Shown here: one piece after another, positions 1 to 64,000 of the stretch | Layout: each line of letters begins with the position of its first letter | Numbering within the stretch: the stretch's first letter is position 1 | NCBI GenBank assembly: GCA_963681505.1 | Contig: OY811982.1 | Location: 4,298,000 to 4,361,999 of the forward strand | DNA: 64,000 bases | Origin: Eunapius fragilis | Lineage: Eukaryota; Porifera; Demospongiae; Spongillida; Spongillidae | Reading direction: 5' to 3' | The notes under the pieces: model-generated | What the model saw: the letters and a program-made list of their open reading frames with translations, nothing else | What the model was told of the DNA's origin: nothing | The model's database searches: none | Made by a program: the position numbers and the translations under genes

Positions 1-128
1 AATCGACTTTTATCTTCACGGGTGCACCAGAGTTATCTGAGCAACAACCGACTTTTCTTCACGAGTGCACCAGAGCTACATGTACATGTATATCTGAGCA
101 ACAATCGATTTTTCACGGATGCACCTTA
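1..128. repeat. Short tandem repeat, about 3 copies
   Basis: Three imperfect copies of a roughly 45-55 bp unit are visible. Each has a CAA(T/C)CGACTTTT start, a TTCACGGGTGCACC-like middle and an ATCTGAGCAA end. The array lies just downstream of the 3' end of the minus-strand transposase-like gene, so it may be sub-terminal sequence of that element. It is cut by the window edge. Confidence 0.6.
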
Positions 129-135
129 CAATAAA

Positions 136-2699
136 TCATGTTGTGCTTCTCTCATGTATTCGTGATGTAAGTGCTGTCATTGCCATACTGGTTTCCATTG
201 GTGTCAAGGAGTATGTTCGTCCAGTAGCTGTTGCCGGACTCACAAGGGTAAGAATGTCTGTTGGGTCTACCTCCAAGATATCCTGCTGTTGTGGGTACAA
301 GTAAGACTTAGCTTGTAGTTGTGGGTGAAGGAAATTTACTTCAACAATTCGTTCTTCTAGATCCGCTTACATAACATAGTCCAGCCAACAGTTTTGTTCG
401 TATAGTACTGTGACATAACCTTTGATGGATGGTAGTGAAACGGCCTGAATTCGTGCTGAGGTAACTGAAGTAACCCTTTCAATTCTTGTCATTGAACTAT
501 TTGAATATGGTTTCACTTTGACAGTAGATATTGAATTGGGAATGAAACTGTGAAATGATTGTGTTCCAGGAACTGTCCTGCTGTGCAGAAATCTCTCTGT
601 CAGAAATTCTGCTTCATCTTCATGCTCATGCAAGGTTGCATACGCAAAGTGTATACCCGTGATCTCCTTTGACACAAATTGGTATAGTTGACTTGGTGTC
701 AATATTTGGTCTTTGTATGGACGTTGCAAACTGGCTTTGGATGCAGTCCTTTTCACAGTTCCTGCTATACCATCTGCAGCTGATTTGCCATGAGAAGTAG
801 CAAAGAAATGCCACTCTGCTGGAATTCCAAAATCTTCCTCATGATGACACAAATTGGTAAAGTTGTAGCAGTTCTTGTACTGACCAGCACAGCCATCTGA
901 CATATAGATAATTTTCTTAGGCTTTGCTCCAAATTGCTCTGTCAGGAATGCTACTAATTTCCGCTGGAACAGGTGTACAGCAATAGTGTTATGTTCTTTA
1001 TTCTCAGAAATGATGGTGAAACAGACACTTTGTATCTTTCCATCAGTGTTCTTATAGTAGCAAAGGAATGGATGTACAGTTGCTTGTAAATTGTTCCAAT
1101 GAAACGATTTTATCTCATCTTGAACAACAAAACTGTAATTCTCTGAGAAGTCAGCAATGACAATATACTCTCCAGGTGTGAGGCTGTCCTTCTTCTCTGC
1201 CAGAAACTTGGCTTGATTCTTTGCAATAAAATCATGCAATTGCAGCTTCTTCAATGCGGCCATGAACACATCAAGAAATTCTTCAACAGGTGCAATACGG
1301 GTCTCAAGATGAGCACGATCAGTGTTTGTCCACTGGTTGTACTGCACAGTTTCTACACCATTCTCCTCCATGGCTGCTTCAAGCTCCTCCTTCAGTGCCT
1401 CTGCTCCTGGGCATTCTGTGCATGTCCCAGAGACACACTTATAACTAGGAGACTCACACTGGATGGCTGCCAAGCAATCTGTGTAGTGTGTAAACCAGCC
1501 ATTGGTTAGTGCCTCCAACCTGCCACCTGCCATCATTAGCTTTACATTCTGGTGAATAACACACACACATACTGAGTGAGTACCAGTGGATCCTGCCAAC
1601 ACACATTCTTTTGGTCTCAATTCAGCAAACTTAGAGAATCCAACCTTAACATCAGGATGCTGTGTTTTGAATTGTTTATAAGCTTCCCTCAGATTGCATA
1701 GCACAAGCCTCTTCTGGCGGTGCTCTTTTTCTCCTTTTTCATTTCTAACTGATACAAAATCCTTTTTCCCAGGCATCACCCGGCTGATGTCATCATGGTA
1801 GTAAAAGGCTTGAACTAATTTTACAGTGTCTTCAGATAGTGATTTTCTGGCCTTTGCATTTGGACTAGACATAACCCCTTTGTCTTCTACAATCTTCTTA
1901 GCCAACCTTGCTTGGTAAAAGTTCAATCAAAGTTGTCCATAATATTTCGTATAGACCAACTCTTTGGCAAAACTGTTAATATTCTTATCCGCTCACTCCT
2001 GGATTTGGTTGAAACAAACTTCTCCTTAAGCTGCTTTATCACTTCTGCACCATCATTTTGATGTACAAATTCTGAATTGGTACCCACAGCAAGCTGCACA
2101 CTTTTTACCACCTCTTTCTCAAGTTTTCTTACTTTTTGTGCGACATAACTTTTACACCGCAGACGTTTCTTGTTGTGGACAGGAGAGATTCTATGAGTGG
2201 AAAGTGTTTCATTAAGCTTAAGTAGATCAGATACAGCATCACTAGTACTGTCATCATCACTATTTTCAGAAAGAGTTGGTGTGCTTGGAATGGTACTGGG
2301 AGATGCTCTTGGGTCACTAGAACCAACACGTTCGTTGCTAGGACCGGCGGCGCATTCGTTGCTAGGACCGGCGGCACGTTCGTTGCTAGGACCGGCGACA
2401 CGTTCGTTGCTAGGACCGGCGGCAAGTTCGTTGTTAGGACCTGCACGTTCATTGCTAGGACCGGCACGTTCGTTGCTAGGCCCTGCACATTCTAATAAAG
2501 GTACATTAGGACCCCTGGACTCAGGAGAACACTCACGTATTGCTTTTAGACAATTGCAGCAAGCTACGACTCCACTTCGTAGCGATGTTCTGCAATCAAT
2601 GATGCTGGTACAACTCGAAGGTGCGAGTATATACGGCGTCGATGGTGCTTGAAAGGATCGCAACAGTATCGACTCCAATAACTGCTCATGGCTGTACAC
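136..2699 (-). pseudogene. Uncharacterised transposase-like gene (broken copy)
   Basis: I do not know a name for this family, but proteins of this pattern recur as repeats in sponge and cnidarian genomes (recollection, not searched). Two minus-strand frames join: an N-terminal piece (2699-1923) with a seven-residue GPSNERA-type tandem repeat and a basic region, and a 519-aa core (1926-367). They are out of frame with each other at about 1923. The core carries a THSVCVC-IHQNVKL segment (about residues 116-130), a Cys-rich CVSGTCTEC knuckle (164-172), and three acidic sites spaced like an RNase H/DDE fold: D259 in VIADFSEN, D344 in SDGCAGQYKN, and the HGKSAADG stretch near 379-386. The frame meets TAA at 367-369, then continues with a clear family C-terminus (EVNFLHP, DPTDILT, TATGRTYSL) to a TGA at 136-138. 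So there is one frameshift and one in-frame stop. The DDE reading is inference. Confidence 0.7.
2328..2495 (-). repeat. Coding minisatellite (GPSNERA-type units)
   Basis: About eight copies of a 21-24 bp unit with core GTTGCTAGGACCGGC lie inside the N-terminal part of the transposase-like gene. They encode GPSNERA, AGPSNERV and AGPSNEC variants. Units differ by whole codons, so length variation would keep the frame. Confidence 0.85.
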
Positions 2700-2899
2700 T
2701 GCTGTAATTAATGCGTTCGCACAAGTTTGCCTCTATTTAACGCTCAATGATTCCTAATTACAGTTACAAAAAAAAAACTGCTGAGTCATGGTTACCAATA
2801 AACCACAATTTGGATAGCCGCGGTAAGACAGTTACGTAATACTGCTCCCACTGCGTAAACACCACTTACTTTAGATTAGAGCTAAATCAACCAAGTTGA

Positions 2900-3382
2900 A
2901 AAACAAAAATGGCGACTTCAGGTTTAGCTGCGCATGGTGCCCAGGGGTTACCGATACTCAAACTTTTTATTTTTGGAAAACCTTGAGACCATCAATGACT
3001 AGTATATGGTGAAATAAAAACTTTGAGTATCATATGGCAAGTGACCTCTTTTTTGTAAAGTAAACATTAAACAAGTTTCATATTTAACCCTTTCATCACC
3101 CTGAAAAATGATTGACATCGTTCAGTAGCGCTGAGAAGGAGCTTCAATTTGATGCCTGATATATCAGCATCTGCACTGTGGTGGCAAAGATGTGAGCCCT
3201 CCAAGTTGCAATTTTTGGTAAAAAATCAATTATTCAGGAAGAAATATTTCGTAAACCATTAAAGTTATTATGTTGATAATAAGCATAATTAACATCCATA
3301 TCAAGGCAAACAAATATGAGAAGTTGCATCAATATCTGAACATGTGAGGGTCAAAAGTGATTGACATATAAAGGATTGACCC
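2900..3382. mobile_element. Terminal arm of the transposase-like element
   Basis: This non-coding stretch upstream of the transposase-like gene resembles an arm of the palindrome at 51111-52867. Shared landmarks occur in the same order: AAAAATGGCG, GATACTCA, CTTTTTATTTTTG, GAGTATCA, GCAAGTGAC, TTAACCCTTTC, CTTCAATTTGATGCC, and a final GGATTGACCC against GGAATGACCC. I infer it is the outer terminal repeat of the element encoding the gene at 136-2699, ending near 3382. The matching left terminus would lie outside the window. Identity is clearly below 100 percent, and was judged by eye. Confidence 0.6.
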
Positions 3383-4062
3383 AGTCCGGTACAGAACACT
3401 ATTTAGCATTCCTTGCCTATAGTTAACAACGCCTCCTACAGCGGCTAGGAACAACGGAAATTTTACACTTCGGAACAATGGACATTTACAACTCTTCATA
3501 GTTTTCTTTTATGCCCGATAATTGCATTCGCGAGTAAGATTAGTAGCATGACTGCATAAACATTCCCAGTTGATCGTGGTTGATAAATCCCAACCTAATC
3601 GATTGCTGCTTCGTGACGACGTTATGACGCCAGCTGCGACCCTGGAACCAAGGCACAGCTGTGTGAAAGGCGTGGCGTGAGCTGCTGCATGGTACAACAC
3701 GTGAGGAGTTGCAGTGACGTCACGCGCATCTTATGGTATGTGTTGTTTACTTACGTGAGCTACGTCATTGTATAGGGACTTACATTTTTATTTCGCTACA
3801 TCATTGTTATGGAACGTTTTTCAGAGTACTACATGTACAGTGAGTTGTCAGAAGAGGCAAAAGCGCATTATGAATCAAAGGTTATCAATAGTGGACTCAC
3901 AGACGATCCATACACCATCAAGGATGATTTTTGGGTCAAAGAGATGGATGTTGCTAATATTCCAGAGGTCAAATGAAGTGACATGTTTATTTATCCAATT
4001 TGTACTCCTAGCCCTTACACTAGAGAACAAATGAAGGTACATGTATGCATTATGCATATGTA
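3383..4062. other. No gene recognised
   Basis: AT-rich sequence with only short frames. The frame at 3768-4034 shows no recognisable motif. I see no feature I can support here. Confidence 0.5.
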
Positions 4063-4498
4063 CAGTAGCGGTCATAAAAAAGTTTACGTAATTATTTACG
4101 CCGTGGCTGTTGTACAGTATAACCGTAAACGTTGCATACATCGTAATAGGCATAGCGTATAACTCCCATATGTAAATTAATTGCGCGGTGGCCGTTGTAC
4201 AGTACGTGTATAATATAATAATGCCGCATGGACTAGCTAATTAAAACCATTTAACCCAGCACGTTTTCATTGAGTGACATGGTGTTCTCATTTTGCTTGT
4301 GAAGTGTCAAAAACGTGGTCTGGTCAACACATGTACGCTACGCTGTAAACTAATTACGCCCTAATTAGATACGCTAGTACTACGGCAGTAATTGTACAGT
4401 ACGACTGTAATAGCGTACCTTACATACGGCAGACCGTACAACGGCCACGGCATAAATAATTACGTAAATTTCTTTATGACCGCTACTGTATGTATGCA
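4063..4498. mobile_element. MITE with TA target duplication (Tc1/mariner-like)
   Basis: A 436-bp element with terminal inverted repeats of about 50 bp. It begins CAGTAGCGGTCATAAA and ends with the complement TTTATGACCGCTACTG. TA lies immediately outside each end (4061-4062 and 4499-4500). The TA duplication and CAGT start fit a Tc1/mariner-type non-autonomous element. No coding capacity is seen. Confidence 0.8.
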
Positions 4499-4499
4499 T

Positions 4500-4535
4500 C
4501 TGTGTGTGTGTGTGTGTGCATGTGCGTGTGTGTGA
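4500..4535. repeat. (GT)n microsatellite
   Basis: A short TG-rich run directly beside the right end of the MITE. Confidence 0.8.
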
Positions 4536-4713
4536 AAAAGGTAGAGATACAACCGGATGCACAGAGAACCGGATGACCTTAGGTGGAAATTAAACAGAAC
4601 ACAAACACGTGATCACACACACTTTAGTCATTGTATTAGTGTATCGTGGTTGGTTGCAGTGTGGGATAATATACTGTTAAGTATTTCGACACACTCACAT
4701 TGGTGACCCTGTT

Positions 4714-5110
4714 ATGGCTGAAGAACACACAGTCTCACTGAAACTTCCCACTTTCTGGCTATTCCAACCCGAAGTATGGTTCGCCCAGGCGGAAGCGCTA
4801 TTTAACTGGCAAAAAATCACTTCTGATGATACGAAGTACTACTATGTGCTATCTGTGCTGGACCAACCGACAGCGACACGGTTGCTTGACCGATTATCAT
4901 CGACTAACCTCAAGTGTGCCTTGGTCTTCCTCCATCAACACACAGTGCACAGCCAAAGCCCAGATACTGCATGGGATACATTCCACTTTTGCACAGTATT
5001 CACATCATCATCACATGGCTGCAACAGCGTCTCTGTCTGCTGTCGCAAGCCCTGAAGAAAGCAAACAACTACGCAAAAAATGCATAAGTATGTTATACAG
5101 ATAGTTATAA
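4714..5110 (+). mobile_element. LTR-element gag fossil (Ty3/gypsy-type)
   Basis: A short fragment resembles the start of gag polyproteins of Ty3/gypsy-like elements: a hydrophobic LPTFW, then PEVWFAQAEALF and an ITSDDTKYYYVLSVL stretch. Only the amino-terminal part of gag is recognisable. No LTR pair or pol genes were found nearby. It is an old, broken remnant. Confidence 0.65.
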
Positions 5111-5580
5111 AGCCAGAGGACTCACTGGCCACTAGTGTGAGATTTCCAGAAACCACATACATCGCCGTAACGTCTTATCAAAACAATGCAGTACGCACTT
5201 AATTGTTACATGTATCAAGATATTCTTGAAGAAAAGATGAACTTAAATTAGGTAAGCCAGTGTGTGAAGTGTGTGTAAAGCCTTTTGAATTGGAAAGTCG
5301 CAGTTGTACTCAATATTGAAAAATAAGCAAACTCTAGCTGTGACTGTTAAAGATAAGAGTGTTCCCGTACGTACAGGAACCAAGTCAAGTATATGGCTAC
5401 AGATGAATTTTTGATTGGTTTTCCTCAATTCATTGCCAGTCACAAGCCACTGCCCATTTCACATTCGCTTCTTCAAGCTCGTACGTCCTACGGAGGCTAA
5501 GCTGCAAGGGGTTAGTGCAGCCTGGGTTAGTGACTTCAAGGCATCAGACGGGTGGTTACCAAATTGGCGCTGGGCACTTT
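5111..5580. other. No gene recognised
   Basis: Spacer between the gag fossil and the Tigger-like remnant. Only unsupported short frames are present. Confidence 0.5.
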
Positions 5581-5589
5581 GATATAGGT

Positions 5590-6417
5590 AAATGTATATG
5601 TCTTTACAGTGAAGCTAGCGAAGTTGATTTATCTGTGGCAGAAGAGAAAGTTCAGAAACTTCGGGATACACTTTCTTCCAAGGGCTACAAACCTGATTGC
5701 ATTTTCAATATGGACGAAACAGTGCTTTTGTATAAAACTATACCTAATCGTACATACCTTCTGTCGGATGAAGGTGATCCACATAAAGCTAGAAGGGGTT
5801 CAAAACAAATGAGTGCGAAAGATAGAATGTCAATTCAACTGGAAGCTGCAAAATAGATCCTGTTGTGATTGGTACAGCTAAACGTCCTCGTTTTTTCCAA
5901 GATTGCATCCGTATTTTAGTCAAAAAAATGCATGGAACGATTGCGAATGCTATGGTCGATGGTGGAATTCAATTTTTTTGCCACAAATACAACAGTGGAC
6001 TAAGGATAATGTAGCTCTTCTGATAGATGGTTTTTAATGCCATGACGACACTTGTTCAGATCCAGTAGGGCAAGTTACTGTGTATAAGTTCCCTTCAACG
6101 TGACAGCAGTTTATCAACCTCTTGATCATTGTGTAATTGCCACTCTTAAGTCCAGTTACAAAAGGAAGCTTCTAACTAGTCTTGTTGATGCTGCTTCAAA
6201 TTTTGAGACCTTACAGTGTATGTCAAGCAAAATTCCAGCTGGCCATGCAGGGTTGAAACATGGGTGTCTTCTTCAGACTGATCTAGCAGAGATCGTGAAG
6301 GATATATGGAAAGCACTCTCGCCATCTGTAATTGCAGATAGCTGGAGACATGCCCACTGCCTACCAAGCCGAGACAAACTTTGGCGTCAAATTGAAGCTC
6401 AACATGATATATATTAA
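5590..6417 (+). pseudogene. Tigger/pogo-like DDE transposase remnant
   Basis: Pieces of a CENP-B/Jerky/Tigger-type transposase (DDE_1 superfamily), which cuts and pastes DNA. The first piece (to 5856) has KPDCIFNMDET, the catalytic-Asp motif of this family, followed by AKDRMSIQL. Sequence after 5856 keeps family-like segments but changes frame (GTAKRPRFFQ, then an IQFFCHKYNSG-like part). The last piece (6100-6417) has TAVYQPLDHCVIATLKSSYK, matching the conserved QPLDxxVxxxxKxxY region, and a C-terminal tail ending in a stop. The N-terminal HTH/CENP-B DNA-binding part is missing or unrecognisable. At least two frame breaks make it non-functional. Confidence 0.8.
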
Positions 6418-6419
6418 TA

Positions 6420-7230
6420 ACTTTAATACGTGATTAAGGGGTTAAATAAACATTATCATCATATCGCGGATTTCTTAATTGTGACTGTTTCCGGGTCAAT
6501 ACACTGATTTTTGTTTTTTCAGGATTGAAGTCTCCATCAACATTGTTGTTCTGTATGAAATAAAAATTCTGTGTATAGACAAGCTCTACAGACCATATCG
6601 AGTTTCACGAGTGTCCACTATCTTAAATGCTATGCAGTATATTTTAGCACTAATCTAAAGTGTTTGTTTATACGTCACAAGTGTGCTACATAAGTATCGC
6701 GCGAACTGCAACTAAGGACACTGGCCACAAATTGCGCTCAGCTAGTAAAAATGATTTTTTAAATGAGAGTATCTTTTTGAAGAATGAGCGCACTGTGTAG
6801 GACAACTCATCTATACTAGTAATGCACGAATAGAAAATTAAACTGCTTCATTCTTGTTGCAAGTAAAATGCAACCAGCCATGGCTGACAACTCTACAGCG
6901 GGCCCTCCTCTTGTAATGGCGGCAATTATGCACCATAGTGACGGTATCCAAGTAGCAGAACCGAATGTGCCTGTAGGCGAACCGGCAGTCATCGTGCCTA
7001 GGCAAACCAGCTGATGGCGAACAGGCAGCAATCGCACCTCTAGATGAACCAGCTGATGGACTCAAGTGGAGCGTTCTTCCAATGCAAGGAACAAAGCGCA
7101 TTCTTTACATAGAATGCAAAAAGCGGGTTCACTTAGATTAGCTGCGTCATCATTGAAATGATGTTGATAGCTATGGTATGATAGCTATGGTATGATAGTT
7201 CCATAACACACTTACCAATATAAGTTTTTT
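6420..7230. other. No gene recognised
   Basis: Non-coding sequence after the Tigger-like remnant. Overlapping short frames at 6816-7101 carry repeated PADG/GEPA-like codons but match nothing I recognise. Confidence 0.4.
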
Positions 7231-7440
7231 TAAACATGGCTGCCACATCATCAAACCCATGCGGTTCTCAGGGGTTATCTATACACTGAAATTTTATAAA
7301 CGAAAACGCGAGATCCCTTGATGCTTATAATTTTTAAAACTTCAATATCAATCCAGATGTCATCCTAATTCTGAAATCAGTACTTTAAATTTATCTAACC
7401 CCACAAAAATGATTATTAATACTGGGTCCGTGAATATCGA
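7231..7440. mobile_element. Possible third, diverged arm of the transposase-like element
   Basis: Weak but ordered resemblance to the arm at 2905-3100: CATGGCTGCCAC, CCCATGCGG, CAGGGGTTATC-TATACT, a T-rich run, then CTTGATGC. No coding sequence of the family was recognised beside it. Low identity makes this tentative. Confidence 0.35.
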
Positions 7441-9330
7441 ATACTTTTTTGCCTATTTTGTCGAACACACTTTATTGGAAAATTAGTCACAAGGGTTTTA
7501 AATATTTAAAAATATAGAGATACTACAACCACTTTATAATCATGTTACCTAAATTTCAGACCTTAAGTCAAACTAATTAGACCAAATCATCGCATATGCT
7601 AAAGCACCGCCAAAAAATTGCAAAACTGGACCGATCTATCAAACCAGCGCGACTTAAGACAACGAACAGCTATGAAAGGAAGACAGCACAGAGCACTATT
7701 AGAATCCCAGATTTGAACGCTTAGCTAATTATACCTTACAGGAGTTATTGATCAAAATAGTACTTGAAACCGTTTATGATTTATTAATATGCTGTTGTTA
7801 TTTACATTTACACTTGAACAAAAATAAATTCATCATACTCAGAAACGATGGCTACATTTGAATATCTCATCCTTTTTACTTATACTCATATGGTTGAAAA
7901 GTTACAAGCAAAAAATCAAAATTTTCGGATTTGGAAGCTCTAAGTGTGGAACACTGTATTTCGGTAATCCTTTACTTTACGGGGACAATTGAAATTCATT
8001 ATTACCATGATGCGATAAGCCTACAGTTGATCATAAGTATGAAATCATTACGTCTAAAAATCATTTCCCTTACATTGGCATGCTCGCTGCCAGTACACAC
8101 CGCCACATGCTTGCTCGCCTCTAACTACCACTACTGTTTCGGTCACTGTGATAGTACCCGCGCCCGCTCTTTCATTAAAGCCGCAAGCGCGCTGTCCACG
8201 TGCTATATTATCACATTCCCGCTAACACCTACCTCGCGATCGGCCGTGAGGTTCCGGCCTTGACTCGGAAATCAAAACCGCAGCTTCACGTTTCTTTCAC
8301 TTCTAACGTTGTAAACCACACCGAAGAAGGAAGCGCATAAAAATTTTCAGAATCACGTGGTCTATTAATAATTAATTTTGGAATGGTACAAATTTTGGAA
8401 TGATGCGTTTGGTTAGCAGTCGTACATAGCATGGTTAGGAACATGACTCCATTTGGCGGTACCTGTGTAGTGTACCTACATCCTTACATCCTTAGCAATG
8501 GTAAATCTGAGAAGGGACGCTGTACCGTACTGCCAAGACATAATGGCGGAGGCGGAGACTAACTGGCGATTTGTAATTGGCGGAAGTCTCAGAATCATTA
8601 AATTTATGGCGATTTATGATTGGCGGAAATGAAATGATTAGTAGCTGTTGATCATACTTCGAAAGCGGGCTCCCTGGGGGATTCGGGGGAGGATCCTCAG
8701 CAGAGAGAATACCGGGGGTAGGATACAGCTCAGTGCCTTCCATGAATTGAACAGTATCAGTTGTATAGCGGGGAGCAGGCCCGGCGCACTCGGTCCAAAG
8801 TTGGTGTGGCCAATTATTAAATATTAGTGTGGGCGTGGCCCCATGCAAGGCGCGCGCGTGTGTTGACGTTTTCTTTCGAAGCACATGCACGGCCCGTGTT
8901 CTATAAGAAAATAGAATCATATGTAACCGGACAATGCGAACATGGGTGTGGCAAAAGCAAATTAACTGATCAAGATTCAAGCTCTTTAAGTATTAGGGGA
9001 CTTTGGTTATCATTACTAGTATCAAGGATTGCCAAATACCTTTGTCCTATGCTGCGAACTGCTGACAAAAGTCATCTGCGATGTTCTCTAGGTTGATGAT
9101 ATCAGTGAGAGCTTACTCTCACCTGGCTCATTGTGCTTCGTAGATAGCTTTTAATCCTATGGAGCGCGCTAAATGCATGCTCGGAAGTTGCATTTGTAAG
9201 CAAGCATCACTAGTGTTAGCTTCATTACTGTACGCTTAGGGTTGGCACAGCAGGAAATTCATACAATGGTTAAAGTACGACTATGAATTTATGTAATTTT
9301 GTAATGTCGTACGTTCAAATAGTTTGCGGC
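7441..9330. other. No gene recognised
   Basis: Long spacer of short unsupported frames. A small internal duplication (GGCGATTTGTAATTGGCGG and GGCGATTTATGATTGGCGG, about 8551-8626) is the only clear structure. Its origin is unknown. Confidence 0.45.
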
Positions 9331-9349
9331 TGGACACAATTCTGATAAT

Positions 9350-11878
9350 TGGCTAATACGGTATACTTTTGGACGCGCCTTCTATACTTTGCCAGCAGAT
9401 GCCTAAAGGTACCTAAGCACGGTGGTCGCCGTTGGTCATTAACCACTCAGTTTAATCGCCAACTTAATGATGAATGCGACGAACCACTAACAAGATTCAA
9501 ACCCTCCTGCGGCCCCAAAATGATGAAAGACAATACCGATCTACTCGGGGATAGAGTATCCGCCAAACTCGAGGAAGGTGACTTTAGAGGCGCTGTCAGG
9601 TTAGCCTGTTACCTTTGCAGATCCTGATGCTACCACCATAGCAGCATTGAGATCCAAGCATCCAGCTGCACATCCTGAAACTACTTTACCATCACCTCCT
9701 GATGATTTGGAGGGAGTTCTGTCTGTAAATGAATGTGATATCAGACAAGCTATCCGTTCCTTCCCCAAAGGCTCTGCTGGTGGCCCTGACTGCCTTCGCC
9801 CCCAACATCTGTTAGACCTTACCAGCTCCACAGCTGGTCCAGGTGGTGTGTCTCTCCTCCGCAGCCTTACTGCATTTACAAACCTTGTCCTGTCTGGAAA
9901 CACTCCTGTCATAGTTCGTCCCTTTTTGTTCGGTGCATCATTGATAGCCCTGAAAAAAAGAGATGGTGGATTGCGACCAATTGCAGTGGGATGTACCTTT
10001 CGTCGTCTAGCTGCTAAGTGTGCTAGCATGGCAGTTATGGAGCGCATGGGTGCTTTACTATCCCCAGTTCAACTTGGGTATGGTACTCCGCTGGGTGCAG
10101 AAGCTGCTGCCCACTCAGCTAGACGTTACCTTGCTAACCTACATCCAGATCATGTCATCCTCAAACTAGACTTCAAGAATGCTTTTAATAGCATAAGGAG
10201 AGATAAAATGCTTGAAGCTGTTAAGCTACACACCCCTGATCTGTTCCCCTTTATCTACTCCTGCTATTCAACCTCTTCTTCCCTTTTTTTTCATGACACC
10301 ATCATCAGTTCTGCTGAAGGGGTACAACAGGGTGACCCTCTTGGTCCTTTGTTGTTTTGCCTTGTTATCTTTCCCTTGACACAGATGTTACATTCTGAAT
10401 TTCGTATATTCTACCTTGATGATGCAACTTTAGGTGGCAATGAAGCAGATGTATGTGATGATTTTAAGATGATTGAAAGAGAAGCTGCTGCCGTTGGTCT
10501 GGAGCTTAACCATCACAAATCAGAACTCATCTGTGCAGATCAAGCTGGTCTTGCCCTTGTGCACCTGGCACCTGACCTTTGTAGAGTCAGGCCCAACACT
10601 GCTACTTTGCTGGGCTCACCAATTGGTTCATCTGTTGATGAAGCATTGCTTGATAAAGTGGAAGCTCTCAGGAAAATGAAATCTCGCCTCAGTCTCCTGA
10701 GCAGCCAGGATGCCTTGATTCTGCTCCCCCACTCATTTGCCATCCCTAAGATTTTGAACATCCTCAGGACAGCACCTTGTTTCTCATCTCCGTGCTTGGC
10801 TGTTTATGATGCTGAATTGCGCAGCACTCTGAGTGAGGTTCTGAATATCGATTTTTCTTGTGAGTCAGTTTGGTCCCAGGCTACTCTGCCAGTCTGTTTT
10901 GGTGGTATTGGGGTTCGTAGAGCTTCTCAGCTTGCACCGTCTGCCTTCTTGGCCTCCGCTGCTGGTTCCTACAACCTCATCAACCAAATTTTGCCTGCCC
11001 GGTTTTCTGACATTCCATACACAGCTGTTGATGCTGCTGTTACTCAGTGGAGAGAGGGTCACAACTATCCACCTCCTGTCTCTCCTTCATCTTCCAGACA
11101 AAAGGCATGGGACCTCCCTCATGTGGAAGAGACATATGATCAGCTCCTGCATGGTGCCTCTGACTGCAGGTCTCGTGCCAGGTTACTGGCTGCAGCCACT
11201 AAAGAGTCTGGGGCCTGGTTGCATGCCCTCCCTGTCTCTTCCCTAGGCCTGCGAATGGATGATCACACAACCAGGATAGCTGTTGGTCTTCGTCTGGGTA
11301 CGCCACTTTGTCAACCCCACATCTGCCACCACTGTGGAGGTCATGTTGATGCCCTCGCTACTCATGGGCTCAGCTGCATTAAAAGTCAGGGTCGTTTTTC
11401 AAGGCATGTTGCTATCAATGCCATTATACATAGGTCACTGGCAGCAATAAATGTACCATCAACACTTGAGCCCATTGGCCTATGCAGATCAGATGGCAAG
11501 CGACCTGATGGTTGTTCCATTGCCCCATGGAAGTCTGGCCAGTGTCTTGTTTGGGACTTTACTTGTGTGGACACCTTTGCAGCCTCATACATGTCTGATG
11601 CCACAAGGGAAGCTAGAGCTGTAGCCACAGCTGCTGAAGCCAGGAAGAAGGAGAAGTATGCTCTGCTGTCCAAATCTCACCATTTTGTCCCAGTAGCAAT
11701 AGAGACCTCAGGTGCCCTTGGCCCTGATGCTCTCAGTTTGCTCACGGATATCAGCAGGCGTCAGCAGAGCATCACTCATGACCACCAGTCTCTCCCTTTC
11801 CTTATGCAAAGAGTGTCCATTGCACTCCAGCAGGGCAATGCTGCCTCTGTAATGGGCACCACAAGTAGTGTGTAATTT
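9350..11878 (+). mobile_element. LINE with restriction-like endonuclease (RLE type), 5'-truncated
   Basis: Non-LTR retrotransposon ORF: reverse transcriptase for target-primed reverse transcription plus a C-terminal endonuclease. A short upstream piece (SRCLKVPKHGGRRW, then NRQLNDE) belongs to the same protein but is separated by a frame change and a TAG near 9600. The main frame (from a non-ATG position at 9647 to the stop before 11879) reads about 740 codons without interruption. RT motifs in order: PKGSAGGPDCLRPQHL, GGLRPIAVG, KLDFKNAFNSI, EGVQQGDPLGP, and FYLDD at the catalytic box, where YADD is usual. The C-terminal part has CHHC...H...C, a zinc knuckle of the R2 type, then KRPDG and WDFTCVD, the RPD and D sites of PD-(D/E)XK-like RLE domains in R2/R4/CRE/NeSL LINEs. 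Clade assignment needs a tree. It is one of the youngest-looking elements here. Confidence 0.85.
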
Positions 11879-12370
11879 ATATAGAGTGTGTAATTAATAT
11901 AGTGCATGCCTCTGTAATGTATTAGATTTACATTGATGTTACTATGGTTGTACACTTCCGCATATCTTTGTACACTTCCCTTTTGAATAGTGTAAAATAA
12001 TTTACTTTTAGAGCTCATTATAAATCGTACTTTTTGTGACCCACATTTCGTGCTTTTTTCAAGTCATAGCTTTGAGATGATTTGATATTTCGTATTCCCT
12101 ATCATTGCACTAAGGAAAATCTCCAACGCGCACAGCCTACAATGTTACTTGAATCGTTGCGCATCGTTTTTATACGTCCATGTGATGGAGGCAGTAACTG
12201 AGAGGGGGTACTTTGGTCGTGTGTAGCAAAGACAGCGACAATAGGATTTAGGTCAGCGAGTTATGACATTAACATGACAGATCAAGAAGCATATTTATAA
12301 CAATTAGAACAAGCCACAGTTTTGTTTTACCAACCTACGCGGCGTGTGTATTTATGGAATAATCTGTGCG
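11879..12370. other. LINE 3' flank, then unassigned sequence
   Basis: AT-rich sequence after the LINE stop, perhaps its 3' UTR. No poly(A) or simple-repeat tail stands out. Nothing else was recognised. Confidence 0.4.
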
Positions 12371-12375
12371 GTTTG

Positions 12376-12560
12376 AATGGAGCATCACTTCATTAACAAA
12401 GGTCAGGAGCGATGCAGGGTGTGTGGTCGCTTGCTTGTGGCACCTGATAATAAACCAAAGCGTTCAAATCAATGCACAGAGTTTGCAGCAGATTTACACT
12501 TAGTATTCTATTAACAACATCCACCCATGCACTCAAGTTCTGTCATCAATGCAAACAAGT
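12376..12560 (+). pseudogene. Zinc-binding N-terminal fragment of a transposon protein
   Basis: A frame opening MEHHFINKGQERCRVCGR is followed, after a frame change, by FCHQCK. The spacing of two CxxC pairs around a His-Pro-like stretch resembles the N-terminal zinc-binding modules of several animal transposase genes. It is only about 60 residues. I cannot name the family. Confidence 0.4.
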
Positions 12561-12587
12561 TATTATGAGGGGGGGGGGGGTTATAAT

Positions 12588-12616
12588 AAAACAAAATAGT
12601 TTGGAGACGCCCCCTT
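12588..12616. repeat. Single end of the GGGGGCGTCTCC MITE family
   Basis: AAAATAGTTTGGAGACGCCC matches the right terminus of the complete 56188-56382 element. An 11-base G run lies just upstream (from about 12569). No partner end was found nearby. Confidence 0.6.
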
Positions 12617-12640
12617 AATTTAATGTTTTGTGTCTACGTA

Positions 12641-14998
12641 CTAAAAAATAAATGACCGGCCATTTTTGAAACATGTCTGGGCAAACACGTTTATCCCTTG
12701 ACATTTGTCTGGCCATCCCAAAAAAGTTATAATTGTCCCTGCATCCAGGAATGGAATGGAGATTACTCTTCTATAGTGTATCAGCAGGAATATTTGCTCT
12801 TTGTGTTTGTCGTTTACATTGTCGTGGAATAGATAGCGCTGATGCATCAATGCTTTCACCAAGGGTGACCGCATAGTCAACCATTTTTTGTGTTGAACTT
12901 CGATATCACTGCGTATCTGAAGCAAAACGTGTTTAACAGTGATCACTTCTGCATATACATTGCAGATGTCTTGCAAATGGCTCTGCAACGAAACAGTTAA
13001 TCCTTTTAAATACCCAAGTCCATTTTTAACTACAACAAAGGCCATTAAAAACTCACATTGAGTAATGGCTGTCAATAGAGATGCAGCTTTTTGGGATGAT
13101 TCAGCATTCCACCCTGCTCCAGTGCTAATACATTCCATTGTACTGACCACTGCTAATAGTAGGTCACTGAAGCTTTCATATGCCTCTATCCTGGCTACCC
13201 AGGGGGTTTTGCAGAGATTGACAAGCTTTTTCCTTCTACTCTCTCCTTTTTCTGTGATGTTCTTTTCAAGTTCTGCTTGTCGCTTAGGTGAAAGGTTAAA
13301 AAAAAGACATATTTCTTGCATAGTGCCATGCATGTTTCTAATACCTTGGACGTTACTAGCTGATACAACACAAAGGTTTGATGCATGAGCAGCACAATGG
13401 AAATATTTTGCTTTTGGGTACTTTTGCTGAATTTGAGCAGCAACACCTTCATACTTGCCAGCCATATTGCCTCCATCGTAGCATTGTCCATGAAGCTATT
13501 CCAGGTCTAGTGCATATTTACACAGAGCACTAGTTATTATTTTAGATAATGCTTCCCCTGTAGTACCAAACTCACATAACAGAAATGAAATGAATTCTTC
13601 TCTCACCTGTTTTGTCAACAAACCGTAACACAAGAGAGAGTTGTTATTTTTTTGATGAATCTGCAGCCTCATCAGCACAAACAGAAAAAAACTTAGCCTC
13701 TCTCGAACCTCCTCAAAGATTTTTTCTTGTATCCATTGTTCAACAGCACAAATGAGATCATTTCGAATATCAGGTGACCAATATTGGGAATTTCTTGGCG
13801 CAGACTTGATATGTTCTTGAAGAATTACATCACCAGAATTGGCCAAAAGTGTCAGTAATGCCAGAAAGTTTCCTGAATTTGTGTCCGGGGTAGATACTTC
13901 AGTGTATTAAAATCTTTCTCGATGACCTCTTAATGCAATATTCTGTTTTCCACAAAAAATTATAATCTTGAGCATTGACCTTAGAACATCACGGTTGTGT
14001 TTAACTTTAAGAGCAGCTTGTGTTTCTAAATGCTGAGGTGGGTATTTCTATCATTTCCAGAAATGCATTTGTATCCTTCATTGATGTTAGATGTGACTGC
14101 TGTGAAGCATGCACTTGAAGTGTTTTTTTGGCACGTGTTAGGTTTGTCATTTGATTCATGACAAGCTGACCGGCCAAACATTTATTCTCTACACAGACAC
14201 AGAAACCTCCATTTAAGGACTCGGAATGTGACAACCATGGAAACTCTAGCAACCAGGCATGTCGAAAACTCCTGGCCTTTCCATATTCAATTTTGGATGG
14301 GAACTTGTAGTTAGATGCTGGTCTGAAGGAGTGCATCAACAGCCACCGTTTGTTTTCATTAGTGAGGTTTTTTACATCTTCTGCCTTGTACTCACCAATA
14401 TCAGATGTTGCGGTCAAAGAAGATACTACTGCTTGATCCCTAACTTCAACATTTCATCAGAGGTACTTGTGTCTGCCACATCAAAAGATGATTCTGCAGC
14501 AAGGTGAGAATGGTCAACTAGCACTGGATTTAGACAATCAATAGAACAATCATCTGTCTCAATTACCATCACTGTCTCTTTCTCTTTGTTAGATGTTACT
14601 GCAGGTGTTGTTGCAGAAACATTGATAGATGGTGATTCCAAAGCACAGAGGGGTCGTTCGTGATCAATTGGTGCCAAATTTAGCCAGTCAATACAACCAT
14701 CTGATTCATCATTGTCCATTGTTCTAATTCTCCAGGTCTCTTTTGCTGTCATGTCTTCATAAGGTACATAAGAGTCAGCATTCACTTGCCTGTCATGAAC
14801 ATTAACAAAACCACCATGTAGTATTGCAGCACTGCTATGAGAGCTGATAGCTAGCGTGCTAGAGCTTGAAGTAGATGGTATAGACATCAGAGACATCTGA
14901 TCAGGATCACGGGACGGTGCACCATCTATGACATCGTTCTTGTCTAGATTGCAGAAACCAAGTGTTTTCAGTGAATCTTGTTTAAATCGCTTAGCCAT
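12641..14998 (-). pseudogene. hAT-family transposase (DUF4371/TTF type), broken
   Basis: Minus-strand hAT transposase, a cut-and-paste enzyme. From its N-terminus: a start region at 14998 (MAKRFKQDSLKTLGFC), a TTF-type zinc-finger block (14417-14007: ARSFRHAWLLEFPWL, GGFCVCV), then the catalytic-domain half. An in-frame stop at about 13496 precedes GQCYDGGNMAGKYEG, which holds the second conserved Asp and is followed by FHCAAHASNLCVV and LCKTPWVARIEAYESF. The C-terminus begins ISIPFLD and then degrades, so the CERSFS dimerisation motif is absent. Resembles the P52/ZMYM-like hAT proteins common in invertebrates. Several frame breaks and one or more stops make it inactive. Confidence 0.85.
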
Positions 14999-15060
14999 GA
15001 CGCTACAGTCTAATTAACTTATTACTGCTAATATGTGCGCATGCGTATTCTCAGAAAAGA

Positions 15061-15076
15061 GGGGGGGGGGGGGGGT
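15061..15076. repeat. Poly(G) run
   Basis: About 16 consecutive G just upstream of the hAT remnant's start. Length may be unreliable in the assembly. Confidence 0.8.
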
Positions 15077-15143
15077 TTCTGGGCAACGCGGAAACCTGGC
15101 TGCCTACGCGCCTGTTTGTTATTTGTGTATGTTTCGTAGTCCG

Positions 15144-15501
15144 CAAAACCACACTCTCGTGTGAATCTAATCAACAGGGCCAAGGGCCAAAACAACTTCC
15201 ATTTGGTGTTCCTTCAAAGAATCATACCCCAAGTTTTGAGCGGCGTAATTGCCAGATACTTAATGTGTTCTATATGTCGTATGGACGGATCAAGGTCATG
15301 TAATTCTATAAATTCAGCATCCTATCGTGACTGAACCTGGAGAAACTATAGAGCCTCCAATGGTCCCAGGTTCAGAGATGCTAGCGCTCATGCTTACAAC
15401 TTTCTTGAGTTGTCTTGTACACGATTCAGTGGTACTGGTCCCCAGATTAGCCAAAATTGTGTGATTTGTGTTGATTAGATTCACGTGAGAGTGTGGTTTT
15501 A
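15144..15501. mobile_element. Short inverted-repeat element (MITE)
   Basis: About 30 bp at 15145-15174 (AAAACCACACTCTCGTGTGA onward) are repeated in reverse complement at 15471-15500. An inner pair, CTGAACCTGG and CCAGGTTCAG, adds further fold-back. About 360 bp in all, non-coding. Confidence 0.7.
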
Positions 15502-15760
15502 TGAATATCATATAAACATACAATATGAACAAAAACTAATCAGAACAAGTTTGGAATACGCATGGTTCCAGACCCTACATCATGCTAGGGTCCCCAGACG
15601 AGGCCTTACCCGTTCCAATTATTTTTGCCCTGATTGCCGCAAGGAATTGAAGACCAAGCACAAGCAGCCTCCTTTATTGCAGCAAAACGATGGTACGCGT
15701 ACACCAACGCCTCCTGTTGGCTACTGCGCTGATAACATTAGAGACAGTGTAGGGGATGAT

Positions 15761-15903
15761 GCGTATTCCCCTGAAAGTGAAAAAACAAGCGATTGCACTT
15801 CTGAAGAAGAATCTAACTGCAATTTTGTTTTGCGTATTCACCTGAAAGTGAAAAAACATGCAATTGCACTTCTGAAGAAGAATCTAACTGCATTTTTGTT
15901 TTT
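15761..15903 (+). repeat. 71-bp tandem duplication
   Basis: Two nearly identical 71-bp units start GCGTATTC and include CCTGAAAGTGAAAAAAC and ACTTCTGAAGAAGAATC. They stand just upstream of the C-terminal fragment of the transposase-like family. Confidence 0.85.
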
Positions 15904-15913
15904 TAACTTTGAG

Positions 15914-16380
15914 GGAACATGAGGAAGAAGCAAAGCACCTGGAAGAACGGCTGAAATTAAGCAGAACAGTTCCCGGTACACGTAAGCTGCACACTGTTGT
16001 TCCAGGTAGTGGCACTATAATGCAAGTCAAACCATACTCAAGCAGTGCTTCCTCATGAAAGGAAAGGGTTGCATTGTGTCCATCTATTACACCTCTTCCA
16101 TTTAGTGCAATTGGTGGGTACGTAACTGTTGCTTATGATGGCTCCTGTTGGCTTGGCTGTGTGCTCAATGTCAATGAGCAAGAACGTGCCATCACAGCCA
16201 CCTTTCTCCACCCTAGCATCCCATCTGCATCATTTTTCTAAACTAAGAGAAAGGATGTTTTGGACATTGATCCTTCTGACATCTTAACTCGTGTTCAGCC
16301 ATCAAAAGCAACAGCCACTGGTAGGACATACACTTAATTTAAGCAAGAAAGAAGTAGAAGATGCCACCACTTCTTTAGAA
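15914..16380 (+). pseudogene. C-terminal fragment of the uncharacterised transposase-like family
   Basis: This plus-strand fragment matches the C-terminus of the gene at 136-2699. Shared landmarks are an acidic EEEAKHLEERL against EDEAEFLTERF, SRTVPGT, VKPYS-SS, GGYVTVAYDGSCWLGC, TATFLHPSIP, DPSDILTRVQP and TATGRTYTL. It is interrupted by more than one stop and a frame change. It shows that the C-terminus of the first copy should read through WLGCVL-like sequence, so the stop there is a lesion. Confidence 0.7.
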
Positions 16381-16399
16381 GTATACCTATGTGTAACGT

Positions 16400-17055
16400 T
16401 GCTTTTCTTATGGTTTATGTGTTTAGATAGCCTATGGTGTCTCTGTTATGATATCCAATTAAGTTACTGTGTAAACAAATAGCCCAAGACAAGGAGAAGT
16501 AGAAATGGATACTGGTTTTTCAACTGGGTATTGCAATCAAGTGGGTCGTTTCTCCATCAAACTGTCAAGCTATGAGCCTTATGAATATTTGCAGCTACCA
16601 GTTTAAAAAAATTGGTGTGAAATGGAGGTTTGTATTTTTTGCAGCATTAAAATCTCATTAAAAATTCATTACCACATTAACCCCTGTATGCTAATTGGAT
16701 AAATTTTACTCTTTATGAGTGCAACTACATAATAGCCTTTGTTATTTGCAAACAACCATAACCTATACAAGTCAAGGTTCAAACTATACTCATTTGAAAT
16801 CATAAAAATTAATTATTCAGGAGGTCATATTGTTCAAACGAGACATCATAGGGTATGCAAATGTATTGCAGTTTCACTCATACCTTTGGGGAGAACATTA
16901 TATGAAAATATGAGAGAGTGATGCATTCAAGGGTGGTAAAAATTCCCGTGGACTGACCATGTGACAAAGTGGGGGCCCAGTAGGCCTGCCAAGGGATACG
17001 GACTCAAGCGTTTGAGGCACAAGCCATCAGGAGACGAGCCGGGAAGAGTCCTTAC
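16400..17055. other. No gene recognised
   Basis: AT-rich spacer between the transposase-like fragment and the LTR-element fossil. Only short unsupported frames. Confidence 0.45.
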
Positions 17056-18590
17056 AGCGGTGGATCGGAAGACCCAGTAAACTCACCGCTGGTGGCAGTG
17101 GTTATCGTAGATGGTTTCCAATTAGCAATGAAGATTGACACAGGGGCTACTGTTTCGTTGATCAGTGAGGCTACATGCAACAGCTACTGGACAGCGAGGT
17201 CAAGACCTAAGTTGGAACCTACAGATGTGTCGCTCAGAACATACTCGGGGGAAAAGCTAAGCATGAGGGGGCAGACGAACGTAACTGTTTCGTACCATGG
17301 TCAGTCTCAGGTTTTGCGTACGCTGGTCATCCAGGGTGATGGACGATCACGTCTCTGGCCGTCTACCATAACGAGCAGTCTTGAGAGTGTTCTAGCGAAA
17401 CACACGGAACTGTTTGGAGAGGAATTAGAGTTGGTGAAAAATGCAAAAGTTCAGATCCAGGTGGCAAAAGACTGCAAACCACGGTATTTCAAGCCACAAC
17501 CGGTATGCTACGCACTGGGGGCAAAAGTGTAAGCCAAGCTTGAAAGGTTACAGAGCCAAGGTGTCATCGAGCCGGTTCGGTTCTCGGAGTGGGCTGCCCC
17601 AATCATTCCCTTGATCAAGCGAGACGGCAGTGTACGTATATATGGGGACTACAAGTTAACAGTCAACTGCATGGCAAGTGTCGAGCAAGCAAGACGGCAG
17701 TGTACGTATATATGGGGACTACAAGTTAACGGTCAACTGCATGGCAAGTGTCGAGTCATACCTGTTACCCCGTGTTGAAGATTTGCTGGCATCATCGCAA
17801 GGGGGAAAGTGTTCTCAAAACTGGATTTGGCAAATGCTTATCAGCAGTTAGAGTTGGACGAACATTCTACACGGTATGTCACCATCAACACTCATCTAGG
17901 GTTGTTCAAGTACAACCACCTACCGTTTGGTGTGGGCTACAGCGCCTGCTATGTTCCAGCGTACGATGGAGTCGCTGCTGAGGGACATTCCCAATGTCTG
18001 CGTTTACATAGACATAGATGATGTCTTGGTGTCGGGAGAGACTGAGACGGAGCACTTGACGGTCTCAGAAGTAGTGTTGTCTCTCTTGCAGGAAGCTGTA
18101 TTCTGCCTCAAACTACCTAAATGAGCATTCATGTTGTCCTCATTGGAGTACGTGGGCACGTAATTTCGGCGGAGGAGTTAGACCCACAGATGAGAAAAAG
18201 CGTGACATTGTAGAAGCTCTCACCCCAACAAAAGAATAAGCGTTGGTTGTGGGATTCACTGCAAGAGACTGCATTTAACAAGGCAAAAAAGCTACTGCTG
18301 ACCTCTGCTGCAGTACTGGTTCATTTCAACCTGAAGAAGGAAATTCTGTTGACGTGACGTGTTTCCATATGGAGTGGCAGTCATCCTGCCTCACCGAATG
18401 GAGGATGGCACCGACCGTCCCATCGTATGTGCATCATGCAAACTAATGCCAGCTGAATAGAAGTATGGGCAGCAGGAAAAAGAAGGGCTAGCAGTGATCT
18501 AGGGTGACACGGTTCCACCAGTACTTCTTTGGACGGGAAATTACCATCTTATCAGACCACAAGCAGTTGCCATATCCAGTGTTTCCCCCA
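17056..18590 (+). mobile_element. Ty3/gypsy-like LTR retrotransposon fossil (protease-RT part)
   Basis: Remnant of a pol region. A retropepsin-like segment (DTGATVSLIS) is followed by reverse-transcriptase blocks of the Ty3/gypsy type (PIIPLIKRDGS, FSKLDLANAYQQL, YNHLPFGV, VYIDIDDVLV) and a weak RNase H-like tail near 18500. Gag, integrase and LTRs were not recognised here. It is clearly broken in several places and looks old. Confidence 0.8.
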
Positions 18591-18599
18591 GCAGCGTGG

Positions 18600-19340
18600 A
18601 GCATTTCAGGTGATAAAACTGTGGGTTATGAATTTAATTAGCACCTGGTTGCTTTGCAATCTGGTTTCTTTTAACACACAGTTTACAACAGATCCGGAGA
18701 AATATTGGGGAATATATAATATTCATAATTCCCTCCTATAGATTTTTTTCTAAGCTAAACATCTTTAATAATACTCCAATCATTATAGATGAAATTGGAA
18801 AAGTAAAGAATCAGCAGGCATATACAATTGTCGTACTGTAACCTTTAAAAGCCAGCTCATTTTAATGATGTGCCTCAGCATTCAAGGTACAGTTCCTATA
18901 TACACTATAGCCTATACTTAATAAATGGATGCAAAAGCGAATGTTATAAGAAACAATTTTATACACATATTAAACCAATACAGTGGTATAAGTAGTGCGA
19001 TCGACCAGGAATTGCAAAGAAAAACAAAGAGCACCTGGCGCAGCATGTTTGCGGAATTGTCCGACAATACGAGCCTGTATAAAACTACATAGGGCAGTCG
19101 CAAATACGTACTGAGTTTTAAATAAAAAATACTGCAAGAATAATCATACAAACCACTAGGAGGGAATTATTCCCCATAATAATTAAGATTTGCCCGCATC
19201 TGTCATAAACCGCGTGCTAAATATTAATTATATATACCCTTACGTCATTAAAATGTTTCTAATTATATCCCGACAAAACCCCTCAGCGCATTTTTAGTAC
19301 TATATAAGCAGCATATCAGGCAACATAGCGTAATAGCTCA
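18600..19340. other. Spacer, no gene recognised
   Basis: AT-rich sequence. AGGAGGGAATTAT-type motifs face each other at about 18715 and 19157 and may be ends of a decayed inverted-repeat element, but the match is short. Confidence 0.35.
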
Positions 19341-19352
19341 GGCGTTATAGCA

Positions 19353-20525
19353 ATGGCAGAGGTCAAGCGCAGTAGAGATTTCAACTGTAAGTAAAAATGC
19401 AAAGGAGGTCATAAAATACGGTACTGTTCATCATGGAAAGAAGACTATCTCTGGCTAGTTCCAACTGAAGATACAGCAGGCTTCGTGATAGGACTTCTGT
19501 GTGAATTATGCAAATGCCAGGAGAGCAGCAGTTCTAGTATCTGGACAACTGTACCATGCACATCCCTCCGCAAGGGGATTGCATTGAGCGACACAAAAAA
19601 TCAAAGATGCATGTTTCAGCAGCTTCTAAAATTGCTGTGACTCAAAGCACAGAAGAACCGTTGGTTCACAGAGCACTCATAGGTGCATTGAAGATTGTTT
19701 ACTGGTTGGCAAAGGAGGACATTGCTAGCTATCACAACTAAGCATGAATCTTTAGTCAATTTAGTGAAGAGCCTTGGATGCTCATACTTAAATGATCATT
19801 CGATAGGAAGAAATGCCACTTACACCAGTAAAAGGAGTTTTTGCAGTGCCTTTCATCAGTCATTGAAAGTGAGAAGCTGGATAACTTACAGTGCAGTCCA
19901 TTCTTTTCCCTAATGACAGATGAATCAACTGACATATCAGTATTGAAGCAGCTAATTATTGTAGCGAAATACATCCTTCCATCCGGGAAAATTGAAACAT
20001 CATTTCTTCATATAGGTGACATTGCTGATGGTACAGCGGAAACTATTGAGGGGTGCTATATAGTTGCTTTTATGGAGACAAATGGACTTGACATCAACAA
20101 GCTGCGCTCATTTGGAAGTGATGGCTGTGCAGTTATGGTAGGAGGGGTGAGTGGAGTAGCATCACGACTGAAGGTACCTCAACCACGTCTTGTGTCAATC
20201 CATTGCATCAATCATAGAGTTGCCCTAGCTGCAGCTCATGCAGCTGACAACATACCATATTTGAAAAGGTTCAAAGAAACTGTACAGTCATTGTTTCTGT
20301 TCTATCGTAATAGTGCAGTTAGGATGGCAGGACTTCATGCTATTCAGGAAATTCTGAATGATCCTATAATCAAGCTTAAGTAAGCAAAAGATGTCCGATG
20401 GCTATTGTATGATGCTGCAATAGGGTCCATACTTCGAACACTTCTATCAATCATTGTAAGTTTAGAGCGTGAAGGTACAGAACGAAGTGAGCCAACAGCA
20501 GTAGGCTTAGCTAAACTTATTACTT
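19353..20525 (+). pseudogene. hAT-family transposase (ZNF862-like), broken
   Basis: Plus-strand remnant. A zinc-finger-like N-terminus (SSWKEDYLWLVP, CELCK, CTSLRKG) precedes the catalytic part: MTDESTDISVLKQL, FGSDGCAVMVGG (conserved Asp), VSIHCINHRVALAAAHAA, and VRWLLYDAA after a stop. It resembles ZNF862/KIAA1586-type domesticated hAT proteins, so it belongs to a different subgroup from the copy at 12.6-15 kb. At least two stops and a frame change are present. The C-terminal dimerisation region is not attached. Confidence 0.8.
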
Positions 20526-20577
20526 AGTTGCTTGCTGTCATTTTCATCAACAAATTTTGCCTCACATCAGCCACCTT

Positions 20578-21690
20578 AGCTGTCATGAAACTCAGAACTA
20601 ATATTTTTTCTCAGTTCTTTAACATGATCTATTGTTGTGTCAATCATGTTAAAAGCTTGCACTATGTCTTGATCTTTCTTCTGCAACTTAATGGCTAGAG
20701 GTTTTATCAATTCAAGTGAATTTTTTGTTACCAAAAATGAAATGATATGTTGCCCTGACTTCATTGTATGCAGCAGTCCATGAGCTTTCACTTTTGTATT
20801 TGCATCCCAATCCCAATCAGCAGAAACATCGTTCTCCACATACACATCAGGTTTAACTATTATTAACAATCCAACGTGTTTTACAAAGGCCTTCTAATTT
20901 CACTTTTTTCCTTTCACTGCCTAGTGCTTGTAAAATAGTTTCATGCCTCTTAGGTGAAATTATCAAATAAGACATTTTTTATCACAGGAATTTTGCAGGC
21001 ACCTGCAATGCTTCAGTTATGAATATGGCTACTGCAGTGTGTATACAGCGCTAGTGGTGGAGCCTCTTTAACTCGACGTTGGACACCCACTATGTTGGAG
21101 GACATAGCGCTTGCCCCATCATATGCTTGCCGTCTACATTTTTAATGTTGATATGATGTACATGTACTAAGACAAAATTGCCTGTGCAATTTGCTCACTA
21201 GTTCCCCTTTAAAGTTCTACATAATCAAAAAATATTTCCCTGATTTTGGTATCTTGAAAAAAATGAAGGCACACTGCTAATACCTTCGTTTTTTCATATT
21301 TGTCACTAACTTTGTCTGCTATAATTGAATAAACTGAGGTTGAATGTTGCAAATGTATAGACTCCAATAATATTTATCCTTTTATTTTGTATAGTCTTGG
21401 ATGTCGACATGACAATTCTTTTCCTATGTTCAAGGTGTTTACTCAGTAGTGCGTCATACTGTGCCAAAAGTTGCAAAGGTCCAATATAATTGCCTCAATT
21501 TGTACTTGAATTTATATTGTCATTTCGATGTCCTCGCAAAGGAATGCTTTGCTTTCCACAAAAGATTATGCATTTTACAATACATCGTAAGATACTGAAG
21601 TTCTTGTCATACATTTGTTTATTTAATCGAGCAACTTTGTATGGCAATGAGAGCTTAGGATTCTCAATGTTTGAATAGAATAACATACTT
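20578..21690 (-). pseudogene. hAT-family transposase remnant on the opposite strand
   Basis: Read on minus from about 21690: FSILRCIVKCIIFCGKQSIPLRGHRND, then RQAYDGASAMSSNIVGVQRR (conserved Asp) with YTHCSSH, then KAHGLLHTMKSGQHI, LIKPLAIKLQKKDQDIVQAF and ISSEFHDS at its 3' end. These are landmarks of the DUF4371-type hAT transposase. Many stops and frame changes separate them. It lies tail to tail with the 19.4-20.5 kb copy, with about 50 bp between them. Confidence 0.75.
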
Positions 21691-21960
21691 CACAAAACTG
21701 CATCCTCGTGATATTGAAATTTTTCATGCACAGTCAATTTTTTTGTTTTTGCATTGGTTTGGTGACTAGAACACATGACTTAATTCGTGAATCAGTAGGT
21801 GGGAACAATATGCAGTATTTACAAGAACCACCAGCCTGAGATTGGTTGTACGCAAGCCATTTATACTGTAGTTTCAATGGCAGCTGTATTATGACATGTT
21901 ATGTGCACTTACTTTGTACATGTACGTACCAAGTTGTTCTGTTGGAGGATCATTGAACTC
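21690..21960. other. No gene recognised
   Basis: Spacer between the hAT remnant and the tandem satellite. Confidence 0.4.
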
Positions 21961-22410
21961 ACAAAGGTAGGAGCTTGAAATGGAACTGGATGCAGGCTTA
22001 GGAGTGGCAAAAGTAGCTCCTGATAAAAAGGTTAGCCATCTTAAAAATAGCATGCATTCATTCATTACCAGTGTTGGTGGTTGAAGTGGAACTGGATGCA
22101 GGTTCAAGTGTGGCGAAAGCAGCTCCTGATAGAACAGATTGGCCATCATCCAAAAAAGCATGCATTGTCAGTTTCACAAAATTACCAGTGTCGATGGTTG
22201 AAGTGGAACTGGATGCAGGCTCAAATATGGTGGAAGTAGCTCCTGATAGAAAAGCTTACCCATCATTCAAAAAAAACATGCATTGTTGGTTTCATCCATT
22301 ACCAGTGTTAGTGGTTGTAGTGGAACTGGATGCAGATTCAGGCATGGCGAAAGCAGCTCCTGATAGAAAAGATTAGCTATCATCCAAAAATGCGTGCATT
22401 GTCATTACAG
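21960..22410. repeat. Tandem satellite, about 4 units of 106-119 bp
   Basis: Four imperfect copies begin with (G)TGGAACTGGATGCAG at about 21978, 22087, 22203 and 22320. Each contains GCTCCTGATAGAAAAG and ATCATCCAAAAA...GCATGCATTG. Spacing is 106-119 bp. The apparent frame across them is a repeat artefact. Confidence 0.85.
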
Positions 22411-22419
22411 AAAGGCAAG

Positions 22420-24075
22420 AAAAGAATAAATGCTATTATACAGGAAAAAGAAACAGAAGGAATTGAAAGCAGTGATGATGAAAGACAAGTCAAGTGGAGA
22501 GGTAAACACCATTCATATCCAGGCAGTAAAGGGTTGTGCCACACGGTTGGAAGCAGAGATAAATGATGTGAGACTCAAAATGCTGTATCATCCAGATGCG
22601 GCTCGATCAGTTATTAGTGAACAGACCTGGAGGATAGTTGGTGCACCTCCTCTCAAACCGACTGACACTTTGGTTGCATATACAAATGTCCCAGTGGAGA
22701 CTCTTGGGGAAACAGAAAAGTGAGGGTGAGAGCATTTGGAAGGGTAAAGGATTTTTGGTTGTGTCAACTGTCCCCAACATATCTTGCTTTGCTAATCGAT
22801 TTAAGTTCGCCTTCAACTGCCTTTTTCATAGGAAACGGAATAGGACATGCAAAGTACAGCTTTGGTACGGTTCCTTCTTTTAGCTGCACAACAGCTTTGT
22901 GCCCAATTATTGTGCCAAGCGTTTCAGCGATAAGTTCTTCAAATTCTAAAAGTAATGATGCTAGTTCTGTACATTCCTTATGTTCCACACCACTTGCTTG
23001 GAACCTTCTTAAATTTTGGCTTGACATTATTACTGATGGTAACTCCTTTTGGCACTAAAATTGAAACTAATAGACCAGTCTAGGCCAAACAAAGGTTTAT
23101 CCTGTTCCTCTACAACAGAAACCAACAGGCACTCTCAGAAAATTAAACAGTTCTGTGACTCAAACAACACTGTCCACAGGTCAACTCCATACCACCCTAA
23201 AAACAACGGCCTTGCAGAAAGAGCCGTGAGAACATTCAAGGAGAGGTTCTTAGCTTCACGGGGAGCGACTGATGATGTGGGGTTAAGACTGCAGAGGTTC
23301 CTGTTATCATATAGAAACACTCCACACAAGTCTACTGGTCGGGCACCAGCAGAGATCTTGATTGGCCAGAAGCTTCAAACAAAGCTGGATTTGCTGAACC
23401 AGATGTTTTGAGTTACATGGATAAGGCAGTCATAAAGCAGAAAGTGCACCATGATCAAGGGGCAGAGTTATTTCCTTTCATGGAAGGAGATGAAGTTTGG
23501 GTACAACGACCAACAAGTAAAGGGTACGATGAAGGAGTCGTAGTTAGGTGGACTGGGGATTTGTCTTCAGGAGGCCAAGTAAAAAGGAAGCATGCAGATC
23601 AGCTGAAGATAAAGATGGCATCCGAGCAGGGTATGTTAAGGGGAATTGATGCATGATAACCCAGCAAGAGTATAAAATGGCAGACAAGTCTTGGATGCAG
23701 ATGCAACACATACAGAAATACAGGGGATAAAGAAGGGAGATGAAGGAGCATATCAAGTCCTCAATAGGGCTACAAGAAGCGGCAGGTGGTTGTCTGAAAC
23801 CACATATACAGCAGGACACACACAACATGATCATACACTAGAGGTGCTAATTGTGCCTGCCAGTAATGAGAGGGTACAAGAGAATTAAACCAGTGATACA
23901 AACAGCAGTACACAAGAGGAACCTACTCTGCCAACAGTATCGTCATGACCAGTACAGCAGGAGGAGCGGCCAAAGAGGAATAGAAGGCCTCCCTCTCGAC
24001 CTTATGACATATATAAGCAATCAAGAGCAAAATGAGCATAGTAAAGTGATGAATGTTAGGATTGTGAACTAATAG
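22420..24075. mobile_element. LTR retrotransposon fossil (Ty3/gypsy-like, composite)
   Basis: Separate scraps of one or more LTR elements. They include a protease-like region (PDAARSVISEQTW, about 22560-22720), an RT-leader-like stretch on the minus strand (about 22764-23027, ETLGTIIGHKAVVQL), and on plus an integrase segment (about 23060-23410: TPYHPKNNGLAERAVRTFKE, YRNTPHKSTGRAPAEIL) with downstream pol sequence to about 24070. Pieces on both strands show rearrangement or two insertions. It is broken many times and looks old. No LTR pair was identified. Confidence 0.75.
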
Positions 24076-24850
24076 TTAGTTGAGTGACTCGATTAAGCGC
24101 ACATATATCAGGCTGTTTTGTAGCGTGTTCATATCAGTCGATAAGTGAGTTCATTTACCTACAGGTGCTAAGAGCGGATAGCATGCAAACCATAGGTATG
24201 TTGCAATCTGTGCAATAATTGGCCTCCATTTTGTTTCAAACTATTTTTCCAAGATTATTAACACATTTCAGATCCATTATAGAGCTTGCTTTCCGTAGGC
24301 TTACAGGATTGAATGGATGGAAGTTCTTGCTTTGTGACATAGTTGGAAGGTTCTTCTTAATCCTTCTATGTTGAGTTAGTTTAAAACCTTACTTTCTCAG
24401 GTCCATTAATTATGCAAAAAAAGGTCTAACTTTAGCGTACAAAATCACCTTTGATCGGAACAGCTGACGACTTAGAAGGGTGTTTGGACATTCAATGTGA
24501 TGTATTAACTTGTGTTTTACCATAGATAATAGAGTAGGGGATTGGCAACACTAGTAGTTAATCAACACTAAGTCTCACAGGCAATGCAAGTAAAACCATG
24601 TAAGGGCTAGTACTGCCAAAGCAGACCCTATGAAAGCTGTACATGCAAGGACTATTGTTCCATGTACAACTAACAAACGAATCATAATACATGTAAACAG
24701 GCTGACGTCAAAGCACACATGCATACTCACAAAGTTTCACAAAAATCTGACGATCCGAAGGTTATTTTTTATCGCCTGCAGCATGGTATGGTCATTAACA
24801 AGGAGAAGAAATCTCCCTTCCTAGAAGATGCAAATTTCTAAAGAATTGAT
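24076..24850. other. No gene recognised
   Basis: Spacer between the LTR fossil and the hAT C-terminal fragment. No supported feature. Confidence 0.45.
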
Positions 24851-24869
24851 CAAATACACCCGCTGAGAC

Positions 24870-25430
24870 ATGCAGTTAATACGTTAAGCATTCCATTGGA
24901 ATTCCTTCTATTGATGACTTTATTAGCCAGTTATGCAAACGGTTCTCAATAGATAACAGCAAGATTCAAGCAATTGTATCTCTGATTCCAGAGGCTGTTG
25001 TCAAGATGGATTATAAGATTTGGATGACATTCATAGAAAGCTTTTGTTCTGGAAACCGATCATGCCATCTCCTGATAACTTGAGACGCGAGCTAGATCGT
25101 TGGAGGCGCTACTGCTTCGATATTAAACAACCAGAAGAAAAGAACTTGATAGATATTCTTGTTCTGTGTGATCAAGATATTTTTCCAAATATCAGGCAAT
25201 TGATCCTCATTGGAACCCAATTGGAACATGTGAAGCAGAAAGGTCATTCTCTGGTCTACATCATGTTAAAACGTACCTCCGGTCAATAATGACTGAAGAA
25301 CGCTTGGCAGGACTTATGATGATGGCTGTGCATTATGCAGAGTGCGCCCAGATAAACTCGGAAGAAATTGTAAGAAGATTTTCACAAGCAAATCCTAGAC
25401 GTATGTTCTGTTCTTCAATACTATTTGATT
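24870..25430 (+). pseudogene. hAT transposase C-terminal (dimerisation) fragment
   Basis: C-terminal part of a DUF4371-type hAT transposase: SIDDFISQLCKRF, FWKPIMPSPDNLRRELDRW, and after a frame change CEAERSFSGLHHVKTYLRS, the hallmark of the hAT dimerisation domain, followed by MTEERLAGLMMMAVHYAE and a stop. It supplies the region missing from the 12.6-15 kb and 20.6-21.7 kb copies, but lies on the other strand and some kilobases away, so it is best treated as a separate fragment. Confidence 0.8.
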
Positions 25431-25659
25431 GACATCCCCTCGGACATCCGTTACACTTCCCACTGTAAATGGTTATTCTTTCTGAATGGTTAATAATATC
25501 CATAACAATTGCCTAGAATCCTAGTAAAGGTGATGCATGCATGTTTTTCTGTTTCGACCATGATATAATTGCGAGTAATTCGAAATCGGTATTGACAGCA
25601 GGCAGCAATACATCTCATTAATATTCATAAGCAACCCACCCCCCATGCTAAAACCCACC

Positions 25660-25740
25660 TAGTCTCGTACCCAGACCACACTCGCAGCTGCGGATGGATT
25701 ACATCACCGCTTCGCGAGAAGTGGTCTGGGAAACTGCCTA
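25660..25740 (+). mobile_element. TAGTCTCG MITE, 81-bp form
   Basis: Starts TAGTCTCGTACCCAGACCAC and ends GTGGTCTGGGAAACTGCCTA, with the family core GGATTACATCACCGCTTCGC. The 81-bp copy at 26525-26605 is the same form in reverse orientation. Confidence 0.8.
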
Positions 25741-25868
25741 ACAAAATTGGTTCTACACCCGGACAATTTTAACCATACAATCAGAATGCAGGTGCTTCAT
25801 GACGTCACGATAATTACATTCTACTATGGTAATAGCATTTCATTATTTATTGAGCAGTTAATAGTACA

Positions 25869-26165
25869 ATGGCTGTGTCAAACCCGGAGCTCGACAATGC
25901 GATAATTCAGGCGTCTCAACAGCTGGGCTATGCGACAATTTGTCCAGATCAGAACAGAGCTATTAAAAGCTTCATGGAAGGGCGTGATGTTTTTATTAGC
26001 TTGCCGACGGGGACTGGAAAGTCGTTATGCTTCTCTGTGCTACCCTACGCGTTCGATTACCTCAGTCTACAAACGTGTTGATAGTATCGTGGTGGTCGTT
26101 TCACCCTTGATTGCATTAATGAACTTTAGTATTGGGCTATTCCATTTAATGCGCAGACGATTCAT
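25869..26165 (+). pseudogene. RecQ-like helicase N-terminal fragment
   Basis: A frame from ATG at 25869 encodes LGYATICPDQNRAIKSFMEGRDVF, then Walker A SLPTGTGKSLCF (motif I) and LPYAFDYLS. After the stop a neighbouring frame continues SIVVVVSPLIALM, motif Ia of RecQ helicases. Order and spacing fit the first ATPase lobe of a RecQ-family DNA helicase, which unwinds DNA 3'-5'. DExH and all later motifs are absent. RecQ-like genes are often captured or amplified in invertebrate repeats, so this is more likely repeat-borne than a host exon, though a lost intron border near 26080 cannot be excluded. Confidence 0.7.
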
Positions 26166-26524
26166 TTAATTCGCAGATAGAGGGAAATCTTTGATTGCAG
26201 GTCCTTTCTAATGCTCTCCAATTTTTCTTGCAGTGCCAAGTACTTCTTGATCGAGTCAAAGCACCTTGTACACAAATATCCTGATTCATACACTCTCCCA
26301 GATTCCTTTTTTTTTTTTTAGTTGTCTCGATCGCTAAATCCGTTAAAACCGCTCTGCTCTCCTATTCCTGCTTTCTTACACGGGAGCATCGCACAACTTA
26401 CATCTATTCATTTTGTGGCTACAAACTTATTGACCAATGACACCGTTAATGAGTCACTGGCTCAGTGTTGCCGCGACACTTACATCCAATGACGTCGCTC
26501 GTGTTACGAACGTGCCTAGAACGT

Positions 26525-26605
26525 TAGGCAGTTCCCCAGACCACTTCTCGCGTAGCGGTGATGTAATTCATCCGCAGATGCGAATGTGGTCTGGGTACGA
26601 GACTA
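26525..26605 (-). mobile_element. TAGTCTCG MITE, inverted 81-bp copy
   Basis: Reads TAGGCAGTTCCCCAGACCAC...GTGGTCTGGGTACGAGACTA, the reverse complement of the 25660-25740 copy with minor changes. The two copies bracket the RecQ-like fragment. Confidence 0.8.
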
Positions 26606-27104
26606 GTATCCGCCCCTGTTTTTGGTATCCCTACAAAGTGCGTCTAGATCAAACTATCGATCAATTCAGGCATCGCACAATCAGCACTTAGACATACTAA
26701 GTAATTCAACTGAAATCGAACATTCTATTAAACTCTGACACACAACTGGAGGTGCTTGGTGATGGCTAACCTTTTGGTCTCTTAGGAAAACGCGAACAGT
26801 GATGCTGATCGCTTCATTCCAGCTCACGTGGTTAAAACAGTTATCTAGTTAATGATTTCATAATTAATTCATTCCTGTTCTGAGGGGGGCCGGGCGCCCC
26901 CGTATCCGCCCTTGCTTTGCACCCTAGAAACCCACAAGTAGAAAAAAAATTAGAATAAAAATTTCAACGTCAAATATCTTGAAAAACTAGATTCTTTGAG
27001 ATACACAAGTACTGCATACAACATCATACTATAGATTGAATCCTGAACACAAATGTTAAGAGCGCAAGCTATAGCGGAGCTACGGCGTTGCAATTACGGA
27101 CAAT
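26606..27104. other. No gene recognised; one MITE-like end
   Basis: AT-rich, non-coding. CTGAGGGGGGCCGGGCGCCCCCGTATCCGCC near 26880-26910 resembles a terminus of the GGCGGATCCAG family that crowds the next kilobase. Confidence 0.4.
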
Positions 27105-27246
27105 CAGGGGCGGATCCAGGAATTTTGAAAGGGGGCACCAATAATGAAAAGTTAGAATTAAGTGAGAAATGGGCGTGGTTCACCGAAAGGGGGTGGGTGC
27201 GGGAGGGGATATGCCCCCTCCCGCGCGAAGCTCGGACGCTTTTGAT

Positions 27247-27565
27247 CAGTGGCGTATCCAGCATTTCAGCGAGGGGGGTGCTTAAGGTCAGGCCCGATAC
27301 GAGAAGTGGGGGGGGGGGGGGGGGGGGGGGTGGAGGGTGGTGCTGCCGGCTTCTGGCCTGATACGAAAAGTGGGGGGTATGATCGCGTATCAGGAGGCCC
27401 GGGATATAGTACAGTTCATGTGTACGGGTATCAATAGGCATGCAGCGCAAGCGTACAGCTATTATAATAAAACGCGGCCCGAAAAGTTATGAATTTATAT
27501 ATGAAGGACCTATGGCCGAGGGCAGTGCTCAAGCACCCGGAGCACCCTCTCTGGATACGCCACTG
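27247..27565. mobile_element. MITE with CAGTGGCGTATCCAG termini
   Basis: Begins CAGTGGCGTATCCAGC and ends CTGGATACGCCACTG, inverted repeats 319 bp apart. A 23-base G run (27308-27330) lies inside. Non-coding. Confidence 0.75.
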
Positions 27566-27577
27566 CGCTGTATCCAG

Positions 27578-27736
27578 ACACAGCAAAAAAACGCGTCGAA
27601 TCAATTCTTGATTTTCGATTGATTTGCCACTTACATTCTGGTACATATTGTTAACAGTTTGTACCAGGTATGTAAACATTTTGTACCAGAATGTAAGTGG
27701 CAAATCAATTGAAAATCCGACGCGTTTTTTTGCTGT
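27578..27736. mobile_element. Foldback MITE with ACAGCAAAAAAACGCGTCG ends
   Basis: Left arm CAGCAAAAAAACGCGTCG, then GATTTGCCACTTACATTCTGGTACA-like sequence; the right arm is its reverse complement, ending CGACGCGTTTTTTTGCTG. About 159 bp, nearly all arm. It sits just inside the right end of the neighbouring MITE cluster. Confidence 0.8.
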
Positions 27737-27813
27737 GAGAATAAGCTAGCGCGCGCAATTTTTGGCAACCACGCCCATTCTTGAGACGGAGGGGGGTGCC
27801 CGAGCCCCCTGAG

Positions 27814-27832
27814 CCCCCCCCCCCCCCCCCCC
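27814..27832. repeat. Poly(C) run
   Basis: 19 consecutive C directly beside a MITE terminus (TAAATACGCCTCTG). Confidence 0.85.
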
Positions 27833-27928
27833 TAAATACGCCTCTGTTGATAGCTGTACGTTCAAAATGCAATTTAAAACGCTATATTGCGCGACTATGA
27901 ATATATAATTAGACGAACAAAAGGGCCT

Positions 27929-27929
<1 letters not shown>

Positions 27930-27964
<35 letters not shown>

Positions 27965-27995
27965 GTGCCCCCGGTGGCCCCCCCCCCCCCCCCCC
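27930..27995. repeat. Facing poly(G) and poly(C) runs
   Basis: About 32 G (27930-27961), a short GC-rich linker, then about 18 C (27978-27995), followed by CTGGATCCACCACTGG, a MITE right end. The two runs could pair as a hairpin. Confidence 0.85.
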
Positions 27996-28358
27996 TGGAT
28001 CCACCACTGGACATACTTACATAGTAAAATTTATAGCTTTATTCTACGTACGGAATAGAATAAAATTTAGGGCGGGACGCGAGTATAATTCAACGTGCCG
28101 CTTGCGCTTTTGAAGTATAAGTGCTTCACTGACATGAAATTACATAGTTAAATAGCTGATCAGCATTACCAGGAGTAATAATCATGCAGTACATAGAAGA
28201 ATCTGTAACAACATACACTTGAGGTACCCTGCTGCTTGTGCGAAGGTTCAGTGTACACACCAAACTGAGTGGCCAACGAATCCGTTTAGGTTTGGGATGC
28301 ACTGTGGGTGATGAAGATTGGCTTGTAAAAGAATCTGATACTGATAGTGTTTGCTGCA

Positions 28359-28676
28359 CATAGGCGGATCCAGGATTTTCGGCTGGGTGGTGACATGAAA
28401 TTAATAAAGGGTGGAGCATGGTAAATTAAACCTAATAACCGTGGCGCTCAGACGGTAACGTGTATGCAGGCAATTGGCTGAAGCAACTTAAAATGCTACT
28501 TTGACGTTTCATAACACGCGCCACCGGCACCGGACATAGAAATGAAATGTAATAAGTACATAGTTAATGAATTAATTATTGACTGGACCTTGGAGGGGGG
28601 TGCCCGGGTACCCTAGGCACCCCCCCCCCCCCCCCCCCCCCCCACCCCCCCCCCCCCTCTCTCTGGATCCGCCTAT
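28359..28676. mobile_element. MITE with CATAGGCGGATCCAG termini
   Basis: Left end CATAGGCGGATCCAGG and right end CTGGATCCGCCTATG lie 318 bp apart, each flanked by CTGCA. A nearly pure C tract (28620-28657) precedes the right end. Non-coding. This is the most intact GGCGGATCCAG copy in the window. Confidence 0.75.
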
Positions 28677-28766
28677 GCTGCAGGAATGTATACTCCATCG
28701 CTTATCTGGCATTAGCACTAGGCGGTGTGCATGGTTGGAAGCACATTGAATGAATGCCATACCTCA

Positions 28767-28893
28767 TTAGTCTCGTCCCCAGACCCAGATTCCCAGTGGA
28801 TTACATCACCGCTACGTGGAAAGTGACTTTCCACGTAGCGGTGATGTAATCCACCCGCAGCTGTTGGGAATCTGGGTCTGGGGACGAGACTAA
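28767..28893. mobile_element. TAGTCTCG MITE, full palindrome with 9-bp target duplication
   Basis: A near-perfect palindrome begins TAGTCTCGTCCCCAGACCCA and ends with its complement CGAGACTA. The centre repeats CCACGTAGCGGTGATGTAAT in inverse. ATACCTCAT lies directly on both sides, a 9-bp target-site duplication. Together with the 32790 copy this defines the family. Confidence 0.9.
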
Positions 28894-28894
28894 T

Positions 28895-29590
28895 ACCTCA
28901 TAACTAAACATGTCTGCTTTCTCTCTCTGGGAATTCTCCTTCCATCCCACTTCAACTAGGTTACCTGTCTTGGTCCACCACTTCCGCTTGCAGAGGAAAT
29001 CATTATACATCACTATAGCACCAACTAGGACGATAAATCAAATCTGCAGTGGGCAGGTGCACTTGGGGATCTGTCACAGCAAAGAGGACATATCACTGCT
29101 TGGTTGGGAGCTGGCTTGAACTTTGCTTTTCCATCAATGATGGTGTCAAGCCATAAGGCTCCAGTCGGTGGCTGGGTGCACGTCAACCCCTCCCAGAGGA
29201 GTGCCCAGTCCGATAGGGCATATCTTTGAAAAGAGGTGTTAACGAACTATGAATTGGAAGAGGCCCGATGCTCTAGAACGTTCTTTATTGTGCATGTATG
29301 CGAACACCATTGTGTATGGGCAGTGCTATAAGGTAGTTGTAAGCGTGCATGAGGCAGTCTCTACTAGTGTATCTCTGCTGCTAGTGCTAACCCCCGGCCT
29401 GTCCGGTAGCGTAAAAACAATTTGTAGTTTGTTGAAAGCACATGTATGACGGCGTAGTTCAGCCTTTTGACTCCCTCCTGTGATTCGTTTCGCTTAGGAC
29501 CTTTAATTAGGACCTCTCTACCGTTTAGATAACCATGCTATTTATTAACGTATTGCACCCTGATAGTGACGTCACGGGTGCTCTGCATTC
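28895..29590. other. No gene recognised
   Basis: Frames at 28904-29119 (plus) and 28801-29013 (minus) have no motif I recognise. A host exon on minus downstream of the RhoGEF gene is possible but not supported. Confidence 0.35.
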
Positions 29591-29596
29591 TGATTG

Positions 29597-29701
29597 TACG
29601 CCCAGAACCAGACCCAGTTCTCGCGTAGCGGTGACGTAATCCAGCTGCGAGTGTGGGCAGAGATAATATATTATCTCTGGTGTGGGTCTGGGACGAGACT
29701 A
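29597..29701. mobile_element. TAGTCTCG MITE, diverged copy
   Basis: Has the family core (TTCTCGCGTAGCGGTGACGT, AATCCAGCTGCGAG) and right end GGGACGAGACTA. An internal AGAGATAATATATTATCTCT palindrome is extra. The left end is degraded. Confidence 0.7.
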
Positions 29702-29741
29702 AGGTAAGGTAAGGTCCATATGCCATATGAGCACTAATTAA

Positions 29742-29747
29742 TTTAAT
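29742..29747 (-). promoter_or_regulatory. Possible poly(A) signal (ATTAAA) of the RhoGEF gene
   Basis: ATTAAA on minus about 190 nt after the RhoGEF stop codon, a plausible 3' UTR length. Position only; cleavage site not tested. Confidence 0.4.
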
Positions 29748-29935
29748 AGCAATGAACAATTTCTGTCTTTATACAAACATAAAAACTTGGATAATGAGCT
29801 GCATGAAAAGCACACACACACAAATGTCTAACAGAATCCACCACTCAACTGTCTGGCAGCATTCTGTGCCTTCCACATTATATGCACATACATATAACAG
29901 CTGATGAATTCAACAGGAAAGCAACAGGGACTTTG

Positions 29936-31231
29936 TCAAACTGTTGTTACTGCAGATGGCTGGATGATAGCCTGAACAACGTTCTTGAAGGCATCTAGCC
30001 AGGCCTTCTTATCGTAGTCACCATTCGCTTGCAGAGTGTGGGAGTGGCAGTTAGCTTGTATGTTTGTGCAGGATACCCTAAACAAGTGCTTCACACCTGT
30101 GGTAGAAAACAATACAACCATTCTGCATATGATGGGGGTGGGGGTGGGGGTGGGGATGAAGGAGGCTAAACAACTAATGACTCTGTTAGCTAGCTGACGT
30201 TACATTGGTGTTCTAAAAAAGTTGAAAGACAAAGTGGTTTTATCAAGATAACCTGGTCGATTAATCAATGCACACACCAATATCCTTAGTAACTGACCCA
30301 TGATTAAACCTCTGAACATGTACAGCCAAAGTGGGGACAGGATGACATACCAGTACTGCTGCCACGGTTTAATGTTCCTCTGAACGATCCTGTCTTGCCA
30401 TCACCCTCACCAAGGTCTTCCACCAAAAGTTGATGCACTGGAATGGGCTGCAAAAAGCGAGTTATAGCCATGTACTTATAACAGCTGATGTAGATTTTTG
30501 TTTAGAGCAATAATATATTGGATCAACACAGCTTTTGCCAACACCCCTTCAGATTTTTTTCAAATTCACATATATAAAAGATGTAGCTATGTTATATGCA
30601 CATTTTCACTTTCAACTTTGCAAAATTTGAGTTGTACAAGATATCTCTGCAAAGCTGTAGCACTGCAATGCTTCATGTGATGGTGATTCAGTTGACATGT
30701 AGTTAAAGTATTTTCCATATGGATCACTCCCAATGCTTAATGATTTTTAGTATGCATAACATACCCTATCATTATGTACAAAAAATAAAAAAATTTAAAC
30801 ACCACTTTTTGAGATATTACGCACTGTCTACTTTGACCAGAAAGGCTCTGGAGTTAATTAAAAATCATTAATGGAAAATACTTTAACTTCATGTCAACAT
30901 AATCACCATCACAATAAGCATTGCAGTGCCATAGCTTTGCAAAGATATCTCATCCAACTCAAATTTCGCAAAATCTCCAACTTTGATTTATTATTATTCA
31001 TGAATCAAAGTAAAGTTGAAAGTGAAAATGTGCATATAACATAGTTAGGATCTTTTATATATGTGAATTTGAAAAAAATCCGAAGGGGTGTTGGCAAAAG
31101 CTGTGTTGATCCAATATACAATTGCTTTTTATGGTGTGTGTGTGTGTGTGTATGTATGTGTGTGTGTTTTTGTGTGTGTGTGTGTTTGTGCGTGTGTGTG
31201 TGTTTGTGCGTGTGTGTGTGTTTGTGCGTGT

Positions 31232-31280
<49 letters not shown>

Positions 31281-34200
31281 AAGAGGTAAACACTGAGGGT
31301 TATGGTATGTGGGATAGAGCATTCCTCCCACCTGAGCAGTGGGGATGGGGGAGCAGGGTTGATCTACAGATAGTTTGAGTATAACCATTATCAAATTACA
31401 TGTATCATATATTATTATGTTTTTGTAAAGCTGTCTGAACTGGTTGTCATTATTGCAGCACACATATACACTGTAGTGCTACATGCATGAGGACCGACCT
31501 CTCTGTACACTTGGTAGTTAAGTACTCCACACCGGCTGGATGGTCTTGTGAGGATAAGAACTTTGTCTGTGAGGAATGTCTGCAATTTCTGTAAGAAGAA
31601 AAAGGATGGCAAAAGTGTAAGGCATGTATTTTCATATAACTCAATTTAAAAAATCATTGCCATGAAAAGGAAACTAATGCATTATCTCCCCAGGGAATCA
31701 AAAATTAGAAGTCTGATGATAAGAATTCTTGTGCACTATTATCTATCATGTCATCAATACATTTTACTGAAGTGGTGCCCTGAAGTCTTTTGCTAGTCCT
31801 GGAAATGGCAATTTTATAAGCCTATTCGTGGCAATGATCACAACTGCTGCATGCAGAGCTTCAAACTTGGGTTGTAAAATACATGCACATGTATAATATC
31901 CTGTTTAGAATCTTATATGCATATTACACAATTGCTGGATAAATCCTCTACCAAAGCATTTTGTATCTTGTATATTATGCATCAAAACATAAAATCATGG
32001 AAGTTTACAGCCAAAATATAACGGCGACAATATTGTACACAAACATGTGACTGACTCACAGATCCACTCTTGTTTTTGAGCACCCCACTACACAGAATGA
32101 AGGAAGACTTCATGATTTCTGGACACTTCTGAGATGTACAAAATACGATACCACACAGATGATGCAATGCACACTACTACTTCCTCCACCCAAATACACA
32201 AGTGTAAAATGAAGGTAATGCATTTGCATGCAAGAATACAAATGTAAAGTATGAAATTGCACACTATCAATATGAACACAAAATACCTGCACATTTTCCA
32301 ACCCAAATTTACAAAATAATCCTTGCATGTAATACACATAGACCCATGCATGTGCACATGCATGTATATGACACATGCACATGTACCTGCTCCTCTTGTA
32401 GATATTCCAGTCTGCTGATGACATCAAGGCATTTGGCCACCCCAGTACGACGGTCCACCTCTCTGATTAGCGTATCAAAGCTCACAATCTGAGAATAATA
32501 ATGGCTCTTCTATAACTGGGTCATATGTAATGTACATGCATTTGGAACCAGTTTAGTGATTCAAAACCCTCTCCCTCAGGCGTGACTAATTTAAGTACAA
32601 CTTGAAACACGACGCAATACATCCCATCTATTGTGTAAATCGTCAAAAGCCTTTGTGACTTAATTACAGAACGAAATACAAGTTCATGTGCTGAATGTCT
32701 ACACATCTGGTCATGCACTTGACACCCAGCAATCAGTGTCACCACACATTATGTATGATGATAAGTAAAGCATGTACATTACTTTGTCATAGCCTCGTGC
32801 CCAGGCCCACTCAACAGCAGCGGATGGATTACATCCATTTAGCGGTGATGTAATCCATCCGCTGATGTTCAGGGTACGAGATTAACTTTGTCACAAGGGT
32901 AGCTTACCGCCTGGTCCAGGAATTCATTGTCATAGTGGTCTGCAGGAGTCTAGGAGAAAATCTATATGACACTTATCAAAAAATACAAACAGCTTTAAAA
33001 TAATGTTTACCATAAAGGGCTGGGCATATGTAAAAGTTACCAAAACACACCATACATGTAACTTAACCACATGTACATGTATTTGATATTATAGAGATCT
33101 GAATCACTACCAAGCAGCAATTGATAACCCCAGATCAGCACGTAAGCACCCCAAGTTTGTTATAAGATGCTACATTGTAGAAGTGTGTAAGAAAGATACA
33201 GGGCTGAGGAAGAGAAATGCACTTAGAGATATCAATTCGAGGATACACAAATGGAGTGAAGTTACATGTACATACTAAGGTCCCATTATGCATTCTCTTC
33301 TTATCATGAAAATTCTTTCCTTGGCTTTAAATTTAAACTCTACTGAACAGTAAATCCAATGCATGTACCACACAGGCAACCCACAGCATAATCAAATAAA
33401 AAGCATGCACTGGGGCACACTTGAAATTTTTCCACAGTAAGCATACATGTGCATTGGTATACATGCATCATGTTTCAACGAGAATCCAAAAATGTTGCTC
33501 AATTACACAATGCCTAGTTAGACATGTATACAAACCTTCTTCTTCACTTCCTTCAGTAGAAGTGGGTACTTCATTATCCTTGTGCGAGGTGAATCTGACA
33601 AGGTATACAGAACAGATGATAAACAGTAGCCACTTCAGATATACATACAGGTCTAATCGATAAACATAGGGTAGATGTGTATTGAGCCAGTCATGTTGAG
33701 GGATAGTTTTGTTGTTTGACTGCCTTATGAGGTGTTGCTGGGTGGTAATTTGCTTTGATAAAACTCTGTGATGTGTAGTTTCTTCTCAGGTAGCTCATTC
33801 ATATTTAAAACTAGGTTTGCATGCTCTACTTACTGCAGTATTGCTGATATAATAATCTCCATTATAACTCGATTTAATGGCTAAGTACAAGAATGGCTTG
33901 CATGGGCATGTTCCATGTGCAAAGCACTCAAGCCTATTGTAGTAAATTAAAACCTTCAGTTTGCAACATGTTTCCAGTGAAATGAACCCATCTACGCTAC
34001 TCTGACATTCATTAGCCATGCTTGTGTTAGTGCTAAGGCAATCAATTCACGAAGCCCAGTTCCATAATCAACTAAAGCATCTTGCCGAAGAGGAAGGAGT
34101 ATGTGGATTTGTAACTAAATTCATAGTCTGGTTGATGCATTCCAAATTGTTGTTGCCCTAACAGTACTTTACCTACAGCCCATCTCCATTCACAATATAA

Positions 34201-35424
34201 ACTCCATAGTGACTTGCCAGATTCAATCAATGAAATAAATGTATGTTTCAGAACCCCATAACAGCTCAAAAAGGATAACCCGTACTCAGAGATAAAGCAA
34301 TGCAAGCATGCTTAGGTAACATAACACCTATTAGGAACCATACCTAAGAATGTCCATAAGTCAATCTTCCGAGAGAACTCAGAGTCCAAACATCTCTGAA
34401 GGCATTATAGCAATGTATAAGGAAACAGTTTGATACAGTATTTGGGCAATGTCAAATCTCATGCAGGTACTGTCAAAATAAACTGCATTAGAATATGGTA
34501 TACAGAAAACACAAGTTGGAAAAATCAGCATAGGTGATTTCGTCCTTTTGTTTACAGTCTATAGAAATGTTTAAAATTTGGATTCCAATCAGTGTTTAAT
34601 TGAGGGGTTGCAACGTTGCCATGTTGAAGCTATTGGGTTCCTGGTAACAACAGATTTGTGTACGTTTGATATAATAATATTTAGCTGATGGCAAATCAAA
34701 TACACACACCCACAACACACATACACAGATGCGCGTGGACGCATCTTCATACAAGCTGTATAGACATGATAATGCATCTCTTAGTGAGTAACCTGAAGGA
34801 AGTCCTCAACAGCAGGTTGCTGCCTTGTAGCTTCAAAAGTATGCTTTGCAGTCACAAGATTGGCACAATACTCAGCATAGGGATCCAAGCCATGGGTCTA
34901 AAGAAAGATGAAAACAGTAAGTGTAGCTAGCCCACACAAATTACATGTATTAACAAACCCTACAGCACAATGAATATATGTTTGTTCAGTGACAGTCCCA
35001 CATACATAGCACTAACATCTCTTTACCATGATGTTCATTATTTATTACCAACACAGAATAACACACAGCCAATGTTACAAGCAAAATTTACTGTCACTCT
35101 ATTTAGCAGTGTCAGCTGTGTGTAGTACTCACCCATTCCAGCATGATAGATCCGATTGCATCCGTACTTTCCCCTCGAGATCGCAGTTCTTCGATTTTTT
35201 GCAGCAAATCTTAACAGCAAGTCAATATAGAATACACATGTCAGTTACTACAATGTACACACAAACATAGCAGTCAATCATAGCACAGTACTGAAATAAA
35301 TTTGACCCTCCAGTACAAAAAATCATTCAAATACCAAAATGACAACCTCACAATGTTAATACTCAAAATGAGATCGCATAGTTTGATCATCACAATGATA
35401 AACCCAAAGGTACCCTTGGATTAC

Positions 35425-35461
<37 letters not shown>

Positions 35462-35838
35462 ACGTACTTTCATGGAGAGTGAGAATGGTCTGAATATTGC
35501 CAAATATCTTGCAGTGATCTTCCTCTGAGATAAGTCTCAACCTCAACATGGGATGATAGAAGATCTGAAAGAGTGCACACAAACCAATCATTTCTGAACT
35601 GTAACTGTGCCAATTATGTAGTCACATTACATTGATGATCAACTTCAAGTCATCAACCATTTCACTTTCAGTCCTGAACAAAGCATAAATTGCCTACAAG
35701 AAATGGAAGAATGGCATGTATAGTCAGAGGCTGATGTTGCCACATGTTCTAACCATAGTCATATTAACATGTCTATGTACAATACACAAGTGCAAACATA
35801 GTATGTAAAATGGGTTGTCTTCCAATCACTTAACACTT

Positions 35839-35881
<43 letters not shown>

Positions 35882-37561
35882 GCTGGGTCAAGATGTACAT
35901 GTAGACGGTTAGTAAAATGTGTTTACATGTATACACACAATGCAATTGAGCACGATGTTATATAGTGCATAAGCAGCCAGCAGTGAAGACTCTGAGGTAC
36001 TGATATCACTTGTATATTATTCCGTACGGAAGGCTATTGAGAAATCCATTCTCCATCCCATATGCAGCTTACAGGGCTTTTTTTGGTGTTGGTAATACCC
36101 TAGATCTTCCATACATGTAGGTATGTAGGTGTATAGTGACTAGTGGACACACTCTGGTGGGGGGGGGGGGGGGGGGGTTGTCTTTTGCAAAAGCACTTCT
36201 GTCATTGTAATTAAGTAAATCGCATGGCTGAAGACACAGCTATGGGTCAACACAAAGGCCAGGATGTGCAGAAATAAAAAGTGCAACCGTTATGCAACAC
36301 ACCAGATGCGTAAGCACAAACATAGGGATTCAATACGACACATTTACAATGTATGCATGCACTGCCATGCATAGAAAAATCATACACTATCTATACATAG
36401 ATGCATGACCCACATGGCCAGACACAACACCAATTGATGTGTCAATGCAAGTACTCACCTCCTGTCGCTTAATCTCTTCCTTTGAGTACCTTAGGTGAAA
36501 ATCAGGCTGCACGGCATCTACCCAATTCTATGACAAAGTATATATTTAAAATGGAACACTTGCATCCTCCATTACCATAGGCAAGGAAGCTTTGGAGTCA
36601 AGCCTTCTCTTCCTGGTGGAACCACAATCCTTTGGGGTGCTGGGCAGTTTGTACTTGGTGGCTGGAGATGGTTCTTGATCTTTGTCCTTGAAGCTCAATG
36701 AGCGCTGCAGAATGAAGGAAAAGTATCCTTTGGTTCTTACAAATGTGCAAATGTACATACACACATAGGCATGTGACCCAAATATGCAGTGAATAACTGA
36801 GATGTGGCAGCATAGTCACTCAAATGACAAATGGCCACAGTGGCTATAGTAGAGTACTAACAGTTACCTGCAAGTCAGTTTACGCCAGGAGATATCTGAT
36901 TGTACCTTTATTGTGCGTTTTGCGGACTTAAAAGGCGATTCACTGAGGAAGTTGGCCAAGGCATTTCCCAAAGGACGTCGAACCCTCTTGTGCTCAGGTT
37001 CATTAAGTTGTAAGTCAACACTTTGTGTATCCATTTCACGGGTACGTTTACGTGAGTGGCCAATCTAAAAGAAAGAAACATACATTAATATCTTGAAAGC
37101 ACAATATCAAACATTGCTGTCTGCTCACATGTTCGCACGCCACTCATCTAAAAGAATGCATATGTGAGATACCTTAGAGCTCTTCCTTAGTCCGTCCGAG
37201 ACCGATGATGAATCAGAGTCAAAGTCACTGAAGAATGTATTATTTAGCAACACGTAATACCAACAGCAATGCATGTTCAAAATACAACACTCAGCACTGA
37301 ACACATAGGGGTGGATTATAATTTCGTGTTGTTTGTTTCCATCGTACCGTTCAGTATAGTTGGCACAGGGCGCATGCAATAGTGGACCAGTGCGATTCAA
37401 GGTATTTTTGTGAAACCTAATCATTTTAGTACCGGCGGTGCTCACCACAGACTCATCTGGTCCAGCTGTCTTAGTGAAGGGGATGAGGTAGACTTCCTTT
37501 TTGCGGAGAGAAGACAAACGCTGATGTCTCCCACCTCCGTTGCGACGGACGGTGACTCCAT
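29936..37561 (-). CDS. ARHGEF3: ARHGEF3/NET1-type Rho guanine-nucleotide exchange factor, 17 exons
   Basis: Cytoplasmic or nuclear RhoGEF that loads Rho (RhoA/B in the vertebrate family) with GTP. Exons by my reading: 37446-37561, 37173-37227, 36906-37064, 36576-36704, 36459-36527, 35631-35693, 35468-35564, 35133-35209, 34793-34897, 34344-34395, 33536-33594, 32908-32949, 32387-32488, 32060-32128, 31499-31588, 30351-30447, 29936-30096. All have GT/AG borders and consistent phase, giving 513 aa. N-terminus: basic, NLS-like (RKRTRE, KRVRRPLGNALANFL), then RSLSFKDKD. DH domain: EEIKRQEAIYALFRTESEMVDDL, FYHPMLRLRLISEED, VEDFLQRCLDSEFSRKIDLW, RTRIMKYPLLLKEV. PH domain: FLTDKVLILTRPSSR, NYQVYREPIPVHQLLVEDL, HLFRVSCTN, SHTLQANGDYDKKAWLDAF. 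These match ARHGEF3/NET1 end to end. An in-frame upstream ATG exists (37696), but 37561 leaves room for a promoter. Introns carry MITEs and microsatellites. Confidence 0.93.
30519..31115. mobile_element. Foldback element in RhoGEF intron
   Basis: Ends TTGGATCAACACAGCTTTTG and CAAAAGCTGTGTTGATCCAA are reverse complements, with arms of about 300 bp meeting near 30817. Divergence between arms is modest. TATA-like sequence flanks both ends. It occupies the intron between the last two PH-domain junctions (30448-31498). Confidence 0.85.
31130..31280. repeat. (GT)n microsatellite with TGTTTG interruptions
   Basis: About 150 bp of TG repeats beside the right end of the foldback element. The frames across it (poly Val-Cys, poly His-Thr) are artefacts. 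Confidence 0.9.
32790..32884. mobile_element. TAGTCTCG MITE with 9-bp target duplication
   Basis: A 95-bp copy, left end TAGCCTCGTGCCC, right end GGGTACGAGATTA, core GGATGGATTACATC and its inverse. ACTTTGTCA stands on both sides (32781-32789 and 32885-32893). It lies 23 bp from exon 12 of the RhoGEF gene (32908), close to that exon's donor. Confidence 0.88.
35427..35458. repeat. (GT)n microsatellite
   Basis: About 16 TG units, ending within 10 bp of an exon of the RhoGEF gene. Confidence 0.9.
35841..35880. repeat. (CA)n microsatellite
   Basis: About 19 CA units in a RhoGEF intron. Confidence 0.9.
36160..36178. repeat. Poly(G) run
   Basis: About 18 G in a RhoGEF intron. Confidence 0.85.
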
Positions 37562-37731
37562 ACTGTGTTGAAAGTTTATCAAATCCCTCAACGGATAACA
37601 ATTTTCGAAAATTAACGCATGCGCGATGGACAACAGTTTGTTGAAGAGCATCAAATAGAACTTGTAACCATGGTTTTTAATTCCATGTAAACACACCTAC
37701 ACAGTTAACCCTGTGGTCACTTGCATTTGAA
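37562..37731. promoter_or_regulatory. Divergent (bidirectional) promoter region with NRF1-like site
   Basis: Only 170 bp separate the start codons of the RhoGEF (minus) and ING (plus) genes. ACGCATGCGCGA at about 37615-37626 closely matches the NRF1 palindrome (GCGCATGCGC class), a common element of bidirectional animal promoters. No TATA box suits either gene. Transcription starts are not visible in sequence. Confidence 0.6.
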
Positions 37732-40700
37732 ATGGCAACAGCGTTGTACCTAGAGAACTTTTTGGAAAGTAAGCCGATTCGTTCACCTTAAATTCACGCT
37801 TGTAAAAAATTTAAGCTTCCAAACAGTTGGAATGCAACTGCCTTGTAATCTTGGTAGCTATACCGACGTACTTCATGTAGGCCTACTTGACTGCTTTTCT
37901 TTAGTTGTAATATACATTCAATTCGAAACTTTTATATACGGAGTAGAAAAGATCCCTTACGTAGTTATTATCCCGATCTGTAAAGGATAGGATGAATTAG
38001 ATGCCGTGGATGAGAAACCAATATTTGAGTGTTGCCATCTATGAAGCGTCCCATCATATGCTATCATGGTCTACCAAAATTTATTGTAAGATAGAGAATT
38101 TAACTGTTTTGAATAGCATTTTTCTTCGGATTGCGCATAATACTAGTCAATTCGAAAGAAAGTGGGAGGTTATTTTAGTACACAAAATGCAGTACATGTA
38201 CATAGCACATGTTTAGCATGCATACAAAGATACTTCACCCAGTTTGCATACAAAGATACTTCACCCATTGAAATTGTTAAAATAACTAATATTGCCATAT
38301 GTGTTATGGTGATCATTTAATGCAACTTTCTCAACTTTATTATATGTTTAATCACTACGTTGGTGTCCCGATTAATCTCTGCTGGCCTTAGTCGTAGCAC
38401 ACATGGATAAAATTGGAGACTTCTATGTAGGCGTTGTGAATATTCGTATATGTAGATTTTTGAGTCATGGAGTTATACCAACGTGGAGCTCAACACAACT
38501 GCAAGATGCCTGTCAATTCAAACTTTTCTATGGATAGTATTTATGTGCTGCTTAAGCCATTAATTACTAATATGTATTTATGCAGTGAGAATTGTATCAG
38601 GTTTAGTTTTTCATACATGTACTTGTAGGCATTGAAACCCTGCCTCAGGAGATGCAGAGGAACTTCAGTGTGATGCGTGATCTTGATCAACGAACACAAG
38701 GTGAAACAATCGACGTTGTGCTTTGTCATAGGCTTATGTATAAATGCCCCACCAGCCAAATAGAATAATAAAACTGGCATGTACAATATCTATGGCGCAA
38801 TATTTGGGAGTATATTCAGGCAATTTTTTTGAACAATAAAATGATTTGTGGTGTGCATTTTGGATTTGGTATTTGTTTTGCTGTCATTTTACGGTGTAAT
38901 AGGATAAGTGCACCAACAACTTAGTGTATACTGTAGTGGTTTTGTCTCTTTGCAGACCTCATTCATGAAATTGATTCCACTTCTCAAGACTTCAAAAAGA
39001 ATATTCACACTCTGTGCAAGGAAGATCGCAAGAGAAAGCTAACAAAGATCTCTGAGTCCTATCAAAAAGCCAGAGAGTATAGTGACAATAAAGTGCAAAT
39101 AGCAGTGCAGATGTATGAAATGGTGAGTGAAAGCATTGCTGCATGGAGGAGGTTACCCCCATGTGTGTCTGTGTGTACGATGTACATGTATATACACCTG
39201 TATGTGGTGTGCGTGTGTGTCTGTGTACAATGTATTAGCAACTCTGTGTGTGCGCATGTTTAGTTTGATGTGCATTTAGTACATCAGTGTTACAATGTAC
39301 ATTTATGTTCTGTGCCTTTTGTTGGTTAGCTGATCAGTGTTGTATGCATGTTGCGTGCATGCAATTTTGTTAGTACACATGCAATACATCTGCTGGGACC
39401 ATGGATATAATTTACAACATGTAACTCACTTTTTGTCACTGGTCTTACTGCTTAAGGTGGATAAGTACATTCGTAAGCTAGATACAGACCTTAGCAGATT
39501 TGAACAGGAACTTCAACTAAAGGACGCCAACTCCGGACACCCCTCTGTCTCTTCAGCATCTGATGGGCCTGGTACCTCTCAGCCAGGTATTTGCCTTTGG
39601 GTTGCAAGTAATGCTAGTGCTAAAGTGTACTAAGAGACATGTGGTGATGTGGTGCATTGACATGTACGATATACGTTTACTTATGTACATGTATGTGTGT
39701 GCACATGTGTAAGTGGAGAGGGTTTTTCTAAAATTGTAAATGCAATTTTACATAAATGGTATTCGAACCAAATGTAAATGTTTATGCAATCATGATGATA
39801 TACATGTAAGAAGTACAGTGGACTAAATAATACATAATACACACATAAACTTTGCACCAGACATATTATTTACACTCTGTGCTTCATACACTGCATGTAC
39901 ATGACCCCTCCTTTCACATGCAACACAATCACACACACCTACACACACCGCTGCATCATAGCAAGAGAACAGATTAGTTCTGGCGACCCTGTTATCAGTA
40001 AGAAGAGAAAGCTTCCCTCGTCGTCAGGTCCAGATGAGCCAGGGTGAGTGTATTACATATACAGGTCAGTAGGTTAGAAGTAGCTAGTGAAAAATGATCA
40101 GATATCGAATGCCTCTAAACCTTCCTAGCTATAAAGTGGGAGTCCCCTCCCCTTCCCACCATCTCCACCATCTTTGTATACTCTAGCCTACTATCACAAT
40201 TTAAATTCTATCTATACCACAGAGGCTAATTATGTGCATGTGCGCCATACATGATGTAGATTTGTACATAATGTACAGGTACATTTGTTTTCTATTATTC
40301 TCAGTCCATCAGGGTTGAAGGTCCCACCTGCTGCTGCAAGTGGAGCTAGTGCTGTTGCTGGTACTGATGTACTTGATATGCCTGTGGATCCTAATGAGCC
40401 TACATACTGCTTGTGTCACCAGGTACAGGGCGTGTGTGTGAGGGTGTATGTATGTGTGTCTTTGTGTGCATATGTGTGATGCTGATACATGTATTTGTAT
40501 GACATGCCTATGCATGAGTATAGTACAGTGCACATATATCAGGAACTACATTAGTAGTTCCTATACAGGAATTGACGCGGGTCATTGAAATCATTAACAA
40601 AACGCGAAGGACATCTTCAGGTATCAGATATATGAATAAAGCATGAAGCTGATATAATCATTACGTAATATAGAGTGCTATATTAACCGTTCCCATAGCG

Positions 40701-43700
40701 ACATTCACATATATTTAGAATTGTGCAGCGTTATAAACAGGTGGGATTTCATTTGATCGCAGTTTTGTTCACAACTTTTGGCTAGCGAAGTTGTTTTTTG
40801 TTTTTTTTTTTTTTTTTTTTTTTTCAAAATGCCTTCACATCAACAAAAGAGGAGAGCTAAACGACGAGAGGAATACCTCCAAATTTGAGACGACGAGTTA
40901 GAGTCCTCCCGCGTTTGGTACAGAGCTGATCCTAAACAAAAGTGGGCGTCTGTCATGATGGTTATTGGAGAGGGGGGGGGGTATTCGCAAAAATCAATAT
41001 ATTATATATATATATATATATGGAAGTGTCCAGCTAAATCACCCTTATGGTACTTTTTCAAAATTTCCAGAACAAGCAAAAGAAAAGTAACGCTCGCATT
41101 GAAATTATAAATTCAGTGCCTAATAACTTTGTGATGGATAGTCTGATTTAGGATGCGTAAGGACCATTTGACAGAAGCTCATGGGTGTTCAAGGAAAATC
41201 AAAAAATTTGAAAACTTGAAAAACTAGCCAGAAGGGTGATTCTGCTGGGCACCGTCCCATATATATATATATATATATATATATGGGACGGTGTCCAGCA
41301 AAATCACCCTTCTGGAGTTTTAATTTTATCACTATAAAAATTGTACGTTACACAAAGCAACATATCTTCACAACGGTTTTATATTTTCTTTTCAAATTTC
41401 GTACACTTGTTCACACATCAGTTCTCTCTGTGCAAACCGATTTTGGTGCTCTAGATAATTTCCATGCAATGGTTATAAAGGTCTCTAACCCAATGGGTTA
41501 AGATTCCTCATTTCTCCAGATACGAGTGACGATAACATGTCAAATTTGGAGTGTACATAGAAGAGTCCTGTAGCTATTGATTTCTGCAGATCGTTACGTT
41601 TTTTCTTATCCGTTACGGAGATATGGATTTTCAAAGTAATTCGACATTTCGCGCCACTCACCCTATTCCAATATGCCATTATGTAATGGTCACGCCCTTT
41701 AAATTTGAAGTTAGGTAATTAACTCCGCTTTGATCGTTCTACGTGGTATATAAGCGATCGTACCTCGTACGCTACGTTTCAACATAAAACAGTATCGTAC
41801 GTTCACATGTATCGCTTATGATGGATGCTGTGAATGTTCATGGTAGTTTATATTGTGCACCCTTTTTCTATATCTGCTCAGTTTGTGGCATGTACATGTA
41901 AGCATGCACGTACCATGCCTTCTAATCATGGGGCCCCTTCTTCACCCTCTACACCCTCTACACTAGTCTGGGGACCAGATGACTTGCTTGCGGCAGTCAG
42001 TTATCTGGTACACAAACTGCAGTACCTTTACTTAGTATGGCATATCTCTCTAGACCATTCATATTCACTGCCCTTCTTTCTTTCTTACCTCCTCCTCCTC
42101 CTCCTCCTCCTCCTCCTCCTCCTCTCCCTCCACCTCTTCCTATCTTCCTTCATCCACCCATCCTCCTCCTCCTCCTCCTCCTCTCCTCCTCCTCTCCTCT
42201 CCTCCTCCTTCTTTTACTCCCTCTCATTTTCCCTCCTACCTTCCCTCCTATTACACATAACACCCCTCCTCCTTTCTTTTGATTGCATCCACCCCTCCCC
42301 CTCCTCCTCCTCATCCTCCTACTTCTACGTTCCTACCTGTTGCACCTGTCCTACCTGTTGCATCCTCCCCTCCTCCTTTCTTTTTCCCGTTGCATCCACC
42401 CCCAACTTCTCCTCCCCCTCCTCTACGTCCTCCCCCCTCCTCCTCCTCCCTCCTCCTCCTCCTACTCCCCCCTCCTCTCCTCCCATCCTCCTCCTCTTAC
42501 TCCCTCTCATTTTTCCTCCTACCTTCCTTCCTATTACACCTACCTCTCCCCCTCCTCCTTTCTTTTGATTGTATCCACACCTCCCCCTCCTCCTCCTCCT
42601 CCTACTTCTACCTTCCTACCTGTTGCATCCTCCCCTCCTCCCCCTCCATCCACCCATCCTCCTCCTCCTCTCCTCCCCCTCCTCCTCCCCTCCCCTCCCT
42701 CCTCCTCCCCTCCCCTCCTCCTCCTCCCCTCCTCCTACTCCTCTTACTCCCTCTCATTTTCCCTCCCACCTTCCTTCCTATTACACCTACCCTCCCCTCC
42801 TCCTTTTTTTGATTGCATGCACACCTCCCCTTTCTCCTCCTCATCCTCCTACTTCTACCTTCCTACCTGTTGCATCCTCTCCTCCCCTCCTCCTCCTTCC
42901 ATTCTTCCCGTTGCATCCACCCCCACAATCTCCTCCCCACCTCTACTTCCTTCTCCTCCTTTCCCACCACCTCCTCCTATCTTCCTTTATCCACCCATCC
43001 TCCTCCTCCCCTCCTCCCCCTCCTCTTCCTTCCATTCTTCCCGTTGCATCCACCCCCACCTTCTCCTCCCCCTCCTCTACCTCCTTCTCCTTCTCCCCCT
43101 CCTCCTCTTCCTATCTTCCTTCATCCACCCATCCTTCTCCTCCTCTCCTCCCCTCCTCCTCCCCTCTCCTCCCCTCCTCCTCCTCCCCCTCCTCCTCCTC
43201 TTACTCCCTCTCATTTTCCCTCCTACCTTCCTTCCTAATACACCTACCCCTCCCCCACCTCCTTTCTTTTGATTGCATCCACACCTCCCCTCCTCCTCCT
43301 CATCGACCTACTTCTACCTTCCTACCTGTTGCATCCTCCCCTCCTCCCCCTCCATCCACCCATCCTCCTCCTCCTCTCCTCCCTCTCTTCCCTCCCCTCC
43401 CCCTCCTCCTCCTATCTTCATCCACCATCCTCCTCCCCTCCTCCACCTCTCCGTCTCCCCTCCTCTACCCTCCCCCTCCTCTCCTCCTCCCCTTCCCATC
43501 CCCTCCTCCGCCTCTTACTCCCTCTCATTTTCCCTCCTACCCTCCTTCCTATTAACCTAACCCCCTTTTGATTGCATTCACACATCCCCTCCTCCTCCTC
43601 CTCATCCTCCCGCTACTTCTACCTTCCTAACTGTTGCATCCTCCCTCTCCTCCCCCTCCTCTTCCTTCCATTCTTCCCGTTGCATCCACACCCACCTTCT

Positions 43701-46700
43701 CTCCTCCTCTACCTCCTCTTCCTATCTTCCTTCATCCTCCCCTCCCCTCCCCCTCCTCCTCCCCTCCTCCTCCTCCTCCTCTCCCTCCTTTTCTTCCTAT
43801 CTTCCTTCATCCACCCATCCTCCTCCTCCCCCTCCTCCTCCTCCCCTCCTCCTCCTCCTCCTCTCTCCTCCCCTCCTCTCCTCCTTTCTTTTAATTGCAT
43901 CCACACCTCCTCCTCATCCTCCTACTTTTACCTTCCTACCTGTTGCATCCTCCCTCTCCTCCCCCTCCTTCCATTCTTCCCGTTGCATCCACCCCCACCT
44001 TCTCCTCCCCTTCCTCTACCTCCTTCTCCTCCTCCTCCTCCTACCCTCCTCCTCCTCCTTCTACCTTTCTTCCCATTGCATCCACCCTCCTCCTTCTCCT
44101 CCTTTCCATTGTATAAATAAATGATGAGACATGTGTCGGAAGATACAATTCCTTATTTATCCAGCTTTAAAACTATTGGTATTGTAAGTCAATGTGTTGT
44201 AAATTTGCAAGCACCCGGAATCATTTTGGCACTTCAGCATATATAATGTTCTAGCAATATAACCTTTCATGGGTTATTAAAAAGGTGACGATGCAACAAC
44301 CAAGTAGGCACTGCCAACAATTAGGCAGATACATCAGATGTCCCCCCCCCCCCCCTCCTCTTTTTCCCCCCTCTCCTTATTTATAGTATACTTTGTTTTT
44401 GGAAAGACCTTAGTGCTATGACATGCACGCATGTAGTTCAAAACTACTTGTTCTAACTTCCATGTAGAGCATGTACAATGTACAAGGAACTTTGGATTCT
44501 ACCATGTACCATTCTACCATGCTTGCTTGTCTAAGTAAACCACTGGCCACCCACAATCTGTACTGATAAGGGTATAATAATATTCATAAAGGCTTATACC
44601 AACATACATTCCCTTGTGTAGAGCTCTAGAGTTCAGTTCTTGCACAGGCTCTGTATATATATCTCTTATAATAGCCTTTTTCTAGTTGCATGTAGTTTGC
44701 ACATCCCAAAAAATACATTCCACTGACTCCTAGGTGAAAACATATATATCGAGATGAACACTTCCTTTGAAACAAAGTGGTTAATATTAAATACCCTCCC
44801 TACCCAAGAAGGTGGAAGGGGAGGAGGAGAATGAGGAGAAGGTAGAGGAGGGGGAGGAGGTAGAGGAGGGGGAGGAGGTAGAGGAGAGGGAGGAAGAGGT
44901 AGAGGAGGGGGAGAAGGAGGAGGTAGAGGATGGGGAGGAGGAACAGGAGGAGGTAAAGGAGGGAGAGGGATGGGTGCAACTGGAAGAATGGAAGGAGGAA
45001 GAGAGGGAGGAGGGGAGGATGCAACCAGTAAGAAGGTAGAAGTAGGAGGATGAGGAGGAGGAGGAGGGGGAGGTGTGGATGCAAGGAGGAGGGGGAGGGG
45101 GAGGTGTAATAGGAAGGAAGGTAGAAGGGAAAATGAGAGGGAGTAAGAGGTGGAGGAGGAGGGGGAGGAGAGGAGGAGGAGAGGAGGAGGATGGGTGGAT
45201 GAAGGAAGATAGGAGGAGGAGGGGAGGAGGAGGAGAGGAGGAGGAGGATGGGTGGATGCAAGAAGATAGGAAGAGGAGTTAGATGAGGAAAAGGAGATAG
45301 AGGAAGAGGAGGAGAAGGTGGGGGTGGATGCAACGGGAAGAATGGAAGGAGGAGGGGAGGATGCAACAGGTAGGAAGGTAGACATAGGAGAATGAGGAGG
45401 AGGAGGGGAGGTGTAGATGAAATTAAAAGAAAGGTGGAGGGGTAGGTGTAATGGGAAGGAAGGTAGGAGGTAAAATGAGAGGGAGTAAGAGGAGGAGGAG
45501 GGGGAGAGAGGAGGAAGAGTTGAAGAGGGGAGGAGGAGGGGAGGAGGATGGGTGGATGAAGGAAGATAGGAAGAGGAGGGAGAAGAGGGGGAGGAGAAGG
45601 TGGGAGTGGATGCAGTGGGAAGAATGGAAGGAGGAAGAGGGGGAGGATGCAACGGGTAGGAAGGTAGAAGTAGGAGATGAGGAGGATGAGGAGGAAGAGG
45701 AGAGGGAGGTGTGGATGCAATGAAACGAAAGGAGGAGGGGGTAGGTGTAATAGGAAGGAAGGTAGGAGGGAAAATGAGACGGAGTAAGAGGAGGAGGAGG
45801 GGAGGAGGAGGAAGGGAGGAGGTGGGGAGAATGGGGAGGAGGATGGGTGGATGAAGGAAGATAGGAGGAGGAGGGAGAAGAGGAGGAGGTAGAGGAGGGG
45901 GAGGAGAAGGTGGGGGTGGATGTAACGGGTAGAATGGAAGGAGGAGGAGGGGAGGAGGGGAGGATGCAATGGGTAGGAAGGTAGAAGTAGGAGGAGGGGG
46001 AGGGGAGGAGGAGGGGAGGAGGAGGAGGGGATGAGGAGGAGGGAAGGAGGAGGATGGGAGGAGGATGGGTGGATGAAGGAAGATAGGAAGAGGAGGGAGA
46101 AGAGGAGAGGGAGGTTGAGAAGGGGAAGGAGAAGGTGGGGGGTGATGCAACGGAAAGAATGGAAGGAGGAGGGGAGGATGCAACAGGTAGGAAGGTAGAA
46201 GTAGGAGGAGGAGGAGGAGGAGGGGAGGATGCAACGGGCAGGAAGGTAGAAGTAGGGGAGGGGAGGAGGAGGAGAGGGGATGAGGGGAGGAGGAGGAGGG
46301 GAGGAGGAGAGAGGAGGAGGGGGGAGGAGGAGGAGGGAGGAGGAGGGGAGGAGGATGGGTGGATGAAGATAGGAGGAGGAGGAGGTGGAGAGGAGGGAGG
46401 AGGAGGTGGAGAGGAGGGAGGAGGAGGGGGAGAGAAGGGAGTAGGAGGGGAGGAGAGGAGGAGAGAGGAGGAGAGGAGGAGGGGAGGAGAGGAGGAGAGA
46501 GGAGGAGGGGAGAGAGGAGGAGGGGAGGAGAGGAGGAGGGGAGGAGAGGAGGAGAGAGGAGGAGGGGAGGAGAGGAGGAGGGGAGGAGAGGAGGAGAGAG
46601 GAGGAGGGGAGGAGGAGGATGGGTGGATGAAGAAAGATAGGAAGAGGAGGAGAAGGAGGTAGAGGAGAGGGAGGAGAAGGTGGGGTGGATGCAACGGGAA

Positions 46701-49700
46701 GAATGGAAGGAAGAGGAGGGGAGGAGGGGAGGATGCAACGGGTAGGAAGATAGAAGTAGGAGGATGAGGAGGAGGAGGGAGGTGTGGATGCAATCAAAAG
46801 AAAGGAGGGGGTAGGTGTAATAGGATAGAAGGTAGGAGGGAAAATGAGAGGACTAGGAGGAGGGGAGGAGGAGGAGGAGGGGAGGAGGAGGGAGTAGGGG
46901 AGGAGGAGGGGAGAAGGAGGATGGGTGGATAAAAGAAGATAGGAAGAGGAGGAGGGAGAGGAGGAGAAGAAGGTAGAGGAGGGGGAGGAGAAGGTGGGGT
47001 GGATGCAACGGGAAAAATGAAAGGAGGGGAGGATGCAACAGGTAGAAAGGTAGAATTAGAATGAGGAGGAGGAGGGGAGGTGTGGATGCAATGAAACGAA
47101 AGGAGGAGGGGTAGGTGTAATAGGAAGAAAGGTAGGAGGGAAAATGAGACGGAGTAAGAGGAGGAGGAGGGGAAGGAGAGGAGGAGGAGGAAGGGAGGAG
47201 GAGGGGAGAATGGGGAGGAGGATGGGTGGATGAAGGAAGATAGGAGGAGGGGGAGGAGAGGAGGAGGATGGGTGGATGGAGGGGGAGGATGCAACGGGTA
47301 GGAAGGTAAAAGTAGGAGGATGAGGAGGAGGGGAGGTGTGGATGCAATCAAAAGAAAGGAGGAGGGTGAGGGGTAGGTGTAATAGGAAGGAAGGTAGGAG
47401 GGAAATGAGAGGGCGTAAGAGGAGGAGGAGGAGGAGAGGATGGGAGGAGGAGGAGGGGAGGAGGAGGAGGGGAGGAGGAGGAGGGGAGGAGGATGGGTGG
47501 ATGAAGATAGGAGGAGGGGGAGAGGAGGAGGGGAGGAGAGGAGGAGACAGGAGGAGAGAGGAGGAGGGGAGGAGGAGGATGGGTGGATGAAGGAAGATAG
47601 GAAGAGAAGGAGAAGGAGGTAGAGGAGAGGAGGAGAAGGTGGGGAGTGGATGCAACGGGAAGAATGGAAGGAAGAGGAGGGGAGGAGAGGGAGGAGGGAG
47701 GGATGCAACGGGTAGGAAGGTAGAAGTAGGAGGATGAGGAGGAGGAGGGGAGGTTTGGATGCAATCAAAAAAAGGAGGGGAGGGGTAGGTGTAATAAGAA
47801 AGAAGGTAGGAGGGAAAATGAGAGGGAGTAAGAGGAGGAGAAGGGGAGGTGAGGAGGAGGGAGGAGGAGATGGAGGAGGGAGGAGGAGGGGAGGAGGATG
47901 ATGGGTGGATGAAGGAAGATAGGAAGAGGAGGAGGGGGAGGAGGAAAAGGAGGTAGAGGAAGGGGAGGAGAAGTTGGGGGTGGATGCAACGGGAAAAAGA
48001 AAGGAGGAGGGGAGGATGCAACAGGTAGGAACGTAGAAGTAGGAGGATGAGGAGGAGGAGGGGAGGTGTGGATGCAATTAAAAGAAAGGAGGAGGAGGGG
48101 TGTTAGGTGTAATAGGAAGGTAGGAGGGAAAATGAGAGGGAGTAAAAGGAGGAAGAGGAGGGGAGGAGGAGGAGGGAGGAGGAGGAGGGGAGGAGAGGAG
48201 GGGGAGGGAAGGGGAGGGGAGGAGGAGGATGGGTGGTTGAAAGGAAGATAGGAAGAGGTGGAGTGAGAGGAGGAGAAGGAGGAGGAGGAGGTAAGAAAGA
48301 AAGAAGGGCAGTGAATATGAATGGTCTAGAGAGATATGCCATACTAAGTAAAGGTACTGCAGTTTGTGTACCAGATAACTGACTGTCGCAAGCATGTCAT
48401 CTGGTCGTCAGACTAGTGTAGAGGGTGTAGTGGGTGAAGAAGGTGGCCCCATGATTAGAAGGCATGGTACGTGCATGCTTACATGTACATGCCACAAACT
48501 GAGCAGATATAGAAAAAGGGTGCACAATATAAACTACCATGAACATTCACTGCATCCAGCATAAGCTATACATGTGAACGTACGATACTGTTTTATGTTG
48601 AAACGTAGCGTACGAGGTACGATCGCTTATATACCACGTAGAACGATCAAAGCGGAGTTAATTACCTAACTTCAAATTTAAAGGGCGTGACCATTACATA
48701 ATGGCATATTGGAATAGGGTGAGTGGCGCGAAATGTCGAATTACTTTGAAAATCCATATCTCCGTAACGGATAAGAAAAAACGTAACGATCTGCAGAAAT
48801 CAATAGCTACAGGACCCTTCTATGTACACTCCAAATTTGACATGTTATCGTCACTCGTATCTGGAGAAATGTGGAATGTTAACCCATTGGGTTAGAGACC
48901 TTTATAACCATGGCATGGAAATTATCTAGAGCACCAAAATCGGTTTGCACAGAGAGAACTGATGTGTGAACAAGTGTACGAAATTTGAAAAGAAAATATA
49001 AAACCGTTGTGAAGATATGTTGCTTTGTGTAACGTACAAATTTTATAGTGATAAAATTAAAACTCCAGAAGGGTGATTTTGCTGGACACTGTCCCATATA
49101 TATATATATATATATGGGACAGTGTCCAGCTAAATCACCCTTATGGTACTTTTTCAAAATTTCCAGAACAAGCAAAAGAAAAGTAACGCTCGCATTGAAA
49201 TGTATGGCTAATTATAAATTCAGCGCCTAATAACTTTGTGATGGATAGTCCGATTTAGGATGCGTAAGGACCATTTGACAGAAGCTCATGGGTATTCAAG
49301 GAAAATCAAAAATTTTGAAAACTTGAAAAACTAGCCAGAAGGGTGATTCTGCTGGACACTGTCCCATATATATATATTGAATAGAAGTAACAAGTAAAGA
49401 AAAACATTCTCTAACGAGAAAGTTGGTGGGGTATAGAAATCTGAGTTGGTGGGGTAAAGAAAACTGAGTCAAGAATCCTATATTTAGCACGTGTAAATGT
49501 AACATAACCAAAAGAAGTGCTAAATATAGGATTTTTGTCGGGGTTTCTTTTCCCAAAACCTTGTTCCCTTCCTTTTTACTCCACTTTTGCCTCCAATTCC
49601 TATATCCCACCAACTTTCTACTTTCTCGTTAGAGAATGTTTTTCTTTATTTGTTTTATCATGGTGGTGATACGAATTCTACATGTACATGTACCATGTAG

Positions 49701-52700
49701 ATGTGCTCATTAATTAGCATCATACATCAAGCAGTCCGGGATACATCCAGAACGCTGATATTTAGCTTTCTACGTAATATCAGTGACATGGTAATGAATG
49801 CTCGATGTAATCTAGCCATTGTTGTGTTGCATTGTCTTTCAACTTAGTTGCAAGTATCAGCACATTATATTCAGGCCAATTTACTTTGCGCCACAGTATT
49901 ACATGTACTTTAAACATGTAGTTTTCCAGATGGTTCAATGGACATGTAAGTTATATTATGTTTATGACAGGTCTCTTTTGGAGAAATGATTGGATGTGAC
50001 AACCCTGATGTAAGTTATGTGTACCTTAAGATTGACACAGTTACGTGTACTTGTATGTTTGAATGATCAATGATACGGTTCCATGTAGATCATATCTGTG
50101 TGATTTAAGAATATTAGCTATACACTAATTTGTTTTTAATTTAGGAATATAAACATGTACATAACAGTGCAGATGTAACATTATTTACCTACTACCTAGG
50201 CTAAATAATATACCAGTAGCCTCGTTCTTGAAAGAAGAGCCCTCACATTTTGCCCTGACAAGGGTCATGCCCATTTTCATGGAGTTCTGTGATGGCTGCA
50301 AGTTTGACTCTACACATGGTAGAGTGAGAGGCACTTGGCTTCAGTACCCCAAATGTTGGTAGTGGTATGAAAATATGGAAAGAAGGATGAATGTGAAATA
50401 GGCGTGTGTTAATGTCCATGTAGTATCTTTTAGAACATTTGTTGATGTTAAATTTGCACATTTGCAGTGTGTCATATTAAGTTTATTTTTATTGTAACTG
50501 TATTCTAGACTAGCTAGCGATTAAAGTATTCACAATTTATTTATCGCTCTATCTCATGTTTGCCAACACCGTTGAGCATGTGGATTATGTATTTCATTAA
50601 GCAGTTATTAGTGAACAGTCATTTGGACGAACCGTCAATAGATGGCCATGGACTAATTACATGGTCGTATTTAGACTCATGTCAAAATTTGACAGATGTT
50701 TACAAGCGTACACGTATTATAATGTGTTTTTCATAGATGCAATAAATGCTGTGAAGGTGTGTCTTTTTGGAAGTTGCTTTTCACCACACATAATTGGCAA
50801 CTAGCTGAAATATCTATTACATGTATGTACATGTAGCTAAAAATTATTTGTGCCGCAGCTACAATAAACTATAGCACTACTGACCATGCTTGCTCGTTAA
50901 TCTTCAGACCCAGATGAAATTTTTTATGAGCAGGACAGTTTTTAAAGTATTACTACTTGTATACTCAGTATCATTTATCTAGGGGAAAATAAAAATGATT
51001 ACAGATCACATTTTGAAAAGCTATGTTTACAGGTTATTTAATGTTTGAAAATATTGCATGTAAGGATAGAACTTTGGTGTGTGTATGTGTGTGTGTGTGT
51101 ATGTGTGTGTGGGTCATTCCGTGGGCTGTCAGGAATGAATTGGACAGCACCCCTCAGATTTGTGTGCAATTTATCATATTTGCTTGGCCTAATATGGATG
51201 TTACTTTAACGCATTAATTTTTAAAATCGCACGAGTGGTTTACGAATTAACACCGTCATGAATAATTAATTGTTTTCCACTTTGAAGACTCATAACTCCC
51301 TACTCACAGAACGTGTATGCCTATTGTTGGCATCAAATTGAAGTTCTCTTAGTATACAATCCGACTATAATATGTTTCTGGGGGAGAGGCGAAAGGGTTA
51401 ATGAATAAATGTTTATACAGCACGGTTTTCAATATTTAAGTCACTTGCAGGGTGATACTCAAGAATTTTGTTTTTGTATATGAAAACTGTTCATTGTCCT
51501 TACATTTTACAAAAATAAAAAGTCTGAGTATCAGCTATTTCTGGGAACTGCAGAGGGTTAAAGGGCAAGACGCCATTTTTAATTTCTTCATGGTTGATTT
51601 TATCACTAATGAGAAGCAAGTGTTGTTTAGATACGTCTCAAGGGTATTACATAATACTGTCCTCAACTATCACAACAGTAAGAAAGGGCGTTGGTAATTT
51701 AAAAAATGATTTTTAGTACATCGAATTGCGCATTTATTGGAAACCGTTACTAAGCCTTCTCATAATGGGATCGTTGCTTAGGTAAGCGTGCTCGTTATTA
51801 CTGTCATATGTGGTTAAAGCTCAACATTTCTTCTGATTGGAAGTAAAAAGGAACAACGAGGTTTAAATGAACCGGCGGTGAGACCTATTCAACCGGCTCA
51901 AGAAGTGGTGGTCCCTCAACCTGTTTATACGCTGGATGACGGCGTACCGGGGATCGGGGATCCCACCCGCGCGCGTACCGGGGATCCCACCCGCGGCACC
52001 ACTACCGTGGTGCCGCGGGTGGGATCCCCGGTACGCCGTCATCCGGCGTATGAACAGGTAGAGGGACCACCACTTCTTGAGCCGGTTGAATAGGTCTCAC
52101 CGCCGGTTCATTTAAACCTCGTTGTTCCTTTTTACTTCCAATCAGAAGAAATGTTGAGCTTTAACCACATATGACAGTAATAACGAGCACGCTTACCTAA
52201 GCAACGATCCCATTATGAGAAGGCTTAGTAACGGTTTCCAATAAATGCGCAATTCGATGTACTAAAAATCATTTTTTAAATTACCAACGCCCTTTCTTAC
52301 TGTTGTGATAGTTGAGGACAGTATTATGTAATACCCTTGAGACGTATCTAAACAACACTTGCTTCTCATTAGTGATAAAATCAACCATGAAGAAATTAAA
52401 AATGGCGTCTTGCCCTTTAACCCTCTGCAGTTCCCAGAAATAGCTGATACTCAGACTTTTTATTTTTGTAAAATGTAAGGACAATGAACAGTTTTCATAT
52501 ACAAAAACAAAATTCTTGAGTATCACCCTGCAAGTGACTTAAATATTGAAAACCGTGCTGTATAAACATTTATTCATTAACCCTTTCGCCTCTCCCCCAG
52601 AAACATATTATAGTCGGATTGTATACTAAGAGAACTTCAATTTGATGCCAACAATAGGCATACACGTTCTGTGAGTAGGGAGTTATGAGTCTTCAAAGTG

Positions 52701-53844
52701 GAAAACAATTAATTATTCATGACGGTGTTAATTCGTAAACCACTCGTGCGATTTTAAAAATTAATGCGTTAAAGTAACATCCATATTAGGCCAAGCAAAT
52801 ATGATAAATTGCACACAAATCTGAGGGGTGCTGTCCAATTCATTCCTGACAGCCCACGGAATGACCCGTGTGTGTGATAGTACTGGCGCTTGTGAATGGC
52901 ATACAAATATATGTTGTATCATCTATTATTACACGCAACTATTCTTAAAATAATAATTTTCCCAATGGCAGGCCAAACCTCTGACGTGTTCTGTGTATAT
53001 ATATATTCATCAGTGTATTCATCAGTGTATCAATCATTGTGTCTTACCTGCAGTGCCCAATAGAATGGTTTCACTTTCAGTGTGTGGGCCTTTCTGCTAA
53101 ACCGAAGGGGAAATGGTGAGTTTTCTCATAAAGCATTGCATGTACTTGTACTACACGTGAATGTTGCATGGTAAGCCATAAGAAGACACAACACTTCTAT
53201 GTCATTCTGCACAGAAAGGTTTCTTATTATTAGATACAAAATTATTGTTGTGTACATGTACTGTGTATGCTGGTTTCAGCAACCTGTACATGTAGGAGGA
53301 AACCAGCAACTAGATTCGTTCTGTGGTTGTAGATGTTCAATGTTGCATAAGCTCTTACCTTGTGCACACATGGATTTCTTATCCTGTAGTAATTTACCCT
53401 TCATCCATAAGATTAGGAATATGATAACAAAGGCACACAAGCTTGAAACTTTTTATTTATCATCTGGCAGCCTCAGGGTGCCATCATGGCTTGGTTGTGG
53501 TTGCCTATTCCAGATGTGCTACATGTATCAATTTCTTCATCTCTCTCTTCCTCTTAGAAAGGTCCTTTGTGTTACATAAGACATACACCATGCGTTGCAT
53601 TGCATTGTAAACCAGTGTACACAAAGCTAAGGGTTACATAACATTATTGAAGCTTATACAACAGAATGAATGTAGTTGCTGGTTCCTGAACATAGGTACG
53701 TATGTATATGTATGTGGGTGTGTGTATACATACAGTTCTTGTGCTTTGCAATCTATATTGGAGGGAACATATTTTTAATTGCCTTTCTTTAGGTATTGTT
53801 CACGCTGCAGCCAAGAGAGGGAAAGACACAGAAAGAAGCACTGA
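37732..53844 (+). CDS. ING5: ING4/ING5-type PHD-finger protein, 9 exons
   Basis: Nuclear histone reader of the inhibitor-of-growth family. ING4/5 proteins recruit HBO1 or MOZ acetyltransferase complexes to H3K4me3. Exons by my reading: 37732-37768, 38629-38700, 38956-39122, 39457-39586, 39962-40043, 40305-40422, 49971-50009, 53054-53115, 53793-53844; every junction is in phase and gives 252 aa, near the 240-249 aa of human ING4/5. N-terminus [12 protein letters not shown], then [23 protein letters not shown] and a dimerising coiled coil through [20 protein letters not shown] basic SKKRKLP segment suggests an NLS. PHD finger: [35 protein letters not shown], with all eight C4HC3 ligands present. 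The start lies 170 bp from the divergent RhoGEF start. Intron 6 is 9.5 kb and intron 7 is 3 kb, each swollen by a giant inverted-repeat element. Confidence 0.93.
40800..40980 (+). pseudogene. Short basic transposon-protein fragment in ING intron 6
   Basis: Starts [18 protein letters not shown], then after a stop [13 protein letters not shown]. Repeated SRxWYxADP-type basic N-termini occur in repeat-borne proteins of sponges and other invertebrates (recollection). Too short to classify. A T-run of 20 or more precedes it. Confidence 0.35.
41022..41258 (+). mobile_element. Small GTGTCCAGC element, left copy (A1)
   Basis: 237 bp, from GGAAGTGTCCAGCTAAATCA to GATTCTGCTGGGCACCGTCCC; the ends are inverted repeats. 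It stands between (TA)n tracts. An almost identical copy in the same orientation lies at 49116-49365. Confidence 0.88.
42088..44108 (+). repeat. Polypyrimidine minisatellite array (left arm)
   Basis: About 2 kb of almost pure C/T on plus. Higher-order units recur, marked by TTTTGATTGCATCCAC, CTACTTCTACCTTCCTACCT, CCGTTGCATCCACCC, TTCCTTCATCCACCCATCC and TTACTCCCTCTCATTTTCC, with TCC runs between. Successive TTTTGATTGCATC marks stand roughly 250-480 bp apart, so unit length varies. Confidence 0.9.
44117..44800. other. Unique centre of the giant inverted-repeat element
   Basis: About 680 bp of ordinary AT-rich sequence between the two arrays, containing one C run (44343-44355). No coding sequence or motif recognised. 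Confidence 0.6.
44808..48290 (+). repeat. Polypurine minisatellite array (right arm)
   Basis: About 3.5 kb of almost pure A/G on plus, the inverted counterpart of the left array, with the same unit landmarks in reverse complement (GTGGATGCAATCAAAAG, GGATGGGTGGATGAAGGAAG). It is longer than the left array, so the two have changed copy number independently. Pure GAGGAGGGGAGG runs occur around 46380-46620. Confidence 0.9.
49116..49365 (+). mobile_element. Small GTGTCCAGC element, right copy (A2)
   Basis: GGGACAGTGTCCAGCTAAAT to GCTGGACACTGTCCC, 250 bp, flanked by (TA)n. Direct repeat of A1 at 41022-41258 with a few differences, including a short extra segment near 49200. Confidence 0.88.
49393..49653. 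mobile_element. MITE with AAAGAAAAACATTCTC ends
   Basis: Left arm AAGAAAAACATTCTCTAACG and GAGAAAGTTGGTGGG face their complements at about 49600-49650. An inner pair TCCTATATTTAGCAC / GTGCTAAATATAGGA strengthens the fold. About 260 bp, in ING intron 6. Confidence 0.8.
51080..51110. repeat. (GT)n microsatellite hosting an insertion
   Basis: GT repeat that resumes as GTGTGTGTGA immediately after the palindrome ends at 52867, so the palindrome lies inside it. Confidence 0.85.
51111..52867. mobile_element. 1.76-kb near-palindromic element in ING intron 7
   Basis: Starts GGGTCATTCCGTGGGCTGTC and ends with the reverse complement. Arms of about 860 bp are almost identical: an 81-aa frame at 51452-51697 (plus) has an identical twin at 52281-52526 (minus), coordinates summing to 103978. 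Near the centre (about 51989) the left arm has extra GGGGATCCCACCCGCGCG-type sequence and several substitutions, so the arms are not exact copies. Arms share ordered landmarks with 2900-3382. No transposase inside: it is a non-autonomous foldback element. Confidence 0.9.
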
Positions 53845-54690
53845 CTTGAACCCCTTCCATCTTTTTTCTCTACATTTATAATTTCATTTTACTGTACATG
53901 TACATCTAATGGAAATAACAGGCTGTGTTAAATTGTTGCTTAACTAAAAAATACCTTTGAGCTTGTGTTTACTCTGTTGGCAAAGAAGAGTACCTGTACT
54001 TTCTAATCAGGTGCTTTTGGTATATCCATTAAGCTCCGAGTTCTATTTCATGTCCATGCATGCCAAAAACAAAAATATTTCTTTATGGTATATATACATG
54101 TATACATACATAAGATAATATAGCACGCAAAGAACACAGGAGTTCATTGGGGCTCAATCCTACTAAGGATGGCCGATGCCACTGACATCATAAGACATGT
54201 AGGTCATACACTTTTATTTTTTTAATTATTTATTTTTTACGATACAAAATAAATACACGATATTAAGCACAAATCACAAAACAACATACAAACTCAAATG
54301 TATTCCTGATGAGGGCATGAAAGTCTGCACAAAATAGCCCTCACATTTGCCCTAACTAAATGATGATTGAGCCGGCCATACAGCTCAGATAATACCCTAG
54401 ACTTGGGTCTGGATGAAGAAGTGGAGGCTAACATGGAAATGCCTCCAAAGCCTCCTTCCCCCATGCTCCATATGATATGTTTCCACTACCAGAGGGATAC
54501 AGATCCACCCAAGATCGCTACACTTAACATACACTTAACACCATTAGCCTGATTTTTTTGGAGCTCAGTGGCATGTGCAGCTGCTCCAGCAGTTACTCCT
54601 GCTTCAGATATAATTTTGGAGTTTATAATTGTATTATTATTATTTCTGCATTCCTCAGTGAAGCATGTCATAATGTACATACAGAACCTA
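53845..54690. other. ING 3' flank and decayed sequence
   Basis: After the ING stop, AT-rich 3' flank without a clear AATAAA that I could fix as the signal. A frame at about 54367-54552 (VEANMEMPPKP) may belong to the following LINE remnant, but I cannot support it. Confidence 0.4.
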
Positions 54691-54713
54691 CTTTGCAACC
54701 ATTATAGGGTGAG

Positions 54714-55151
54714 CACTTTATGTATAAGTCTGCCAATGGAGAGGCAGGAGCTCAACTTGATGTTGCTGCACAGAATTTCTGGGGAAAAGACCACCAAACT
54801 GCCTACTTTGATGTCAGAATATTCAACCCATTTGCTCAATCCTATGCCAATTCCTCCATATCAAAATGCTATAGAAAACATGAACTGGATAAGAAGAGGG
54901 AATATGAAGAAAGAGTAAGAGAGATTGAGCATGGATCTTTTTCACCTTTGGTATTCTCTACAGCTGGAGGTATGGGTCCAATAGCAACCACAGTGTACAA
55001 GAGAATAGCATCATTAATTGCTGACAAGAGACAAGAACCATATTCTACCACTCTTTTGGTTGCGATGCAAACTAAATTTTTTCATTACTTCGCTCAGCAA
55101 TCGTGTGCCTTCACACTTCATTTCATTCCCACTCACAACACCATTCTATAG
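54714..55151 (+). pseudogene. LINE C-terminal endonuclease-domain fragment
   Basis: AGAQLDVAAQNFWGKDHQTA then FFDVR-like YFDVRIFNP, followed by CYRKHELDKKREYEERV, EIEHGSFSPLVFSTAGGMG and a degraded tail. This arrangement (D...FW...FDVRVxxP...EKKRxYxxR...E+GSFTPLVF) is the C-terminal RLE-type domain of a group of invertebrate LINEs. The RT part is missing, consistent with strong 5' truncation. It is a different subgroup from the copies at 9.3-11.9 and 58.4-60.6 kb. The two acidic sites remain. Confidence 0.7.
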
Positions 55152-55159
55152 CTTTGGCC

Positions 55160-56080
55160 TGTGCAGAGGCAAAGGTCCACTGAACATTTTTCATTTGGCC
55201 TCGTCTTTATTTAATTTTCTGTTTGTATCCTGAAAAAATGAAATTACATTAAAAATTACAATAAATAAATAATAATTACAACATTATAATGGACCATACA
55301 GCACACCAACATATTATTATTATTTAATTAAAGTCAGAAGGGATCACAGTCCTAGCCAGTATGGCCCTTGCTATGGCTCTCACCAGGGTGATATTCAACC
55401 TTCCAAACATGTCACTGATCACCCTACCCTGGCTTTACGAAATGAGGAAGAGCCAAAGGCCAAGCGTGTGGCCAGTAGAGCAAAGGTTCCTCTTGCTTCC
55501 TCACCCCAATTGCAATAAGTTTATATAAATAAAGTATTATAATTGTATTATTATTAATGTACATGTATGTATTCATGCATTCCAAGATAATAACAATTCA
55601 ATCACTGACAACAAACGTGCCATAAACACCCTATATTTTTGTTTATTTTTGGGATTTCTTCCCCAACAATCACAAATTTTGAATGTCCAAATTATTGAGT
55701 ATACTATGATAGGCTATTTATAATTATCGTATCTACAGCCCAAAGCTGCTGGTTAGTACATTATTACTTACATAGTGGTCCCTTGTCTGTTTGATTGTTC
55801 CCTATGCTTATTAGGAAAAGTTCTGTCCTCATCATTGGCGGACTGTTCTGGGCTACTAATTAAGGAAGCAGAATAGGAAACAACATATAACGAATGAGCT
55901 CAAAGTTGATGAGAATGCATTCAACAAAATAACCTACAATTTTACATTTCCTATATATGACCAAATATGAATGTCACATATATAGAGAGTTACGTGGTGT
56001 ATGTATGAACTGTCAAGCAGCACAGAAGGGGGTGAAGGTGAGTTAAGCAGCACAAATTACAAAAATCAGTTTAAAATAAT
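55160..56080. other. No gene recognised
   Basis: AT-rich with ATT-repeat patches (about 55310-55325, 55540-55555). No supported feature. Confidence 0.45.
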
Positions 56081-56187
56081 CTTAAAACATTTGATCTAAT
56101 ATAGTATGTGCTTTACTTTATCCTGTGCACTGTACATCCATGGACCAGTCAAAAGGATTCATCATAGTTTGGTGCATAAGGTCTTAA

Positions 56188-56382
56188 GGGGGCGTCTCCA
56201 ACTATTTTGGAAAAGTTAACATCATTTTGACGTTAAGGGGGTGAGGGGGGGGGGGGTTCAGGCTCGTACTGACCAAAAAAATGGCGTCCAGAATCCCACA
56301 ACCTTCGATATCAATGACGTTATGAGGGGGTGTGAAACGTCGTTATCTTTTCCAAAATAGTTTGGAGACGCCCCCTAAGGGC
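56188..56382. mobile_element. Complete GGGGGCGTCTCC MITE
   Basis: Ends AGGGGGCGTCTCCAACTATT and its complement AATAGTTTGGAGACGCCCCC, about 195 bp, with a G run inside. It sits in the left arm of the larger inverted-repeat region. A lone terminus of the family lies at 12588-12616. Confidence 0.85.
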
Positions 56383-56639
56383 CCGGTAATTAGCTTTTTT
56401 TTTTTAATTACAGCGGCACCCTACACTTGACACAAGCGAAGGGAAAGTGATGAATCGTCTCAGCCAACTGTTTCTTTGTGGAGAATTTCTGCTGAGTGAC
56501 ACTACCAGAAACCAGTTAGAAGTGACGTCACCACCTTGACGTGAGCTTTTTCCACTTCGGGAAGTCGAAGACGAGAACCGGTGATATGCCGCCGCACAAT
56601 CTGGAATAGTGGATATACGACAATGGGGAGGAAATCCGA

Positions 56640-56716
56640 TGGACCCCGGGCCTTGAACACGGTACCTCGAGCATGAGAGCTCTTGTCGTAACCCACTAAG
56701 TCAGACTGCACTAGCT
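56640..56716 (-). repeat. tRNA-like SINE head
   Basis: On minus, TGACTTAGTGGGTTACG resembles a pol III A box (TRGYNNAGYGG) and CGTGTTCAAGGCCCGG resembles a B box (GWTCRANNC), about 40 nt apart, as in tRNA genes. The cloverleaf is incomplete, so a tRNA-derived SINE or relic is more likely than a tRNA. Confidence 0.5.
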
Positions 56717-56844
56717 TGAAATGATACGTTTGGAACGTATACTTCAAACAGAGATCATATATAGAGGGATAATTGGAAACGAGGCCAATCAACACTAATT
56801 AACGCGGACAATGCTACCTATGACTTTTAAGGCTTCAGGTGCAG

Positions 56845-57366
56845 CTAACCTATGCAGAACTTGCTAAGATCTAAAACATTCACCAGATTCAGAACATCAT
56901 CAGATACTGAGAATAGCTTGGGTGGAATGTTATTGACCATAGGAAAGTTGTTTACATCGAAGGTAGAATTGAGGATTCTCACAGCCCATACCATCTCGTC
57001 CTTCACCACCACAGACATCAGCACAATTGGCTTCATTACATCCTGGACTTGCATCTTGCACAGGGTAAGTGGTATCAGGGAGGAAATTACCCAGGATGGA
57101 GGAAAAGATAACATTTGTAGCCTCCTACCAAGCTCATTACTAGAACTTGTCTTCAAATCCTTAAAAACCGACAAAGGGAATGATACAGGTTGGGATGCAG
57201 GTAGAGAAGGTTCAGGTGATTCATGCTTAGGAACTCTTTCATCGCACACAAGCATGCCAACCACATGAATGATATGTCGAGGAACGGAGACAACGAGAGA
57301 GAGTTGCTTCCTTTTCCTTCTTTCTTGGTTCTTCACGGGGCATAATCGGAATCGCCGTGTACTCAT
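56845..57366 (-). CDS. Unknown ORF, 173 aa, possible 5' exon
   Basis: ATG at 57366 opens MSTRRFRLCPVKNQERRKRKQ, a basic start, then a Ser/Pro linker and a hydrophobic pattern PLTLCKMQ...VVVKDEMVWAVRIL...VLDLSKFCIG. The reading ends at CATAG|GTTAGC, which could be a splice donor, so this may be a first exon. The pattern resembles N-terminal exons of repeat-borne genes in sponges as I recall, but I cannot name it. It is flanked by a 44-bp inverted pair (56741-56784 and 57939-57982). Confidence 0.4.
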   Translation of the reverse strand: MSTRRFRLCPVKNQERRKRKQLSLVVSVPRHIIHVVGMLVCDERVPKHESPEPSLPASQPVSFPLSVFKDLKTSSSNELGRRLQMLSFPPSWVISSLIPLTLCKMQVQDVMKPIVLMSVVVKDEMVWAVRILNSTFDVNNFPMVNNIPPKLFSVSDDVLNLVNVLDLSKFCIG

Positions 57367-58029
57367 ACCTACATGTACAAAACAAATCAGATATAAATAA
57401 CAGAGATTGCATTACACGTAAAAGTACCCTCTTCGACTAAAATACACAATGCACAGTCGAAATCATGTGAAAGAGAATTTTTTTGGTATAGGATGGCGTA
57501 GATACGGTTCCACAAAGTTACGCTTGGTAAAACGAATTTCGCGGTCAAAATCGATATAGCGGACGCGATAGACACGATGGCTTAATAAAAACCCCACGGT
57601 CGACTACAACAGACTATGCATATGCACAATCACATTTTATAAAGTTTCAGCAGAATACCCACTGCGTTTAGGAACAGTACCCCCACAAATAAGTACACGC
57701 GCAAGTAAAGTACCTTACGAAGACTTGTTCGTAAATAAATAACTATATTTACTTAAGGCAAGTATTTTTGCGCATTTGCTGATACCGAAACACAGCTAAC
57801 TCACCAAGGCTGATGCACACCAGCAGATTTTCTATCCTTCCCTCCAGAAATCCACCCCTTCCAACACATATAGAGGTGTGAATCGCACTATTGAGCATTG
57901 CCCGCGCACGCAAGTACAGGAGTCTATGGCGCACGTGATTCGTTTCCAATCCCTCTATATATGATCTCTGCTTCAAACAAGTAATACCGATACATTTTAA
58001 AATATAGCTAGAAGAAAAAAAAAGTATAC

Positions 58030-58103
58030 TGGTGTTGGGATCGAACTCCTGACTTTCTAGCAATATACTTGAGACGAAACCACTTGACCACCGGTAATGT
58101 GAG
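58030..58103 (-). repeat. tRNA-like sequence (SINE head or tRNA relic)
   Basis: On minus, ACCGGTG...CACCAGT could form an acceptor stem with one mismatch. TGGTCAAGTGG fits an A box and AGTTCGATCCC a B box. The D and anticodon stems do not fold cleanly, so I treat it as tRNA-derived rather than a working gene. Confidence 0.45.
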
Positions 58104-58429
58104 TAACCTTGAATTACTTGAACTACATGCACCACTGAAATTGCTAGGGGGTTTATTTGACAATGAGTACATGTAGTTTCATGCATTTCTTATAAATGAC
58201 AAAACCTGGCTTGTGCTATTTTTCAATACTATAAAATTGCATCAATTTATTTTCCGAGCTAAACGACCCACGTCCTTCATGGACACGTAAAACTTTACAT
58301 CTCTCCAGCGTCACAATTGCAACATAGGAGTCCTGCAATTTTCCTGGTCGTCAGGATTATTAAGTACACCCAGCAATGACTCAATATGGCAAATGATCAA
58401 AGACAAACACCCAAGTTGCCCACCCCCTC

Positions 58430-60584
58430 CAATCCCAGATTTGTCGACCTGCACGCCTCTTTCCCTTGGCTTAAATTTTGACATAGCTTCCATCTTGCAC
58501 TCTTTCCCGAGGGGTACAGCAGCAGGACCATCTGGCCTTAGAATCCAACATCTATCATCAACATCCGTCTGCCTATTTCTATCATTGCTTCCCTAAGAAG
58601 CATTGTCAACCTTAATAAATTGAAGCCCAACTGCCCTGCAAACATAAGGCCCATTGCAGTAGGGGAAACCATTAGAAGACTAACTGGAAAGTGCCTTTGC
58701 TCCCTTGTAACAGAAAAAGCATCAGACTACTTCCAACCACTTCAACTTGGGATCGTTTATTCTGCAGGGTCTGAAAGGGTGATACATAGCCTAAGGAACA
58801 TGATTGACAGTCATTGGAAGGATGAAGACTTTGCTGTAATGAAAATAGACATGAAGAACGCATTTAATCTTGTTTCTAGGCAGGTACTCCTCTCTGAGTG
58901 TGTGTCTGTCTTTCCTGAGCTGGCACCCTGGGCAGCTTGGTGCTACGGTACTCATCCACTATTGTTTCATCCCCTTGGCCAGCTTACCTCAAAAACTGGG
59001 GTGCAGCAGGGAGATCCCTTAGGTCCTCTGTTCTTTGACCTTGTGCTGCAAAAGATTGTATCAGCTATTGATGTGGACGATGAGTGCCAAGATTTATTAT
59101 ATCAAGCTTGGTATCATGATGATGGCATCTTAGCTGGAACTAAATCAGCATTGGTGCAAGCTCTTACCCTTATTGAAGAACTTGGGCCTACTCTAGGTAT
59201 CTTCATTAACCTTTCAAAGTGCGAGATCTTCTGTCGGACCAACACTGCAATGTTCCCTACTTCAATGAAGGTTTCCCATGCCCCACACTTGGACATTCTG
59301 GTGCTCCCATTGGGGCCCGGGATTACCTGCATTGTGCTAACTTCATTTCTGCAAAGCGCAACGAGGCGGTGAAGTTGATGTCCAAAATTAAAGACATTGC
59401 AGCTATTGACCCTCAGGTAGCTTTTAATATTCTCCGCATGTGTGGTGCCTTTTGCAAGCTGGTGCATCTTGCAAGGAGTACGCCTCCAAGCCTAGCCTTT
59501 GACCCTTTGACAGCCTTTGATGCCGAAGTCGGAGAATGTTTTGTCTTCTCCTTTATACTGGATCTAACTGACTCTGCTTGCAGGCTCAATTGAGTCTGAA
59601 GTATGGTGGGCTTGGTCTACGTTCAGTTGCACTCCACTCTTGTGCTGCTTATATTGCCTCAGTTTGTGCCACTGGTTGTGCTGAGAGGGTAATCACCACC
59701 GTACTCGTGCTATTGACACCTTCAATACCCTAGTCTCTCCCACAAGATACAGTCACACTTGACTCCATTGCGTCATCACCTGTTCACCAGAAAAACCTTT
59801 CTAGTTGTATTGATCTCAAATGCTTTAGGTCTCTATTGGATGCTTCCTTTGTAGCCAATAAAGCTCGACTTCTTTCTGTATCAGCGCCCCATGCTTCTTC
59901 ATGGCTTACTGTGTTACCTACAATGGAGTTAGGTTTACACCTGGACCCAAGTGAGTTTTGTGTAGCAATTAGGTGGTGGTTAGGTGTGGATATCTATAGA
60001 GGGCTCTCATGTCCTCTTTGCACTGACATAGCATTGGACCCACTTGGTCACCATGCAGCTACATGTAGGCGAGGGGGTGATGTGGTTCTCCACCATAACC
60101 ATCTGCGGAATGTTTTTGTCCAGCTTTGCCATCAAGAACATTTAAGGGTAAAGGTGGTGGAGGAAGGCAGTGGTCTTACACCTGACATGTCTCACACCTG
60201 ACCAGCCGATGTCTTAGTGCAAAATTGGTTAGGTGGAAAGCCAGCTGCATTCGACTTCACCGTAACATCTCCATTGATACCAAAACTTTGGGTCAGTCAA
60301 GTATTCGCTCTGGTTTTGCTGCTGAGTTAGCTGAAACACGCAAACATCAGAGCAACGATGCTAAATGCTCTGAGCTTGGTTGGAGTTGTCTTCCCTTAGC
60401 AGTTGAGACTTACGATAATTGGGGGAAGGAGGCGGTCAATACATTTGCACTACTGGCCCGCCGAATAGCCATGCATTCAGGGTATGCAAGGAGCAAGGTC
60501 ACCCATGACCTGTACAGCAAGATGAAGCTCACCTTGACAAGGTCCATTGCTCGAGCTATCCTAGTTAGGGGTCTTGGTGTGTGA
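58430..60584 (+). pseudogene. RLE-type LINE remnant (second subgroup)
   Basis: RT-endonuclease ORF in several frames. RT part: FPRGTAAGPSGLRIQHL, NIRPIAVGETIRRLTGK, MKIDMKNAFNLVSR, TGVQQGDPLGPLFF, and YHDD at the catalytic box. After frame changes come a CPLCTDIALDPLGHHAATC zinc knuckle and then RPADVL with AAFDFTV, the RPD/D sites of the restriction-like endonuclease. The C-terminus (SVVPxxVET-like, then ARRIAMHSGYARSK) ends at 60584. At least three frame breaks or stops. YHDD and RPAD set it apart from the FYLDD, KRPDG copy at 9.3-11.9 kb. Confidence 0.8.
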
Positions 60585-61360
60585 ACTTTAGCTTGAACGT
60601 ATATATACTTCTGTAATTAACGTAGTTTCCTATAATTATATATTTTTTCCCTCAAATTAATTCTCTACAACAAACGTACATTATTTTATTATTATGCTAT
60701 TACCCACCAATACATTGTGACAGATTTAATTCTTACCCTGTTTAGCATTGCTTATGTAAGCATACATGGGAGGAGGTTATGTATGATTATTGTAAAGAGA
60801 TAATAAACCAACACCATAATCTTTAACGTGTGGACTGCTGGAGGCAGGCAAGCAGGTGTTTCCACAAAGAAATAGTTGGCTGAGATGTTTATCACTTTCC
60901 CTTCGCTTGTGTCAAGTGTAGGGTGCCGCTGTAATTTTTTTGGTTGTAACATTTCACCAGCCTTAATTAGTTTTATTATTATTGTTTCCATTTTGGGCAA
61001 TGCCATAAGCCTCTATTTCATCTTTCAGGTATGGAAATCGTGCAACTGAAAAGGTATAAATATAGCATCGGCCTATGCTAAATCATACGCTTAATAGGCT
61101 AACACGGGCAATTTACCAGGTCCTTATTAAAAGACCTTATGCACCAAACTATGAATCTCATTTATTTACTTTAAAATGGAGTAGGATTAATTCCTCCAGT
61201 ACTTGTGTATTATAGGCTTGGCCCGATGAAGTATTGGAAGAATATCGATCAAATCAACGCATTAAAATGACATTCATCATTTTGTGCATAAGGTCTATAG
61301 GATGTACGATTCATCTTCATATGTGTAAAGCATGTACTATATTAGATCAAATGTTTTAAG

Positions 61361-61648
61361 ATGTAAAAAAATCAGCTGAATCTAATAAATATGCCCGTTG
61401 TTTTTTAATAATGAGCACCAATAGTCCTATACACATATATTGAGAAGACAGCAGGCCACAACATTACCATCATTCTACAACTTGTAACAACTCCAATTCT
61501 TATGTAAATCTCAATTGAGAGATTTTGAAAGGGATATTGTGTGTTTAAAGTCCGATGATGTGTAATGGACTTAAGCAGTATCTCATCCAGTTGAACTTAA
61601 TATCGCCATTTTGTGTCTACAATCGATCGTGCATGATACTCCACGGTG
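61361..61648. other. No gene recognised
   Basis: AT-rich spacer, nothing supported. Confidence 0.4.
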
Positions 61649-61685
61649 GAGGGGGGGAGGGGGGGGGGGGGGGGGGGGGGGGGGG
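61649..61685. repeat. Poly(G) run
   Basis: About 37 bases, almost all G, about 40 bp left of the terminal repeat at 61727. Confidence 0.85.
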
Positions 61686-61726
61686 CTCCCTCTCATTTAA
61701 TGAATGCTGCTCCTATCAATTGTGAT

Positions 61727-63598
61727 TTAATGTCTATTGTCCTGGGTCATCGTGCACGTTTATCCACCAAGGGGCACAGGAAACAAATTATTTGGCGATT
61801 AGTCAATTAAGCTTTCCAGTGACGTTCGAAGCTTTGAAGCACTAACGTGTTTGGCTGTTCTTGTAGCAGCTCGTCTCAGGTGAACCACCTGGTTAACATG
61901 CTCCCATTACACAGTTTGAAAATGCGCCGCGTAATTTAATAACCGTGGAGCGAAGATCACATATTTAGATAGAGCAAGGACTTTGTACGCAACACCACGT
62001 GGCTATTTGTTTTTGAAGGCGAGAGCTTAGAACAAGTCGCTTTTTCCGCCTAGCTATATATAGCCGCCATTTACGGGCCAATTACAACATCACGTCAAAC
62101 GTATTGGGTATCTTCAATTTGACAAGCTTTTATATAAGCAGTACAGCGGCGACGGAACGTGGCCGCCGGAGCCGCCATGGCGCAGTGATGGTGGCTCCAC
62201 TTTTTGTACCGATGATTATTTATTCATAGCAGTTAAATCGCTGGTGAGCAGGAGGTAATTTTAAACACTATGAGTGACAGCTTACAGCTGCTACTGTATA
62301 CCTGCTGCTCACCATGTGGTTTGTGTTTCTTAAGAAAATGGCTTCAAGTGCGATTGCAAGTTGTATTCCTGATAAACAACATCACCCTATGCTCTACATT
62401 GTGTTGAGATATACCTAAGGGACCTCACCCACATCCAAAGAGTGCTTGTTTCACGAAGTTTGCACATTAGTATCGCTGATTTTTGTCCTGCCTGCAACAA
62501 ATGCTACTAGCGAATGTTCTTTCAGCACGCTGCAACCTTTTTACGAACATGCAATTAGTCTGGGGACCAGATGACTGGTCAGTCTGGCCAAGTACTATAT
62601 CTGACCGATTCTGGTTGTTTATGTCGATTGTTTATGTTGATATGAAATGCATTATGCTACGAATTCATTATAATCGACCACAGCCATTCATGTGCCCTAT
62701 AACGATGGCCAGGGCTCGTACAGATATGGAAGTGACGGTCTTAGCAAACTCTGCGCTAGGTTATAACTCTTTGAAGGAGCACCAAATTGAGGTAGTATTA
62801 GCTGTTGCTGGAGGACGGGATGTGTGCAAGTCAAGCATATTGTCGAATAGTGATGGCAGACATGCGTAGCATAGACTCTTCCCATAATCTGTTGGAAGCA
62901 CTGCAAACACATCCCGTCCTCCAGCAACATCCAATACTACCTCAATTTGGTGCTCCTTCAAAGAGTCATAACCTAGCGTTTCGCTGCTTGGGCTGCAAAC
63001 TTCGCTAAGACCGTCACTTCCATATCTGTACGAGCCCTGGCCATCGTTATAGGGCACGTGAATAGCTGTGGTAGATTATAATGAATTGATAGCAAATGAA
63101 TTTCATATCATCATAAACAATCGACATAAACAACCAAAACTGGTCAGATATATGTACTAGGCCAGACTGACTGCTGAATGCCAGTCATCTGCATGGTCCC
63201 CAGACTATAATGGAATGCTATTTCACATCAATATAGCAATATGCAATATGACCGAAAGCCTCAATTTGATCGATATTGGTAACGAATTTATTTTCGGTTC
63301 AGAGCATAGGCTTACCTTGTTTGGAAAGTTTAGTTGCAATGATTGATGTGTACTATAGTGTAAACTCACTTGTGTGATATTCATATTATTAATTATATCA
63401 ATCTTCATAATGGCGGCTACACTTTTTAATTCCTTCTGTCACCGCTGCAGTATAGTTAGGTCTTCAAAGCTTCGGCCCATATAGATAAGGACTTGTACAA
63501 TGGAACTCTGAATTGACTAATCACCAAATAATTTGTTTCCTGTGCCCCTTGGAGGACAATTGTGCCCCACGGGGGACACCCAGGACAATAGACATTAA
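61727..63598. mobile_element. 1.87-kb terminal-inverted-repeat element
   Basis: Left repeat (61727-61811) begins TTAATGTCTATTGTCCTGGG and contains CCAAGGGGCACAGGAAACAA. The right repeat (63511-63598) is its reverse complement with an inserted GTGCCCCACGGGGGACAC-like stretch. Inside lies the palindromised RecQ-like segment. No transposase recognised. Its right edge abuts a LINE 3' fragment. Confidence 0.7.
62557..63206. repeat. Palindrome containing a RecQ-like fragment
   Basis: Arms of about 325 bp start AGTCTGGGGACCAGATGACT and end with the complement, centre near 62881. Each arm encodes LGY(N/D)SLKEHQIEVVL-VAGGRDV. The minus arm (63057-62761) continues AVLPTDYGKSLCYACLPSLFD, a RecQ motif-I region in which the usual PTGxGKS reads PTDYGKS. 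So a RecQ-like exon has been duplicated in inverse. No later helicase motifs. Confidence 0.75.
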
Positions 63599-63601
63599 GT
63601 G

Positions 63602-63801
63602 TTCTGAGTTAGCTGGAGTTGTCTTCATTAGCTGTTGAGATTAATTGAGGGAAGGTGGCTATCAACAACATCTTTGCACTCTCATCCAGCCAAAAGTGAA
63701 ATGCCTCCATATGCAAGGAACAAGGTTATCGTGATCATTATTGCAAGCTGAACCTTGCATTGATCTGGTCCATTGCAATTTTAGTTAGAGCACTTGCATG
63801 A
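63602..63801 (+). pseudogene. LINE 3'-terminal fragment
   Basis: About 200 bp closely resemble 60370-60584 (TTGGAGTTGTCTTC / CTGGAGTTGTCTTC; TATGCAAGGA-CAAGGT; CTGGTCCATTGC; TTAGTTAG). It is the end of another copy of the RLE LINE, with deletions. Confidence 0.7.
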
Positions 63802-64000
63802 TATACGAACGTTAGTATAAATATGCACGTATGTATGTTTGTATGTATTTCTTATGCATTGTTTAGGTTTCTGTTTACTTGTGTATTTGTTTTTATACCT
63901 ACAGGAACTAAATATTTGTACTGCTTGATTGATGCACTAAAATTTCAATCAACAATTAATTTCAAACCGCACATGTCTGGAGTAGCTTAAAATCCAAATC
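63802..64000. other. No gene recognised at window end
   Basis: AT-rich flank after the LINE fragment. Confidence 0.4.

Follow-up and report, generated by a model that had tools for sequence, protein, structure and literature searches.

A probable foldback-type DNA transposon family with kilobase purine/pyrimidine arms in Eunapius fragilis, with one copy in an ING intron

A 7.8-kb inverted-repeat element lies in an intron of an ING gene of the sponge Eunapius fragilis, and the locus raises the question whether this element is a peculiarity of one conserved gene, an artefact of the assembly or a member of a mobile-element family. The window analysed here is the whole stretch of 64,000 nucleotides (assembly GCA_963681505.1, contig OY811982.1, positions 4,298,000 to 4,361,999, forward strand), and coordinates count from its first letter. 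An earlier note had placed the element at 41285..49095 with mirrored coordinates summing to 90380, which our analysis confirmed. The features are as follows.

40305..40422, + strand: ING exon upstream of the element, ending in ...YCLCHQ
41022..41258, + strand: flanking MITE with related ends, 93% identical to the right-hand MITE
41259..41284, strand not applicable: left (TA)n target tract
41285..49095, + strand (orientation set by the core): whole foldback element, 7811 bp, with GGGACRGTGTCCAGC... at both termini, as in other copies
41285..42087, + strand: left outer terminal inverted repeat (arm A), ~0.8 kb, from genome matches and comparison with arm B
42088..44103, + strand: left array, pyrimidine-rich on the + strand, ~290-bp higher-order units (Tandem Repeats Finder, marker order, composition)
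44104..44807, + strand: core, the middle domain, without an ORF of its own or an Rfam match
44808..48291, + strand: right array, purine-rich on the + strand, ~290-bp higher-order units (Tandem Repeats Finder, marker order, composition)
48292..49095, - strand: right outer terminal inverted repeat (arm B)
49096..49115, strand not applicable: right (TA)n target tract
49116..49365, + strand: flanking MITE in the same orientation as the left-hand MITE, from genome matches
49971..50009, + strand: ING exon downstream of the element
53054..53115, + strand: next ING PHD exon

The assignment of the host gene also held. Its ING domain matches PF12998 (E 1.8e-15), the best PDB match of its PHD finger is ING4 (E 4.4e-34), and the element-bearing intron (40423-49970, 9.55 kb, GT...AG ends) splits the PHD finger of this ING4-like gene. 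The next ING intron holds another palindromic repeat family.

From left to right, the element consists of an outer arm, a pyrimidine array of 2.0 kb, a core of 0.7 kb, a purine array of 3.5 kb and a second outer arm. Positions 41265-41935 and 48445-49115 are 99% complementary over 671 nt, and the next inverted pair inward (41930-42172/48207-48449) reaches 87%. Over ~800 bp, the outer arms show 97-99% identity overall (97-98% per 200 bp between arms A and B) and differ by 1.5%. The arrays have opposite strandedness, as had been claimed, with 89% pyrimidine on the left (42088-44103) and 90% purine on the right (44808-48291). They are 55-94% alike per 200 bp (1.4 kb compared) and unequal in length (2.0 versus 3.5 kb) and sub-repeat order, so that the proposed mirroring of the arms applies to the outer ~0.8 kb but not further in. 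Homopyrimidine or homopurine runs of at least 30 nt number 12 in the left array, 20 in the right array and 2 elsewhere in the window. (GGA)4 tracts are abundant in the arrays (22 and 17, versus <1 in shuffles), and motifs with G3+ are rarer than in shuffles (4 versus 28 in the right array, 3 versus 16 in the left). Array ORFs on the pyrimidine strand, the longest of 751 aa, were rejected as genes, as their length is expected from composition, stop codons needing purines; ORFs of at least 100 aa in the core are array read-through only. An Rfam search of 40400-53100 gave nothing at the gathering threshold.

Beyond the window, 24 further loci with the same structure were read. The order of arm, pyrimidine array, core, purine array and arm recurs in them, subject to gaps, nested insertions and stretch ends; both arrays are visible in 21 of the 24, and the core sits between the arrays at every locus where both were read. 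The flanks are distinct from locus to locus. The earlier note had itself raised the objection of an assembly fold-back or chimera, in which one arm would have been inversely copied during assembly. N gaps in or beside the arrays at six read loci (L021, L034, L038, L039, L041, L044) indicate that the arrays are hard to assemble and lend this objection some support, but the presence of this structure at many loci that differ in their flanks, the 1.5% difference between the window arms, the differences in array length and order, and the divergence of the two flanking MITEs (93%) leave it a negligible probability. The suggestion that an unusual single element had survived in a conserved gene was likewise not upheld, as the ING copy is one of many dispersed copies.

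An exact array motif was found at 87 sites in 60 separate clusters of the 219-Mb genome, and in 47 of the 60 this exact-match list contains a single strand only. In the 13 clusters with both strands, the minus strand lies left of the plus strand without exception (13/13). A 651-bp part of arm A is 98-100% identical at 40 scored places, the window's own two included, and the core gave 42 matches at 87-100% (40 scored of 100 candidates). When the outer 2.2 kb of each arm was compared with the window at six loci, with gaps set aside and arm A of L034 omitted, same-arm identity was 0.95-1.00 per 200 bp, and 4 of 121 windows fell below 0.97. The omitted arm is short, its alignment to the window stopping at ~0.9 kb. 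Whole-element BLAST identities (83-94%) treat gaps as differences and were left aside. Sub-repeat order in the arrays is largely conserved among loci, with length variants, e.g., in L021, L024, L034, and L035. An identity of 95-100% for the same arm, where loci were compared, means that whole units spread recently. The copies thus form a dispersed multicopy family with discrete termini, and their long inverted arms, composed of an outer domain and internal tandem repeats around a middle domain, have the structure of the foldback class. It is very unlikely that they began as a satellite array, gained inverted ends and were dispersed by recombination instead of transposition. The arrays are satellite-like in their ~290-bp units, many sites are TA microsatellites and thus possible recombination spots, and a 4-bp duplication does not fit in 4 of 16 copies; against this stand the discrete termini common to copies with different flanks, the inversion of the arrays around a centre in 13 of 13 two-strand clusters, and the position of the core, which separates the two arrays at each locus that showed both.

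Arm types A and B can be separated by diagnostic sites, and some copies carry identical or mosaic arms. The distance between the arms of one copy was 0.0160 (18 copies), compared to 0.0203 between copies, and none of 10,000 permutations gave a value as low. The within-copy distance was 0.0000 in L034, 0.0015 in L027, and 0.0044 in L030/31. The two arms thus exchange sequence by conversion, presumably by way of repair or a hairpin, and this keeps the outer 0.8 kb alike. Such arm-to-arm conversion can be measured, as the family offers dozens of copies that are nearly identical and have separable arm types.

The foldback ends, in brief GGGACRGTGTCC at both termini, were searched as a 31-base pattern, which gave 300 mismatch-free genome matches (156 + 144) and none for the reversed control. 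Among the first 100 of the 300 listed ends, 12 inward-facing pairs are 3.8-9.2 kb apart. One of them, C4:8275535-8279318 (3.8 kb), coincides with neither an exact array site nor a core place in the list (40 scored of 100 candidates) and may represent another family member. The sole unpaired end site that was read, L046, proved to be a ~250-bp MITE. This MITE family shares the first 15 bp with the foldback ends and shows 1-2 differences in 31, and over its positions 1-41 the identity to the foldback end is 93-95%. Full-length matches of the MITE at 49116..49365 are 94-100% identical, apart from one neighbouring copy at 80% (40 scored of 2089 first-look candidates). In the accessible text of PMC4455052, the Repbase rule assigns elements to the same superfamily if they have the same target duplication length and at most one mismatch in the first 11 bp; here the first 15 bp are the same and the duplication may measure 4 or 2 bp.

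The 4-mers flanking the copies were ATAT in 24 of 32 cases and AATT in 4 of 32. A target duplication of 4 bp fits 12 of 16 copies, as does one of 2 bp, in a count that omits L030/31 (4 bp unfit, 9 bp would fit), the damaged L032, and incomplete loci. L021, L024, L026, and L040 allow at most 4 bp, L024 permits 4 bp only (AATT), and L022, L023, and L033 fit no duplication length, whereas TA tracts such as those of the window allow any even length. The core of L030/31 holds a sister-type insertion, by which 4-6 bp were added; the figure varies with the paralogous core used as the empty site. No empty allele was seen. The target duplication, though not clean, is short; 4 bp is favoured and 2 bp is possible.

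The statement that no transposase is present was supported, as none was recognised between the ends of any copy read; ORFs were judged by eye, and eight were searched in Pfam. PHIS (PF13359), MULE (PF10551), and piggyBac (PF13843) domains are plentiful in the genome, and none lay within the length of an element on the inner side of the first 100 of the 300 ends (contigs C1-C6; by script for PF13359, by eye for the other two). Within this set, no PF13359 domain (151 genome matches) lay within 15 kb on the inner side of an end (80 positions on C1-C6), and none of 35 PF10551 matches lay within 10 kb inside an end by eye. The closest domain was piggyBac, 10.0 kb inside an unpaired end at C2:10513292. 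Most foldback elements belong to the Mutator/MULE superfamily, with 8-10-bp target duplications, and Galileo belongs to the P superfamily, with 7-8 bp. Neither length is compatible with the four copies that allow at most 4 bp, although the flanks of L030/31 would allow 9 bp. A non-autonomous PHIS (ISL2EU-like) element with AT target duplications and GG termini is a possible but doubtful alternative. PHIS DDE domains are abundant (151 matches), a 2-bp duplication fits 12 of 16 copies, and in the available part of PMC4482050 ISL2EU elements have AT duplications and TIRs usually beginning with GG, as the foldback ends also do; however, L024 allows 4 bp only, 4-6 bp were added by the core insertion of L030/31, and the compared ends have no PHIS gene within 15 kb on their inner side.

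In the incomplete copies L036 and L043, the break in one arm falls at nearly the same position, and beyond it lie related genes, with a tblastx match of ~40-47% at the protein level (E 2e-51), at least 150 matches of the gene family genome-wide, and weak RING and integrase hints below the cut-off. Because the arms hardly differ in their DNA and the genes have diverged, we read these genes as transposons probably nested in the arms by later insertion. The near-identical position in two loci and the abundance of the family (>150 matches) could also be explained if the genes were remnants of an autonomous source, but the divergence of the genes, the start of both segments with CACGGGKGTTACG, unlike the foldback ends, and a third broken arm (L042) followed by unrelated DNA make this improbable.

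These results make it very probable that the element is a non-autonomous foldback-type DNA transposon mobilised in trans, with ancestral arrays, recent amplification and arm conversion, and thus a new family of a known mobile-element type rather than a one-off oddity. In the proposed course of events, array growth took place inside the two arms of an ancestral element, followed a different course in each and preceded the dispersal of the family; whole elements were then amplified recently. A putative transposase encoded elsewhere may recognise the terminal ~31 bp, a sequence that recurs almost unchanged in the ~250-bp MITE family, and foldback or MITE would insert into ATAT/AATT sites, often (TA)n tracts flanking earlier insertions. 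Such insertions may explain why the copy in the ING intron sits between two MITEs.

The earlier note had further proposed that the pre-mRNA could form a double-stranded stem of several kilobases. A long stem is indeed predicted (-0.69 kcal/mol per nt), in which 99% of the outer arms pair together and the right array serves as partner for 91% of the left one, but a near-perfect duplex is confined to ~0.8 kb. After shuffling of one or both arrays, 88% and 85% of the left array still paired (one shuffle each), so the kilobase array stem is mostly an effect of composition. The arrays and core folded at -0.627 per nt; the value was -0.48 when the arrays were shuffled, and a single control stretch gave -0.276. 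These predicted energies and the pairing of the outer arms would suit a source of dsRNA or small RNA acting in cis and kept by selection in ING, a reading that we regard as highly improbable, as many other loci carry the same element and no feature was found that distinguishes the ING copy. Most likely, the ING copy is an intronic passenger that is spliced out. There is a small chance that the arms are selected rather than passive, the polypurine arrays hiding the element from host RNA surveillance, feeding it, or aiding arm pairing and conversion in repair. As an inverted repeat, the element always presents read-through transcription, whichever side it comes from, with the pyrimidine array first and the purine array second; if the arms are selected, a host transcript through any copy would therefore bear a self-pairing pyrimidine-purine stem and a purine RNA liable to remain on its template. 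The copies are natural replicates for effects of long intronic pyrimidine-purine inverted repeats on splicing, editing and small RNAs.

The locus matters because it reveals a foldback family that spread recently and has strand-asymmetric arms of kilobase length; its array motif is clustered at 60 places of the genome, and one copy lies in a chromatin-gene intron. Tm1, by its title a Mutator/Foldback family and in this respect of the same foldback type, is Mutator-type with ~9-bp duplications. At the level of titles and opening lines of abstracts, no foldback element with homopurine arms was found in the literature. ISL2EU/PHIS transposons, in the available part of PMC4482050, share AT-rich targets and TIRs that usually start with GG, but their TIRs measure 6-259 bp and their duplication is 2-bp AT; no link to a PHIS gene was found for the sponge element among the ends compared. 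Galileo of Drosophila (P superfamily) resembles it in long, dynamic TIRs that may hold tandem repeats and exceed 4 kb, and differs in GTATTAC-type duplications of 7-8 bp and in copies that keep transposase segments; purine/pyrimidine polarity is not described for Galileo in the accessible portion of PMC4168063. Tetris/DAIBAM of Drosophila virilis (foldback and MITE), as far as the available text of PMC4079207 goes, has target duplications of 8-10 bp instead of short AT-rich ones, repeats of ~220 bp instead of strand-asymmetric ~290-bp units, and TIRs of up to 1.7 kb compared to ~2.8 and 4.3 kb for arms plus arrays here. Like the sponge element, it is non-autonomous, with long TIRs around a non-coding middle, an outer flanking domain of up to 866 bp and tandem repeats, termini common to a MITE, and an autonomous source that was not found (PMC4079207).

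The earlier note placed the element in an ING gene, and the host is indeed, judging from its sequence, an ING4-like gene on the + strand. Its ING domain matched PF12998, and its PHD finger gave ING4 structures as the best PDB match; the assignment of the finger rests on this match because the sole Pfam match for the PHD was an NSD-type model under the cut-off. The intron holding the element falls between CLCHQ and VSFGEM and interrupts the PHD finger, and the inverted repeat was found where it had been described, with the following parts.

Features of the window copy (window coordinates)
40423-49970, + strand: intron holding the foldback element, 9,548 bp, GT and AG ends
41265-41935 and 48445-49115: complementary arm pair, 671 nt, 99% complementary
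41285 (GGGAC) to 49095 (GTCCC): foldback element proper, TA tracts on either side
42088-44103: pyrimidine-rich array
Between the arrays: core, 0.7 kb
44808-48291: purine-rich array

The array units are ~290 bp long and degenerate, and the order of recognisable sub-blocks recurs. The mirroring of the arms described previously is tight over the outer ~0.8 kb, but farther in the two arrays are of unequal length and only 55-94% alike per 200 bp (1.4 kb compared). A second palindrome of 1.76 kb, near-perfect (51111-52867; 97% overall, outer 400 bp identical) lies in the next ING intron, so that neighbouring ING introns each hold an inverted-repeat element. It ends in GGGTCATTCC, within GTGTGTGT on either side, and belongs to a multicopy family (80 matches among 40 scored of 335 candidates).

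The window element is one member of a multicopy family. The 651-bp outer arm gave 40 full or near-full matches of 98-100%, the window's own two counted (40 scored of 1220 candidates). Besides the window, both outer arms were present at 17 of the 24 other loci read (25 fetched stretches, two being halves of one locus), including L032 with one damaged end. The remaining seven were incomplete: one arm was interrupted ~450-470 bp from its end in L036, L042, and L043, the element reached the end of the fetched stretch in L045, and the second arm was not seen past N gaps in L039, L041, and L044. In L044, gag-pol-like retrotransposon ORFs were recognised by eye at 583-4966, and the foldback end adjoins an N gap. 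Both arrays were seen in 21 of the 24 loci, pyrimidine-rich left and purine-rich right every time, and one array in the other three. An array sub-block matched the genome 415 times with at most 2 mismatches, compared to 0 for the reversed control; exact matches numbered 87 in 60 clusters, and in 13 of 13 two-strand clusters minus sites lay left of plus sites. The core gave 42 matches of 87-100% (40 scored of 100 candidates), and the lower values indicate that the family also has older members.

Outer arms differed between copies by a mean of 1.5-2.0%. When six loci were compared with the window over the outer 2.2 kb per arm, a span that includes some of each array, likeness was 0.95-1.00 per 200 bp with gaps set aside, except for arm A of L034, whose alignment ends at about 0.9 kb. 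As this likeness reaches into the arrays, the arrays predate the spread of the family. Arms A and B have different letters at several sites, and several copies carry mosaic arms. Further copies have near-identical arms (distance 0.0000 in L034, 0.0015 in L027, 0.0044 in L030/31), and in L035 the arms stay alike, at 0.95 or higher, for about 1.4 kb, past the start of the array. Arm distance was lower within copies (0.0160) than between copies (0.0203; 0 of 10,000 permutations). This pattern of shared and mosaic arms within copies is the signature of arm-to-arm conversion. The L034 copy (504-6499) is flanked by two inverted copies of a further, different MITE-like repeat (GGGACAGGGTCTGAG...), giving a larger palindrome.

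The earlier note also proposed a possible double-stranded RNA stem of several kilobases. When the element was folded as RNA, the minimum-energy structure had 99% of the outer-arm bases paired between the two arms, and 91% of the left array was paired to the right array. Shuffled arrays (one shuffle each) still paired to 85-88% but with lower stability, -0.48 kcal/mol per nt against -0.63 unshuffled, and a single control stretch gave -0.28 kcal/mol per nt. This pairing makes a stem of several kilobases plausible, but its near-perfect duplex part is predicted to span ~0.8 kb only.

The 31-base end pattern has 300 perfect matches; of the first 100 sites listed, 24 can be grouped into 12 pairs that face inward, with spacings of 3.8-9.2 kb. 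One such pair 3.8 kb apart (C4:8275535-8279318), with no core or exact array match among the matches listed, is possibly a different or coding family member. An unpaired site that was read (L046) is a ~250-bp MITE, and a MITE of the same family adjoins the window element on either side; its first 15 bp equal those of the foldback end, with 1-2 differences in 31. The 4-mers flanking foldback ends were ATAT in 24 of 32 cases and AATT in 4. Among 16 copies, L030/31 and L032 left out, target duplications of 4 bp and of 2 bp each fit 12; L024 fits 4 bp only, L028 2 bp only, and L022, L023, and L033 neither. A 4-bp duplication does not fit the L030/31 flanks. The core of this locus holds a 4.4-kb nested element (ends GGGGCAGTG... 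and GGGGCAGTGCAAGAG... at ATAT, no ORF >154 aa), apparently of a sister family with related ends, which added ~4-6 bp compared with paralogous cores (7, 8 or 9 nt there). We favour, without claiming it, a 4-bp duplication for the foldback family.

The earlier note reported no transposase in the window element, and none was recognised between foldback ends in the fetched loci, where ORFs of at least 110 aa were inspected by eye and 8 were searched in Pfam; nor were PHIS, MULE or piggyBac domains placed there (first 100 of 300 ends compared). The first ORF at L037:7167-9568 (C21:2390576-2392977) is weakly PF00590-like (tetrapyrrole methylase; 22 bits, cut-off 27.8), and the ORFs there may resemble borosin-type peptide N-methyltransferases. 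In two loci the broken arm is followed by a gene.

Genes abutting broken foldback arms (segments begin CACGGGKGTTACG)
L036:1-3525
L043:7667-9991

The two break points are four bases apart, and the L042 arm is interrupted nearby by unrelated DNA. The two genes are about 40-47% alike and gave only weak RING and integrase hints under the Pfam cut-off; one exon of this gene family had 154 matches at E 1e-8 (150 scored of 713 candidates). They probably represent an abundant, uncharacterised transposon family, and the near sides read at the three broken arms are most likely explained by nested insertion of other transposons. The genes leave the odds of the readings unchanged.

Among the papers listed by our searches of the open-licence literature, none described a foldback with kilobase purine/pyrimidine arms. 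Tetris/DAIBAM (PMC4079207) is the closest system in anatomy and in having a MITE partner; its target duplication is, however, 8-10 bp, which does not fit the short duplication at the clear sites of the foldback family.
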